From positions 1 to 55,505 of the forward strand of contig JAFXEB010000003.1 of NCBI GenBank assembly GCA_017521025.1: 55,505 bases of DNA. The letters run 5' to 3'. The translations under genes and the position numbers were made by a program. The first letter of the stretch is position 1; each line of letters begins with the position of its first letter. The notes below the pieces were generated by a model, which ran no database searches, had not been told where the DNA came from, and was given only the letters and a program-made list of their open reading frames with translations. This document shows positions 1-55,505 of this stretch, piece after piece. Source of the DNA: Clostridia bacterium (lineage in GTDB: Bacteria > Bacillota > Clostridia > Oscillospirales > CAG-382).

Positions 1-264
1 TCCGTATTCCTCAAGAAAAGCGGTTCTTTCTCCGTCATACTGCTTTCCTTCCTCGGTATAATGTCCCGAGCCGTCAAGTTCAATAACAAGCTTTGCCTCT
101 GCACAGTAAAAATCTGCTATATACCTTCCGAGAACCTTTTGACGCAAAAATCGGATGGGATAGGTGTGCAAAAAATCATACCAAAGATGTTTTTCTTCTT
201 TGGTCATATTCTTTCTTAACATCTTTGCGGTTGGAACAATATCTTTATTATGTTTTCTTTGCAT
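1..264 (-). CDS. DUF559 endonuclease-like protein, partial (C-terminus off window)
   Basis: Reading the minus strand from the ATG at 264-262 gives 88 codons open to the window edge, so the C-terminus is missing. The translation has the DUF559 pattern: a basic N-terminus, LRKNMTKEEKHLWYDFL, then FLRQKVLGRYIADFYC and LVIELDGSGHY. DUF559 belongs to the PD-(D/E)XK/Vsr-like nuclease fold. The Asp of IADFYC and the Glu of VIELDG are the likely metal-binding residues. The cellular role of these small proteins is not established. The gene lies next to a cluster of three hairpins (279-332), so it may belong to a mobile or repeat-associated unit. The family call is firm; the function is inferred. Confidence 0.8.
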   Translation of the reverse strand, partial: MQRKHNKDIVPTAKMLRKNMTKEEKHLWYDFLHTYPIRFLRQKVLGRYIADFYCAEAKLVIELDGSGHYTEEGKQYDGERTAFLEEYG

Positions 265-278
265 CACAATTCCTCCGT

Positions 279-332
279 CACGCTTCGCGTGCCACCTCCC
301 TTTACACAAGGGAGGCTTGCGCAGATACGCAA
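279..332. repeat. Cluster of three consecutive short hairpins (REP/MITE-like)
   Basis: Three inverted repeats follow one another just upstream of the DUF559 gene: CACGC-TTC-GCGTG (279-291), CCTCCC-N9-GGGAGG (295-315) and TTGCG-N6-CGCAA (317-332). No poly-T tract follows on either strand, so a simple terminator is unlikely. Tandem small palindromes of this kind resemble REP or MITE-type elements. Copy number in the genome cannot be judged from this window. Confidence 0.6.
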
Positions 333-357
333 TCCTTTTTTGGCAAATTGAGTTTTG

Positions 358-873
358 TTACGTTAACTTGTTTAATAAAAAGTACGGGCGCTGACCAACT
401 ACAATCATATTTGTTACATCAGAAATATCATAGTCGCTATTTTCATATGTCAACAAAAACTCTTGTTCACTCGAGTAAACAATTTCTTGACCATACCAAG
501 GGTTCGAGGATTGTGGCGTAAGCTCCAAGTATGTTATTTTACTTTCTGCCTCAAACGTTAGTATTGTGTGTACTTTGTTTTTATTCTTGTTGTGTAACAA
601 CCATATTTTACTTGGAACATTTAAATTATCAAGTATAGATTTCATTACCAAAACCGCATCTACACAAGTACCGATTTTTTCTTTAAGCGTGACAGATGGA
701 TCTTGAACAGTATAAACAGTCAATGAGAGATGATAATAGTCATTATCAAATCCATTATTCATATTCGGTTTATATTTTCGACCGTCAACAATGAAGCCGT
801 ACTCAAAACCGTTGTTATATAACTTTGATTTTAGAATATTGCATATTTCTTTGATTGTCATTCTCAAGTTCAC
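358..873 (-). CDS. Transglutaminase-like (papain-fold) domain protein
   Basis: This 171-residue protein has no signal peptide or membrane segment. The segment around GTCVDAVLVMKSIL (Cys70) followed by a His in KVHTILTFE (His102) and an acidic residue in YLELTP matches the Cys-His-Asp/Glu layout of the transglutaminase-like superfamily. The Cys sits at the start of a helix, as in that fold. Substrate and role are unknown. The gene is visibly more AT-rich and richer in Asn/Lys codons than the rest of the window, which suggests recent acquisition. A TTGATT-N17-TATAAT promoter lies just upstream at 918-946. A second in-frame ATG at 861 is an alternative start. The superfamily assignment is moderately secure; the function is not. 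Confidence 0.65.
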   Translation of the reverse strand: MNLRMTIKEICNILKSKLYNNGFEYGFIVDGRKYKPNMNNGFDNDYYHLSLTVYTVQDPSVTLKEKIGTCVDAVLVMKSILDNLNVPSKIWLLHNKNKNKVHTILTFEAESKITYLELTPQSSNPWYGQEIVYSSEQEFLLTYENSDYDISDVTNMIVVGQRPYFLLNKLT

Positions 874-917
874 CCATCAAATTTTTGTTTCTTGTTTATA
901 ACTTATTTTACATATAC

Positions 918-946
918 ATTATAGCATAAAAACCGCAGAAAATCAA
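918..946 (-). promoter_or_regulatory. Promoter of the transglutaminase-like gene, overlapping a hairpin
   Basis: On the minus strand TTGATT (946-941) is followed after 17 nt by TATAAT (923-918), about 45 nt upstream of the start at 873. The -35 box lies in the loop of a hairpin whose arms are 930-938 and 948-956 (AAACCGCAG/CTGCGGTTT). On the minus strand the hairpin is followed by T residues, so it could also stop transcripts arriving from the tRNA side. Confidence 0.6.
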
Positions 947-1035
947 TCTGCGGTTTCTATTTTTCTGTCGGTAGGTGGTGTTCTCTAAAACTGTCCTTAA
1001 GAGTACATTCCATTACGGATTGGCTTTCTCTGTTG

Positions 1036-1055
1036 TCTGGTGGGAGCGGGTGGAT
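1036..1055. repeat. 20-bp direct copy of the tRNA-Tyr 3' end (att-like)
   Basis: Bases 1036-1055 are identical to 1185-1204, which cover the 3' CCA end, acceptor strand and part of the T-arm of the tRNA-Tyr gene. The two copies are 149 bp apart. In addition 1122-1134 is an exact 13-nt inverted copy of the tRNA T-arm segment at 1197-1209. Duplicated tRNA 3' ends are typical footprints of integration at tRNA genes, but the piece between is only about 130 bp and has no integrase, so at most this is a remnant. Confidence 0.6.
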
Positions 1056-1147
1056 ATCGCTTTTCTGCGGAAAAGCCACGGCGGTTGCGACCGTCCGCAG
1101 GACGCTCGCCAAGAGCCACCTTTCGAATCCACCCATCCGTACAAACA

Positions 1148-1178
1148 ACAAAAAACCAGCCCTGACGGACTGGTTTTT
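1148..1178 (-). terminator. Rho-independent terminator after the tRNA pair
   Basis: On the minus strand, 9 nt beyond the CCA of tRNA-Tyr, AAAAACCAG and CTGGTTTTT form a stem (1151-1159 with 1170-1178) followed by a T-rich run. This is a standard intrinsic terminator for the two-tRNA transcript. Confidence 0.8.
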
Positions 1179-1186
1179 GTTCTCTC

Positions 1187-1271
1187 TGGTGGGAGCGGGT
1201 GGATTCGAACCACCGAAGTCGTTGACAACAGATTTACAGTCTGCCCCCTTTGGCCACTCGGGAACACTCCC
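1187..1271 (-). tRNA. tRNA-Tyr (anticodon GTA)
   Basis: Minus strand, 85 nt including an encoded CCA. The acceptor stem GGGAGTG pairs with CGCTCCC, the discriminator is A, the anticodon loop in CAGACTGTAAATCTG gives GTA, and the T-loop TTCGAAT is intact. A long variable arm is present, as expected for bacterial tRNA-Tyr. It follows tRNA-Thr by 6 nt in one transcript. Confidence 0.96.
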
Positions 1272-1277
1272 CCATAT

Positions 1278-1352
1278 TGGAGCTGGTGAAGGGAGTCGAA
1301 CCCCCAACCTGCTGATTACAAATCAGCTGCTCTGCCATTGAGCTACACCAGC
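1278..1352 (-). tRNA. tRNA-Thr (anticodon TGT)
   Basis: Minus strand, 75 nt with an encoded CCA. The acceptor stem GCTGGTG pairs with CACCAGC, the D-loop is AGCTCAATGGCAGAGC, the anticodon arm CTGATTTGTAATCAG gives TGT, and the T-arm is GGGGGTTCGACTCCC. It is the first gene of the tRNA-Thr/tRNA-Tyr transcript. Confidence 0.97.
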
Positions 1353-1396
1353 ATAATTTTTGAATCAGCAAACCGTTCTCACGGCCAGCAAGGGAG

Positions 1397-1425
1397 ATTA
1401 TATCACAGCATAACCCCTTTGTCAA
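1397..1425 (-). promoter_or_regulatory. Consensus promoter of the tRNA-Thr/Tyr operon
   Basis: On the minus strand a perfect TTGACA (1425-1420), a 17-nt spacer and a perfect TATAAT (1402-1397) lie about 45 nt upstream of the tRNA-Thr 5' end. An unimproved consensus sigma-A promoter fits strong stable-RNA expression. Confidence 0.9.
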
Positions 1426-1466
1426 GATGTTTTTTGCATTTTTCTAAAAAAGTTTTTGCCCCGCCG

Positions 1467-1994
1467 TTATTTTTGCTTTTCTTGTCTTTTAAGCGCCGCT
1501 CTCAGTCGCAATGAGAGGAAATACGCAAGTACCGTCATCACAGCGTCCTTGGGCAGATAGGGCAGTGCAGATACGCAAAACGCCTCCCACACACCAACTC
1601 CGCTGACGAAAGCAAACCACGCCACTCCTGCCACGTAGCAAGCCGCAAGTCCTGCAAAGCCAAGGCACACGCCCGAGACCTTGCTCTTTTCCACGCCAAA
1701 CCCCGATATTACGGACAGCAATACAAAGCCTGCAATATATCCGCCCGTTGGGCCCATAAGCACACCTGCGCCCCCTTGTATGCCCGAAAAAACCGGTAGC
1801 CCCAAAAGTCCCAGACCTATGTACACTGCCACGGCGGCGGTTGCAGACGGCGCACCGAAGCTGTAGGCGCCGAGAGCTATGGCAAAGCACTGAAACGTAA
1901 GGGGCATAGCCGGAAAAGGAACCGATATCAGCGACACTACGCAGTACAGCGCCGCCAGCACGCCTGTGGCGGCTATACGACCTGCTCTTGTCAT
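1467..1994 (-). CDS. bioY: BioY, biotin ECF transporter substrate-binding subunit
   Basis: This 175-residue, highly hydrophobic protein has about six membrane segments and the BioY signature: an N-terminal LISVPFPAMPLTFQCFAI stretch, a central Gly-rich MGPTGGYIAGF and LPYLPKDAVM near the C-terminus. BioY is the S-component that captures biotin in the membrane. It normally works with the shared EcfA/EcfA'/EcfT energising module, which is not in this window. The ATG overlaps the birA stop codon (ATGA), so uptake and use of biotin are co-expressed. No biotin synthesis gene is nearby, which fits a scavenging lifestyle. Confidence 0.93.
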   Translation of the reverse strand: MTRAGRIAATGVLAALYCVVSLISVPFPAMPLTFQCFAIALGAYSFGAPSATAAVAVYIGLGLLGLPVFSGIQGGAGVLMGPTGGYIAGFVLLSVISGFGVEKSKVSGVCLGFAGLAACYVAGVAWFAFVSGVGVWEAFCVSALPYLPKDAVMTVLAYFLSLRLRAALKRQEKQK

Positions 1995-2959
1995 ATGGGC
2001 ACCTCCTCGGGACGAATGCGTACCTCTCCCGAGCTCAGCACAGCTCTTTCCCCGTTTGCTCTTGTGCCTACAAGGCAGTAGTCTTCGTCAATATCCTCTG
2101 CCAAAAACGGCTCCTCCGTGTCGCCACGACAAGCCGTTAAGGCCTGCCCTATGACAAAACAGCGTCTTCTGTAGCCGTCGAGCGCCCCCTTAGGGTCGGA
2201 CAGCAGTCTGTCGAGCCTCTGCAATATTTCTGCGGCAAGCCTGTTCATAATCCCCGATTTCTTTTTATCGTAAGCGTAAAGTGCCCCCGCTATCCCCTCT
2301 AGCTCCGGGGGAAACCCCGATTCGGGAGCGTACACGTTAAGTCCTATGCCTATTACGGCGTAGCGAAAGCTTCGGCTCTCAAGATCTATCGCCGCCTCGG
2401 TCAATACACCGCATACCTTTCTGCCACCGCAGAAGATGTCGTTGACCCATTTGATATAGCAGTCCTTGCCGCAGACGGTCTCTATCGCCTCCGCCACCGC
2501 AACGGCTGCCACTCCCGTTATACTTCCGCCCTTGTCTGCGCTCAGCTCGGGACGTATCAGCAGGCTCATATACAGTCCGCCGCCGCCCGAGTAAAAGGAG
2601 CGCCCCATCCTTCCTCTTCCGCCTCTTTGCCGCCTGGCGATAATGACCGTGCCGTGGGGTGCTCCCGCCTCTGCCCTTGTACGGAGCAGAGTGTTGGTGG
2701 AATCAAGCTCGCCGTATACCTCCACATCAAAGCCGCCGCAAAGACTGCGTATTCCGTCTGCAGTGGGGAAATCCTCCGCCATCGCCAGCCTGTAGCCCTT
2801 GCCGCCTATTGCTTCTATGGGGTGCCCTTCTTTTTTTAAAGTGCGCACCACCTTCCATACGGCGTTGCGGCTGAAGGCACCGCCGCTAAGCTCCTTTGCA
2901 CTCAGCGTTTCACCCGTTTTATCTGAAAGCTTTATAAGTATTTCTTCTTTAAGTCCCAT
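1991..2959 (-). CDS. birA: BirA, biotin--protein ligase with N-terminal HTH
   Basis: This 322-residue protein attaches biotin to carboxylase carrier domains via biotinyl-AMP. Residues about 1-65 form the winged-helix domain (KELSGGAFSRNAVWKVV). The ligase core follows with the biotin/AMP motif GGRGRMGRSFYS, then YIKWVNDIF and a C-terminal SH3-like domain. With an HTH it is probably also a biotin-responsive repressor. The ATG at 2959 was chosen over an upstream in-frame ATG at 3046. It has an AGAAGG ribosome binding site, and the extra 29 residues would cross the promoter region. It is the first gene of a birA-bioY operon. Confidence 0.93.
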   Translation of the reverse strand: MGLKEEILIKLSDKTGETLSAKELSGGAFSRNAVWKVVRTLKKEGHPIEAIGGKGYRLAMAEDFPTADGIRSLCGGFDVEVYGELDSTNTLLRTRAEAGAPHGTVIIARRQRGGRGRMGRSFYSGGGGLYMSLLIRPELSADKGGSITGVAAVAVAEAIETVCGKDCYIKWVNDIFCGGRKVCGVLTEAAIDLESRSFRYAVIGIGLNVYAPESGFPPELEGIAGALYAYDKKKSGIMNRLAAEILQRLDRLLSDPKGALDGYRRRCFVIGQALTACRGDTEEPFLAEDIDEDYCLVGTRANGERAVLSSGEVRIRPEEVPI

Positions 2960-2982
2960 AACTGACCTTCTGTAAAATAGAG

Positions 2983-3011
2983 TTGACATATCTTTCGGTT
3001 GCAGGTATAAT
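2983..3011 (+). promoter_or_regulatory. Consensus promoter of the PpiC-like foldase gene
   Basis: A perfect TTGACA (2983-2988), 17 nt, and a perfect TATAAT (3006-3011) read rightward into the gene at 3103. The predicted start point is near 3018. It directly faces the birA promoter. Confidence 0.85.
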
Positions 3012-3031
3012 ATATAGTAATAAGTGTGCCC

Positions 3032-3060
3032 ATTATACCACGGCATACGCCGACTGTCAA
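3032..3060 (-). promoter_or_regulatory. Consensus promoter of birA-bioY
   Basis: On the minus strand a perfect TTGACA (3060-3055), 17 nt and a perfect TATAAT (3037-3032) read leftward, with a predicted start near 3025. The two -10 boxes, with flanking bases, form an 8-bp inverted repeat (GGTATAAT at 3004-3011, ATTATACC at 3032-3039). Confidence 0.85.
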
Positions 3061-3102
3061 CCTACTGCGGCACAAAGGGTGACGGATAGAAAAGAGGATA
3101 CT

Positions 3103-4791
3103 ATGGCGAACAACATCAATAAAAAGCAAGAAAGAGCTAAGGACAGAGAAAAGGGCAGGAGCAGGTACCGCATTTTTAAGGAGCTTAGGATATGGGTGGC
3201 TGCAGCCCTGCTTATCTGTATAGGTCTCACAGTATATGTGGGTATTAACAGGAGCGATACCGTCAGTACAGAGCAGCAGATGGTAGAGGAGGGCACGTAC
3301 CGAGACATGGTTGCCCTTTATACCGAGGATGACAGCGTTAATGCAATGATGCTTTCTTTCTGGTTCTACCGTGATTTTTACGTGCTTATAGCGGATGAAA
3401 ATTTCAGGACAGATGGCTTCGGCACCTACGGTCTTGACCCGTCGCTTCCCTTGAGGGGGCAGGAGTACACTGCGCTTCGTAGCTTTTATAACGAGCTTAT
3501 GAATACTGTATCCGCCGCCGCAGTGACCACTCTTCAGTATCATGAGCTGGCTGTGAAAAGCGGTACCGAGCTTAATGATGAGGGTAAAAAGGGCGTGGAG
3601 GAGGAAATAGCACAACTAAAGGCTAAGGCAAAAGAAGATGGCAGGAGCCTTGTGGACTATCTTGATTACCGCTATTGCCCCGGTATGTCGGAGGATGATC
3701 TGAGGTACGCCCTTGAGTATTATTATCTGGCAGAGCAGCAGTATAAGGCTGTCACTCAGGCGGCTATGGAGTGTACTGATGAGGAGATAGCAGAGTACTA
3801 CTCCGCCAATAAGGATTCACTCACCAATGCAAATATAGTGAGATATCAGTTTGATGTAAAGAAAGACGAAAACGGTAATGTAAAGGCGGAGTATGTTGCC
3901 TTGGCAGAGAAGTTTGCCGCCTGCAAGAGCTCTGATGAGTTCCTTGCCCTGATTAAAAAAGAGCTTATGGAGACCCACGGTGGTACCGAGGAGCAGGCTA
4001 CGGGCGCATTAATGGATTATGTGGCAACCGTAGTTCCCGGTGAGCTTAACGATACCATAGAATCGTGGCTTTACCATTATGACCGCAAGGCAGGGGATAC
4101 CTATATAAACTATGCCGATGACTACTGCTCGGTATACTACATAATGCGTGCCGCAGGCAAATACATTTATCCCTGCGTGAACGCACGCATGGCGTATCTC
4201 GACGGCGAGGATAAGAGCTCTGCAAAGCGTGCGGCAGAGATGTACGAGCTTGCACTTGAGAGCCCTGATGAGGATACTTTTTCAAGGCTTGTAAAGGAAT
4301 ACAGTCAGGACACCTCCTCGGCGTACTATGGCGGTCTGTGTGAGAATATAGTTCCGGGTGACCTTAACTATAAATGTGAGGAATGGGTTTTTGCAGATGG
4401 CAGAAAGGTCGGCGACATCGGTATGGTAATGATGGATGGCGACTACTACATCATATATTTCACGGGCTTTGGTGAGGAGTGCTGGAAGGCTTCCTGCCGC
4501 AGAGAGATAGTGGAAAAGAAGGTTGCAGACGCACAGGAGGCTGTAACAAGCCTTATTGACGTAAAGACCAACTCCAACGTTATCGATAACGAGATACTTG
4601 ATGACAGAGCCACCGACAGAAAGCGTGGCTATGAGGTAGGGAATGACGGCGGCAAGCCTGTATACGGAAAGCAGAGCTTTATCAGCGCCTTTAATGTGAT
4701 GATAGCACTGAGTGTTCTTCTCACAGCTTTTGCGGTTTTCTGCTTTGTGTACGCCGCAAAGCTTAAAAAGACCTATCAGTTCAACTTCTGA
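3103..4791 (+). CDS. Membrane-anchored PpiC/parvulin-type foldase-like protein
   Basis: This 562-residue protein has a basic cytoplasmic N-terminus and a membrane segment (about 30-48). A long extracellular part carries SurA/PrsA-like helical regions and a parvulin-like domain (about 363-456) that includes LVKEYSQDTSSAYYGGLC and ends in GDYYIIYFTGFGE. A second membrane segment lies at about 525-551. Parvulin foldases such as PrsA help exported proteins fold. Here the second C-terminal anchor and the lack of a lipobox differ from PrsA. The start at 3103 follows an AAGAGG ribosome binding site; longer in-frame readings would run into the promoter. It is monocistronic and convergent with the TraB gene. 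The domain call is good; the isomerase activity is inferred. Confidence 0.75.
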   Translation: MANNINKKQERAKDREKGRSRYRIFKELRIWVAAALLICIGLTVYVGINRSDTVSTEQQMVEEGTYRDMVALYTEDDSVNAMMLSFWFYRDFYVLIADENFRTDGFGTYGLDPSLPLRGQEYTALRSFYNELMNTVSAAAVTTLQYHELAVKSGTELNDEGKKGVEEEIAQLKAKAKEDGRSLVDYLDYRYCPGMSEDDLRYALEYYYLAEQQYKAVTQAAMECTDEEIAEYYSANKDSLTNANIVRYQFDVKKDENGNVKAEYVALAEKFAACKSSDEFLALIKKELMETHGGTEEQATGALMDYVATVVPGELNDTIESWLYHYDRKAGDTYINYADDYCSVYYIMRAAGKYIYPCVNARMAYLDGEDKSSAKRAAEMYELALESPDEDTFSRLVKEYSQDTSSAYYGGLCENIVPGDLNYKCEEWVFADGRKVGDIGMVMMDGDYYIIYFTGFGEECWKASCRREIVEKKVADAQEAVTSLIDVKTNSNVIDNEILDDRATDRKRGYEVGNDGGKPVYGKQSFISAFNVMIALSVLLTAFAVFCFVYAAKLKKTYQFNF

Positions 4792-4811
4792 TAACCGAAT
4801 AAAAAGCTATA

Positions 4812-4847
4812 AAAAATGCCTTTGGCGCTTCCGCCAAAGGCATTTTT
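4812..4847. terminator. Bidirectional terminator between convergent genes
   Basis: A 10-bp stem GCCTTTGGCG/CGCCAAAGGC (4818-4827, 4832-4841) with a CTTC loop is flanked by A-runs on the left and T-runs on the right. It can therefore stop transcription from both sides. Confidence 0.9.
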
Positions 4848-4880
4848 GCATCTTTCGTTTCGTCTTACGCTTTCGTATGC

Positions 4881-5978
4881 TTAGTCAGCGGAAACCAATT
4901 CCACCGTATAGCCCTCTGCACGGAGAAGCTCCACTACAGCTCCCTCGCCTACGATATGTGCGGCACCAACAGCGAAAAAGCCTGTGCCGTCCTCTGCAAG
5001 ATACTCCTCCACAAGCTCTGCCATGGCAAGGTTGCGGTCAGTTATCATAGCCTTGTTGTAATCCTCGTAAAGGGCAAGCTCTTCGTCGGTCAGGTCCTCA
5101 AGCTCACCCTCCTCGGCAAGCGCCTTGGCAAACTCTGCCTCGTTGCCCGAAAGCCAAAGCTCATAAAGCTCGGTGGTACCGTCTACCGATGCCTGATAAT
5201 CGTATACAACGGACTCTATCATCATACGGTAAATCTCGTTGTCAAAGCCAAAAAGCATATCATACTGATAATCAACGCCCTCAGCCTCTCTGATCTCCTT
5301 TTCGCCGTCATGTGCAAGGTTCAGCAGTGTGTTGTCCACGCCGTAATCAGAGCTGAGGCCTGTGTCTGCAAGATATACCTCCTGAAGCAGGGTATACCAG
5401 AAAACAGGCTTGTAATAATCGTAAAGCTGATTGTAAAGCTCCTTATCCTCGAGCAGCTTCTTCATATCCCCGTAAAGCTCCTCGCTGATATAGTTCTTTA
5501 CGGTCTCGCCCTTTTGTACGTCGCAAAGCATTTTCTGCACAAGCGCCATCTGTGCCTCGGTATCCGAGTTGTGCTTTACAATATCAGCCTCTACACACAG
5601 CCAATCGCTCTCGTTGTAGGCATCCATAACGTAGTCAGGCAGTGTCTCCACCCTCTCGTCGCCTACGTGTATTGTGCCCAGGAGATATACCGTCCCGCCA
5701 TTCTTACCCGTCGCCTTGTAAAGCAAGGGTCTGACCTGGGCGGTCTCTGCGGTGCCGCTGCTCTCGGCAGAGGCATCGCTACTTTCGATAACGATGCTTT
5801 CTGCGCTGGTCTCAGTACTCTCTGCGGAAACAAGGCTTTCTTCCTCAGAGGAAAGGTTTTCCGCTACAGAGCTGTCTGCTGCACTGCTGCTTTCACTGCC
5901 TTCATCAGTACAGGCAGACATAGCAAAAATAGTAGCTAATGCTATCAGCAAAGCTATAAATGCTGTCAATTTTCTCAT
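4881..5978 (-). CDS. TraB/GumN-family lipoprotein
   Basis: This 365-residue lipoprotein has a signal peptide ending in the lipobox FAMSAC (Cys23), then a Ser/Glu-rich linker to about residue 80. A TraB/GumN domain follows with the family landmarks: YLLGTIHVGDERV near the start, and FFAVGAAHIVGEGAVVELL close to the C-terminus, ending GYTVELV. The family is related to the TIKI metalloproteases, in which the conserved GTxH and GxxH histidines bind metal; both are present here. It should sit on the outer face of the membrane. The bacterial substrate is unknown. Its own promoter lies at 6008-6036, divergent from mraZ. Confidence 0.87.
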   Translation of the reverse strand: MRKLTAFIALLIALATIFAMSACTDEGSESSSAADSSVAENLSSEEESLVSAESTETSAESIVIESSDASAESSGTAETAQVRPLLYKATGKNGGTVYLLGTIHVGDERVETLPDYVMDAYNESDWLCVEADIVKHNSDTEAQMALVQKMLCDVQKGETVKNYISEELYGDMKKLLEDKELYNQLYDYYKPVFWYTLLQEVYLADTGLSSDYGVDNTLLNLAHDGEKEIREAEGVDYQYDMLFGFDNEIYRMMIESVVYDYQASVDGTTELYELWLSGNEAEFAKALAEEGELEDLTDEELALYEDYNKAMITDRNLAMAELVEEYLAEDGTGFFAVGAAHIVGEGAVVELLRAEGYTVELVSAD

Positions 5979-6007
5979 AAAAACACCCTTTCAATTTTAG
6001 TCAGCCA

Positions 6008-6036
6008 ATTCTAACACAGCCACCTGCTTTTGTCAA
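6008..6036 (-). promoter_or_regulatory. Promoter of the TraB/GumN gene
   Basis: On the minus strand TTGACA (6036-6031), 17 nt and TAGAAT (6013-6008) lie about 30 nt upstream of the start codon. An AAAGGG ribosome binding site follows. Confidence 0.75.
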
Positions 6037-6090
6037 CAGCTTTCAAGGTTACATAATTCAAATTTTTTCACAAAAAATCAAAAATAGCTA

Positions 6091-6119
6091 TTGCAATTTG
6101 CTGAGAAGTCATATATAAT
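6091..6119 (+). promoter_or_regulatory. Promoter of the mraZ/dcw operon
   Basis: TTGCAA (6091-6096), a 17-nt spacer and a perfect TATAAT (6114-6119) read toward mraZ. The predicted start point (about 6126) lies just before the MraZ boxes, leaving an approximately 140-nt leader. Confidence 0.8.
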
Positions 6120-6131
6120 AAGGCTAAGAAG

Positions 6132-6156
6132 TGGGAGTCGGTGGGTTCGGGTGGTT
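6132..6156 (+). promoter_or_regulatory. MraZ operator: three 5-bp boxes with 5-bp spacers
   Basis: TGGGA (6132-6136), TGGGT (6142-6146) and TGGTT (6152-6156) repeat with exactly 10-bp spacing. MraZ of Escherichia coli is known to bind TGGGN repeats with 5-nt spacers downstream of its own promoter to repress the dcw cluster. The same arrangement, starting about 6 nt after the likely transcription start, implies autorepression here. The third box deviates at one core base. Confidence 0.75.
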
Positions 6157-6267
6157 CATCTGCCCTAAAAATCTGACCGCAATCCCAAAATTACAGCCTT
6201 GATACCATCTAAATTGCCAAAAACACGGCAAAACTAAGCGAATCAACCTGAGAAAGGGGGCGACAGC

Positions 6268-6690
6268 GTGTTTGTAGGTGAATATCGACATAATCTCGAC
6301 AGCAAAAGCAGGCTGTCAATACCCGTAAAGCTCAGGGAGGAGCTTGGTAGTGAGTTTTATATGTGCCGTGGCTTTGACAAATGTATAATGATATACCCCG
6401 AGTCCGCCTGGCTTGAGTTTGCAGATAAGCTGGACAAGCTTCAGGTGGTAGGCGACAGGCACGTTTCCCGCTACTTTTTTGCAGGTGCCTGCCCAACGGC
6501 AATGGACGGTCAGGGGCGTGTTGTTATCCCTCCGAGCTACAGGGAGCACGCAGGGATAGATAAAAACGTGGTGCTGATAGGTAACAATAAGCGGCTTGAG
6601 CTTTGGGATGAGGCTACTTGGGATGCCGAGCTGACTACGGGGCTCCAAAGCGAGGATATTATGGCAAGGCTTATTGAGCTGGGCTTTTAA
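6268..6690 (+). CDS. mraZ: MraZ, transcriptional regulator of the dcw cluster
   Basis: This 140-residue protein has two SpoVT/AbrB-like halves. The first carries HNLDSKSRLSIPVKLREEL and the second TAMDGQGRVVIPPSYREHA, the family DNA-binding motifs. It forms ring-shaped oligomers on repeated operator boxes and represses the division/wall operon that it heads. It starts with GTG after an AAAGGGGG ribosome binding site. The matching boxes at 6132-6156 support autoregulation. The next gene starts 3 nt after the stop. Confidence 0.96.
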   Translation: MFVGEYRHNLDSKSRLSIPVKLREELGSEFYMCRGFDKCIMIYPESAWLEFADKLDKLQVVGDRHVSRYFFAGACPTAMDGQGRVVIPPSYREHAGIDKNVVLIGNNKRLELWDEATWDAELTTGLQSEDIMARLIELGF

Positions 6691-6693
6691 GCT

Positions 6694-7617
6694 ATGGATT
6701 TCAAACATTATACAGTTCTCCGTGAAGAAGCGGTGGAGCTGCTCGATATTAAAGAAAACGGAATATACGTGGATTGCACTCTTGGCGGTGCAGGGCATAC
6801 AAAGCTGATATTGGAAAAGCTTAAGGGCGGCAGGGTCATCGGTATAGACCGTGATGACGATGCCTTGGAAAACGCAAGGCGTGTCCTTGATGACAGCAGG
6901 TTTACTGCCGTTAAGAGCAATTTTTCGGAGATAGATTCGGTGCTCTCCGACCTTGGAATAAACGAGGTAGACGGGGTGCTTATGGATCTGGGCGTTTCCT
7001 CCCACCAGCTAGACACGGCGGAGCGTGGCTTTTCCTATAGTGCTGACGGTCCCCTTGATATGCGTATGGACTCCGCTTCTCCCCTGACAGCGGCGGATGT
7101 GATAAATCAATACAGTGAAAAAGAGCTTGCCCGTATTTTTTGGGAATACGGCGAGGAGCGCTTTTCACGAAAAATAGCATCGGTAATATGTGAAAACAGA
7201 AAAGAAAAGCCGTACACCACCACGGGTGAGCTGTTGCAAACGGTGTCCGATACCGTGCGTGGCAGTAAAACGGATAAGCTTTCCTCGGTAAAGCGCATCT
7301 TTCAGGCTGTGCGCATAGAGGTAAACGGTGAGCTTACTGCGGTAGAGGAGGTCATTGACCGTTCTCTGCCTCTGCTGAAAAAGGGCGGCAGGGTAGTAGT
7401 AATAAGCTTTCATTCTCTGGAGGACCGCATAGTAAAGAGCCGATTTGCCGCCGCAGCAAGGGGCTGTGACTGTCCAAGCGACTTTCCCGTTTGCATCTGC
7501 GGAAAAAAGCCGATAATTAAGCTGATAACAAGAAAGCCTCTGCTCCCCTCTGAAAAGGAGCTTGCAGAAAACAGCCGCTCTCACAGCGCAAAGCTGCGCT
7601 GCGGTGAAAAGCTGTAA
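6694..7617 (+). CDS. rsmH: RsmH (MraW), 16S rRNA m4C1402 methyltransferase
   Basis: This 307-residue, full-length protein N4-methylates C1402 of 16S rRNA in the decoding centre, using S-adenosylmethionine. The SAM-binding motif is VDCTLGGAGHT, followed by VIGIDRDDDAL. The family hallmarks DLGVSSHQLD and PLDMRMD and the C-terminal VVISFHSLEDRIVK are intact. Its second place in the dcw operon after mraZ is near-universal. Confidence 0.97.
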   Translation: MDFKHYTVLREEAVELLDIKENGIYVDCTLGGAGHTKLILEKLKGGRVIGIDRDDDALENARRVLDDSRFTAVKSNFSEIDSVLSDLGINEVDGVLMDLGVSSHQLDTAERGFSYSADGPLDMRMDSASPLTAADVINQYSEKELARIFWEYGEERFSRKIASVICENRKEKPYTTTGELLQTVSDTVRGSKTDKLSSVKRIFQAVRIEVNGELTAVEEVIDRSLPLLKKGGRVVVISFHSLEDRIVKSRFAAAARGCDCPSDFPVCICGKKPIIKLITRKPLLPSEKELAENSRSHSAKLRCGEKL

Positions 7618-7694
7618 AAGCCACGAACAAAGCCAAGTAAAAAACAAAAAACAAAGAAAGGGAAAATGCCTGAGTACACGGGCATATCGTTATC

Positions 7695-8237
7695 ATGGAA
7701 AACACCAACCTTACCACAACTCAAAGCAAACCCGTATCTCAGGGTGTCAAGCGCCCCGTAACGGCAAGAAAAAGCCAGCCTCGCCCTGTTGCAAAGCGCA
7801 GTACGGGTAATCTTACAAGAATAACTATAGAAACAAAAAAGAAGGACGTTAACGAGAAAAAGCCTTTCCCTTGGTCTACTATGTTTATGGCTGTTTGCTT
7901 TACCGTGATGTTCCTCTTTATGATGATGAACTATATCGCTCTCGATGACCTCAGCGATCAGGTCGCCGCCCGTGCAAGCACCATAAACGAGCTTGCCGAG
8001 GAGCGTGACAAGCTGGAGGCGGAGGTTGCGAGGATGGCAACCGCTGATGAGATACAGAAGTATGCAGAGAATGAGCTTGGTATGGTCAACGGCGCCAATA
8101 AGATAGAGGAATACTACATAGACCTTCATACCGAGGACGAGGTGGAGATAAACCGTTATGAGGACGAGAACGAAAACGGTATAGGTACCCTCCTTACGGG
8201 CGCAGGCAATGTTATCAAGGATTTCTTTGGCAAATAA
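7695..8237 (+). CDS. ftsL: FtsL-like divisome protein
   Basis: This 180-residue bitopic membrane protein has a Pro/Arg-rich cytoplasmic part (1-58), one membrane segment (about 60-80), and a short coiled coil (about 83-115, ELAEERDKLEAEVARMATAD). The typical FtsL/DivIC motif ADEIQKYAENELGM follows, then an acidic tail. FtsL links FtsQ/DivIB and FtsI in the divisome; its place between rsmH and the PBP gene is the classic ftsL position. No good Shine-Dalgarno precedes the ATG at 7695. A strong one (AAAGGG, near 7656) instead serves a 32-codon reading frame (7666-7761) that overlaps the ftsL start, so translational coupling is possible. Confidence 0.85.
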   Translation: MENTNLTTTQSKPVSQGVKRPVTARKSQPRPVAKRSTGNLTRITIETKKKDVNEKKPFPWSTMFMAVCFTVMFLFMMMNYIALDDLSDQVAARASTINELAEERDKLEAEVARMATADEIQKYAENELGMVNGANKIEEYYIDLHTEDEVEINRYEDENENGIGTLLTGAGNVIKDFFGK

Positions 8238-8292
8238 GCGCAAAGACACAATACTGTCGCATTCATATATAAGATATCAGGCTAATATAATT

Positions 8293-8323
8293 AGGGTAAA
8301 AGCGCAAAAATGCGCTTTACCCT
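8293..8323. promoter_or_regulatory. Hairpin in the ftsL-ftsI spacer, next to a TATAAT box
   Basis: AGGGTAAAAGCGC (8293-8305) and GCGCTTTACCCT (8312-8323) form a 12-bp stem with one bulged A and a six-base loop. TATAAT at 8286-8291 lies directly upstream, but only a poor -35 (TTCATA at 8262, 18-nt spacer) accompanies it. No uninterrupted T-run follows, so it is a candidate attenuator or RNA-processing site rather than a clear terminator. Confidence 0.5.
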
Positions 8324-8378
8324 TGTTGACTTTATAAGCTTTTATTTTAAAAGGCTGTTTTTGGCAGGTAAATACCCT

Positions 8379-10688
8379 ATGAACACACAGAATTCCACAT
8401 CAAGAAGAGAAGTGATCCGTCGCTGTATAGCAGCATTTGTAGTAATAGTGGCGCTTTTTGCAGGACTTATGGCAAGGCTTGCCTATTTACAGCTTATGGA
8501 CTACGAGGAAAACCGCAATCAGGTACTTGAGCAGTATTCAAGCACTATGGTCATTCCCGCCAGCAGAGGCGCCATATATGACCGTAACGGTCAGGTGCTG
8601 GCTATCAGCGAGACTGTATACACCGTGTTCATCTCTCCTTGGGCAATAGCCAAAGAGGATGCAAAGAGTGACGTACCCAACTTTTACCGCAACATCATCG
8701 CTGACGGTCTTTCGGATATCCTGAATATAGAAAAATCTGTCATTTATGAGGCTTGCAAAAAGACGAACAGTCAGTACGTGGTAATACAGAAAAACCTTGG
8801 CGAGGAGATAACCGCAAAAATAAGAGAATTTATTATCAATAATAAGCTCTACACCTTTATGAACCTGGAGGAGGACAGCAAGCGGTACTACGAGAGAGGC
8901 ACCCTTGCCTGTCACGTGGTGGGCTTTAACGGCACGGACGGCGGTCTTACGGGGCTTGAAAAATACTACAATGCCGAGCTTTCCGGCACCGATGGATTGG
9001 TTGTAAGCGCAAAGAACGGCGCAGGCTACGATTTTGACAACAAATACGAGACCTATATCGAGGCGCAAAACGGCTCTAATCTCGTGACCACCATAGACGT
9101 AAACGTTCAAAGCATAGTTGAAAAGTACCTTGAAAAGGTGTATTATGATCAAAAGGTGAAAAACAGAGTAGCCGCAGTGGTTATGGATGTAGACACGGGT
9201 GAGATATATGCCAGCGCCGTGTATCCCGATTTTGACCTGAACTCTCCCTTCACGCTTACAGGTGAGTTCCTTGCCGAGTATGAGGCGGCAGTGGCATTGG
9301 GCGTTGTTACCGACTCCTCTGCAGGGGATGAAAGCAGTCCTGCAGGCAGTCGCAGCTATACCGACGAGGAGCTTGTAGCGCTCAAATCAAGATATCTTAA
9401 CGAGATGTGGAACAACAAGGTAGTTACCGAGCTTTACGAGCCGGGCTCTACCTTTAAGATAGTGACCACGGCTATGGCACTGGAGGAGGGCATAGCAAAC
9501 CTGAACAGCTCCTATGACTGCAGAGGCTATGTGGACGTGGACGGGCAGACCATCCATTGCCATAAGGCAGGCGGTCACGGTGAGCAGACCTTTGCCCAGA
9601 CACTTCAAAACTCCTGCAACCCTGCTTTCATATCGCTCGGACTTAGAATAGGCGCCTCCACCTTTATGGAGTACTTTGAGGAATTCGGCTTTCTTGAGCT
9701 TAGCGGCTGTGATATGCTGGGCGAAAATAAGACCTATTATTACGGTAGTAATAACAGCAATTTCGCCAGAGTTGACTTGGCTACCTACTCCTTCGGTCAG
9801 GCGTTTAAAACTTCTATAATACAGCAGCTTAGGGCGGTATCCACCGTTGCCAACGGCGGATATCTTGTAACTCCTCATATAGCAAAGCATCTTACCGACG
9901 ACGACGGTAACATAACCTATGTTTATGAATACGAAACCGACCGTCAGGTGGTCAGCGCAGACGTGGCAAAGACCATCGTTGACATTATGTACGGCGGTAT
10001 CAACTCGGGCTCCACGAAAAATGCGGCAGTAGAGGGCTATTCCATCGCCGCAAAAACAGGTACGTCTCAGAAGCTTGATATAAAGGACAAGAATCTGTAC
10101 GTCAGCTCCTGCGTAGCCTTTGCTCCTGCCGAGGACCCCGAGGTCGCCATTATAGTTGTAGTCGACGAGCCTACCGCAGGCGACTTTTACGGCGGTCTTG
10201 TAGCCGCTCCCGTTGTATCCAGCATCCTTTCCGAGGTGCTTCCGTACCTTGAGATTCCACGCTCGGGCGAGGTAGAGCACGTCAACGTAAACGTTATCAA
10301 CTACACGCAGGACAACGTAGACGAGGCTAAAAAGGCTATCGAGGCATCGGGTCTTAAGTGCAGAGTTATCGGTGACGGCGAAATAGTAGTAGACCAAATG
10401 CCCAAGGCAGGCACACAGCTTACCGAGGGAGGCACGGTCATACTTTACACAGACTACAAGGCAGAGCGTGAAACCGTTTCAGTGCCCGACCTTATGGGCT
10501 ACCGTGCCGTTGATGCTTTGCAGATACTGAAAAACAAAGGACTCAACGTACACATAACGGGCGCATACAGCTCCCAGATAAGCGGTATCCCTCTCGTGGT
10601 GCTTCAGGATATCCCCGCAGGCACCGAGGTGGAGAAGGGCACCGTTGTAACCATCGAATTCAGATATTACGAAAACGTAAACGGATAG
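8379..10688 (+). CDS. ftsI: Class B penicillin-binding protein (FtsI/SpoVD type) with two PASTA domains
   Basis: This 769-residue transpeptidase cross-links septal peptidoglycan. It has one N-terminal membrane segment, then a dimerisation domain with MVIPASRGAIYDRNGQVLA. The catalytic domain has active-site motifs S357-TF-K360 (PGSTFKI), S412-C-N414 and K559-T-G (AAKTGTSQ), all intact. Two C-terminal PASTA domains follow the transpeptidase domain. A single PASTA is typical of SpoVD; two resemble PBP2x, so septation versus sporulation cannot be decided from sequence. The start at 8379 was preferred. The in-frame ATG at 8310 adds 23 residues, lies inside the hairpin loop, and both starts have weak ribosome binding sites. 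Confidence 0.9.
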   Translation: MNTQNSTSRREVIRRCIAAFVVIVALFAGLMARLAYLQLMDYEENRNQVLEQYSSTMVIPASRGAIYDRNGQVLAISETVYTVFISPWAIAKEDAKSDVPNFYRNIIADGLSDILNIEKSVIYEACKKTNSQYVVIQKNLGEEITAKIREFIINNKLYTFMNLEEDSKRYYERGTLACHVVGFNGTDGGLTGLEKYYNAELSGTDGLVVSAKNGAGYDFDNKYETYIEAQNGSNLVTTIDVNVQSIVEKYLEKVYYDQKVKNRVAAVVMDVDTGEIYASAVYPDFDLNSPFTLTGEFLAEYEAAVALGVVTDSSAGDESSPAGSRSYTDEELVALKSRYLNEMWNNKVVTELYEPGSTFKIVTTAMALEEGIANLNSSYDCRGYVDVDGQTIHCHKAGGHGEQTFAQTLQNSCNPAFISLGLRIGASTFMEYFEEFGFLELSGCDMLGENKTYYYGSNNSNFARVDLATYSFGQAFKTSIIQQLRAVSTVANGGYLVTPHIAKHLTDDDGNITYVYEYETDRQVVSADVAKTIVDIMYGGINSGSTKNAAVEGYSIAAKTGTSQKLDIKDKNLYVSSCVAFAPAEDPEVAIIVVVDEPTAGDFYGGLVAAPVVSSILSEVLPYLEIPRSGEVEHVNVNVINYTQDNVDEAKKAIEASGLKCRVIGDGEIVVDQMPKAGTQLTEGGTVILYTDYKAERETVSVPDLMGYRAVDALQILKNKGLNVHITGAYSSQISGIPLVVLQDIPAGTEVEKGTVVTIEFRYYENVNG

Positions 10689-10699
10689 CGAGGAAAGCT

Positions 10700-12058
10700 A
10701 TGAACTATACGTTGAAGGAAATAGCAGAGATTTGCGGCGGCATCCTTGCCGAGGGCAGTAACGGCGACCGTGTATTTACCGCCGTAGACTCAGACAGCCG
10801 CAGGATAAGCACTTCGGACACACTTTTTGCGGCGCTGAAGGGAGACCACTTTGACGGTCACAGCTTTGCCCCTTCTCTTTGCAGGGAGGGCGGTGCGCTC
10901 ATAGATGACCCAAAATACTCGTCTCCAAACAGCGTTCTGGTGCCCTCTGTTAAGAAAGCGCTGTATACCTTGGCGGACCACCGCAGGCAAAGGGAGATAT
11001 CAAAGCTTTCGGTGCTTGCCATAACAGGCAGTGTAGGCAAGACCACCGCTAAGAATATGGCAGCTTTGCTTATGGCATCTCATTACTCCACCTACAAAAG
11101 CGCAGGCAACCGCAACAGCCTTACCGGCTTGCCTATGGAGGTGCTCAACGTCCCTGCGGACTGTACCCATGCCGTTCTTGAGGCAGGTATGAGCGACCCC
11201 GGTGAGATAGCTCAGATATCGAGGCTCATCAAGCCCTCGGGCGCAGTGATAACAAACGTAGGACATTCGCACATTCTGGCGTTCGGCAGCAGAGAGGGTA
11301 TATGCAGGGAAAAGCTCGATATACTTGAGGGAATGGCAGAAAAAAGCATAACGGTTCCCGACGGAGACCTGCTTGTAAAATATTGTAAGGATATGGAAGG
11401 GGCAGTGATATGCTCTCTCTCGGATAAGAGCAGAGAAGCATACGCCGACAATATAGAACAGACCGAAAATGGTATGAGCTTTACCGCTTGCTACGGCGGC
11501 AGGCGCACCGATATAAGCATACCCGCTTTTGGCATACACAACGTAATGAATGGTCTGCTCGTATTTGTGGCAAGCGTCCGTATGGGCGTGCCCGAGGATA
11601 AGGCTGCGCAGGCGTTTTGCTCCTTTGTTGCCGAGGGTAACCGTCAGAATATAAGAGTCAGCAAGGGCATAACCGTCATTGCGGATTGCTATAATGCCTC
11701 TCCCGAGTCGATGGAGGCAGGGCTTTCCGTCCTTGGCGGTATGGGCGGCAAAAAAATAGCCGTGCTTGGCGATATGCTGGAGCTTGGCGAGCACGCCGAG
11801 CCTCTGCACAGACGGGTGGGCGAGTCGGCGGCGAGGTATGCAGACCTTCTGATCTGTGTCGGTGAGGACGCCGCATACATAGCAGACAGCGCCGTTAAAA
11901 ACGGTATGAAAAGCGAAAGCGTCTACCTTTTCCCCTCTGTCGATTATGAGAAAGCGGCACAGCTTCTGATGTCTCTGGTTAAAACGGGTGACTCGGTGCT
12001 GTTCAAGGCAAGCAACCGCACAAACATAAGAAAGATATTGGAGATATCTGCTTTATGA
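10700..12058 (+). CDS. murF: MurF, UDP-MurNAc-tripeptide--D-Ala-D-Ala ligase
   Basis: This 452-residue ligase adds D-Ala-D-Ala to the UDP-MurNAc tripeptide in the cytoplasm, the last soluble step before MraY. It has an N-terminal MurF/Mur-ligase substrate domain. The ATP loop AITGSVGKTT (110-116) has Val where most family members have Asn. The central-domain YKSAGNRNSLTGLP and the C-terminal ADCYNASPESM are present. A clear GAGGAAAG ribosome binding site precedes the ATG. The stop overlaps the mraY start (ATGA). murE, the usual upstream neighbour, is absent. Confidence 0.95.
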   Translation: MNYTLKEIAEICGGILAEGSNGDRVFTAVDSDSRRISTSDTLFAALKGDHFDGHSFAPSLCREGGALIDDPKYSSPNSVLVPSVKKALYTLADHRRQREISKLSVLAITGSVGKTTAKNMAALLMASHYSTYKSAGNRNSLTGLPMEVLNVPADCTHAVLEAGMSDPGEIAQISRLIKPSGAVITNVGHSHILAFGSREGICREKLDILEGMAEKSITVPDGDLLVKYCKDMEGAVICSLSDKSREAYADNIEQTENGMSFTACYGGRRTDISIPAFGIHNVMNGLLVFVASVRMGVPEDKAAQAFCSFVAEGNRQNIRVSKGITVIADCYNASPESMEAGLSVLGGMGGKKIAVLGDMLELGEHAEPLHRRVGESAARYADLLICVGEDAAYIADSAVKNGMKSESVYLFPSVDYEKAAQLLMSLVKTGDSVLFKASNRTNIRKILEISAL

Positions 12059-13092
12059 CGGAATATACAAAGCATATAATTACCGCACTTGTGGCTTTTG
12101 CTCTCTCTTTTGCAATAAGCGCTGTGCTGTATAAAATATTCATCCCCATACTCCGCAAGGTCAAGCTGGGGCAAAAGATACTTGAAATAGGGCCCAATTG
12201 GCATAAATGCAAGGAGGGCACCCCCACTATGGGCGGTCTGTTTTTCATAGTAGGTATGCTCGTGTCCGTGGTAGTGTGCTGCTTTGGCAGTCTGATAAAT
12301 CCCCGTGACTGCGTAAACGTGCACGGTGAAACGGTAAAGGATTACCGTCTGCACATCAATCTGCTTCTTGCTGTAATGACAGGGGCTGTCGGCTTCATTG
12401 ATGACTATGTAAAGCTTTTCAAAAAGACAAACAAGGGACTTACTGCGGCGCAGAAGATGGTCTTCCTGATAGTTACCTCCCTTGCATACCTGCTTTTGAT
12501 GAACCATTTCGGCTACATAGACACCAGCGTAAACCTCCCCTTTATCTACGGGCAGGTGGAGCTTGGCGTGTTCTATTACATAATTGCCATAGCCATAATG
12601 GTTTACTTTATCAACTGCGCCAACCTTACCGACGGTATAGACGGCCTTGCAGGCAGTATATCCTGCATAATAATGACAATGTTCTTTATCTTTGCCGTCT
12701 TCCTTGACAAGCCTGAAATGAGCGTCTTCACTGCGGCAGTTATCGGCGGCGTGCTCGCCTTCCTTTGCTATAATTTCCACCCTGCAAGGATTTTTATGGG
12801 CGATACCGGCTCCCTCTTTCTGGGCAGTGCGGCAGTGCTTATGGCTTTTTGGACAAACGCCTCACTCCTCATTTTCATCATAGGTCTCGTATATTTTATT
12901 GAGGGGCTTTCCGTAATGCTTCAGGTCTTCTACTACAAGAGAACAAAAAAACGCATATTCAAAATGGCACCTATACACCACCACTTTGAAATGTGCGGCT
13001 GGTCTGAATGGAAGATAGTGGGCATCTTTTCCGCAGTTACTCTTACTTGCTGCGTAGCTGCCTACCTTATACTTGTGCTTTATCTTAACTGA
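12055..13092 (+). CDS. mraY: MraY, phospho-MurNAc-pentapeptide translocase
   Basis: This 345-residue polytopic membrane enzyme with about ten segments transfers phospho-MurNAc-pentapeptide to undecaprenyl phosphate, making lipid I. Conserved catalytic loops are visible: PTMGGL, GFIDDYVKLFKKTNKGL, NCANLTDGIDGLAG, FMGDTGSLFLG and the HHHFE motif in APIHHHFEMCGW. Length and motif order are standard. It is translationally coupled to murF. The next gene is ftsW, 33 nt downstream, rather than the more usual murD. Confidence 0.97.
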   Translation: MTEYTKHIITALVAFALSFAISAVLYKIFIPILRKVKLGQKILEIGPNWHKCKEGTPTMGGLFFIVGMLVSVVVCCFGSLINPRDCVNVHGETVKDYRLHINLLLAVMTGAVGFIDDYVKLFKKTNKGLTAAQKMVFLIVTSLAYLLLMNHFGYIDTSVNLPFIYGQVELGVFYYIIAIAIMVYFINCANLTDGIDGLAGSISCIIMTMFFIFAVFLDKPEMSVFTAAVIGGVLAFLCYNFHPARIFMGDTGSLFLGSAAVLMAFWTNASLLIFIIGLVYFIEGLSVMLQVFYYKRTKKRIFKMAPIHHHFEMCGWSEWKIVGIFSAVTLTCCVAAYLILVLYLN

Positions 13093-13125
13093 CAACCGTG
13101 TAACGGGGGGAAAGGAGTAATAACC

Positions 13126-14376
13126 GTGCAGGATAACAAGAATAATAACACCGCAATACAAAACAATACGGGCTCCCAACCCCAGAGGAAAAAGGGCAAT
13201 CCGCAGATATCCAGAACTCTGCGTACCGACTCCTCCCGTAAAGCAGCTCCCGTGCGTACGCTTAAGCTGACAAGAATCGTGGGCGAGGTAGACCGCCCGT
13301 TTCTGATAATACTAATAGTGCTTGTATGTATAGGCTCGGTAATGGTATTCAGCGCCAGCTATCCCAGCGCAGAGAGTAGATTCGGTGACAGCTTTTACTA
13401 CGCACGCAGGCAGATAGGCTTTGTGCTTGCGGGTATCGTGGCAATGGCACTTACCACAGTGCTTGCAGACTACCGCTTGCTTAAGCGTGTTTCCCTCGCT
13501 CTATTTATGTTCGCCCTCGCCCTTAATGCGGCAACAGCCGTACCGGGCATCGGACTTGAAAAAAACGGCGCCCGCCGCTGGCTCAACATCGGTATAGATT
13601 TTCAGCCCTCCGAGATACTGAAGTTTGCGCTTATCCTTATGTGCGCAAGACATATAAGTGATAACTACGATAAAATGCGCTCCTTCAAAACAGGCACGCT
13701 TCCTTTTGTATTTTTGCTGTGTATGTCTGCCGCAACCACTGTTATGCAGTCTCACCTTTCCTGCACCATCATACTCTGTATAATCGTATTTGCTCTTATG
13801 TGGATGGGCGGAACCAACAAAAAGCTGCTTTTCGGTGCGGTTGGTGTAGGCGCAGCAGGCATACTTCTCGTTCTTAAAAATATGGCTCACTCCATACAGC
13901 GTGTTCAGGTGTGGCTCAACCCCCTTTCCGATCTCAACGGCGCCGGCTGGCAGCCTCTGCAGTCCCTCTACGCAATAGCGGCAGGCGGCTTCTGGGGTCT
14001 GGGTCTTGGACAAAGCAACCAAAAGCACGGCTTTCTGCCCGAGCCTCATAATGACTACATCTTTGCGATACTTTGTGAGGAGCTTGGATATTTCGGCGCC
14101 TTTGTGGTAATGTTCTTGTTTGCGCTTCTTGTATGGCGTGGCTACGTTATAGCAAAAAAGGCACCCAATATGTACGCCTCTCTGATAGTAATGGGCATAA
14201 TGTGCTCCCTTGCGGCGCACGTGCTGCTCAATATCGCCGTTGTAACAAATTCCATCCCCAGCACGGGCATAGGTCTGCCCTTCTTCAGCTACGGCGGCAC
14301 CTCTCTTATGATATGGATGGCAGAGATGGGCGTAGTTCTTTCCGTATCGAGATATTCTTACCTTGAAAAGGAGTAG
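13126..14376 (+). CDS. ftsW: FtsW/SpoVE-type SEDS peptidoglycan polymerase
   Basis: This 416-residue SEDS-family membrane glycosyltransferase polymerises lipid II together with its partner class B PBP (here the 8379 gene). The N-terminus is about 50 residues of basic, Asn-rich cytoplasmic tail, then about ten membrane segments. Hallmarks are VFSASYPSAE, NGARRWLNIG, QPSEILKFALI and the C-terminal PSTGIGLPFFSYGGTSLM. GTG start after an AAAGGAG ribosome binding site. FtsW and SpoVE cannot be separated by sequence alone; the dcw location favours FtsW. Confidence 0.93.
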   Translation: MQDNKNNNTAIQNNTGSQPQRKKGNPQISRTLRTDSSRKAAPVRTLKLTRIVGEVDRPFLIILIVLVCIGSVMVFSASYPSAESRFGDSFYYARRQIGFVLAGIVAMALTTVLADYRLLKRVSLALFMFALALNAATAVPGIGLEKNGARRWLNIGIDFQPSEILKFALILMCARHISDNYDKMRSFKTGTLPFVFLLCMSAATTVMQSHLSCTIILCIIVFALMWMGGTNKKLLFGAVGVGAAGILLVLKNMAHSIQRVQVWLNPLSDLNGAGWQPLQSLYAIAAGGFWGLGLGQSNQKHGFLPEPHNDYIFAILCEELGYFGAFVVMFLFALLVWRGYVIAKKAPNMYASLIVMGIMCSLAAHVLLNIAVVTNSIPSTGIGLPFFSYGGTSLMIWMAEMGVVLSVSRYSYLEKE

Positions 14377-14382
14377 TCAGGT

Positions 14383-15495
14383 ATGAAAGTTTTGTTTTCC
14401 TGCGGCGGCACGGGCGGACACATCAATCCTGCCCTCGCAATAGCCAATACCCTTAAGGCAAGACACCGCCACTTTGATGCGCTTTTTGTAGGTGCAGAGG
14501 GCGGTATGGAGGCGACCCTTGTCCCCAAGGCAGGATATAAGATAGAATTTGTAAAGGTAAGAGGCTTTAAACGAAAGCTCTCGCTTTCCAATATAGATGC
14601 CGCAATAAAGGCAGTTACCTCTGTAATGGCGGCAAAGAAGATAATAAAACGCTTTGCCCCTGACCTTGTGATAGGTACGGGCGGTTATGCAAGCTGGGCG
14701 GCAGTGAAGGCGGCATCAAGTCTTGGTATCCCTACGCTCATACATGAGCAGAACGCTTTCCCCGGTGTCACCACCCGTAAGCTGTCGAAATACGCCGATA
14801 AGGTGTGTATAAGCTTTGACGGCAGCCGCAAATTCTTTGACAAAAGCGTAAATGACAAGCTTGTACTTACGGGCAACCCCCTGAGGCCCGAGATAAAGAA
14901 CGCCGACAGAGAAAGATCACGCAAGGAGCTTGGGCTTAGCGACGAGGTTTATATACTTTCCTTCGGCGGCAGCCTCGGTGCGGATAAGGTAAACGAGCTG
15001 GTGCTGAGCCTCCTCGACGGCTACGTTAAGGATAATAAGGGGGTGCGTGCCATCCACGCAACGGGCAAAAACGGTTGTGTAAAATTCAATGAGATAGCCG
15101 CAAAGCGTGGCATAAGCTCTGCCCCGAATATTGAGATAAGAGAATTCATACACGATATGCACCGTCAGCTTTCGGCGGCAGATATAGTTATCTGTCGTGC
15201 AGGTGCCATAACCCTTGCCGAAAACTGCTGCCTTGGCAAGGCATCGGTGCTGATCCCTTCGCCAAACGTTACCGATAACCACCAATATAAAAACGCTAAG
15301 GTGCTTGCAGATGCAGGTGCGGCGCTTTTGATGGAGGAGTCTGTGACCGACGGCAATATGCTTATCGCCGCAGTCCGCAGTCTTGTTGAGGATAGCGGCA
15401 AACGAGAGTCTATGGCAAAAGCGGCAAGGTCTATGGCAAAGGTCAGCGCCGCCGACGATATAGCCGATATTGCCGAGAGTCTGGCAAAGGCATAG
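14383..15495 (+). CDS. murG: MurG, lipid II-forming GlcNAc transferase
   Basis: This 370-residue GT28-family enzyme adds GlcNAc from UDP-GlcNAc to lipid I on the inner membrane face. The N-terminal CGGTGGHINPALAIA loop, IHEQNAFPGVTTRKL, the GGSLGADKVN loop and the C-terminal UDP-GlcNAc site CRAGAITLAEN, then NHQYKNAKVL, are all present. It begins 6 nt after the ftsW stop. Confidence 0.97.
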   Translation: MKVLFSCGGTGGHINPALAIANTLKARHRHFDALFVGAEGGMEATLVPKAGYKIEFVKVRGFKRKLSLSNIDAAIKAVTSVMAAKKIIKRFAPDLVIGTGGYASWAAVKAASSLGIPTLIHEQNAFPGVTTRKLSKYADKVCISFDGSRKFFDKSVNDKLVLTGNPLRPEIKNADRERSRKELGLSDEVYILSFGGSLGADKVNELVLSLLDGYVKDNKGVRAIHATGKNGCVKFNEIAAKRGISSAPNIEIREFIHDMHRQLSAADIVICRAGAITLAENCCLGKASVLIPSPNVTDNHQYKNAKVLADAGAALLMEESVTDGNMLIAAVRSLVEDSGKRESMAKAARSMAKVSAADDIADIAESLAKA

Positions 15496-15529
15496 CTACA
15501 AACCGGTCAAATCAAGGAGAAGTAAAAAG

Positions 15530-16348
15530 ATGCAGTCACAACAAAAGGTGCGCTTCAAAAAAAGGTCTGTGGATCTGGACGAGCTTAAGCAACGGCAGGA
15601 AAGCAAGCGCAGACGCAGACGTGTGTTTTATATCAGCCTGTTTACTGCCCTGTGTATAATTTTTACCGCCGTATGCTTTATTGTGTTTTTTAAAATCAAA
15701 ACTGTAGAGGTAGAGGGTGTCTCCCGATACTCGGCAGAGGAGATAATAAGCGCCTTCGGGGTAGAGCAGGGCAAAAACCTCTATGCCTTTGACAAGGACG
15801 AAAAAGAGGCGGCACTTATGTCTGAGCTGCCCTATATAAACAGCGTGACTATAGAGCGTGTGCTCCCCTCGACGGTCATCATCCACGTGGAGGAGAAGGA
15901 ACCCTGTATGTATGTGGAGCTGAGCGGTGAGCAGTATCTTTTAACCGACGATATGCACATACTTGAGTACACTGCGGACCCAATAAAGCTTTACGGACTG
16001 TTAAAGCTTGATATGGAGCCCGAGACGGTAAGTCGCTGTATAGTAGGTGAAAAGCTGTTCTTTACCGACAGGCGAACCGGCGATGTTATTTCTGAGGCGT
16101 ACAGGGAAATAGAGAGGGCAGAGCTCGTAAACCGTGTGACCTATATAGACGCCAATAACCGCTTCGGCATATACATAGGACTGGACAACAGCTATGAGGC
16201 GTATATGGGAGATATCAACGAGTTCGATACAAAGCTTGCGTTTCTTAAGGGTATAACGGACAAGCTCAGTACTCTTGACGGCGGCAGAGATAAGGGGAGA
16301 ATTGACGTTTCTGAGATAAACAAGGGCATTTTCACCCCCGTAAACTGA
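15530..16348 (+). CDS. ftsQ: FtsQ/DivIB-type division protein with POTRA domain
   Basis: This 272-residue bitopic protein has a very basic cytoplasmic N-terminus (KRRRRR), one membrane segment (about 29-51), and an extracellular POTRA domain starting FKIKTVEVEGVSRYSAEEI. The FtsQ/DivIB core follows with VTIERVLPSTVIIHVEEKEP. It bridges FtsL and the PBP in the divisome. The ATG at 15530 has an AAGGAG ribosome binding site 10 nt upstream and clears the murG stop. An earlier in-frame start at 15470 would overlap murG and add 20 residues. It is the last gene before the ftsZ promoter. Confidence 0.9.
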   Translation: MQSQQKVRFKKRSVDLDELKQRQESKRRRRRVFYISLFTALCIIFTAVCFIVFFKIKTVEVEGVSRYSAEEIISAFGVEQGKNLYAFDKDEKEAALMSELPYINSVTIERVLPSTVIIHVEEKEPCMYVELSGEQYLLTDDMHILEYTADPIKLYGLLKLDMEPETVSRCIVGEKLFFTDRRTGDVISEAYREIERAELVNRVTYIDANNRFGIYIGLDNSYEAYMGDINEFDTKLAFLKGITDKLSTLDGGRDKGRIDVSEINKGIFTPVN

Positions 16349-16420
16349 TGCTTTATAAGGAAAAAAGACCTTTTCTAAGCAAAAAATACTGAAATAAATA
16401 ATAAAAAACCAAAAAAACAC

Positions 16421-16449
16421 TTGAAATTTAGAAAAAAGCGTGTTATATT
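16421..16449 (+). promoter_or_regulatory. Promoter of ftsZ
   Basis: TTGAAA (16421-16426), 17 nt and TATATT (16444-16449) lie in an A-rich spacer between ftsQ and ftsZ. ftsZ can thus be transcribed on its own in addition to read-through from the dcw operon. Confidence 0.75.
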
Positions 16450-16498
16450 GTAATGGAATAAAAAGTGTAAAATTATAATTGGCTTTGGAGGAATAAAC

Positions 16499-17584
16499 AT
16501 GGCAAACGAAATGAGCGCCCCCGTTGTAAAGATAAAGGTTATAGGCGTTGGCGGCGGCGGTGGCAACGCTGTAAACCGTATGATAGAAGTTGGCTGCAAG
16601 GATATTGAGTTTATCAACCTTAACACCGATGTTGCAGCTCTTGAGAGATCCAAGACCCCCAACACCATCACTATAGGCGAAAGACTTACCAAGGGCAGAG
16701 GCGCAGGTGCGAACCCCGACCTTGGCGAAAAGGCTGCTGAGGAAACTATCGAGCTTATCACCGACGCTATAAAGGATGCCGATATGGTATTCGTAACCGC
16801 AGGTATGGGCGGCGGTACCGGTACAGGTGCGGCTCCCGTTGTTGCAAAGGCTGCAAAGCAGCTTGGCGTGCTTACCGTTGCAGTTGTTACCAAGCCCTTC
16901 GCTTTTGAGGGTGCTAAGCGTATGGCACAGGCTGAGGCAGGTATTGAAAAGCTTAAGGAGCATGTTGACTCCCTTATCGTTATCCCCAACGAGCGTCTCA
17001 AGCTCCTTACCGATAAGAAGATAACCTTCCTTAACGCATTCAAGGAGGCTGACGAGGTTCTCCGTAAGGGCGTACAGAGCATATCCGACCTTATCACTAT
17101 GGACGGTCTTATTAACCTTGACTTTGCTGACGTAAGCACCGTTATGAGCAACGCAGGTCTTGCACATATGGGCGTTGGTCAGGCTAAGGGTAAGGAGAAG
17201 GCTGAGCAGGCTGCCAAGATGGCTATGAGCAGTCCTCTGCTTGAGACCAACATCAGCGGCGCTAAGGGTATCGTTGTTAATATCACCGCATCTCTTGACA
17301 TCGCTCTTGACGAGGTTAATGACGCTGTTGCTATGATCACCAGCGAGGCACATCCCGATGCTAACATCATCTTCGGTGCCGCATTTGATCCCAGCCTTGA
17401 GGACGAGATGGTTGTTACCCTTGTTGCCACAGGCTTTGACAGTGAAAAGAGGGGCGATTACCGCAGCAAGCCTATGCCCACCGCAGAGGCTGTTGAGGAA
17501 AGCTCTGATGATGACGGCGACGATATAGACAGCATCATTTCTATGCTCAACAGCAGCAGAAAAGCCGGTACTGACAAGTATTAA
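16499..17584 (+). CDS. ftsZ: FtsZ, tubulin-like division GTPase
   Basis: This 361-residue protein polymerises into the Z-ring that organises septation. The GTP-binding signature [15 protein letters not shown], the N-terminal [14 protein letters not shown], the T7 loop NLDFADV and the family C-terminal domain are intact. The C-terminal tail is short and acidic and ends [17 protein letters not shown]. It lacks the common D-I-P-x-F/W-(L) signature that binds FtsA or SepF in many species. No ftsA lies nearby. Codon choice is strongly biased, as in abundant proteins. A TGGAGGAA ribosome binding site precedes the ATG. Confidence 0.98.
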
Positions 17585-17595
17585 AAACATTTACG

Positions 17596-17627
17596 GAAAG
17601 GTGCTTCCCACGGGGTAAGCACCTTTC
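17596..17627 (+). terminator. Probable terminator after ftsZ
   Basis: GAAAGGTGCTT (17596-17606) and AAGCACCTTTC (17617-17627) form an 11-bp stem. The following T-tract is short (CTTTCTTGG), so termination may be partial. Confidence 0.65.
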
Positions 17628-17659
17628 TTGGGATTATATGATAAGCTTGGGAGGCTATT

Positions 17660-18070
17660 ATGGCAAAAACTATGATGAACTATCTTTGGGAGGACAGAAA
17701 GCGTTATATGGGTATGCCCATAAGCTTTACCAAATACAAGCTGGGTGAGGACAGACTGTTTACCGAGACCGGTCTTTTCAGCACCAAGTATGAGGAGGTA
17801 GTGCTTTACCGTGTGCTTGATATCAGCTTAAAGCGCAACCTTTGGCAAAAGCTTTTCGGCGTGGGCACTATAACCATAAAGAGCTCTGACTCAAGCTGTC
17901 CCGTTATGGTCTTCAAAAACGTAAAGGGCTCCTTTGGCGTAAAGGAGAAAATTCATGCTCAGGTAGAGGCGGTTAAGCTTGCACGCCGCACCCGTGTAAA
18001 CGAGGTTATCGGCGACGATTGTGACTGTGACGGTGACGGCGTACCCGACGAGCTTGAGGATAACCACTGA
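17660..18070 (+). CDS. Bacterial PH-domain protein with Asp-rich C-terminus
   Basis: This 136-residue protein is a bacterial pleckstrin-homology (bPH/DUF304-type) domain. It contains TKYKLGEDRLFTETGLFSTK, a VVLYRVLDISLKRNLWQKL segment, GTITIKSSDSSCPV and a terminal helix. Unlike many bPH proteins it has no membrane segment. The last 20 residues contain DDCDCDGDGVPDELED, which resembles calcium-binding thrombospondin-type-3 or EF-hand-like loops. The function is unknown. It follows ftsZ by 75 nt, behind a leaky-looking terminator, and has its own terminator. The domain call is fair; any link to division is only positional. Confidence 0.7.
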   Translation: MAKTMMNYLWEDRKRYMGMPISFTKYKLGEDRLFTETGLFSTKYEEVVLYRVLDISLKRNLWQKLFGVGTITIKSSDSSCPVMVFKNVKGSFGVKEKIHAQVEAVKLARRTRVNEVIGDDCDCDGDGVPDELEDNH

Positions 18071-18110
18071 GAATTAACTGCCCGATGATCTGATAGAAGT
18101 ATAAAACGGA

Positions 18111-18146
18111 AAAAGCACCGACGGATTCAAAATCTGTCGGTGTTTT
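18111..18146 (+). terminator. Terminator after the PH-domain gene
   Basis: CACCGACGGATT (18116-18127) and AATCTGTCGGTG (18131-18142) form a 12-bp stem with one G-T pair. A-residues precede it and TTTTA follows. Confidence 0.85.
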
Positions 18147-18238
18147 AGCATATTTATGAGAAATAGCCATTTTTACGGCTTTTTGTTTTTATAGCTTTAT
18201 GGTGGCAGTATTATTGTTATGTATTTTCATTATAGTGA

Positions 18239-18267
18239 TTGACAAACAGACGGAATTGTGAGATAAT
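18239..18267 (+). promoter_or_regulatory. Promoter of the LRR-lipoprotein gene pair
   Basis: TTGACA (18239-18244), 17 nt and GATAAT (18262-18267) lie about 110 nt upstream of the start. The 307-nt gap between 18071 and 18377 holds only the preceding terminator, this promoter and an unremarkable leader; no riboswitch was recognised. Confidence 0.75.
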
Positions 18268-18377
18268 ACAGATTGAGATAGGATTTTCAATTGGGGGAAA
18301 GTCTGTATTTTCCAAGGCGGACGGGTATACTATCCATCTGTAAGACATCCCCACCGACCGAAAGGACGACATAATAA

Positions 18378-20207
18378 ATGCTTAGTATAAAATCTGTTAA
18401 AAGAGCTATCTGCGCAGCCTTACTGCTTGCAGTCCTTGCTGTCACGGTTCTTGGCACCACTGCCTGCAGTGTGGACCTTGATTCTGTTATAGACGGACTG
18501 CTTGGCGGTGACGAGAGTGGCACGGTATCTATCCCCGAGCGGGGCGAGAGCTTTGATTCTGAGAGCTCCTCGGAGATTCCTTATACCGCCGCCGACTTCT
18601 TTGTGACCGAGCCTTATGAAAACGGCGTTAAGATAACGGGTTATGTGGGCACCACACCCTATATCCGTGTTCCCGAGACTCTTGGCGGTGCCCCCGTCCT
18701 TGCCGTAGGCAGTTCTGCAATAGGAGACAGGGAGGTAAGCGATACTCTGCCCGCTCTCGAGGTGCTCTCCGTAGAGCTGCCTGACACTGTTCTGCTTATA
18801 GAAAACGGCGCATTTGCCGATTGCAGAAGCATTAAAAGCATTAAGCTTCCTTTTGTGGGCGGCTCTGCTGATAAAAACACCAACTTCGGCTATATCTTTG
18901 GCGCAAAGAACGTGTCGGGTCACCTCACTGCCGTGCCCGAAAGCCTTGCCGATGTGACCGTTGGCGGCACAGCCATAAGCGATAACGCATTTAACGGCTG
19001 TGAGAGCCTTGAGAGCGTGGTGCTTACCGAGGCAGTCACCCTCGGGAACGGTGTTTTCAAGGAGTGCGCTTCGCTGAAGACTGTTGTTATCCCCTCAACA
19101 GTTACCGATATGGGTACGGGTCTGTTTGTGGGTTGTAAAGCCATAGCGTCTATTACAATGCCTGTAATATCCGGTGTAGAGAACGGGCTTTTGGCATCCG
19201 AGGTTTTCGGTGGCAAAAGCTATGAGGACAACAGCTCTCTTATGCCGTCCTCGCTCAGGTCGCTGACTCTTTACTATAGCGGTGATATACCCGATTACGC
19301 CTTTTACGGCTGTGATAAGCTTGTAAGCCTTACTTTTGTGGGTGACGTGAGCAATGTGGGCAACTACGCCTTTTATCTATGTAAGCGTATGAAAAGCCTT
19401 AGCGTAAAGGGCGGCGAGGACTACGTCGGCTTCGGCTCTGTGGGGGAGGCCGCCTTTGCCTATTGCAGTGCCATAGGCGCCCTCGGCTTCAGGGGTGATA
19501 TAACGGTAATACCTGACCGTAGCTTTTATTCCTGTTCGTCTCTCAGAACGCTTCGCTTCGGTGACGGTGAAAACGTGCTGCCCGAAAGCATCATTTCCAT
19601 CGGCGACAACGCCTTTACCTATTGCGAAAGCCTTACAAGGCTTACTTTGCCCTCCTCCGTTACGGAGATAAAGGACGAAATGTTCAAGGGCTGCTCCTAC
19701 CTTTCCGAGATAAGCATACCTGCTCTTGTTACAAGGGTGGGCGATAACGCCTTCAGCGGCTGTTCGTCTCTTAAGACCGTGAGCTTTGAGGGCAACGCTG
19801 TCAGCGAGATAGGTAGCTCTGCCTTTGCATATTGCACCTCCCTTAAGGAGCTGAGCTTGCCCGACAGTGTCCGTTCTGTGGGTGACTATCTGTTTGCCCA
19901 CGCTTGGGCTTTGGATAAGGTAAAGCTCCCCGCATCGCTTGTGCGTATAAGTGAGGGTTGCTTTTTCGGCTGTACCCGTCTTACCGCCGTCAGCTTTGAC
20001 GGTAGTGCCCTTTCAGAGATAGGCAAGCGTGCCTTTTCGGGGTGTGAACGGATAGAGCAGCTTACCCTTTCCGAAAAAATAACAGCCATAGGCGACTTTG
20101 CCTTTGACGAATGTGAAAACCTTGTTGTAACCGTAAAATCGGGTAGCTATGCCCACACATGGTTGCTTACCAACGGCTTCGGCACAGGTCAGATGATTAT
20201 CAGCTAA
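18378..20207 (+). CDS. BspA-type leucine-rich-repeat lipoprotein
   Basis: This 609-residue lipoprotein has a signal peptide with lipobox GTTAC (Cys30), a short Ser/Glu-rich spacer, then almost entirely LRR_5 (BspA/TpLRR) repeats. The repeats are about 23 residues long with the pattern IGDNAFTYCESLTRLTLPSS. At least a dozen can be counted, some separated by short insertions. BspA-like proteins are surface adhesins or ligand-binding scaffolds in oral and gut bacteria. The ligand is unknown. It sits 16 nt upstream of a second, smaller LRR lipoprotein, so the two probably form an operon. Confidence 0.88.
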   Translation: MLSIKSVKRAICAALLLAVLAVTVLGTTACSVDLDSVIDGLLGGDESGTVSIPERGESFDSESSSEIPYTAADFFVTEPYENGVKITGYVGTTPYIRVPETLGGAPVLAVGSSAIGDREVSDTLPALEVLSVELPDTVLLIENGAFADCRSIKSIKLPFVGGSADKNTNFGYIFGAKNVSGHLTAVPESLADVTVGGTAISDNAFNGCESLESVVLTEAVTLGNGVFKECASLKTVVIPSTVTDMGTGLFVGCKAIASITMPVISGVENGLLASEVFGGKSYEDNSSLMPSSLRSLTLYYSGDIPDYAFYGCDKLVSLTFVGDVSNVGNYAFYLCKRMKSLSVKGGEDYVGFGSVGEAAFAYCSAIGALGFRGDITVIPDRSFYSCSSLRTLRFGDGENVLPESIISIGDNAFTYCESLTRLTLPSSVTEIKDEMFKGCSYLSEISIPALVTRVGDNAFSGCSSLKTVSFEGNAVSEIGSSAFAYCTSLKELSLPDSVRSVGDYLFAHAWALDKVKLPASLVRISEGCFFGCTRLTAVSFDGSALSEIGKRAFSGCERIEQLTLSEKITAIGDFAFDECENLVVTVKSGSYAHTWLLTNGFGTGQMIIS

Positions 20208-20223
20208 AGAGGAAATATCAGAC

Positions 20224-21327
20224 GTGAAAAGATTATTTATTGCCTTGCTTGTGGTTTTTGCGGTGCTGTTTACAGCCGCTTGCGGCATAACGGAGGAGAT
20301 AGAGGCGGCGCTCTCCATGGATGGGGACGGAGATAACAGCGTAGAAAGCACCGCCGCCGAAAGCGTTGAGGAGCACTCACTGATGTCGGAGCAGGGCGAA
20401 AGCTCTGAGACTGTATCAGAGGAGAGCTCCGGTGAAAGCTCCGGTGAAAGCAGCGTAGATATCAGTGACAGCTCTGCCGAGGAGGACGATATCCTTACCG
20501 ACGGTGACTACGGCTATACGCTTGACAACGGTATGGCAACTATCGTAAAATATAGCGGTCAGGGCGGTGCCGTTGTCCTGCCCGATACACTTGGCGGCAA
20601 CCCCGTTACCGTAATAGGCGAGAGTGCCTTTGCAGGTAACGGTGATATAGTAGAGGTCACAGTGGGCGACGATGCGGTTAAAATAGCAGACAACGCCTTT
20701 AAGGGCTGCGCCAAGCTTGCAAAGGTCTCCCTTGGCAACGGCGTCGCCGCCGTAAGCCCCTCCGCTTTTGACGGCTGTGACTCCCTTGCGGCTATCGAAG
20801 TGGCTGTTGCAAACAGTTTTTTTGCCTCTGTTGACGGAGTGCTGTACAACTATACAAAAACAGAGCTCGTCCGTTTTCCCGAGGGGCATAGCAGTACTGA
20901 GTATTCCGTGCCCGTGGGCACACTTAAAATAGGTGAGAGCGCATTCCGTAGCTGTTCACGGCTTGAGAGCCTTACTTTGCCCGACGGCTGTGCTCTTTCG
21001 GTGGGCTCCTTCTTCCACTGTGACAATCTTGGCTCCGTTACCCTCGGTGCAGAGGTAGGCGAGGTGCCTGAAAACTGCTTTTTCGGCTGTGTACTGCTTG
21101 AGGAACTTGAGCTGACCGAGGGCGTTACCTCTCTTGGTAGCTATGCCTTTTTCGGCTGTGTTGCCTTGGAGCGCATAAGCCTGCCTTCCACGCTCACCGC
21201 TATCGCCGACAACAGCTTTGAATGCTGCAGTGCTCTTGAAAAGATAGAGGCTGAGGGTGAGTTTGCCGAGCAGTGGTATGAGGACACGGGCAAAAAACTT
21301 ATCGAAAACAATAAAAAGGAGCAGTAA
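20224..21327 (+). CDS. Second BspA-type leucine-rich-repeat lipoprotein
   Basis: This 367-residue lipoprotein starts with GTG. It has signal peptide lipobox FTAAC (Cys20) and a long acidic Ser/Glu linker (about 21-95) that would extend the binding domain away from the membrane. A set of about nine LRR_5 repeats follows, such as IADNAFKGCAKLAKVSLGNG. An interrupting stretch around VDGVLYNYTKTELVRFPEG is typical of this repeat class. It looks like a shorter paralogue of the preceding gene. The short C-terminal tail ends KKLIENNKKEQ. thyX starts 2 nt after its stop. Confidence 0.87.
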   Translation: MKRLFIALLVVFAVLFTAACGITEEIEAALSMDGDGDNSVESTAAESVEEHSLMSEQGESSETVSEESSGESSGESSVDISDSSAEEDDILTDGDYGYTLDNGMATIVKYSGQGGAVVLPDTLGGNPVTVIGESAFAGNGDIVEVTVGDDAVKIADNAFKGCAKLAKVSLGNGVAAVSPSAFDGCDSLAAIEVAVANSFFASVDGVLYNYTKTELVRFPEGHSSTEYSVPVGTLKIGESAFRSCSRLESLTLPDGCALSVGSFFHCDNLGSVTLGAEVGEVPENCFFGCVLLEELELTEGVTSLGSYAFFGCVALERISLPSTLTAIADNSFECCSALEKIEAEGEFAEQWYEDTGKKLIENNKKEQ

Positions 21328-21329
21328 AA

Positions 21330-22088
21330 ATGAAGGTTGAGATAATTGCGCATACCCCCGACCCCGAAAAGCTTATCGCCTCTGCGGCAAAGCTTTGCTA
21401 TTCACAATCAGGCGTAGAGGGGATAATGGAGGGGCTTACCCCTGAAAAGACTGAGAAATTCATAGATATGCTTGTCTCTATGGGTCACGCCAGCCCCTTT
21501 GAACACGCTACCTTCACCTTCGGTATAGAGGGTGTTTCAAGAGCGGTGCTTGCTCAGATAACCCGTCACAGAATAGCCTCCTTCAGCGTGCAGAGTCAGC
21601 GCTATGTAAACAAAGAGAGCTTTACCTACATAATGCCTCCCGAGATAGAAGCTGTTCCCGAGGCTAAGGAGGAGTTTCTTAGGGCAATGGAGGAGGACAG
21701 GGCACATTATATCCGCCTTGCCGCAATTCTTAAAGAAAAGCATAAGGCTCGTATGGTAAAGGAGGGTATGGACGGCAATGCCGCCGAAAAGGCTGCCGAA
21801 AAGCTCGCCTTCGAGGACGCACGCAGTGTTCTGCCCAACGCCTGCGACACCAAGATTGTTATGACTATGAATGTGCGCTCACTTTATAACTTTTTCCATC
21901 TGCGCTGTTGTACCCGTGCGCAGTGGGAGATAAGGGCGCTCGCTACCGAGATGCTACGGAAGGTAAAGGCGATAGCACCTACACTGTTCCGCCTTTCAGG
22001 TCCTCCCTGTGTTTCGGGTCCCTGCCCCGAGGGCAAGATGAGCTGTGGCAGGGCAAAGGAGATGCGTGAGCTTTTCGGTAATATGTAA
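21330..22088 (+). CDS. thyX: ThyX, FAD-dependent thymidylate synthase
   Basis: This 252-residue flavoenzyme methylates dUMP to dTMP using methylenetetrahydrofolate and NAD(P)H, regenerating THF rather than DHF. The ThyX motif (RHR-x7-S) is visible as RHRIASFSVQSQRY (79-92), followed by FEDARSVLPNACDT and the C-terminal ALATEMLRKVKAIAPTLF. An AAGGAGC ribosome binding site lies in the end of the LRR gene. Its product feeds the thymidylate kinase encoded 0.4 kb downstream, and FolD (35794) supplies its one-carbon donor. Confidence 0.96.
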   Translation: MKVEIIAHTPDPEKLIASAAKLCYSQSGVEGIMEGLTPEKTEKFIDMLVSMGHASPFEHATFTFGIEGVSRAVLAQITRHRIASFSVQSQRYVNKESFTYIMPPEIEAVPEAKEEFLRAMEEDRAHYIRLAAILKEKHKARMVKEGMDGNAAEKAAEKLAFEDARSVLPNACDTKIVMTMNVRSLYNFFHLRCCTRAQWEIRALATEMLRKVKAIAPTLFRLSGPPCVSGPCPEGKMSCGRAKEMRELFGNM

Positions 22089-22138
22089 TACCGCACTTTC
22101 GTTTGTTGCCACGTTACGCCGTATGAGGAGGTAATGCT

Positions 22139-22495
22139 ATGAAAGCAAAAGACATACTTAAAGCCGCATTCTTTATGCTGTTGCCCCTTTCGCTGTTTCT
22201 ACTGCTCTTATATCCCTACAGCCTTATCAATCAGGCTGTGATAGTGGATTGGCTTGGTTGCGGCTGTCCTAAGGTGAGCGGAGAAGGCGAGATGATACAC
22301 GATTATTTCAGTGCCAACGATTTCACGAGAGCTTTCTGGGGCTTTATTGCCGTATGTGCCACCGCCTTGGCTGTTATCCCCGCAAGGCGCTTTCTTAAGG
22401 GCAGGGCACTGTGGCAGACCCTTTACATCGTCGCTTTGGGCGTTCTGTCGCTGTTTATAGCCGCAGCGTTCACCCAGTCAATGATGTGGAATTAG
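22139..22495 (+). CDS. Small membrane protein of unknown function
   Basis: This 118-residue protein is not recognised. It has three predicted membrane segments (about 9-30, 63-80 and 93-113). A loop between the first two carries a GCGCPKVSGEGEM cluster with two nearby cysteines and a HDYFSANDF stretch. The GAGGAGGT ribosome binding site is strong. It lies in tight same-strand spacing between thyX and thymidylate kinase. The context suggests co-transcription but gives no function. Confidence 0.7.
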   Translation: MKAKDILKAAFFMLLPLSLFLLLLYPYSLINQAVIVDWLGCGCPKVSGEGEMIHDYFSANDFTRAFWGFIAVCATALAVIPARRFLKGRALWQTLYIVALGVLSLFIAAAFTQSMMWN

Positions 22496-22513
22496 ATCAA
22501 AGAGGTATAGGTT

Positions 22514-23194
22514 TTGAAAAAAGGTGTACTTATAGCAATAGACGGTCTTGACGGCTCGGGCAAGGAGACCCAAAGCCGCAGACTGTGTGAATATCTTGAA
22601 AAGCAGGGCATAAGGTACAGGTGTGTTTCCTTCCCCAACTACAATACAAAGGGCTGCTCTTTGGTAGAGCAATATCTCGGCGGTGACTTCGGGGAGGACC
22701 CTATGGCTGTCAACGCCTACGCCGCCTCCAGCTTTTTTGCCATGGACAGGTACAGCTCCTATATGCTTGATTGGAAAAAGGACTATGAGGAGGGCGCAGT
22801 TATCATAGCCAACCGCTACACCAGTGCCAACCTTGTCCACCAGATGGCAAAGCTGTCCGAGGGCGAGAGGGGTGCTTTTATGGAGTGGCTTACGGGCTAT
22901 GAATACGGGCTTTTGGGTCTGCCAGAGCCTGACGGTGTGATATATCTCTGCGTGCCCCCTGCTGTTTCCGAGTCACTTGTGCAGAAGCGGTGCGATACAA
23001 CGGGCGCCTTGAAGGATATACATGAAAAGAACAGCGGCTTTCTTGCCGCAAGCTACAGCGCCGCATTATACGCCTCTGAGCAATGCGGCTGGCATAGGAT
23101 AGATTGCGTCAGCGGCGGCGATATGCGCAGTATAGAGGATATCGGTGCTGAGGTTGCCTCGGTTGTGGACGGCATACTCGGCAAGGCGCAGTAA
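22514..23194 (+). CDS. tmk: Thymidylate kinase (dTMP kinase)
   Basis: This 226-residue P-loop kinase phosphorylates dTMP to dTDP. The P-loop is AIDGLDGSGKETQ, where Glu replaces the usual Thr after the Lys. SFPNYNT, the substrate-binding ANRYTSANLVHQMAKL (usually DRYxxS) and YLCVPPAVS follow the family order. It starts with TTG after GAGGT. The variant P-loop and NRY instead of DRY make it a divergent family member, but the context with thyX supports the call. Confidence 0.85.
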   Translation: MKKGVLIAIDGLDGSGKETQSRRLCEYLEKQGIRYRCVSFPNYNTKGCSLVEQYLGGDFGEDPMAVNAYAASSFFAMDRYSSYMLDWKKDYEEGAVIIANRYTSANLVHQMAKLSEGERGAFMEWLTGYEYGLLGLPEPDGVIYLCVPPAVSESLVQKRCDTTGALKDIHEKNSGFLAASYSAALYASEQCGWHRIDCVSGGDMRSIEDIGAEVASVVDGILGKAQ

Positions 23195-23225
23195 TAGAGA
23201 TTTTTCGTAAGAGAGGATATGTGTT

Positions 23226-23771
23226 ATGAAGGTAATAGTGCTGTTGGCAAACGGCTTTGAGGAATGTGAGGCGCTTGTGACTGCCGACGTGCTTATGAGA
23301 GCAGGGGCGGAGGTTCAGCTTGTGTCTGTGGAGGACGAGCTTACCGTTGTGGGCACCCACGGTATAAAGGTCGTTGCCGATATTAATATCTCCGAGCTTT
23401 ACAGTGATGATATGGATGCTCTGGTGCTTCCCGGCGGTATGCCCGGCGCTCAGACGCTTGCAGACTCTCTCCGTGTAAGGGCACTTATAGAAAAGGCTGT
23501 CAGGATGGGTATATACATCGGCGCTATCTGCGCCGCACCCTTTATACTTGGCAGAATGGGTCTGCTCAGCGGCAGAAATATTGCCTGCTATCCCGGCTTT
23601 GAGCAGTATATGCCCAGCGCCATCCTTACGGGGCGTAAGGTGGAGATAGACGATATATTCATCACGGCTCAGGGTATGGGCGTGTCCTTGGAGTTCGGAC
23701 TGAAAATCGCTGAGATGCTTTTCGGCGAGGAAACATCAAGGAAGATTGCAGAACAGATACAAAAGGCGTAG
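23226..23771 (+). CDS. DJ-1/PfpI family protein
   Basis: This 181-residue single-domain protein of the DJ-1/ThiJ/PfpI superfamily is closest to YajL/DJ-1. The nucleophile-elbow cysteine lies in GAICAAP (Cys102), with Glu residues in FEECEAL near the N-terminus and LVLPGGMPGAQ forming the conserved strand-turn. Proposed roles are protein/nucleotide deglycase or redox chaperone; the exact activity is debated. The spacing from tmk is 31 nt. Confidence 0.9.
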   Translation: MKVIVLLANGFEECEALVTADVLMRAGAEVQLVSVEDELTVVGTHGIKVVADINISELYSDDMDALVLPGGMPGAQTLADSLRVRALIEKAVRMGIYIGAICAAPFILGRMGLLSGRNIACYPGFEQYMPSAILTGRKVEIDDIFITAQGMGVSLEFGLKIAEMLFGEETSRKIAEQIQKA

Positions 23772-23800
23772 GGTGACCTCCGTCTTGAAGGGGACGGCAA

Positions 23801-24700
23801 ATGCTTAATATACTAAAATCCACACCCGTCAGCGTACCTTTGCTGACAGGACTAATATATCTGCTTCTGACGCTTTGCGGCTTATATATAGACGCAGATA
23901 CCGTCGGTACAGACAGCGTATTTCTGGTAATAATAATAGTGCAGATAGTCGTGTTTGCCATACCGTCCTTCCTGTACTACGGTATAAAGGGCGGCAAGCT
24001 CAATTATCCCGTTGTTTCAGGCAAGCTGAGCGGCGGCAGGATACTGTTTGCCGTGGGCGCAATGGGCGTTATGTTTTTCGGTTGCCTGCTTATAAAGTTG
24101 TTGTTTTACAGCGGTGGCGTTCAGGTAGGCAATGACAAAGGCTATCTCGACGCTTTGTATAAGGCGGAGGACGGTGCGGTAGGTCTGTTCCTTGCCTATG
24201 CCCTGGTGCCTGCCCTTTGTGAGGAGTTTTTCTTCAGGGGTATAGTGCTCAGCGAGTACAAAAAGTACGGTAGCTTTAATGCGGTGCTTATCAGCGCACT
24301 GTATTTCACCATGGTCCATTTCACTGCCGACGGCTTTCTGGTATACTTCTTTGCAGGTATAGTGCTCGGTGCCGCTACTGCGGTATGCCGCTCAATATAC
24401 CCCGCCATAGCCATGCACACACTGTTCAACGCATATTATCTGTACAGCAGTCCCTCCTTTATAAGCACCATGGTGTTTAATACGGGCACAGTCTTTTTGG
24501 GCTTTGTGCTGCTGGTGGCATTGCTTATATCCCTCGTGTTTGCGTTTTCAAGGCTTGAGCTCCTTTACAGAGCAGAGGCTAAGCTTGGGGCAGAGCTTTC
24601 TTTGCCGGAGAAAAGCATAAACCATTTGTACCTATACGTTACACCTGCCTTGATAGTACCCATAGCAGTGTTCATAATCATCAATGCGCTGATGAAATAG
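23801..24700 (+). CDS. CPBP-family intramembrane metalloprotease
   Basis: This 299-residue membrane protein has about eight segments. It has the CPBP (CAAX protease and bacteriocin-processing, Abi) motifs: EEFFFRG (Glu141, Glu142, Arg146), then a His in FTMVHFT and a His in AMHTLFNAYY. These are the expected metal-binding and catalytic positions of the Rce1-like fold. Bacterial members process or confer immunity to peptides, or cleave membrane proteins; the substrate here is unknown. It follows the DJ-1 gene by 29 nt. Confidence 0.88.
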   Translation: MLNILKSTPVSVPLLTGLIYLLLTLCGLYIDADTVGTDSVFLVIIIVQIVVFAIPSFLYYGIKGGKLNYPVVSGKLSGGRILFAVGAMGVMFFGCLLIKLLFYSGGVQVGNDKGYLDALYKAEDGAVGLFLAYALVPALCEEFFFRGIVLSEYKKYGSFNAVLISALYFTMVHFTADGFLVYFFAGIVLGAATAVCRSIYPAIAMHTLFNAYYLYSSPSFISTMVFNTGTVFLGFVLLVALLISLVFAFSRLELLYRAEAKLGAELSLPEKSINHLYLYVTPALIVPIAVFIIINALMK

Positions 24701-24736
24701 GCGTGTACCGCTTATAGCGCACGGAGGTTTTTATAA

Positions 24737-26638
24737 GTGACAGAAAACAAGAATCCCGAACAGAGCTCAGGTGAGCTTTTAGATTTAATAAGCCGCTATA
24801 CCAAGGTCGGCAAGGAAAGCAAAGAGAATCCTGCAACGGCGAGCAAGACATCTGCCGAGGGTGGTAACAGCACCAAAAACGCAGGAGCCAAGCCTTCCTC
24901 CCCTGCAGACAGTGAGGTTAAGGTCTTTACGGGCGTGAGCGGTCAAGGTGGCAAAAAAGCTAAGCCTGCCGCTGATCCCGTGGGCAGTGAGCCTACCCGT
25001 GTTTCCAACATACCCGTGGGTAAGTCTGCCGAGTCAGAGGGGATAAGCTCCCCTCCGTTGCCTCATATCACGGTGACAGAGGCTACGGAGGAGCACTATA
25101 CCGACCAAAGCGAGGAGTCGGGCAGTACCTCTCGCAGTGCGCCCGAGGGCGGTCATTTCACTGATGATGGCGGCAACTCCGTAGAAGACCCTATGGGTGC
25201 GGAGGAGATGTACGGCGATCTGCATTTTACAGGCAGTGAGAGCGCAGATGTAAAGGCGGCGGCAAGGGCAAGAGCAAAAAAGGCGTACAAGCGTGCAAAG
25301 CGCCGCAACAGAGAAAAGCGCCCTCACGGCAGTCTTACCGTGAGCCTTATAAAGGCGTTTGCGTATACGGCAGTCGTTTTCCTGCTTTCCTTTTTTGCAG
25401 CCTTCGGCTTTTCCGACCTTTGGCCGGGCATCATCCCTATGGCAAACGATATGTTTGCCTTTGTTAAGAGCGATACCGAGATAGGCGTTACTCTTGAGGA
25501 GGGAATGACCACGGCAGAGGTTGCCACCCTGCTTGAGAACAACGGCGTTATCGACGAGCAAAAGGTGTTCAAGTTTTACGTTAAGTTCAGGTATATGGAC
25601 AGCGAGGAGCTGGACGGTGAGGACGATCTGATAGGCTCCGTGCTGGACATAGCCAGCGATTTCGTAAAAACTATGTTTTTCGGCGAGGAGATACCCGAGG
25701 ACAAGGATGTAGAGTACCTGCCCGGCAACTATACTCTGAGCCCGTCGATGAACTATGACCAGATAATATCCACGCTTACCACCGTGCCCTATGTGAGGGA
25801 GGAGGTAACCGTTACCGTCCCCGAGGGCTATACCGTGGATCAGATAATAGACCTGCTTTGCCAGAACGGTATAGGCAGACGTGAGAACTATGTATACGCC
25901 ATAAACCACTATCCTTACAAGCACGAGTTTGTAAAGCTGCTTGATGAGCAGGGCTATGACGAAAGGCGTATATACAGGCTTGAGGGCTATCTGTACCCCG
26001 ATACCTATATCTTTTATAAGGACTATGACGAGGTAGACGTTATCAATAAAATGCTCAACTCCTTCTCCGCAAGGGTTTGGAGTGAGTATTACACTACCTA
26101 CAAGCCCGTTTGCGAGGAGCTTGGCTTTACCTTTGATGAGATGGTGACCTTTGCCTCCATAGTGCAGGCGGAGGGTAAGGATTTTGCCGACTTTGAGTGT
26201 ATCTCTCAGGTGTTTCATAACCGCTTTGATTCTGCCGATTTCGATAAGATGGAGTCCTGTGCTACAATCCAGTATGTGATGGAGATAGAAAGGCTCAGGA
26301 AGCAGCGGGAGGAGGGCATCTACGAGGACAGAGTGGACGTGCTCGGAGCCGAGCACCTTGCCATAGATACCCCTTATAACACCTATATGTATGCAGGGCT
26401 CCCCGTAGGCGCAATTTGCAACCCCGGTCTTGACGCATTCGATGCCGCTCTGTATCCGGATATGGCGGCAGAGGTCAAGGAGGAGTTCAAGCTTACCAAG
26501 GCTTATTATTTCAATTCTGACCTTGCGGGCAACGTGTACTATGCCCAGACCCCCTATCAGCACAGCCTTAATCAACAGAAGGCGGAGAAGGTCAACCAGC
26601 AGATAGCCAACGGTACGTATGTGGGGGACGAGGAATGA
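24737..26638 (+). CDS. mltG: MltG, endolytic peptidoglycan transglycosylase
   Basis: This 633-residue protein has a long, disordered Ser/Thr/Glu-rich cytoplasmic N-terminus (about 1-200) ending in a basic AKKAYKRAKRRNREKR patch. One membrane segment (about 205-230), a LysM-like region (GVTLEEGMTTAEVATLLENN) and the YceG/MltG catalytic domain follow. The catalytic Glu lies in ASIVQAEGKDF (Glu479), and the C-terminal YNTYMYAGLPVGAICNPG is diagnostic. MltG cuts nascent glycan strands and helps set their length. The disordered N-terminus is unusually long for the family. GTG start with GGAGG upstream. It overlaps the U32 gene by 4 nt. Confidence 0.93.
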   Translation: MTENKNPEQSSGELLDLISRYTKVGKESKENPATASKTSAEGGNSTKNAGAKPSSPADSEVKVFTGVSGQGGKKAKPAADPVGSEPTRVSNIPVGKSAESEGISSPPLPHITVTEATEEHYTDQSEESGSTSRSAPEGGHFTDDGGNSVEDPMGAEEMYGDLHFTGSESADVKAAARARAKKAYKRAKRRNREKRPHGSLTVSLIKAFAYTAVVFLLSFFAAFGFSDLWPGIIPMANDMFAFVKSDTEIGVTLEEGMTTAEVATLLENNGVIDEQKVFKFYVKFRYMDSEELDGEDDLIGSVLDIASDFVKTMFFGEEIPEDKDVEYLPGNYTLSPSMNYDQIISTLTTVPYVREEVTVTVPEGYTVDQIIDLLCQNGIGRRENYVYAINHYPYKHEFVKLLDEQGYDERRIYRLEGYLYPDTYIFYKDYDEVDVINKMLNSFSARVWSEYYTTYKPVCEELGFTFDEMVTFASIVQAEGKDFADFECISQVFHNRFDSADFDKMESCATIQYVMEIERLRKQREEGIYEDRVDVLGAEHLAIDTPYNTYMYAGLPVGAICNPGLDAFDAALYPDMAAEVKEEFKLTKAYYFNSDLAGNVYYAQTPYQHSLNQQKAEKVNQQIANGTYVGDEE

Positions 26639-27858
26639 GAAGGTGCGAGATACTGTCCCCTGCGGGCAATCTTGAAAAACTGAAATTTGCCGTGGTTTAC
26701 GGTGCGGATGCGGTATATCTGGCTCTAAACCGCTTCGGTATGCGTGCGTCGGCAGATAACTTTACGGTGGAGGAGCTAAAGGAGGGGCTTGAGTTTGCCC
26801 ACGCCCACGGCACAAGAGTGTACTGCACTCTTAACACCATGCCCAGAGACCACGAGCTTAATGCTCTGGATGAGCTGCTTGACAGCATAGCCGACTGCCT
26901 GCCCGACGCCTTCATTGTAAGCGACCCCGGCGTTATAGCTACAGTAAGGGCACGTTTCCCTCAGGCAGAGCTGCATCTTTCCACTCAGTGCTCTACGGTT
27001 AACAGCCGTGCCTGCCGTTTCTGGTATGAGCAGATGGGTATTAAGCGTATAGTGCTGGCAAGAGAGCTTACAATAAAAGAGATAAAGGCGATAAGGGCGA
27101 GCATTCCCGAGGAGATGGAGATAGAGTGCTTCGTGCACGGAGCTATGTGCATATCCTATTCGGGCAGATGTCTGCTTTCCAACTATATAACGGGGCGTGA
27201 CGCCAACCGAGGTATGTGTGCCCAGCCCTGTAGGTGGGAGTATACCCTCTCCGACATGCGTGACGGCATTCCCTTCGCCGCTGTGAAAGAGGACGAGGGC
27301 GGCACCTACGCCTTTTCCTCCAAGGACCTGTGTATGGTAGAGCATATAAAGGAGCTTGCTGAGGCAGGGGTGGACAGCTTTAAGATAGAGGGTAGGATGA
27401 AGAGCGCCTACTATACCGCCGCTGTGACCAATGCCTACAGGATGGCGTATGACAGCTATCTCCGTGACCCCGAGGGATATACGGTAGACCCTATGTGGAA
27501 GGCGGAGACAGAGAGCGTCAGCCACAGAGAGTACGATACAGGCTTCTTTTTCACGCCGCCTTACCAAAGCGCAAAGGTCTGCTCTGCCAACGTCTATCTT
27601 AATGACCGTGCGTATCTTGCCACGGTCAGCGACTATGACGAGGCTACGGGACTTGCTAAATGTATTCAGCGCAACAAATTCTGCACAGGTGACAGGGTGC
27701 AGATACTGAGTCCGGGTACGGGTGGCAGAGACGCCGTTATAGAAAAGATATTTAACGAGGATATGGAAGAGATAGAGAGCGTGCCTCATCCTAAGCAGGT
27801 GTTCTATTTACCTCTTAAAGGTGCTAAGAAATGGGATATAATAAGGTGCGGTGAATAA
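26635..27858 (+). CDS. U32 peptidase-family protein (TrhP/YrrO-like)
   Basis: This 407-residue protein has the U32 signature with conserved cysteines: ECFVHGAMCISYSGRC, then RGMCAQPCRWEY. The N-terminal SPAGNLEKLKFAVVYGADAVY motif is typical. Family members once called collagenases include TrhP, which hydroxylates U34 of certain tRNAs, and RlhA for 23S rRNA. In Bacillus subtilis the mltG homologue yrrL is followed (after yrrM) by the U32 genes yrrN and yrrO, so this context points to tRNA U34 hydroxylation. That function is inferred from family and neighbourhood. Confidence 0.88.
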   Translation: MRRCEILSPAGNLEKLKFAVVYGADAVYLALNRFGMRASADNFTVEELKEGLEFAHAHGTRVYCTLNTMPRDHELNALDELLDSIADCLPDAFIVSDPGVIATVRARFPQAELHLSTQCSTVNSRACRFWYEQMGIKRIVLARELTIKEIKAIRASIPEEMEIECFVHGAMCISYSGRCLLSNYITGRDANRGMCAQPCRWEYTLSDMRDGIPFAAVKEDEGGTYAFSSKDLCMVEHIKELAEAGVDSFKIEGRMKSAYYTAAVTNAYRMAYDSYLRDPEGYTVDPMWKAETESVSHREYDTGFFFTPPYQSAKVCSANVYLNDRAYLATVSDYDEATGLAKCIQRNKFCTGDRVQILSPGTGGRDAVIEKIFNEDMEEIESVPHPKQVFYLPLKGAKKWDIIRCGE

Positions 27859-28522
27859 TTTGGATATGATAGAAAAACTTAAAAAGCGCATAACTATTAT
27901 CTGCGGCCATTACGGCGCAGGCAAGACCAACGTTGCGGTCAACTTGGCAAAGGCGGCGGCAGACAGCGGCAGAAAGGTGGCTATAGCCGACCTTGACGTG
28001 GTAAACCCCTACTTTCGCACGGCAGACAATGCGGCAGAGCTGAGGGAAAAGGGTATCCGCTGTATCGTTCCCGAGTTTGCCAACACCAATGTGGATATAC
28101 CCTCCATCCCCGCCGAGTTTCTTGCCGTCTTTGACGGGGACGCCTATTCGGTAGTGGATGTGGGCGGCGATGACGGTGCCATAGCGCTTTCCGTCTATAA
28201 GGACAGGTTTGAGCACAGCGGCTACGATATGCTGTATGTGTATAACGCCTGCCGTCCCCTGACCGCCACGGTGGAGGAGGCTATAGAGTCTCTGAGAGCT
28301 ATTGAGGATATGTCAAGGCTTAAGTTTACGGGTATAGTAAACAATACAAATCTTGGTGGAGAAACCACCGCCGCCACGGTAGAGAAGGGCAGTGCGGTCT
28401 GCAAGGCTCTCTCGGCGGCAACGGGCGTGCCTTATCTGGGCAGTGCCGTTTTCAAAGGCATAAAGGGGCTTGCAGAACAGCCCGCATTACTCATGGACAA
28501 CGCAACCAAGCAGTTGTTTTGA
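27851..28522 (+). CDS. MinD/ParA-like P-loop ATPase next to the oxidoreductase operon
   Basis: This 223-residue protein has a Walker-A loop GHYGAGKTN (19-27), the switch motif ADLDVVNPYFR and a VVDVGGDDGA segment, as in SIMIBI-class MinD/ParA-like ATPases. The signature lysine before the P-loop glycines is absent: GHYGAGKT is found instead of KGGxGKT. The GTG start overlaps the U32 stop. The next gene is the ferredoxin subunit of a 2-oxoacid oxidoreductase, 39 nt downstream, which suggests a metallocluster or maturation role. That role is inference only. Confidence 0.8.
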   Translation: MNNLDMIEKLKKRITIICGHYGAGKTNVAVNLAKAAADSGRKVAIADLDVVNPYFRTADNAAELREKGIRCIVPEFANTNVDIPSIPAEFLAVFDGDAYSVVDVGGDDGAIALSVYKDRFEHSGYDMLYVYNACRPLTATVEEAIESLRAIEDMSRLKFTGIVNNTNLGGETTAATVEKGSAVCKALSAATGVPYLGSAVFKGIKGLAEQPALLMDNATKQLF

Positions 28523-28561
28523 TATAATTTTAATTTTTATACAAAAGAAAGGAAGCTAAAA

Positions 28562-28780
28562 ATGAACAGGCTTAGCTTTAAGACAGACCTTTGTAAGGGC
28601 TGCGGTCTGTGCGTAGGTGCTTGTCCCAAGGGACTGCTTTCGCTGGACTCCTCCGCTCTTAATGCAAAGGGCTACCACCCCGTTCACATCGAAAATATGG
28701 AGCAGTGCATTGCCTGCGCTATGTGTGCTACGATGTGTCCCGACGTTATCATTACAGTAGAGAAAGGATGTGAGGAATAA
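28562..28780 (+). CDS. 2-oxoacid:ferredoxin oxidoreductase, 4Fe-4S (delta) subunit
   Basis: This 72-residue ferredoxin-like subunit has two cysteine clusters, CKGCGLCVGACPKG and CIACAMCATMCP. Each supplies ligands for a [4Fe-4S] centre, so electrons can pass from the catalytic core to soluble ferredoxin. Its strong AAAGAAAGGA ribosome binding site opens the delta-alpha-beta-gamma operon. The stop overlaps the next ATG by one base. Confidence 0.93.
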   Translation: MNRLSFKTDLCKGCGLCVGACPKGLLSLDSSALNAKGYHPVHIENMEQCIACAMCATMCPDVIITVEKGCEE

Positions 28781-29844
28781 TGGGTGAGAAAATGCTTATG
28801 AAGGGCAACGAGGTTATCGGTGAAGCCGCTATACGCTCAGGCTGCCGTTATTTCTTCGGTTACCCCATAACTCCTCAGACCGAGCTTTCCGAATACCTTG
28901 CAAAGAAAATGCCCAAGGTAGGCGGTCTTTGCCTTCAGGCAGAGAGCGAGGTCTCTGCAATAAATATGGTGCTTGGCTGTACCGCTTCGGGCGAGCGTGC
29001 CTTCACCTCCTCCTCTTCCCCCGGAATAAGCCTTAAGAGCGAGGGCGTTTCCTATATCATCGGCTCTGACCTCCCCTGCGTTATCGTAAACGTACAGCGT
29101 GGCGGCCCCGGTCTCGGCGGTATCCAGCCTGCCCAGTCCGACTATCTGCAGGCAACCAAGGCTCTCGGCCACGGTGACCAGCACTTTATCGTGCTTGCTC
29201 CCGCTTACGTTCAGGAGATCGCTACCCTTATGAGCGAGGCGTTTGACCTTGCCGACATCTACCGCACTCCCGTTATGCTTCTTGCTGACGGTGCACTCGG
29301 TCAGATGATGGAGCCGGTTGACTTTGAGGCAAAAAAGCAGAGAGAGCTTCCTGAAAAAACATGGGCATCCTGCGGTCACGGTAACAAGAGAGCGCACAAC
29401 ATTGTAAACTCCCTTTACATAGACCCCGAGGTGCTTGAGAAGACTGTCCTTGCCCGTTATGAGAGATATAAGCAGATAGAGGAGAACGAGGTTCAGTATG
29501 ACGAGTATATGACCGAGGATGCCGAGATCTGCATCGTTGCTTACGGCATCACCGCACGTATAGCAAAGACCGCTGTAAAGGCTGCAAGAGAAAAGGGTAT
29601 AAAGGCAGGTCTGTTCCGCCCCATCACCCTTTGGCCTTATCCTAAGAAGGAGCTTGCCACTCTTGCCGATAAGGTAAGCAAATTCCTCGTTGTAGAGATG
29701 AATATGGGTCAGATGGTGGATGACGTTAAGGTAGCCACCGACTGCCGTCGCCCTGTTGAGTTCTTTGGCAGAACGGGCGGCGTTATCCCCACGCCTAATG
29801 AGATACTTGCGAAGATAGAAGAAATGAACGGAGGTGCTAACTAA
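28780..29844 (+). CDS. vorB: 2-oxoacid:ferredoxin oxidoreductase, alpha subunit (VorB-like)
   Basis: This 354-residue alpha subunit contains FGYPITPQTELSEYLAKKM, LQAESEVSAINMVLGC, FTSSSSPGISLKSEG and QRGGPGLGGIQPAQSDY. This matches the VorB/KorA subunit of the pyruvate:ferredoxin oxidoreductase superfamily. With TPP bound by the beta subunit and CoA, the complex oxidatively decarboxylates a 2-oxoacid to acyl-CoA, CO2 and reduced ferredoxin. Branched-chain 2-oxoacid (VOR) versus 2-oxoglutarate (KOR) specificity cannot be read from sequence. Codon bias suggests high expression. Confidence 0.92.
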   Translation: MGEKMLMKGNEVIGEAAIRSGCRYFFGYPITPQTELSEYLAKKMPKVGGLCLQAESEVSAINMVLGCTASGERAFTSSSSPGISLKSEGVSYIIGSDLPCVIVNVQRGGPGLGGIQPAQSDYLQATKALGHGDQHFIVLAPAYVQEIATLMSEAFDLADIYRTPVMLLADGALGQMMEPVDFEAKKQRELPEKTWASCGHGNKRAHNIVNSLYIDPEVLEKTVLARYERYKQIEENEVQYDEYMTEDAEICIVAYGITARIAKTAVKAAREKGIKAGLFRPITLWPYPKKELATLADKVSKFLVVEMNMGQMVDDVKVATDCRRPVEFFGRTGGVIPTPNEILAKIEEMNGGAN

Positions 29845-30599
29845 TGGTTGTATTCGATAAACCCAAGGCTTTGACAGACGTACCCTTCCACTATTGCCCC
29901 GGCTGTACTCACGGTATAGTACACCGCCTTGTGGCAGAGGTTATTGACGAAATGGGTATAGAGGGCGAGACCGTCGGTATTGCATCCGTTGGTTGCTCCG
30001 TATTCTCCTACAACTATTTTGGCTGTGATATGATACAGGCGCCTCACGGACGTGCTCCTGCCGTTGCAACAGGCGTTAAGAGAAGCCATCCCGACAACTT
30101 CGTATTCACCTATCAGGGCGACGGCGACCTTGCTGCTATAGGCACCGCTGAGACCGTACACGTTGGCGCAAGAGGCGAGAACATTACCGTCATCTTCATC
30201 AACAACTGTATCTACGGTATGACAGGCGGTCAGATGGCGCCCACAACTCTTCTCGGTCAGGTTACCACCACCTCTCCTTACGGCAGAAAGAAGGAGATAC
30301 AGGGCAACCCCATCCGTGTATGCGAGATGGTATCCACCCTTGACGGTACCGCTTATGCTGAGCGTGTTGCCGTTGACTGTGTAAAGAACGTACGTGCCGC
30401 AAAGAAGGCTATCAGAAAGGCATTTGAGGTACAGAAGAATAAGCAGGGCTTCAGCCTTGTTGAGGTTCTTTCCACCTGCCCCACCAACTGGGGTCTCGCT
30501 CCCGATAAGGCGCTTGAATGGCTCCGTGAGAATATGATGGCGCACTATCCTCTGGGCGTATATAAGGACATAACTAAGGAGGCTGGCAACAATGAGTAA
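29844..30599 (+). CDS. 2-oxoacid:ferredoxin oxidoreductase, beta (TPP-binding) subunit
   Basis: This 251-residue subunit carries the thiamine pyrophosphate motif, from GDGDLAAIGTAETVHVGARG to FINNCIYGMTGGQMAPTT (the GDG-NN pattern), and an N-terminal HYCPGCTHGIVHRL. It makes the active site together with the alpha subunit. The start codon overlaps the alpha stop (TAATG). The C-terminus is short and lacks an extra Fe-S domain, as in KorB/VorA. Confidence 0.93.
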   Translation: MVVFDKPKALTDVPFHYCPGCTHGIVHRLVAEVIDEMGIEGETVGIASVGCSVFSYNYFGCDMIQAPHGRAPAVATGVKRSHPDNFVFTYQGDGDLAAIGTAETVHVGARGENITVIFINNCIYGMTGGQMAPTTLLGQVTTTSPYGRKKEIQGNPIRVCEMVSTLDGTAYAERVAVDCVKNVRAAKKAIRKAFEVQKNKQGFSLVEVLSTCPTNWGLAPDKALEWLRENMMAHYPLGVYKDITKEAGNNE

Positions 30600-31125
30600 T
30601 ATATTACTTGCAGGTTTCGGCGGTCAGGGTATACTTTTCGCAGGCAAGCAGATAGTTCTTGCAGGTATGCGTCAGGGCAAGCATGTAAGCTGGCTGCCCT
30701 CCTACGGACCCGAGATGCGTGGCGGCACCTGTAACTGCAGTGTTATCGTTGAGGACGAGCCCATCGGCAGCCCTCTCGTAACCGCTCCCGACGTGCTTCT
30801 CGCATTCAATACCCCCTCCTTTGATAAGTTTGAAAGCACCGTGGTAAAGGGCGGCATGCTCTTCACCGACAGCTCCCTCGTTAACAAAAAGAGCGAGCGC
30901 ACCGATATAAGCTGCTATTATATCCCTGCGACCGAGCTTGCTAACGAGAACGGTCTTACCGGTATGGCAAACGTAATAATGCTTGGCTATATCGTTAAAA
31001 AGACAGGACTCTTCACTGAGGAGTATTTCAAAGAATCTCTCAACGCAGGTATACCCGAGTCCAAGGCTCACCTTGCCGAGGTAAACAAGAAAGCGCTTGA
31101 GATAGGCTTTGGCTATGAGGGCTGA
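30592..31125 (+). CDS. 2-oxoacid:ferredoxin oxidoreductase, gamma subunit
   Basis: This 177-residue subunit begins NILLAGFGGQGILFAGK, contains SWLPSYGPEMRGGTCNCSV and DVLLAFNTPSFDKF, and matches the gamma domain of the POR/VOR/KOR family. The overlap with the beta gene is 8 nt. It closes the four-subunit operon. The ispD start lies inside its last codons, so the isoprenoid genes are probably read from the same transcript. Confidence 0.93.
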   Translation: MSNILLAGFGGQGILFAGKQIVLAGMRQGKHVSWLPSYGPEMRGGTCNCSVIVEDEPIGSPLVTAPDVLLAFNTPSFDKFESTVVKGGMLFTDSSLVNKKSERTDISCYYIPATELANENGLTGMANVIMLGYIVKKTGLFTEEYFKESLNAGIPESKAHLAEVNKKALEIGFGYEG

Positions 31126-31816
31126 TAAGCCTTTTGTAACCGCTATCATCGTGGGTGCCGGCAACGGCACCCGCATGGGCGGCAAAAACAAAGCACTGAT
31201 AAAAATAGGGGATAAAAGCGCTTTCCGTCTGGTGGCGGAGGCGTTTTTGACCTCGGTCACGGTGGATGAGATAGTAGTGGTCTGCCGTGATGAGGCTGAG
31301 ATGATGGCAGAGGTAAGCGACCTTAAAGCAAAGCCTATTCGCTATGCCCTCGGCGGCAGAACGAGGGCAGAGTCCGTTATGAACGGCATCAAGGCGGCTA
31401 AGGGAGCAAATTTTTACTGTATACACGACTGTGCCCGTCCTCTGGTAACTCCGGACATAATAGACGGCGTCGTGAGTGCCGCATTCAAAAGCGGTGCAGC
31501 TACTGCCTGCGGCCCCGTAAACGATACCATAAAATACGTGAACCGTGACAACGGCACAGTATACACCCCCGACAGAAGCTGTCTTGTGGCAGTGCAGACT
31601 CCGCAGGTGTTCGATTCCAAGGTTTATGCCATCTCCGTGGCTGTTGCGGCAAAGGACGGCTACACCTCTACGGACGATACCGCCCTTGCGGAGCATGCAG
31701 GCTTCAAGGTGGATTACATCCAATCCGAAACACCTAATTTTAAGCTGACGCGGGCAGAGGACGTATATTTGGCAAGGCTCCTATATAAGCTTTCAGAAAA
31801 GGAAGAACAGGTATGA
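31115..31816 (+). CDS. ispD: IspD, MEP cytidylyltransferase
   Basis: This 233-residue enzyme forms CDP-methylerythritol from MEP and CTP in the non-mevalonate isoprenoid pathway. Landmarks are [23 protein letters not shown] at the nucleotide site (Ala-Ala is more usual than Val-Gly here), [22 protein letters not shown] and VAVQTPQVF. The ATG at 31115 was chosen over a TTG two codons earlier. It overlaps the oxidoreductase gamma gene by 11 nt and ispF by 4 nt. Confidence 0.93.
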
Positions 31817-32286
31817 GAATAGGCCATGGATATGATGTACATGCCTTTGCCGAGGGCAGGAGGCTTATACTGGGCGGAGTAGATGTACCCCACACAAAAG
31901 GGCTTATGGGGCATTCTGATGCGGACGTGCTGACCCATGCAGTTTGCGACGCTTTGCTGGGTGCCGCCGCCCTTGGCGATATCGGCAAGCATTTCCCCGA
32001 TACCGACAGCACCTATAAGGGTATAAACAGCATACTGCTTCTTAAAAAAGTCTCAGACCTGCTTAATAGCCGTGGTTACCGTATAGTAAACACTGATAGC
32101 ACCGTCATAGCACAGCGTCCTAAGCTCGCCCCGTATATAGAGCAGATGCGGCAATGTCTTGCCGATGCTATGGGGGTAGATATTTCTGCGGTAAGCGTAA
32201 AGGCGACTACTGAGGAGCATCTCGGCTTTACAGGCAGGGAGGAGGGCATATCCGCCCACACCGTTTGCCTTATAGAAAAGCTTTAG
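31813..32286 (+). CDS. ispF: IspF, MEcPP synthase
   Basis: This 157-residue trimeric zinc enzyme cyclises CDP-ME-2-phosphate to MEcPP, the step two after IspD (IspE is not here). The motifs [42 protein letters not shown] and the C-terminal [14 protein letters not shown] are complete. The ATGA overlap with ispD makes an ispD-ispF pair, a common arrangement. Confidence 0.97.
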
Positions 32287-32322
32287 AGGAACAGCTACAA
32301 AATAAACTTGTAAGGTAATTTC

Positions 32323-33594
32323 ATGCAAAGAAAAGACTATATCTTAAGGGAAGGCGTAAGCCTTACGGTGCTGACCACCGATAAATTTAAATCAAATCTT
32401 CTTATTGTCGAGCTGCGCTGCCCCTTGAGACAGGAAACGGCGACTCACAACTCTCTGCTGACTAATGTGCTCAGCCGCTGTTGCCGCCGCTATCCAACAC
32501 TGAGAGAGTTCAATATCGCTCTTGAGGAGCTTTATGCCGCAGACCTTGACGCCTATGTTTCTAAAACGGGCGAGGTGCAAAAGGTCTGCTTTAAGTTGTC
32601 CTGTATTGAAAATGACTATACCTATGACGGCACCGATGTGCTGGCAGGCGGTATGGCGCTCCTCGGGGCGATGATATTTGACCCACTGCTTGAGGAGGGT
32701 GCTTTTCCCTCACGCCTTGTGGAGTCGGAGAAGAAAAACTTAAAAGAAGAGATAGAGTCCATAAAGGACGATAAAAGCCGCCTTGCTCTGAACCGCTGTG
32801 TAAAGTATATGTGCGCCGACGAGGCGTATTCTGTTGCCGTGGGCGGTGACTGTGCCGTGCTTGAGACTATCAACAGCGCAGAATTGAAGGCAGCCTATGA
32901 CCGCCTTATCTCCACTGCGCCCGTCAGCATATACTTCGTGGGCAAGGACAGTCCCGAAACGGTAAGGGATTACTGTGAACGATATCTGCCCTTTACCCCC
33001 CGTGAGGCAGAGCTGTTTTATACCGACAGCTCCGTAAAGGCAGGCGGTGTCAAGCGGATAACCGAAAAGGGCGACAGCATCCAAAGCAAGCTGTGTATGG
33101 GCTTTCGCACCCATCGCACCGTTAAGGACAGCGACTACGGCGCTCTGCTTCTTGCCTGTGACGTGCTTGGCTCGCCCTCGGGCAAGCTTTTTGTAAACGT
33201 AAGGGAAAAAGCAGGGCTGTGCTACTACTGCTCTCCTTTGCTCGACGGCATAAAGGGTTTGCTGATTATTACAGCAGGTATAGACGCCGCAGACCGTGAA
33301 AGGGCAGAGAGTGCAATACTGAAAGAGATAGACGAGATAAGGCAGGGCAATATAACCGAAAACGAGCTTGAAAGCGCAAAGATATCCGCACTTACCGCCT
33401 ATAAAGAGATATATGACAGTCCCACCGCTATAATAAACTGGTACTCCACCCGTCGGGGTATGGGCTTTGAGCTGTCTCCCGAGGAGATGTCTGCACGCAT
33501 CGCCGCCGTAAGCGCTGAGGATATTGCGGCAGTTATGGGAACAGTTTGCCCCGACACCTTTTATATGCTTGGAGGAGGTGTGTGTGATGACTGA
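32323..33594 (+). CDS. yfmF: YfmF-like M16 peptidase homologue (inactive partner)
   Basis: This 423-residue M16 (insulinase/pitrilysin-like) protein lacks the HxxEH zinc motif; the equivalent N-terminal region reads TNVLSRCCRRYPTLREFN. It matches YfmF, the partner of the active YfmH. The C-terminal half keeps the M16 fold (LLACDVLGSPSGKLFVNVREKAGLCYY). In Bacillus the pair is annotated as associated with EF-P 5-aminopentanol modification; the substrate is uncertain. An AAGG ribosome binding site precedes the ATG. It overlaps yfmH by 8 nt. Confidence 0.88.
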   Translation: MQRKDYILREGVSLTVLTTDKFKSNLLIVELRCPLRQETATHNSLLTNVLSRCCRRYPTLREFNIALEELYAADLDAYVSKTGEVQKVCFKLSCIENDYTYDGTDVLAGGMALLGAMIFDPLLEEGAFPSRLVESEKKNLKEEIESIKDDKSRLALNRCVKYMCADEAYSVAVGGDCAVLETINSAELKAAYDRLISTAPVSIYFVGKDSPETVRDYCERYLPFTPREAELFYTDSSVKAGGVKRITEKGDSIQSKLCMGFRTHRTVKDSDYGALLLACDVLGSPSGKLFVNVREKAGLCYYCSPLLDGIKGLLIITAGIDAADRERAESAILKEIDEIRQGNITENELESAKISALTAYKEIYDSPTAIINWYSTRRGMGFELSPEEMSARIAAVSAEDIAAVMGTVCPDTFYMLGGGVCDD

Positions 33595-34867
33595 GCTGTT
33601 TGAGAACACTGCACTGGGTGAGAAATACTATAAGACAAACGTTAAAGGTCTTGATATATACATCATCCCTAAAAAGCTGTCTACGGTATACGCCTCCGTT
33701 GCCGTGAACTTTGGCTCTTCCGACGTAGAGTTTGAGCGTGAGGGAGAGCGTGTGCGTCTTCCAGCAGGCACCGCCCATTTTTTAGAGCATAAGATGTTTG
33801 ATATGCCCGACGGCACCGATGCCTTTGAGCAGTTCTCGCTCCTCGGTGCCAACGCCAACGCATATACAGCCGCTTCAAGAACCTGCTATATGTTTACCTG
33901 TACCGATAATTTTGCGGACTCACTTGCTTTACTGCTCAGGGTAGTAAAGGAGCCTTGCTTCAGCGATGCTTCGGTGGATAAGGAAAGACCTATCATAACG
34001 CAGGAAATACGTATGTATATGGATGACCCCTATTGGAAAATGCATTTCGGACTCCTCGGTGCCTTGTATAAGGATGACCCTATAAAGGACGACCCCGCAG
34101 GCAGTGAGGAGACTATTGCGGAAATAAGTCCCGAGCTTCTGTATAGCTGCCACCGTGCTTTCTATCGCAATGACAATATGGCGCTTTGCGTGTGCGGCGA
34201 CGTGGAGGTAGATACGGTGGTCTCCGTGGCAGAGACTGTTCTTGAAAAGACCGAGCCCGTAAGCCTTACCCGTATACGCCCTGAAGAAAGCCCGATGCCT
34301 GTATTTGACAGGGCAGAGTTCCGCCTTGACGTGGGCACGCCCCTTTTTGCGGTAGGCATAAAATGTGCCCCTCCCGCAGACGGAGAGGGACTGATGCGTG
34401 CCGATGCAGAGCACGAGATAATATTGCAGGCTATATTCGGTAAAAGCGGCTCCTTTTACAATGGGCTGTATGAGGAGGGACTGCTGGGTGACCGCTTTTC
34501 CTCAGGCTACAGCAGTGAGGCAGGCTGTGCTCACATAATGCTGTACGGCTCCTCTGATGACCCCGATTTGGTTTACCGCAGAGTGTATGAGGAGCTTTGC
34601 CGCAGGCGCAATGGGTTTTTGGATGCTGAAGAGTTTGAGAGAGCAAAAAAGGTTTGCTACTCTGCCGCACTGGATACCTATAATGGTACCGAAGACACCG
34701 CCAACGCCTTTATAGGCTTCGTGTTCGAGGGCGGCGACCTGTTTAAATACACCGACTACCTGCGCAATGCATCTTATGAGGATGTGAAAAAGACCTTTAT
34801 GGAAAGCTATAAGCCCGAAAGGATGGCGTTTTCCGTAATATACAGCAAGGAGGAGCAAAATGGCTGA
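33587..34867 (+). CDS. yfmH: YfmH-like M16 zinc peptidase
   Basis: This 426-residue M16 peptidase has the inverted zinc motif HFLEH (HxxEH) in GTAHFLEHKMFDMPDG and a downstream Glu in ITQEIRMYMDDP, so it is probably catalytic. It forms a mixed pair with YfmF. The start at 33587 was preferred to an earlier in-frame ATG because of the GGAGGAGG ribosome binding site. Its end overlaps the lgt start by 8 nt. Confidence 0.92.
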   Translation: MTELFENTALGEKYYKTNVKGLDIYIIPKKLSTVYASVAVNFGSSDVEFEREGERVRLPAGTAHFLEHKMFDMPDGTDAFEQFSLLGANANAYTAASRTCYMFTCTDNFADSLALLLRVVKEPCFSDASVDKERPIITQEIRMYMDDPYWKMHFGLLGALYKDDPIKDDPAGSEETIAEISPELLYSCHRAFYRNDNMALCVCGDVEVDTVVSVAETVLEKTEPVSLTRIRPEESPMPVFDRAEFRLDVGTPLFAVGIKCAPPADGEGLMRADAEHEIILQAIFGKSGSFYNGLYEEGLLGDRFSSGYSSEAGCAHIMLYGSSDDPDLVYRRVYEELCRRRNGFLDAEEFERAKKVCYSAALDTYNGTEDTANAFIGFVFEGGDLFKYTDYLRNASYEDVKKTFMESYKPERMAFSVIYSKEEQNG

Positions 34868-35792
34868 GAGAATAAAAGTAGCCTTCCCCGGATTAGGTAT
34901 AGGCGAGCTTGATATAAGCTCGGTTGCTATCCGCAATCTGTTCGGTATAGAGGGGCTCGATATAAGATGGTACGCTATAATCCTTTGTATCGGCATTGTG
35001 GGCGCCTTCACGTATTTCCTGACCCGTGGCAAACGCACTGAGGGACTTACGGAGGATGACCTGCTTAACGTTACTATTTTCGCCGTTCCTATAGGTGTCG
35101 TGGGCGCAAGGTTTTTATACGTTATTACAAGCCTCGAGAAATATGACAGCTTTTCTGAAATGATAAATATCCGTGAGGGCGGTCTTGCTATATACGGCGG
35201 CATCATTTTCGGAGCGCTGACTATCCTTGTCTACTCCAAGATAAAGCACCACAATTGCTTTAAGTACTATGACGCTATAGTGCCGGGCGTAATGCTGGGT
35301 CAGGCCATAGGCAGATGGGGCAATTTTATGAACGGCGAGGCATACGGCGTCGGCTATAATGCAGATGGTATGCCCTGGCGTATGACTGTACAGAAGTTTT
35401 ACGAAAGCGGCAAGGTAAGCGAGGTTCTTACCGTGCACCCCACCTTTCTTTACGAAAGCCTCTGGAATATACTGGGCTTTGTGATAGTAAACCTTATTTA
35501 CAGGAAAAAGAGGTTTGACGGTCAGATACTGTGCTTTTATGTGGCATGGTACGGCTTTGGCAGGGCGTGGATAGAGTTTTTGCGTGGGGACAGCCTTATG
35601 GTCTGCGATATGAAGCTTATGGTGCTTCTTGGCTTTGCAAGCTGTGCTGTGGCAATCGGCGCATACATCTTCCTTTACAAGCGTGCCGCATCGGGCACGG
35701 AGCGGCTCGATAAGGAGGTAGCGGCGTTTTTAAGCAAAAAGGACAATACAGAGACACCCGACAGTGACGGGAATAGGGAAGAGGAGAACTGA
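34860..35792 (+). CDS. lgt: Lgt, prolipoprotein diacylglyceryl transferase
   Basis: This 310-residue membrane enzyme transfers diacylglycerol from phosphatidylglycerol to the lipobox cysteine of prolipoproteins. It has about seven membrane segments and the signature GQAIGRWGNFMNGEAYG. It also has IRWYAI-type (here IRWYAIILCIG) and HPTFLYESLWN motifs. It would act on the lipoproteins encoded here (4881, 18378, 20224). The cytoplasmic C-terminus is acidic and a little longer than usual. Confidence 0.96.
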   Translation: MAERIKVAFPGLGIGELDISSVAIRNLFGIEGLDIRWYAIILCIGIVGAFTYFLTRGKRTEGLTEDDLLNVTIFAVPIGVVGARFLYVITSLEKYDSFSEMINIREGGLAIYGGIIFGALTILVYSKIKHHNCFKYYDAIVPGVMLGQAIGRWGNFMNGEAYGVGYNADGMPWRMTVQKFYESGKVSEVLTVHPTFLYESLWNILGFVIVNLIYRKKRFDGQILCFYVAWYGFGRAWIEFLRGDSLMVCDMKLMVLLGFASCAVAIGAYIFLYKRAASGTERLDKEVAAFLSKKDNTETPDSDGNREEEN

Positions 35793-35793
35793 T

Positions 35794-36642
35794 ATGACTA
35801 TACTTGACGGGAAGGCACTTGCCGCAAAAATAAAGGAGCAGACCCTTGAAACTACGAAGGCACTTGCAGCAGAGGGCAAAAGACAGCCCTGCCTTGCGGT
35901 TGTTCTGGTTGGCGAGGATCCTGCCTCCCAGATATATGTTCGCAATAAGCATAATGACTGTATCACTACAGGCATAAAGAGCCTTATGCATACCCTGCCT
36001 GCAGATACACAGGAGGAGGAGCTGCTTGCGCTTATCGACCGTCTCAATGGGGATGACGGTGTTGACGGCATACTCGTACAGCTTCCTCTGCCCAAGCATC
36101 TGAATGAGCAGAGGGTCACCGAGCGTATCAGCGCTCTCAAGGACGTAGATGCCTTCAGCGCATACAACGTGGGACTGATAACCCTGGGCAGAGGCGGTTT
36201 CAAGCCTTGTACTCCCGCAGGCATAATGCGTTTGCTTGAGGAATACGGCATCGACCCTAAGGGCAAGGAGTGCGTTGTGGTGGGCAGAAGCAATATCGTG
36301 GGTAAGCCTATGGCGCTCCTGCTGCTTGCCGCAGGCGGCACCGTTACCGTATGCCATACCAAGACAGCCGACCTTGCTTTCCATACCCGCAGGGCTGATA
36401 TAATCGTTGCAGCGGCAGGGAAAGCAGACCTTATAAACGGTGATATGGTCAAGGAGGGGGCTGTTATAGTGGACGTTGGTATGAACCGCAAGGACGGTAA
36501 GCTTTGCGGCGATGTGGACTTTGAGTCCTGCGCTCCCAAGGCGTCCTACATAACTCCCGTACCCGGCGGGGTCGGCCCTATGACAAGAGCTATGCTTCTT
36601 GATAACACTCTTACGGCATACAGACTGAGCTCCGAAAAGTAA
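35794..36642 (+). CDS. folD: FolD, methylenetetrahydrofolate dehydrogenase/cyclohydrolase
   Basis: This 282-residue bifunctional enzyme interconverts methylene-, methenyl- and formyl-tetrahydrofolate. The signatures are VGEDPASQIYVRNK, DGILVQLPLPKHL, KPCTPAGIMRLLEEYG, VVGRSNIVGKPMA and the C-terminal TPVPGGVGPMTRAML. The ATG at 35794 follows GAGGAGAAC; an upstream in-frame ATG inside lgt lacks such a site. It ends the run of genes and is followed by a strong terminator. Confidence 0.97.
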   Translation: MTILDGKALAAKIKEQTLETTKALAAEGKRQPCLAVVLVGEDPASQIYVRNKHNDCITTGIKSLMHTLPADTQEEELLALIDRLNGDDGVDGILVQLPLPKHLNEQRVTERISALKDVDAFSAYNVGLITLGRGGFKPCTPAGIMRLLEEYGIDPKGKECVVVGRSNIVGKPMALLLLAAGGTVTVCHTKTADLAFHTRRADIIVAAAGKADLINGDMVKEGAVIVDVGMNRKDGKLCGDVDFESCAPKASYITPVPGGVGPMTRAMLLDNTLTAYRLSSEK

Positions 36643-36665
36643 ACGATCACAACAAAATAAACATT

Positions 36666-36707
36666 AAAATCAAAAAAAGCTCGTTTAAACGAGCTTTTTT
36701 TGATTTT
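36666..36707 (+). terminator. Strong palindromic terminator after folD
   Basis: A perfect 42-nt palindrome contains AGCTCGTTT/AAACGAGCT flanked by matching A- and T-runs. The symmetry means it works in both directions. It separates the housekeeping operon from the giant-protein gene. Confidence 0.95.
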
Positions 36708-36760
36708 CAACATAACAACAAAAGAACAATAAAAAATGGTGCTTTCAGCCAAAAAATATA

Positions 36761-36789
36761 TTGACATTCTACAGAAAAAAAGGTATAAT
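36761..36789 (+). promoter_or_regulatory. Consensus promoter of the giant surface-protein gene
   Basis: Perfect TTGACA (36761-36766), 17-nt spacer, perfect TATAAT (36784-36789), about 115 nt upstream of the start. The leader ends with AAAGGAGAGAG before the ATG. These signals predict strong expression. Confidence 0.9.
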
Positions 36790-36904
36790 GTAAACGAATA
36801 TGTATAGGTATAACTGTACCTAAAATTATATCCAATTTTAGGCAAGCTGTTATCCTGTGCGTGTTTCCATTAAGCTTGTTTAAGCAAAAAAAGGAGAGAG
36901 AGTA

Positions 36905-39900
36905 ATGGAGAGAAGTATCAAAAATGCAACCGGTAGAATACTGGCTGGATTTTTGGCGGTGCTTATGGTGCTGTCGCTGTTTGTGACCGTCCTCGGTGAG
37001 CTCGACCTCGATTTTCTGAGGGCGTCCGCATCGGGCGATGACGGCGGTGACGTTTTGCACAATAATACCGCATACTCAAATACCGATTATTCCGTACTGA
37101 CGGGCAAAATCGCCCTTACGGGTGACGGTTTCGGAAAGGATATAAGCGCAGACCTTATGGCTGTGCTCGGTGACGCATCGGTAAAATATTATGATATCAA
37201 CGATGTGTTCACTGCCACTGACGATATTTCGTTGGTTGTGTTCACCTGCGGTACTCAGATGTGTGTGCTCAACAACAAGACCGTTGCCGAGTTCACTGCA
37301 GAGATAACAAGGGCGGTACAGGCTCTCAAGGTGAGGGGCTATGATGTTGTTCTTGTTACCCCCGGTCCCGTTACCGAGTACGGCGCAGACAACTACTATG
37401 CCACTCACACGGGCCTTTGGACCCCCGATCAGGTGGCTTCCGGTATAAACGTAACCAACCGTCTAAGCGATGCGGTTGCGGCTGTCAACAGCGTTGCCGA
37501 GGCAGAGGGTGTTGACGTTATCTCCCTTTACGGTAAGTCCAAGCTTTCGGGCGAGGATGAGTATATGGAGGGCTCTGCAGACGGTATATATCCCGGTCCC
37601 AAGGGCTACACCCTTATGACCCGCTGGATAGCTGAGTACGTTTCCGAAAACTATGTATTTGCCCGTACAAGTCTCGGTACAGAGACGCTTTCGGGTGAAT
37701 ATACCGACATCGATCTGGGCAAGAGCTATGACGATATTGATGCTGTTGTTCTTACCTTTGACAAGGGCACTGCTATCCCCGAGAAGGTTTCTGTTCAGAC
37801 AGCAAAGGCGTATGAGGACCAGTGGTTTGAGGCTATTGCAGACGTTGAAATAAAGCAGGATTACGAGGGCAAGTATGTTGCAAGCCTCGTATTTGAGTCT
37901 GCCACCGCACAGTATATCCGCATAAGTGCGGAGGGCGGCAGCTTCGCTGCAGGTACAAGCGCAAGCATATATCAGACAAAGCTTGCTAACCCCGTTGTTA
38001 CCTATCCCGTAGCAGGCGACGAGGTTACCACCAAGCACGCCTTCAACCTTGAGTGGTCTGATGTTGCAGGTGCTGACAGATATGACGTTGTTATTGCTGA
38101 CAGCGACGGTAATATCGTTAAAAAGTTCACCACCAGCGAGGATACACAGGCTATTCCCACAGGTCTTTTCAAGGACGGTGTAAGCTACAGCTTCAGTATA
38201 GAGTCCGTGTGCTCCGGCTACGTGGACAGCGGCGCTCACAAGGGTAGCGGTGTTTCGGGCGACTTCTCTGCGGCGGACGATGCGGTATATAAGGGCAGTT
38301 CCGAGACTATAAGCGACAGCGTTTCCGCAGGTAAGCTCGTTACTCTCGGCGATCAGGAGCTTTTGTCTCTCGGCGCAAGCGCCACCTATAACGGTACCCA
38401 TACCGATGTGTTTACCGACGGCATTATGGCTGACTATGTGGGCGATACCGATACCATGATCAGGCTTCACTCCTATAACTCCGCAATTCACGTTTGTCAG
38501 GTGGATATCGACCTGGGCAAAGAGGTTTCTGCGGTTACGGGCGTATTCTTTGATGCCGCATTCTTTGCCGTAAGCCACTCCGCAAACGCAAAGCCCAAGA
38601 GCATCAAGGTATACTACGGTGCTGACGGCTCTGATCTTTCCGACCCCAATCACTACGTTGATCCCCGTGAAATGACCATCGGTGAAAGCATCCGTACCAT
38701 GGCATTCAATAAGACCAGCGAGGCCAGGGGCGAGATGACAAGATTTGCCGAGACGGTTGGTGGTACCAACGTCCGCTACATCACCCTCCTTTTCGAGTTT
38801 GAAAACCTTGAGAACTCCGATTTCTGGCTTGATGAGATATATGTGCTCGGTACCTCCGAGGACAGCGGTGTTATCGCTCGTGACGGTGTAAGCGTTCTCA
38901 ACGCAGGTCTTGTGGGCGCCAACAGGTTTGACGGCGGCTACAGCTCCGGCGATTGGATAACTGACCCCCGTTTCGTTGCAGTTGCCGCTAATATGAGCGC
39001 AAAGCCCGTTGAGCTTATTGTTAACCTCAACGCAGATATGGGCAATAACGCTATAGGCCACGGCAATAACTATATTACGGGTCTTGAGCTTTCCTTCGCA
39101 GTTGATACCGATGCTATCCGTCCCTCGTCTATAGTAGTTTCTATCCGTAAGGAGAACGAGACCGAGTGGATCACCGTAGGCGGCAAGGTGTATATAGACC
39201 ACGGCACCGTCTCTGCAGGCGATGCTGAGTTCGTTACCGAGTTTATCCCTCTCACCATGGCAGACGCTTCCGATGTTGAGGCGGCTTATGTTAAAATCAC
39301 TCTCTACTCCGATATATATAACTCTTCCGTTCCCGCATCCTTCGATAGCACGGGCAAGTGGGGCAAATGGTTCGCACTTTCTCATATGGATATCCTTGGC
39401 GGTCAGTATATCGAGTCTATCGAGGCTGATGGTGCAACTGCTGCATACCACGCAAACTTCCTTCAGAACACATCTCTCGTTGGCAGAACCAATTTCGGTG
39501 ACGTTAACAACACCGATATATGGAACACCATTTCTTGGAAAAACGCTCCCTATGCCACCACCCATTCAGGCTATCTTGAGTCGAACGGCAACATAACCGC
39601 AGGTAAGGTATATTGGGCGTCCGAGACATTGAACTCTTCCGCTGCTAATGCAACCGAGGGTGGTGCCACCGCAAAGGCAGACAGCAACCTCGCTATAGGT
39701 ACGAAGTATAAATACACCGTTGGTACTGCTCATACCCGTAGTAAAGATTCTGCTCTTATAGGTGCATACGGCGCAGGCGTTCTTACCAACGGCAGTAAGC
39801 CTACCACCTATGATCACAATACCGCAACAAGCTATCAGGCATACAACAACATATTCCGTGTGGAGTCCGGCGGCAGCCTGATGGTGGAGCTGATCTTCGA

Positions 39901-42900
39901 TCTTGGCTCCAAGTCCAACGTTTCCAGCCTTAAGCTTTACGGTTATGACCATAATACCAGCTTTGGCGTTATCGGCAGCAGCAACGCCAAGACCTTCACT
40001 GCAAGTATAGCCGATACTGAAAACGGCTCTTATACACAGCTCGGCTCTCTCTCCTATGCCGCTTCTACCAAGACGGGCGCATATACCGCAACTATTACAG
40101 GTACGGGCACGGGTAGATACGTTAAGCTGACTCTGACAAATATCACTTACGTTTCTCTCCTTTCCGAGATAGAGATTTACGGCTCTGTGTACTCCGACGC
40201 TCCCGTAGGCGGTGAGATCGCTAACGTAGCACCCTACGGCACATACGCATACTTCGGTATGCTCCCCGGTGACGGTATGGGTCTTGTTGAGGGCTCAGGT
40301 ATCGCACTGCCTGAGGACTATCAGGTTCCCAACTACAGTGCCACCCTTTCCTCTACCATCGCACAGGGCGGTACCGGTCACCGCAACACGCTCGGTGAGT
40401 ATGCAAAGGGTAAGCTCAACGACAATATGTTTGCAATATATTCCAACGGCGTTACTCCTTACAGATGGATGGGCTTTTATCAGAACCCCACCACCAAGCC
40501 CGACGGTATGACCATCGTATTCGACCTGGGTGCGGAATACTCCATTAAGGACGTATATTTCAGGAACCCTCGCAGAGGCGGTGCATCAAACGCAGGCGTT
40601 TACAATGTTACCTACTACTTCTCTGACGATAACACCAATTGGACTACAGGTCAGAAGGGAGCATGGGCGGCCGACGGCACCCTGCCCCAGTCCTCTACCA
40701 ATACAACTGCTTGGGCAATATACAAAAACAGCACTACGGCTCCCACCGGCAGCTACAGATATGTAAAGATCAATATCGATAACGGTGCCGCTACGGGCGA
40801 CAGCGCAAGCCAGAACTTCTATTTGGACGAGGTCGTTATCAACGGCTATCTCGGTGTTGCCGAGGGTCCCGATAAAGAAAAGAAGAATTGGGCACTTTCC
40901 GAGTTGGGCGGTCAGTATATGGGTGTTCTTGGCGCAATATATTCGTCCTATCCCGAGGTTTACACGGGCGGCGGCTCAACATGGGATTCTTTCCACAGCG
41001 GTAAGCTTAATGACGGCTCTATTGCTACGGGCAACCCCGGCGGTACCACCAACCACGTCGGTCTCACTAAGGATTGGTCTACGGCGCAGATAACGCTGGT
41101 AGTAAAGCTCGCTTCAAGAGTTGATATCAGTGACGTAAAGCTCTTTACAGGTCCCTATTCCAGCACCTACCCCTCCTATCTGAACGTAAAGGTAGGCGAG
41201 ACCTCTGACGAGTCGGAGGCTGTGGCGTTTGGAGAGACCACCAGCTATTCAACCTACAGTGGCTCTACCGTAAGTCATACCGTAAACGGTAGCGCAACGG
41301 GTAAATACGTATTTATTACCACATCTTCCACCGTTTACCTTACGCAAATAACCGAGATACAGGTCAACGGTATAAAATCTGCACAGCTTGACGCTCCCAT
41401 TATCACCTCTCACCGTGATGAGCAGGAGATAGGCGTCGATACACTCCTTGAGTGGGATATCATACCCTCTCCCGAGCCCGGCACGATAGTTACCTATTCC
41501 GTTGATGTTACCGACGCAACGGGTAATACGGTTTCCGTTACAACGGGTCTTGCCTCCAACCACATCGAGCTCGACTCCACACCCTTTGCGGCAGGGGAGG
41601 GCTATTACACAATAACCGTATCCTCTAACGCAAACGGTTGGGACCCCGGTGTTACGACCCTGGTTGTTTACTATGCACCTAAGTATATCCTAACCTTTAA
41701 TGCAGCAGAGGGCGCACATCTCAAGTCCTCGGGTCAGTCTGTACAAAGCGTACAGTTCGGCATTTACGCAGGCTCAAGCTGGACCTCTGACGAGGTGCTT
41801 GGCGCCGTTTCAAGTATAGTTGCACTGCCTTATACAGGCGCTGACGGCAAGGTTTATTACTTCAGCCACTGGATCGACGGTGACGGTAACAAGCATATCC
41901 CCACCAGCGGTACTATCAGCGCAAACTATACCTTTGAGGCACAGTATACCCTCTCTGACACTACAGGCGTTCTTACCGACACCAGACTTACGGACGGTGT
42001 TATTTACGACGGCAGGGGCGCACTTTCCAACTACTACTTTACCTTTACAAATACTAACCAGAGCTATGACTACGTCATTATAGACCTTGGTGAGATATAT
42101 TATTCTCTTACCGAGTTTGACGTTTCCTTCTATGCCATGAACGGCGATCTGCCCTTCCAGATCACTTTCGAGGTATCCTCTAAGCTCTATGTGCCCACCA
42201 TTTCTCAGGGTGCGGCATTTGACGATGCTGACTGGCATTACGTTTCCGTTGTACAGGAGGACAGCTACAGATACGACTCCAAGACCGGCAGATACAGCTT
42301 TGATGACGATGTTAAGCACGCTCCTATTATAGACGGTGCATTCGGCAGATACGTAAAGGTTACCTTCTACTACGATACCGATTGCGACGGCGTTTATGTG
42401 GATGAGATAATGGTTTCCGGCTCCGAGGAGCATGACCATACCAACATCGCTGAGGAGAAGCAGGCAAGCGTCGGCGGCGTATATACCGCTTCCCTTACCG
42501 ATGGCGTCGAGGACGCAACCGCAGAGGGCACAAGCTTTATAGTTGAGCTTGAGGACGTTAAGACGGGTATTGAGTCCTTCCAGCTTGTTGGCGCAGGCAA
42601 CACCGAGGCAGAGTTCCTTATCTCTGCGGGCGGCGACAGCTTCTACAGCGTTGAGACCGTTGCAGGTGTTAACGGTACCTATAAGCTTTCCGATACCGTT
42701 TCTGCAAGACGTGTAAAGATAGTGCTTGCGGAGAAAAAGGCAATAAGCGAGATCCGTGTTTTCGGCGACCCCGGCCGTGAAAACTTCTATCTCGACACAG
42801 GCAGAACTTCCACGATTTATCTTAAGTCCGGCACCCTTTCTCTTGACAACGTAGTATCTCTCGGTGCTGTGGATGCAAAGCTTTACGGCACAGACACTCC

Positions 42901-45900
42901 GGGCACCGCAACCTACGCAAACGGCGCACTCGGCTCCGGCAGTGGCTTTGCCATGACCGACGGCGCAGATGTGGGCTATGCCAACGGTATCTCCTATGTT
43001 GACACCGCCAAGGGCAGACTTTGGTACGGTATGTACTCAAGCAAAAAGGGTATAAACAATTATATCAACGCAATCGTCGCAGTACAGTGGAAACCCACTC
43101 TCGACAGCACAGCAGTGCAGTTTGTTATAGGCACCAAGACCTACAAGTTTGAGTTCAACGGCGACGTTAACAAGGGCTTTGTGGTTCTGCAAAGCGGCTC
43201 TGCTGTTCCTTACAGCTACAACGCAAGCAGAACGGGTGATAACTGGATAGTAGAGTTCACCGTGGCTTATGCCGATGTTTCAAGCTCCGCTACCCCCAAC
43301 ATCCCCGTAGACCTGAGCTATAGCCTGACCGCCTACGAGGGCACAGCAAGCGTGGGCACCACGGGCACCCTTACCTACAGGACCAACGGTACCACAGCAG
43401 GCTGGGACTACAGCAATAATAACTCCTCCTGGACAACCATCAGCGGCTACAGCGGCGACGTTGTTGCATGGATGGAGCTTGACCGTGTATACTACGGCCT
43501 TAACACCTTTGCAGTGTCCGTTCTTGATGCTAAAAACAGAGGCTATAGTGCTCCTGACAGCATCAGGTTCCAGGTTTCTATGGATAACGCTACCTGGACA
43601 GATGTCGGTTACACCGCTAAGAAGGCTGTGGGCGACTACAGATACTACGAGCAGTATCAGCCCTCTGAGGCCTATGTCTACAACTTCAGCGTAAACTTTG
43701 AGGGTATTTCCGCTAAGTACGTCCGTGCAGTAATGACCGTGGCAGATGTCAGCAAAAAGGTCGCTGTGCAGGAGTTCTGGGTAAACGCTCTTCCCGAGTC
43801 TCTTAAGATCTCGGGTGGCGATCAGGCATCCAACAGCTTTGATTATAAGATGCTGTGGGATGACGAATATCTCTATATTGCACTTCAGTATGAGGAGGAC
43901 GAGGTTCCCTTCTATACTGCAAGCCACGATTATTACGAGACCTATACCATGAACTACGATACCTCTAAGTGGAACCAGACGGGCGCCGTTACTACCTCGG
44001 GCCCCAACGCTTTCGCTAAGAGCTCTATGTTCTATGACGAGAGCACAGGCTTCTTCCAGCTCAGCCACGATATAACCAGAGCAGGGGATGCCAACACCAC
44101 CGCTCTCGGCTATTCTAACAACGATTCCAAGAACTTTAAGTTTTATAAGGTCAGCTCTATTAAGTGGAATCTGGGCTACACCGTCTCCGATGCAGACTTT
44201 GTGTACGGTGCGGCTAACCTTGCAAGCTCTATAGAGACCTCCACTACCGTTTACGGTACCGATGCCGGCGGCAAGCCTACTCTCGCCGACACCTCCGTAA
44301 TGAACGGTTATATCCTCGTTTCCGACGGCTATGCGCTTTCTCAGGATATCGACGGCTCCAGCCTTTCCGCTAAGCCCATAACCGTTGAGGGTAACACTAT
44401 TCCCGCCTCTCAGATTACCAATGACCTTGTGTGGTTCTTCGAGAGCAGCGACCTTGCTACCGAGATGACCGACTATTCAAAGAGCCTTGGTGATTATCTG
44501 ATCTACGGCTTCAGATATGAAAACGCCGTTACCTCTCACGTGGACAAAGCCTTCTTTGACGGTATCCACGCAATGCAGTACACTAAGTATTATCTTACCC
44601 GTGCATATCAGGGCTTGCTTTGGGAGAACCTTTACACCTTCCCCAGAGACGCCAAGACCCCCAACACCCTGTTTGCTATCAGCGGTATGCCTACATATAC
44701 GGAGTCCGCTGAGAGCATCAACGCCCGTAACAATCACAGCGCACCGGATATCAACTGGAACGTTGTAAGAGACAGCGCAACGGGTAGCTGGAGTCTGTAC
44801 CTCTACTCTCAGGGTAAGGAAAGCTACAACTACTACCTTGATAACGTAGACGGCAGATCCTCCTTCAGACTCTTTATGTCTGTAGCAAACCTTAATGACA
44901 CCGCAAGGTACGATTACGGCAATTTCGATTTCGTTCTCGACACCTACATTCTTGATGATGCTACCATCACTCTGAAGAATGGCGAGGTAGTTCCGCTCAC
45001 CGCAGAGAATAATGCAAAGTATGGCGCAGGCATCGCCTCCAGCGAGTTCCAAAACGCTTGGAACGGCTATAAGAACGTTGAGTTCAAGTCTACCGCTCTC
45101 GGTATGACGGGTGAAACCAACAACTACAAGCTCGACGTGACCAAGCTCAAGGGCAAGGCAAAGGCAAGCCAGAGCGCCAACGGTCAGAACCTGTTTACCG
45201 TAGAGATAGCGATACCCTTTACTCAGCTCGGCTTTACTATGGATAAGACCGAGAACGTAGTAAACAAGTGGGGTAACTTCTATACCAAGATGGGTATAGA
45301 AAAGCCTCTCGGCAAGCGTACTCTGATGCAGTTCGACAGCGATTACGGATACACTGCCGATAACCAGACCACCACCGATATGACAGGCATCGACGAGTTC
45401 TACTATTATGTAGATGCTTCTGAGTTCGGCTATGTCATACAGATGGCTCCCGAGGGCAAGGGCTATCAGGATCTGTCCTACACCGACGGCGAGGGCTATG
45501 CCACCATCTCCTCCGTCCGTGGCGAGGTTCTTAACACCGTAAACGGCTCAGAGATCCAATACACCCCCTCTACCTTCGAGATCTCCAAGATCCATTCCAC
45601 CAACGCTGACCCTGAATATGCCGACGTGGTTGCAGACCTTAACAGCAGAGATGCGTTCAGTTATGTTGAAGAGGACGGTATCTACTACTTCACCTCTCAG
45701 CTTGACTCTAACCGCATAATCAATCAGGGCGGTAACATTTCAACCGAGCTTATGATTCCCGCAGGCGGTGCTTACTTCAGCTTTGACTGGAAGGTACAGT
45801 CCGAGACCTCGGATACTCTTTCGGTATGGCTTGAGACTACCGATACGTGGAACGCTCAGTACGCAGATTGGATAGATACCTATAACTGCGGTATCCCGTA

Positions 45901-48900
45901 CAGAAACATCAAAACCAGTAATGACGGCAGTTGGGTGGTAGCCTCCAACGGTACCCCCGATTCTACTCAGAGCGCATGGCTCGGCGTTCTCGACTATGCC
46001 GATAAGAGCAAGTTCGCCCTTTACAGCGAAATTCTCAAGGCAGGCTACACAGGTTGGTTGGTCAACGGCGTCGACCTGAAGAACGATGCTTGTATGGCGT
46101 TCATTTCCGGCTATCAGGACAACACCCGTAATCCCGAGAACACAGTACTTGCCAGCTGGAAAGAGAATAAGCGCAGCGTTACGAACCTTCCCACCGCAAC
46201 AAACTGGAAGGTCAACGTGGATGACGTGCTTGTATATTCTCCCATAGTTGACGGCTCCGGCTCCTTCGCAAACGGCTCCTACAGACACGTTTGGGACTGG
46301 AACAACGTAACGATGTGGATCCCCAATACCACAGATCAGGCGATTTCCTACACCGTTACATGGATGTATTGGAAGAACGGCTCCAACAAGCTTTCCTACA
46401 ACGCATCTGACGGACGTGGTACCGATGACGCTCAGATAACCAACTTCCGCCTTACCACTACAGAGGAGCTTGGCTATTGGAAGACCTCTGAGAATTGGGA
46501 TACCCTCCGTCTTGACTCCACTATAGCAGATCCTACCGAGACCATGCTCGGCGTTAAGCCTCTTGCCAGCGCAGTAGTTGGCGAGGGCGAGGACGTACCC
46601 GCTATCAACGCATCCACCAACGATCCCGCAAACGCCGTTACCAACACCTTCGGTAAGGACAACTTCCTGACCCTCTCCTATGCGGCAATCGCCGCTACCG
46701 AGGAGGTAGGCACCACTACAACGACCACCACCTATTACCAGACCAAGAACAGGATAAACCTTTCTGTATCCAATGTTCCTGCTGAGGAAATAGAGCTTTA
46801 CAAGAACAACGCAATAGTATTTACTCAGTCCTACGAGGATCACCTTGCAGATGCAGGCACTCTTAAGGATTGGACGATACTTGAACTTAAGTACAACAGT
46901 TCCTATAACACATGGGTTCTTTCCCGTCTGTTTGAGGAGGGCGTTGATAAGAGCAGGTTCAACATCCACGCAGATAACAACACCATAATCATCGCCATCA
47001 ACTACACCTACAGCGCTGAGGACAGCAAGGTTTACGGCTTGTCCCGCGAGGCGGTTCTCTTCGGCTACACCAATAGGGAAGTGCTGAAGATGCTCACTCC
47101 CGAAATCAGATACTCCATGGGCGAGAGCAAGATAGTAGAAACACTGGCGAGCGAGGATGAAAGCCTCAGCGTGACCCAGTTTATAACCAGCAACGTATTC
47201 ATCAGGGAGAACTACAACGTGGCACAGGGCAAGATGTACTCTCTCAGGAACTATCCTACCTATTGGGATAACACCTATATGTATACCGAAAACTGGTTCA
47301 GAGAAAACAATACCGAGGACGGTCTTGCCGCATTCCTCGCAGTATACTCCGAGACTCCTCTTTACTACGTAAACGAAAAGGGCGAAATAGAGGGTAAGGC
47401 TAATACCGATGGCGACTACAGACAGGCGTTCAAGTACTACTACTCCTCTAACAAGGTCCTTAAGTTCGATACCAACCAGTACGGCAACGTATTGTACGTT
47501 CCTGCAGGTGTGGGTCAGCTTACCGACGGCATCAAGATGAGCGTTTATTCCGATACCTACTATGTAGAGTCTCTTGCAGATTACGCAATAGGCTACTTCG
47601 TACAGGACGGTATGGGCACTCCCGATGCTGACGTTATCGAGGACATCGACACTACTGACAGTGTTTACTCTTATATTCAGAAGCCTGACCTCAGTCACGA
47701 TGAGTATGAGGTTTCTGAGGACATCCGCACCCGTGAAGAAAATGTTATTATAGACCTTGGCTCTGTTGAGTATGGTCTGTCTGCCTTCAAGCTCCGCTTC
47801 CTCGGCGGCGGCGAGAACGGCGTAGCCTTCCCCACAAGCGTAGAGTTTGCTATCTCCACCGACGGCCTCAGCTATTCCTATATAGGCTCCGTTGCGCTGG
47901 ATGACACCGCCTTTGATAAGGGCGTGTTCGAGGATGAGTACGCTCACGCATCCGTTATCTTCACAGGCGCAACCGATACGGTATACGGCAACACCGTTGC
48001 AGACTACACCTTCGATCTGCAGACCGTTGGCGTTACCGCAAGGTATATCAAGGCAACTGTGATGAATCACTCTGCTCAGAACGCAAAGACCTTTATTTCT
48101 GAGTTCCAGGTAATTCAGAACGCCATTTACCCCGACGTACTTCCCAAGACCAACGCTTCCACGTGGATAGACGTTTCCGAGGATGCCATACTTATGTATC
48201 AGGACACTCTCGAGGTTTGGGACAACGTGTACAAGAAGGATTACGCATTTGCACTTGCTCCTACTCAGGCAGGCTACCTGTTTGCGGAAGACGAGGGCTA
48301 TGCAGACGATGGCAGAGCCAATAACAACACCAACACCTATCTCAAGGGTGAGCTTACCGACGGTATCGGCGGCACTGAGCTTTACAAGTACAGCTATGAC
48401 AGTACCCTCGTTCCTCCTGCACTGAACGGTACGGGCGGACTAAAGGATATGTCCGTGGGCTGGATGAAGGCTTATGCGGCAGAGGTTTCTCTCACCTTCG
48501 ATATGGGCTCCCTTAACAACGTGGGTTACGTTTCCGTTTATGCCCTTGAATCTAAGGACGGCGTTGATAAGATAACCATGCCTTACAACGTAACGGCTTA
48601 CGTTTCCGATGACAACACTTATTGGAACAAGGTAGCTACCGTAAACGCTAACGATAACGACAGCAGCGCTGTTTCTCTCAAGGGTCTTGACGTTGTTCTC
48701 GAGACGGATGAGTACATTGTATACAGATACAACCTCACCTTCGCAAGGGACGGCGAGCTTGGCTTGCAGCTTGATAACTACCGTTACGTTAAGGTGGTTG
48801 CAGAGACAGATGGCGGCGAGGACGGTTGGATATGCCTTACCGAGGTAGAGGTATACGAGGGTCATCCCTGCTATCCCGTTATCGACCTTACCGACTCAAA

Positions 48901-51214
48901 GTTTGAGAAGGTTGCCATAGGTATTCAGGGCGATGACGCAGAGAAGCAGAACAGCGAGGTTCGTCCCACCTTCTTCCGTGGCTTCTATGACAAGGCTCTG
49001 TATTCCGAGGATACTCCCACCGGTGACTATGAGCTGAACGTAGTATACAACGATAACCCTGCAGAGGATTATACAAGATACTATGTATTCGGCAACGTTG
49101 AGCAGCGTGCGCTTGACGGACGTGGTACGCCTTACTTCTACGGCGGCGACCAGCTCCTGCTCAGGGTTACCAACGAGAACCTTACAGCCTTTGACTATAA
49201 GTATCAGGGCGATTGGGTATCTACCTACAAGCTCCTTGCAGACAGCCGTATTTACTACAGAGACTGCAAGACTGACGGCACTGTAGCTACCACCCGCCTC
49301 TTTACCACCACGGCAGTTCCTACGCCTATGACCGTTTGTGACGTGCTTGCCCGTGATAAGTACACAGGCACCACTCCCGAGGGTTATATGGGCGACTACT
49401 CCTATTACTACCTGCCCATCTACCTTAAGAACTCTCTTGAGTACCTTAAGGCCGAGGGCTACGGCGTAGATAAGGACAACCAGAGCGCAAGCTACATCAA
49501 TATGCCCGAGAACAAGGTAGAGCTTACGGGTACCGTTAAGTGGGATACCAACTATGAGTCCATCTCCGACGAGTACGGCGACGACAAGAACGGTATATCC
49601 CTCAACCTGGCACCTCTCGGCGCAAAGACCAACCTTGCAAAGGTAAGCTACAATGGCACCGAGTACAACGCAAACACAACTCTCCGTTTCGGCTCCATCT
49701 GGTATATCGATGATGCGGCATATTATAACACCCATACTCACAGACAGCAGTACGGTACCCTTATAATGACGCTCAAGAACCTGAGCAGGTACCTTACCGA
49801 CACCTATCCCGATAACGCACCTTACACCTCTGTATTTGAGGATTACGGTCTGCCTCTGCAGGTACTCAACGCACCTACTGAGGTGACGGGCGTAACCGAG
49901 ATCAAGGGCGTGACCGAGGTGGTTAAGCTTGCAGGCGTGACCGAGGTCACCAAGCTCAGCGGCGTTACCGACGAGGGCGTGACCGCAGATAACGCTAAGT
50001 TCTCTCTTGTGGTGGACGGTGCAACCGTTTACTATACCTGTAACGAGGATATCGTTATGGACGCTGCCAACAACGTGGGCAGGGTATGGAAGAGCGGCAC
50101 AAGCTTCTTCTACCACGCAGACAGAAGGATAAGCAGCTACAAGTACACCACTACCGACGGCGGCGTGACGAAGTATTGGTACTGCACCGATGACGTTGCC
50201 CGTGTAAACTGGGTAGACGAAAACGGCCATTGGTATAGCCCCGACGAGACCGTGACCACCGCCGATAAGGTATACGCTATCGAGCTCACTAACGGAAGCA
50301 CGGTGTACTACTACAGCGAGACCGAGCAGCCCACCATCAAGATAATGAGCCGTGACAGCATCGGCACAGCACATTATTGGACCTGCAACGAGGATGTTCC
50401 AAGCTGGACCTATACCACTATTGACGGTAACACTACAAGGTACTGGTATTGCTCCAATTACGAGGGCATAGCAGGCGGCGTTGTTACCGTAGGCGATCAG
50501 CGCTACGCTACCGACAGCTCCGTATTCTATAACGGTCTTATCACTACCGTTGACGGCTCCGGTGAGACCAGATACTGGACTGCTCCCGACGAGGCAAGCT
50601 TCACTATGCTGAGTGCCCTTCTTGAGACTATTGATATCCCTGCAGATTACAGCTTTGACGAAAAGCAGGTAATGGCGGGTCTCGATATCTTCCTTGAATA
50701 CGCTAACAAGCACGTCAAGGGCAAGCAGGGTCAGAACGGTGAGTACCTCAGCTTTGGCGGTATCGTAAAGCACAGCCGTGCTAATAAGTACTACTACTTC
50801 AGCAATATCTCCACCGAGCTCGTTCCCAAGGATTACGAGAACGGCAACATTTTCGCAGGCGTGGACAGCGACAAGGCTGACGGTCAGAACAATACCCAGC
50901 TTCTTGGTATTTACAATTATGACCACCGTTACCTTGAGTTTGATGCAATACTCGCAGGCATTCCTGCTTCTCAGCAGGATGCGAAGGTAGTTGCAGTACC
51001 TTACGCCATCTATGCCAACAACTACGAATTCCTTGAGTTCGGCGAGCATCTCGGCGATGGTGATGCATATGTTGATACCACCTGGGGCGACATATTCAAT
51101 CACTACTACGGCGGCGAGAACGCAAGCAAGGATATCAGACGCTATGTATACGGCGGCGGCATCGCAAGGAGCGTTACCGATGTTCTTGCAGGTGCAAGCG
51201 AGCAGTACGACTGA
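36905..51214 (+). CDS. Giant (4,769-aa) modular secreted surface protein, discoidin-rich
   Basis: One uninterrupted 14.3-kb reading frame. Modules by residue: signal peptide/membrane segment (about 10-31); SGNH-hydrolase-like domain (about 60-250) with GDG at 73-75 for GDS and DGIY at 226-229 for DxxH, hence probably inactive; Fn3-like (360-440 and 1495-1590); discoidin-like modules with DLG and RYVK motifs near 490-650, 670-835, 930-1096, 1143-1317, 1331-1491, 1688-1841, 1846-1957, 2176-2306, 3436-3739 and 3794-3987; InlB-B/Flg_new-like (1594-1682); CBM9-like (about 2306-2850, KMLWDDEYLYIAL); short GVTE repeats (4322-4362); YWYC repeats (4369-4562); unique C-terminus. No LPxTG, SLH, dockerin or C-terminal membrane helix is seen. 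It is probably a glycan- or matrix-binding surface protein. Boundaries are estimates by eye. Confidence 0.9.
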   Translation: MERSIKNATGRILAGFLAVLMVLSLFVTVLGELDLDFLRASASGDDGGDVLHNNTAYSNTDYSVLTGKIALTGDGFGKDISADLMAVLGDASVKYYDINDVFTATDDISLVVFTCGTQMCVLNNKTVAEFTAEITRAVQALKVRGYDVVLVTPGPVTEYGADNYYATHTGLWTPDQVASGINVTNRLSDAVAAVNSVAEAEGVDVISLYGKSKLSGEDEYMEGSADGIYPGPKGYTLMTRWIAEYVSENYVFARTSLGTETLSGEYTDIDLGKSYDDIDAVVLTFDKGTAIPEKVSVQTAKAYEDQWFEAIADVEIKQDYEGKYVASLVFESATAQYIRISAEGGSFAAGTSASIYQTKLANPVVTYPVAGDEVTTKHAFNLEWSDVAGADRYDVVIADSDGNIVKKFTTSEDTQAIPTGLFKDGVSYSFSIESVCSGYVDSGAHKGSGVSGDFSAADDAVYKGSSETISDSVSAGKLVTLGDQELLSLGASATYNGTHTDVFTDGIMADYVGDTDTMIRLHSYNSAIHVCQVDIDLGKEVSAVTGVFFDAAFFAVSHSANAKPKSIKVYYGADGSDLSDPNHYVDPREMTIGESIRTMAFNKTSEARGEMTRFAETVGGTNVRYITLLFEFENLENSDFWLDEIYVLGTSEDSGVIARDGVSVLNAGLVGANRFDGGYSSGDWITDPRFVAVAANMSAKPVELIVNLNADMGNNAIGHGNNYITGLELSFAVDTDAIRPSSIVVSIRKENETEWITVGGKVYIDHGTVSAGDAEFVTEFIPLTMADASDVEAAYVKITLYSDIYNSSVPASFDSTGKWGKWFALSHMDILGGQYIESIEADGATAAYHANFLQNTSLVGRTNFGDVNNTDIWNTISWKNAPYATTHSGYLESNGNITAGKVYWASETLNSSAANATEGGATAKADSNLAIGTKYKYTVGTAHTRSKDSALIGAYGAGVLTNGSKPTTYDHNTATSYQAYNNIFRVESGGSLMVELIFDLGSKSNVSSLKLYGYDHNTSFGVIGSSNAKTFTASIADTENGSYTQLGSLSYAASTKTGAYTATITGTGTGRYVKLTLTNITYVSLLSEIEIYGSVYSDAPVGGEIANVAPYGTYAYFGMLPGDGMGLVEGSGIALPEDYQVPNYSATLSSTIAQGGTGHRNTLGEYAKGKLNDNMFAIYSNGVTPYRWMGFYQNPTTKPDGMTIVFDLGAEYSIKDVYFRNPRRGGASNAGVYNVTYYFSDDNTNWTTGQKGAWAADGTLPQSSTNTTAWAIYKNSTTAPTGSYRYVKINIDNGAATGDSASQNFYLDEVVINGYLGVAEGPDKEKKNWALSELGGQYMGVLGAIYSSYPEVYTGGGSTWDSFHSGKLNDGSIATGNPGGTTNHVGLTKDWSTAQITLVVKLASRVDISDVKLFTGPYSSTYPSYLNVKVGETSDESEAVAFGETTSYSTYSGSTVSHTVNGSATGKYVFITTSSTVYLTQITEIQVNGIKSAQLDAPIITSHRDEQEIGVDTLLEWDIIPSPEPGTIVTYSVDVTDATGNTVSVTTGLASNHIELDSTPFAAGEGYYTITVSSNANGWDPGVTTLVVYYAPKYILTFNAAEGAHLKSSGQSVQSVQFGIYAGSSWTSDEVLGAVSSIVALPYTGADGKVYYFSHWIDGDGNKHIPTSGTISANYTFEAQYTLSDTTGVLTDTRLTDGVIYDGRGALSNYYFTFTNTNQSYDYVIIDLGEIYYSLTEFDVSFYAMNGDLPFQITFEVSSKLYVPTISQGAAFDDADWHYVSVVQEDSYRYDSKTGRYSFDDDVKHAPIIDGAFGRYVKVTFYYDTDCDGVYVDEIMVSGSEEHDHTNIAEEKQASVGGVYTASLTDGVEDATAEGTSFIVELEDVKTGIESFQLVGAGNTEAEFLISAGGDSFYSVETVAGVNGTYKLSDTVSARRVKIVLAEKKAISEIRVFGDPGRENFYLDTGRTSTIYLKSGTLSLDNVVSLGAVDAKLYGTDTPGTATYANGALGSGSGFAMTDGADVGYANGISYVDTAKGRLWYGMYSSKKGINNYINAIVAVQWKPTLDSTAVQFVIGTKTYKFEFNGDVNKGFVVLQSGSAVPYSYNASRTGDNWIVEFTVAYADVSSSATPNIPVDLSYSLTAYEGTASVGTTGTLTYRTNGTTAGWDYSNNNSSWTTISGYSGDVVAWMELDRVYYGLNTFAVSVLDAKNRGYSAPDSIRFQVSMDNATWTDVGYTAKKAVGDYRYYEQYQPSEAYVYNFSVNFEGISAKYVRAVMTVADVSKKVAVQEFWVNALPESLKISGGDQASNSFDYKMLWDDEYLYIALQYEEDEVPFYTASHDYYETYTMNYDTSKWNQTGAVTTSGPNAFAKSSMFYDESTGFFQLSHDITRAGDANTTALGYSNNDSKNFKFYKVSSIKWNLGYTVSDADFVYGAANLASSIETSTTVYGTDAGGKPTLADTSVMNGYILVSDGYALSQDIDGSSLSAKPITVEGNTIPASQITNDLVWFFESSDLATEMTDYSKSLGDYLIYGFRYENAVTSHVDKAFFDGIHAMQYTKYYLTRAYQGLLWENLYTFPRDAKTPNTLFAISGMPTYTESAESINARNNHSAPDINWNVVRDSATGSWSLYLYSQGKESYNYYLDNVDGRSSFRLFMSVANLNDTARYDYGNFDFVLDTYILDDATITLKNGEVVPLTAENNAKYGAGIASSEFQNAWNGYKNVEFKSTALGMTGETNNYKLDVTKLKGKAKASQSANGQNLFTVEIAIPFTQLGFTMDKTENVVNKWGNFYTKMGIEKPLGKRTLMQFDSDYGYTADNQTTTDMTGIDEFYYYVDASEFGYVIQMAPEGKGYQDLSYTDGEGYATISSVRGEVLNTVNGSEIQYTPSTFEISKIHSTNADPEYADVVADLNSRDAFSYVEEDGIYYFTSQLDSNRIINQGGNISTELMIPAGGAYFSFDWKVQSETSDTLSVWLETTDTWNAQYADWIDTYNCGIPYRNIKTSNDGSWVVASNGTPDSTQSAWLGVLDYADKSKFALYSEILKAGYTGWLVNGVDLKNDACMAFISGYQDNTRNPENTVLASWKENKRSVTNLPTATNWKVNVDDVLVYSPIVDGSGSFANGSYRHVWDWNNVTMWIPNTTDQAISYTVTWMYWKNGSNKLSYNASDGRGTDDAQITNFRLTTTEELGYWKTSENWDTLRLDSTIADPTETMLGVKPLASAVVGEGEDVPAINASTNDPANAVTNTFGKDNFLTLSYAAIAATEEVGTTTTTTTYYQTKNRINLSVSNVPAEEIELYKNNAIVFTQSYEDHLADAGTLKDWTILELKYNSSYNTWVLSRLFEEGVDKSRFNIHADNNTIIIAINYTYSAEDSKVYGLSREAVLFGYTNREVLKMLTPEIRYSMGESKIVETLASEDESLSVTQFITSNVFIRENYNVAQGKMYSLRNYPTYWDNTYMYTENWFRENNTEDGLAAFLAVYSETPLYYVNEKGEIEGKANTDGDYRQAFKYYYSSNKVLKFDTNQYGNVLYVPAGVGQLTDGIKMSVYSDTYYVESLADYAIGYFVQDGMGTPDADVIEDIDTTDSVYSYIQKPDLSHDEYEVSEDIRTREENVIIDLGSVEYGLSAFKLRFLGGGENGVAFPTSVEFAISTDGLSYSYIGSVALDDTAFDKGVFEDEYAHASVIFTGATDTVYGNTVADYTFDLQTVGVTARYIKATVMNHSAQNAKTFISEFQVIQNAIYPDVLPKTNASTWIDVSEDAILMYQDTLEVWDNVYKKDYAFALAPTQAGYLFAEDEGYADDGRANNNTNTYLKGELTDGIGGTELYKYSYDSTLVPPALNGTGGLKDMSVGWMKAYAAEVSLTFDMGSLNNVGYVSVYALESKDGVDKITMPYNVTAYVSDDNTYWNKVATVNANDNDSSAVSLKGLDVVLETDEYIVYRYNLTFARDGELGLQLDNYRYVKVVAETDGGEDGWICLTEVEVYEGHPCYPVIDLTDSKFEKVAIGIQGDDAEKQNSEVRPTFFRGFYDKALYSEDTPTGDYELNVVYNDNPAEDYTRYYVFGNVEQRALDGRGTPYFYGGDQLLLRVTNENLTAFDYKYQGDWVSTYKLLADSRIYYRDCKTDGTVATTRLFTTTAVPTPMTVCDVLARDKYTGTTPEGYMGDYSYYYLPIYLKNSLEYLKAEGYGVDKDNQSASYINMPENKVELTGTVKWDTNYESISDEYGDDKNGISLNLAPLGAKTNLAKVSYNGTEYNANTTLRFGSIWYIDDAAYYNTHTHRQQYGTLIMTLKNLSRYLTDTYPDNAPYTSVFEDYGLPLQVLNAPTEVTGVTEIKGVTEVVKLAGVTEVTKLSGVTDEGVTADNAKFSLVVDGATVYYTCNEDIVMDAANNVGRVWKSGTSFFYHADRRISSYKYTTTDGGVTKYWYCTDDVARVNWVDENGHWYSPDETVTTADKVYAIELTNGSTVYYYSETEQPTIKIMSRDSIGTAHYWTCNEDVPSWTYTTIDGNTTRYWYCSNYEGIAGGVVTVGDQRYATDSSVFYNGLITTVDGSGETRYWTAPDEASFTMLSALLETIDIPADYSFDEKQVMAGLDIFLEYANKHVKGKQGQNGEYLSFGGIVKHSRANKYYYFSNISTELVPKDYENGNIFAGVDSDKADGQNNTQLLGIYNYDHRYLEFDAILAGIPASQQDAKVVAVPYAIYANNYEFLEFGEHLGDGDAYVDTTWGDIFNHYYGGENASKDIRRYVYGGGIARSVTDVLAGASEQYD
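50009..50590 (+). repeat. Tandem 43-46-residue YWYC repeats within the giant protein
   Basis: Four and a half protein-level repeats start at residues 4369, 4415, 4460, 4504 and 4547. The unit is TT-x-DG-xx-T-x-YWYC followed by acidic residues, and a half-period of about 22 residues repeats the aromatic-acidic pattern (GHWYSPDE, HYWTCNEDV). The look is that of choline/glucan-binding-type aromatic repeats, but with recurrent cysteines. The repeats are diverged at the DNA level. Confidence 0.7.
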
Positions 51215-51249
51215 TAACTGCGTGCTTTCACGCACAACAGTAAAAGAGA

Positions 51250-51282
51250 AAAGGGGGCGTCGGGCAACCGACGCCCCCTTTG
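51250..51282 (+). terminator. Terminator after the giant gene
   Basis: A GC-rich 11-bp stem GGGGGCGTCGG/CCGACGCCCCC with a GCAA tetraloop, preceded by AAA and followed by TTTG, lies 36 nt after the stop. Confidence 0.93.
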
Positions 51283-51381
51283 TTATCTTCGTTAACACCA
51301 TAGCTCCTTGTGATTATGCACAAAATGAATGGCTGTCCTTTGTCAAAATGGGAGAAAAAACCTTTACAAACAATACTTTGC

Positions 51382-51410
51382 TTGACTTTTTATCCAAAGT
51401 AATATAAAAT
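51382..51410 (+). promoter_or_regulatory. Promoter of the dockerin-peptidase gene
   Basis: TTGACT (51382-51387), 17 nt, TAAAAT (51405-51410). The start codon follows about 50 nt later, so this gene is expressed separately from the giant gene. Confidence 0.75.
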
Positions 51411-51461
51411 CAAAGTGTATGTATATGGTTTCTATGCGATAAATAAATGGAGGTTTTGGAT

Positions 51462-53183
51462 ATGAAAAACTTTGTTTCCGCTACCAAGAAGCTTCTCGGC
51501 TGCCTGCTGGTAGTCTGCTTCTTGATGTCTCTTCACGTTGGCATCCTTTCCGCTACCGCAGTTTATGAGGACTGGGTAATGATCGTTCAGAACGACACTA
51601 AGTGGACAGGTGCAGCTAATACCTACGGCACAGGTACCCTTAGAGCAACGGGCTGCGGTATATTCTCTCTTGTTAATGCAGTTGGTTACCTTACGGGTAA
51701 TGCAATGGACGTAAACGAGGTTGCCGCTTGGGCATACAGCATCGGCGCTTATAATAAGGGCGGCGCAGACGGTACATACAGATTAGAGCTTTATCCTAAA
51801 GTAACCGCAAAGTACGGCGCAAGATACGGCTTTTCTCTTGACTGTAACGGCACTTCGGGCTGGTGGTCCACCGTTAATAACTCTGTACTTAAGAACCACC
51901 TTGCAAATGGCGGCACCGCTATTGCTCACGTGCCCAACCACTTCATAGCGCTGGTTGATTATAATGCTTCCAGTGACTCCTTCCACGTGCTGGACAGCTA
52001 TCCCACCAACGGTAGAAACGACTACCCCGGTGATGTATGGCGTACTACCTATCAGCTTACCAGCGCAAACTCTTATATGACCGTTGACTGGTGGTGCCTC
52101 CTTTCCGAGGACGGTATTCAGACCCCCGTTGTTACCGCTCCCACTACTGTAGAGCACGGCGCTACCCTTACCGCAAGCTGGGCGGCTGTTAATAAGGCTA
52201 CCTCTTATAGCTACAAGGCAGAGGTTTATCAGGGTGAGATGAGTGCTACCACCGCTACCACCGTAGCAAGCGGCACTACCACAGGCACCTCCTTCACCGT
52301 TCCCGCACAGAGCTCCGGTAAGTATATGAAGATATCCGTTACCGCTACCGACGGCAGCAACTCCAAGACGGGTACCGCTACCGTAATGATGGGACCTTGG
52401 GTAGGCTCCTATCCTACAACTGTTGAGTATATCCCCGTTGCAGACGTTAACGGCACTCAGAGCGCCAGCAACAGCACTATCTGGAACTCGTCCAAGGGCA
52501 CTACCTTCGGTATGACGTGGTGGCGAGCCTTCCTCTGCTCACCAAACGCTGACGGTACCTATACCGTAAATACCATTTACGAGAACGGTGCCGAAAAGAG
52601 CGTTTCCGTAACGGGCAAAAACGTGCTTTGGGCTATCCACAGCGCTTATGCCAACTATGAATACTGTACAGACATCGTTGTGGGCGATAAGCTCACCTTC
52701 AAGGGCGTCTATATTGATAAAGCGACCGTCCGTGGCTCGGGTTACGTGCTTGTAAACGGCGGCGTGCCCATCGGCCCCACCTCCCTTACTATCAAGGCAG
52801 GCAACGATATGAAGTTTGATGCAGAGTATCTTGATGATGTTTCTGCAGGTGTAACCGGCGATCAGCTTAAGGCTATGTTCAATGAGGAGTCTCAGTATAT
52901 TTCCATTAAGAACACTGCAGGCGCCGCTGTTACCACGGGTGCTGTTGGCACCGGCTGCACTGTCAGCCTTATAGTAAACAACGTAACCGTTTCCACCTAT
53001 ACCGTAATAGTTCCCGGTGACCTTAACGGTGACGCCTCTATTACCTCTGCTGACCTTATGACCGTAGGTCTCTCCGTAACGGGCGCCGTTAAGGTGGATG
53101 CTGTAGGCACCAAGGCCGCAGATATGGACGGCTCCGGCGAGGTTGGCGCTACCGACTACTTGGCTATCAAGACCAAGATCTGA
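51462..53183 (+). CDS. Secreted C39/papain-like cysteine peptidase with C-terminal dockerin
   Basis: This 573-residue protein has a signal peptide ending near residue 33 and a papain-like C39-type domain (about 35-215). Its candidate triad is Cys65 (RATGCGIFSLVNAVGYL), His160 (PNHFIALVDYN) and Asp178 (VLDSYP). An Fn3-like module (about 225-310), an unassigned region (about 320-435) and a beta domain follow. A type-I dockerin (517-573) has two calcium loops, DLNGDASITSAD and DMDGSGEVGATD. Dockerins plug into cohesins of cellulosome-like scaffolds or act as stand-alone modules. The ATG at 51462 follows GGAGG; an ATG five codons earlier lies in that site. The peptidase activity is inferred. Confidence 0.82.
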   Translation: MKNFVSATKKLLGCLLVVCFLMSLHVGILSATAVYEDWVMIVQNDTKWTGAANTYGTGTLRATGCGIFSLVNAVGYLTGNAMDVNEVAAWAYSIGAYNKGGADGTYRLELYPKVTAKYGARYGFSLDCNGTSGWWSTVNNSVLKNHLANGGTAIAHVPNHFIALVDYNASSDSFHVLDSYPTNGRNDYPGDVWRTTYQLTSANSYMTVDWWCLLSEDGIQTPVVTAPTTVEHGATLTASWAAVNKATSYSYKAEVYQGEMSATTATTVASGTTTGTSFTVPAQSSGKYMKISVTATDGSNSKTGTATVMMGPWVGSYPTTVEYIPVADVNGTQSASNSTIWNSSKGTTFGMTWWRAFLCSPNADGTYTVNTIYENGAEKSVSVTGKNVLWAIHSAYANYEYCTDIVVGDKLTFKGVYIDKATVRGSGYVLVNGGVPIGPTSLTIKAGNDMKFDAEYLDDVSAGVTGDQLKAMFNEESQYISIKNTAGAAVTTGAVGTGCTVSLIVNNVTVSTYTVIVPGDLNGDASITSADLMTVGLSVTGAVKVDAVGTKAADMDGSGEVGATDYLAIKTKI

Positions 53184-53229
53184 TAGACATCGTCGAATTT
53201 TTGGGTTTTAAAACACAATAGCAAACACT

Positions 53230-53260
53230 GCGGGAGAGGCGATTTGTCCTCTCCCGCTTT
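53230..53260 (+). terminator. Terminator after the dockerin-peptidase gene
   Basis: GCGGGAGAGG (53230-53239) and CCTCTCCCGC (53248-53257) form a 10-bp stem followed by TTTCCTTT. Confidence 0.9.
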
Positions 53261-53340
53261 CCTTTGTGCGTCAAAAAAGGCTCCGTTCAAAAAAAGCACA
53301 GCCAATATCCGCTAAATCGATAAAAATATAAAAATAATCC

Positions 53341-53369
53341 TTGCAATATCAACGCATTTGTGATAATCT
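53341..53369 (+). promoter_or_regulatory. Possible promoter of the malate dehydrogenase/malic enzyme genes
   Basis: TTGCAA (53341-53346), 17 nt, TAATCT (53364-53369), in an AT-rich stretch between the terminator and the start at 53443. The -10 box is weak; GATAAT at 53362 is an alternative with shorter spacing. Confidence 0.45.
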
Positions 53370-53442
53370 ATGAAAAGAGGGGAGAGGATGTAATTTCCAC
53401 CTCTTAAACACAGTAAATAATTTTGAAAGGAATGATATTTTT

Positions 53443-54570
53443 ATGGGATACGTAACTTATCCTGCAGCGCATCTCGACAAATTCTGTATGGAGGCTTTTT
53501 GCAAGTTCGGCTTTTCCGAAAGCGAGGCAAGAATAATCTCTGACGTACTTATGCTTTCCGACCTTTACGGTATTGAGAGCCACGGTATGCAGCGTCTTGT
53601 AAGATACCACAAGGGTATCGAGAAGGGTACCATCAAGGTAGACGCTAAGCACGAGGTTGTTTTCGACACTCCTATTTCTGCTGTAATCGACGCACATGAC
53701 GGTATGGGTCAGCTCGTTGGTCACGCAGCTATGGAGCTTGCTATCGAAAAGGCAAAGACCGCAGGTGTTGGTATCGTTTCCGTAAAAAATTCCAATCATT
53801 ACGGCATTGCAGGCTACTATGCAAAGATGGCTTGTGACGCAGGTCTCGTAGGCTTCTCCTGCACCAACTCTGAGGCTATAATGGTTCCTACCTACGGCAG
53901 ACTCGCAATGATAGGCTCCAACCCTATAGCTATGTCTGCTCCTGCTGAGCCTTATCCTTTCTTCTTTGACGCTTCCACTACCGTTGTTACCCGTGGTAAG
54001 CTTGAGATGTACAACAAAATGTCCAAGCCTCTTCCCGAGGGCTGGGCACTCGACAAGGACGGTCACCCCTCCTCTAACGCAGCAGACGTTCTCAGCAACA
54101 TCGTTGCAAAGAACGGCGGCGGCATAATGCCTCTCGGCGGTTCAAGCGAGCAGCTCGGCAGCCACAAGGGCTACGGCTGGGGTATGGTTTGTGAGTTCTT
54201 CGCATCCATCCTTTCCCAGGGCGTTACCTCCAACTACTGTATGAAGAACGGCAAGAGCGGCATCTGCCACGGCTTTATGGCTATCAACCCTGCTTTCTTC
54301 GGCGATCCCGACGCTATAAAGAACCACCTTTCCACCTTCCTTCAGGAGCTTCGTGAGAGCCCCAAGGCTGAGGGCGCAGAGCGTATCTACACCCACGGCG
54401 AGAAGGAGATCGCTGCTATGGCTGACAGAAAGGCTAACGGCATAAAGGTTAACGAAAATACCGTCCGTGAGATGATCGATATGGCTAACTACCTTGGTAT
54501 GGACGTAAAGGCATACTTCGGCGACTTTGAGGTTGGCGACGGCGGCAATATGTTCTCCGGCAATTATTAA
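53443..54570 (+). CDS. Malate/L-lactate dehydrogenase family (Ldh_2) oxidoreductase
   Basis: This 375-residue NAD(P)-dependent oxidoreductase belongs to the Ldh_2/MDH type-2 family, unrelated in fold to classic MDH. Landmarks are GIESHGMQRL, KNSNHYGIAGYYA with the catalytic His, GSNPIAMSAP, FDASTTVVTRGK and GGSSEQLGSHKGYGW. Substrates in the family include malate, L-lactate, ureidoglycolate and sulfolactate. With a malic enzyme gene 31 nt downstream, malate is the most likely substrate. A GAAAGGAATGA ribosome binding site and biased codons suggest strong expression. Confidence 0.88.
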   Translation: MGYVTYPAAHLDKFCMEAFCKFGFSESEARIISDVLMLSDLYGIESHGMQRLVRYHKGIEKGTIKVDAKHEVVFDTPISAVIDAHDGMGQLVGHAAMELAIEKAKTAGVGIVSVKNSNHYGIAGYYAKMACDAGLVGFSCTNSEAIMVPTYGRLAMIGSNPIAMSAPAEPYPFFFDASTTVVTRGKLEMYNKMSKPLPEGWALDKDGHPSSNAADVLSNIVAKNGGGIMPLGGSSEQLGSHKGYGWGMVCEFFASILSQGVTSNYCMKNGKSGICHGFMAINPAFFGDPDAIKNHLSTFLQELRESPKAEGAERIYTHGEKEIAAMADRKANGIKVNENTVREMIDMANYLGMDVKAYFGDFEVGDGGNMFSGNY

Positions 54571-54601
54571 AAAATATATAAAAATATAAGGAGCATTCAA
54601 T

Positions 54602-55505
54602 ATGACTAACGCAGAAAAGAGTTTGGCACTGCATTATGAAAAAAGAGGTAAGATAGAGGTCATTACCACCGTTCCCTGCAAGACCAAGGAGGACCTTGCT
54701 CTTGCATATACCCCCGGTGTTGCTACCCCTTGTCTTGAGATACAGAAGGATGTTAATAAGTCCTATGAGCTTACAAGAAGATGGAATATGTGTCTCGTTG
54801 TAACCGACGGTACCGCAGTTCTCGGTCTTGGCGACATCGGCCCCGAGGCAGGTATGCCCGTTATGGAGGGCAAGTGCGCTCTGTTTAAGGCTTTCGGCGA
54901 TGTTGACGCATTTCCTATGTGCATTAAGAGCAAGGACGTTGACGACATCGTTAAGACCGTTCAGCTTATCTCCGGCAGCTTCGGCGGCGTAAACCTTGAG
55001 GATATCTCCGCTCCCCGTTGCTTCGAGATAGAGAAGAAGCTTAAAGAGGTATGTGACATTCCGATCTTCCACGATGACCAGCACGGTACCGCTATCGTTA
55101 CCCTTGCAGGTCTTACCAACGCTCTCAAGGTTGTTGGTAAGAAGAAGGAGGACGTTAAGATAGTTATCAACGGCGCAGGCGCTGCCGCTATCTCTATCTG
55201 CCGCCTCATCCTCTCCGCAGGCTGTAAGAACGTTACCCTCTGTGATAGAAACGGCGCTATCTACGCAGGCAGAGAGAAGGGTATGAACCCCATTAAGGAG
55301 GAGATGGCTCTCGTTACCAACCTTGATAAGAAGGCCGGCACCCTTGCTGATATGCTTGTTGGCGCTGACGTATTTATAGGCGTTTCCGCTCCTAACATGG
55401 TTACTACCGATATGGTTAAGACCATGGCTAAGGACGCTATCGTATTCGCTTGCGCTAACCCCACTCCCGAGATACTTCCCGACGATGCTAAGGCAGGCGG
55501 CGCAG
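54602..55505 (+). CDS. NAD(P)-dependent malic enzyme, partial (C-terminus off window)
   Basis: The first 301 codons of a malic enzyme begin at the ATG at 54602 after AAGGAG; the gene runs off the window. The N-terminal malic domain has LAYTPGVATPCLEI, VTDGTAVLGLGDIGPEAGMPVMEGK, VNLEDISAPRCF and IFHDDQHGTAIVTLAGL. The NAD-binding domain begins IVINGAGAAAISICRL. The enzyme decarboxylates malate to pyruvate and CO2. It is probably co-transcribed with the preceding dehydrogenase, linking malate, oxaloacetate and pyruvate pools. Confidence 0.95.
   Translation, partial: MTNAEKSLALHYEKRGKIEVITTVPCKTKEDLALAYTPGVATPCLEIQKDVNKSYELTRRWNMCLVVTDGTAVLGLGDIGPEAGMPVMEGKCALFKAFGDVDAFPMCIKSKDVDDIVKTVQLISGSFGGVNLEDISAPRCFEIEKKLKEVCDIPIFHDDQHGTAIVTLAGLTNALKVVGKKKEDVKIVINGAGAAAISICRLILSAGCKNVTLCDRNGAIYAGREKGMNPIKEEMALVTNLDKKAGTLADMLVGADVFIGVSAPNMVTTDMVKTMAKDAIVFACANPTPEILPDDAKAGGA

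Follow-up and report, generated by a model that had tools for sequence, protein, structure and literature searches.

A giant discoidin-rich protein, predicted to be secreted, encoded at an accessory locus of a Clostridia genus

The window analysed here, a 55,505-nucleotide contig from a Clostridia bacterium, carries an intact gene for a protein of 4,769 residues that is predicted from its sequence to be secreted and to be made up mostly of domains of sugar-binding type. The protein is probably a cell-surface adhesin, very long and multivalent in its binding of carbohydrates. The discoidin-like and other modules would bind glycans of plant fibre or of gut mucin, the variable N-terminal half would face outward and set specificity, and the conserved C-terminal half would carry a new means of attachment. 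We favour the adhesin because of the discoidin modules, the fold matches, and the pairing of a variable zone with a conserved C-terminal half; it is also backed by the missing SGNH catalytic residues, the accessory locus with its dockerin genes, and the dockerin-rich genome. The features are collected in Table 1.

Table 1. Features of the giant gene, its protein and its flanks (positions in the window)
Feature	Residues	Position	Strand	Basis
Sigma-70-type promoter TTGACA-17-TATAAT, 12/12		36761..36789	+	recurs 5' of the G001 and G003 orthologues
Giant gene, 4,769 aa		36905..51214	+	exact open frame
Signal peptide	1-43	36905..37033	+	read by eye
Degenerate SGNH-like domain	about 50-252	37052..37660	+	sub-threshold Pfam match
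Fn3-like stretch	358-442	37976..38230	+	matches 1493-1582, E 4.4e-7
Discoidin-like module A	495-655	38387..38869	+	E 3.7e-12 to module C
Possible discoidin-like module B	676-832	38930..39400	+	E 2.7e-3, not significant after correction
Variable zone	937-1100	39713..40204	+	relatives with extra stretches
Discoidin-like module C	945-1094	39737..40186	+	profile self-comparison
Discoidin module D	1157-1322	40373..40870	+	PF22633 and PF00754 above cut-off; self-comparison
Discoidin-like module E	1352-1490	40958..41374	+	E 1.8e-11 to module C
Fn3-like stretch	1493-1582	41381..41650	+	PF07550, 20.7 vs cut-off 22.3 bits
InlB-B-like stretch	1590-1685	41672..41959	+	motif by eye
Discoidin-like module F	1690-1840	41972..42424	+	E 4.2e-6 to module I
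Discoidin-like module G	1845-1957	42437..42775	+	E 1.6e-6 to module C
Discoidin-like module H	2160-2295	43382..43789	+	E 6.5e-10 to module I
CBM9-like sandwich	2311-2338 and 2645 to about 2850	43835..45454	+	motifs by eye
Sandwich insert	2339-2644	43919..44836	+	absent from P0021
Predicted jelly-roll	2881-3187	45545..46465	+	
Discoidin-like module I	3600-3740	47702..48124	+	profile self-comparison
Discoidin-like module J	3772-3989	48218..48871	+	self-comparison link at about 3800-3985; tentative fold match
Predicted aromatic beta-hairpin array and two helices	4284-4603	49754..50713	+	model, internal repeat
Conserved C-terminal region, no known family	4604-4769	50714..51211	+	alignment, Pfam
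Terminator-like stem		51250..51281	+	14 pairs, 10 of them GC
Neighbouring gene, 578 aa, C-terminal dockerin		51447..53183	+	also lies 3' of the giant in G001 and G003

The gene and its locus

The frame is open for 4,769 codons from its ATG with no internal stop, a gene of about 14.3 kb that lies exactly where the first-pass annotation had placed it. The promoter described there as perfect matches at 12/12 positions and has the same layout in two other species (genomes G001 and G003), and the ribosome-binding site, rated good, is aaaggagagagag immediately 5' of the ATG; this site and an GAATATGTATAGG element past the promoter also precede both orthologues. The terminator had been called strong; its stem has 14 pairs, 10 of them GC, but its T-run is short. 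A motif just past the -10 box, TATAAT-N7-A-N-TATGTATAKG, occurs at 36784-36808 and 51403-51427. Allowing at most two mismatches, it has five matches in the genome against three for a reversed-pattern control, and two of the five belong to the giant gene, where the match is exact, and to the gene after it, where it has two mismatches; as a sequence element common to both, it may hint at their co-regulation. A foreign origin was considered on the basis of composition and dropped, as the GC content of the giant gene (0.51) gives no signal against the window (0.50) or five other genes (0.48-0.53).

The extreme length of the frame and the metagenome-derived assembly could point to an assembly artefact or a decayed frame, an explanation that we regard as very improbable. 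Relatives of similar length occur in other assemblies, gene order is conserved on both sides of the gene, and dN/dS is ~0.13-0.16, a ratio that is rough because dS is close to saturation. The underlying values (Nei-Gojobori type count, Jukes-Cantor correction) are dN 0.245-0.255 and dS 1.6-1.9 for the giant gene against the two orthologues, and dN 0.171 and dS 1.20 between the orthologues themselves. Purifying selection is seen in all 500-codon blocks with a computable dS, one block having none. No frameshift or assembly join is indicated: no stops occur across the 4,526 (G001) and 4,458 (G003) codons compared, and each 100-residue bin of the family alignment is occupied by 15 to 17 of the 17 relatives. 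The earlier claim of a real gene is thus borne out by an intact frame under purifying selection.

The flanks show how the gene is distributed within the genus. The upstream neighbours, including folD (35764-36642), and the downstream dockerin gene (51447-53183), Ldh_2 (53443-54570) and malic enzyme are arranged in the same order in G001 and G003. All seven genus genomes (7/7) have folD, and in each the locus lies on one unbroken contig, with the giant gene in 3/7, dockerin-type genes only in 1/7, and neither in 3/7. In G006, folD is followed after 180 bp by the dockerin gene without the giant, then by two further genes and Ldh_2, while in G002, G005 and G004 Ldh_2 follows folD directly, with gaps of 97, 201 and 171 bp. 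Four of the seven genus genomes lack the giant gene on contigs that span folD to Ldh_2, which makes it an accessory gene and its locus one that accommodates surface genes. The folD-Ldh_2 interval (36642-53443; loci L067, L081, L082 and L083) is variable, being empty, holding dockerin genes only, or holding the giant and a dockerin gene. By eye, two adjacent G006 genes (L067:14855-19492) show SGNH motifs, and they share a C-terminal part, ~42% identical, with the dockerin protein of the window. The N-terminus of the latter resembles a C39/papain-type peptidase by eye; Pfam calls the dockerin only.

The genome of the window (G000, 1.64 Mb, completeness 85.7%) is dockerin-rich and of cellulosome type, its main scaffoldin not being found by Pfam. 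It gives 60 dockerin matches, 59 of them above cut-off, four cohesin matches (two above cut-off, and all four on contigs other than that of the giant), 14 F5/8 matches, three of which lie within the giant, and one sortase. Dockerin and F5/8 matches at near-identical positions and with equal scores on contigs C3 and C9 suggest an assembly duplication. In place of an adhesin, the protein could be a secreted enzyme of great size that acts on polysaccharides, or a scaffold of the cellulosome type, since enzymes often come with modules of carbohydrate-binding type, those 59 dockerin matches are present in the genome, and the protein encoded next has a dockerin at its end. We consider this improbable. 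The giant has no cohesin (the four genome matches lie elsewhere and segment scans gave none) and contains 0 of the 60 dockerin matches, for which reason a scaffoldin was set aside; nor does any catalytic Pfam family score above cut-off in it, and its SGNH-like part is without Ser and His.

Relatives and conservation along the chain

Searches with the full-length protein and with residues 2800-4300 together found 18 relatives of 3,331-5,346 aa. The first, with 1,314 scored candidates, gave 18 proteins including the window's own (P0002), and the second, with 1,330, gave 18 and added P0021; in both, scoring was limited to the candidates with the most shared words. The relatives (P0003, P0004-P0019 and P0021) belong to the same family as the giant, with similar lengths and 46-69% identity in the full-length search. 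Named contigs with relatives include a goat-cecum MAG, Clostridia bacterium RGIG1823 and Oscillospiraceae bacterium SIG636. P0003, which is 66% identical over the full length, is the only relative with a name at its source, and its description is limited to that automatic name, 'discoidin domain-containing protein [Clostridia bacterium]'. Some relatives differ in extent: the shorter P0021 is missing the trefoil insert and other parts of the giant, P0018 has lost or never had residues 484-654, most of 4357-4555 and parts of 1035-1590, and P0019 is atypical, aligning only up to about residue 2730 and having an abnormal end.

As the first-pass annotation had supposed, neither Pfam nor NCBIfam names a family that covers the full length (0 NCBIfam families with the window protein as query), and we found no paper naming the family in the open-access literature. 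Searched against PDB sequences, the N-terminal 2,289 residues gave four rows, the best at E 0.47, and nothing significant. The N-terminal 1,000 residues have a strong match in three of 60 genomes (G000, G001 and G003) and short, weak matches only in five further ones. Residues 2731-4100 are matched in 3/7 genus genomes and 3/63 family genomes, the own genome included and all three in one genus; many of the compared genomes are incomplete, and absence alone is therefore weak evidence. The only other match of residues 2731-4100 in the own genome (on contig C14), a candidate for a shorter paralogue, proved to be a discoidin-like stretch of 100 residues that belongs to another protein.

Among the relatives, the C-terminal half is more conserved and the N-terminal half more variable. 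Identity, as means per 100 residues, is lowest at 901-1100 (25-32%) and highest at 2801-4300 (61-79%, with one bin at 53%). Within the variable zone, insertions of at least 30 residues are present in 10 of the 17 relatives, the longest extra stretch reaching up to 364 residues at one place.

Modules of the chain

The discoidin-like modules were delimited by cutting the family alignment into 200-residue slices and comparing these with one another as profiles (1,035 pairs). Nine of them are each linked to one or more others at E 4.2e-6 or better, and these links survive correction for the 1,035 comparisons. The earlier count of about ten therefore stands for nine, while the tenth (module B) fails correction; a possible eleventh at 264-340 (Pfam E 0.017, self-comparison 9.2e-4) was left uncounted. 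In Pfam, the whole chain matches PF22633 at 1200-1252 (45.9 vs cut-off 27.8 bits) and the segments match PF00754 (43.6 vs cut-off 28.2 bits). Across the ten segments, residues 901-1400 are the only part where these families exceed cut-off, and three other segments hold weak discoidin matches. Only module D thus has a clear Pfam identity of its own, and the other modules are named discoidin through profile links. Module J has a tentative fold match to the CBM32 type, but its region is one of low pLDDT. Among the relatives, Pfam finds PF00754 with four stretches in P0003 and makes no discoidin call in P0013 and P0021. The description of the protein as discoidin-rich is upheld by the Pfam match together with the self-comparison. 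The giant resembles CBM32 / F5_8 type C (discoidin) proteins in its Pfam match above cut-off and, tentatively, in the fold match of module J, and differs from them in having about nine or ten modules per chain, most too divergent for Pfam.

The remaining N-terminal modules are less clear. The two stretches reported as Fn3-like do match each other, but their name rests on reading by eye, since the PF07550 score of the second falls just below cut-off. The InlB-B-like module was not confirmed: its likeness is one of a motif seen by eye, and Pfam makes no call. The SGNH-like domain scores below cut-off for Lipase_GDSL_2 (22.5 vs 32.9 bits), and its hhalign alignment to two SGNH-type G006 proteins is weak (E 0.0032, probability 10). 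At the positions expected for the block I Ser and the block V His, Gly replaces the nucleophile Ser and no His is present in 18/18 alignment rows. Because both residues are missing in every row, we treat the domain as non-catalytic; catalysis has most likely been lost, with some doubt left by the weak alignment to true SGNH proteins, and the domain may serve as a structural or binding module.

The CBM9-like module was only partly retained. Its likeness to CBM9 is seen by eye, through motifs, but Pfam makes no CBM9 call on the whole chain or on segments, and the module is better described as a sandwich split by a predicted beta-trefoil (residues 2370-2627, inside the insert; AlphaFold2, VIA-align). 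In P0021 the insert is missing and the sandwich runs uninterrupted. On the models, a beta-trefoil nested in a CBM9-like sandwich is predicted here as a new arrangement. Compared with beta-trefoil proteins such as the R-type lectins, the trefoil of the giant has no sequence family and sits within another domain, and its matches extend to non-lectins, e.g., fascin and interleukins. The models are poor overall (mean pLDDT 52.6 and 47.5), and Foldseek with one model gave no row at E <= 0.001. The trefoil, the jelly-roll and module J have fold matches to carbohydrate-binding and other beta proteins; the rows include many unrelated beta proteins, and no function was read from them. A trefoil or discoidin fold alone is not proof of sugar binding.

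The C-terminal region and the place of the protein among giants

The C-terminus had been thought unique, whereas it is kept in 16 of the 17 aligned relatives and in P0021. Pfam finds 0 families up to E 10 in residues 4284-4769. The hairpin array is modelled with ten-residue pLDDT means of 70-92, shows an internal repeat (E 2.2e-6, profile self-comparison), and has hairpins predicted about 23 residues apart; most of it is missing in P0018. This spacing and the aromatic residues suggested a choline-binding (CW_binding) array, an idea that we keep only as a resemblance, as there is no sequence match. A PDB sequence search with the array gave 12 insignificant rows, none choline-binding, and the fold-search list for its model was filled by another domain and held no row for the array. 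A shared C-terminal sorting domain was rejected, since the last 772 residues match nothing else in the genome at E values up to 1. In agreement with the first-pass annotation, no recognised wall anchor was found: the translated C-terminus has no LPXTG-type tail by eye, and Pfam calls no SLH domain in the giant.

The lack of a known anchor, the conserved C-terminal half, and the array spacing, which resembles that of wall-binding repeats, would also suit a protein of a structural coat or of the biofilm matrix, with modules that bind polysaccharides of its own cell or its kin rather than foreign glycans. We rate such a role as rather unlikely, although somewhat less so than an enzyme or scaffold. 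The presence of the gene in only 3/7 genus genomes speaks against an essential coat, and the sequence of the array matches none of the wall-binding families.

Bacterial surface proteins of giant size are already known as a kind, as one account illustrates (PMC12863079). There, Giant1-5 of Apilactobacillus kunkeei are extracellular proteins of 3,000-8,000 residues encoded by accessory genes in a small genome, and Giant1-4 have N-terminal beta-solenoid domains. The protein described here is likewise very long, accessory and, by prediction, extracellular; its predicted discoidin, trefoil and jelly-roll modules set it apart, by description, from the beta-solenoids of Giant1-4. In the open-access literature, we found no description of its family, of the nested trefoil, or of the C-terminal array. 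Rather doubtfully, one might go further and see in it the first family in a new class of giant surface proteins with many lectin domains. Its protein would be an accessory cell-surface filament with a new C-terminal anchoring unit (array and terminal region); it would lengthen as whole lectin domains are inserted into older ones and, together with the dockerin protein encoded beside it, would hold a fibre-degrading cell on its substrate.

Should the reading as an adhesin prove true, a Clostridia family would join the described giant extracellular proteins of bacteria. It would also offer a bounded and testable case, that of one 14-kb accessory gene in a 1.64-Mb genome with occupied and empty states of the locus within one genus, and P0021 would provide a natural empty-site comparison for the nested domain. 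The case would include a possibly new mode of attachment.
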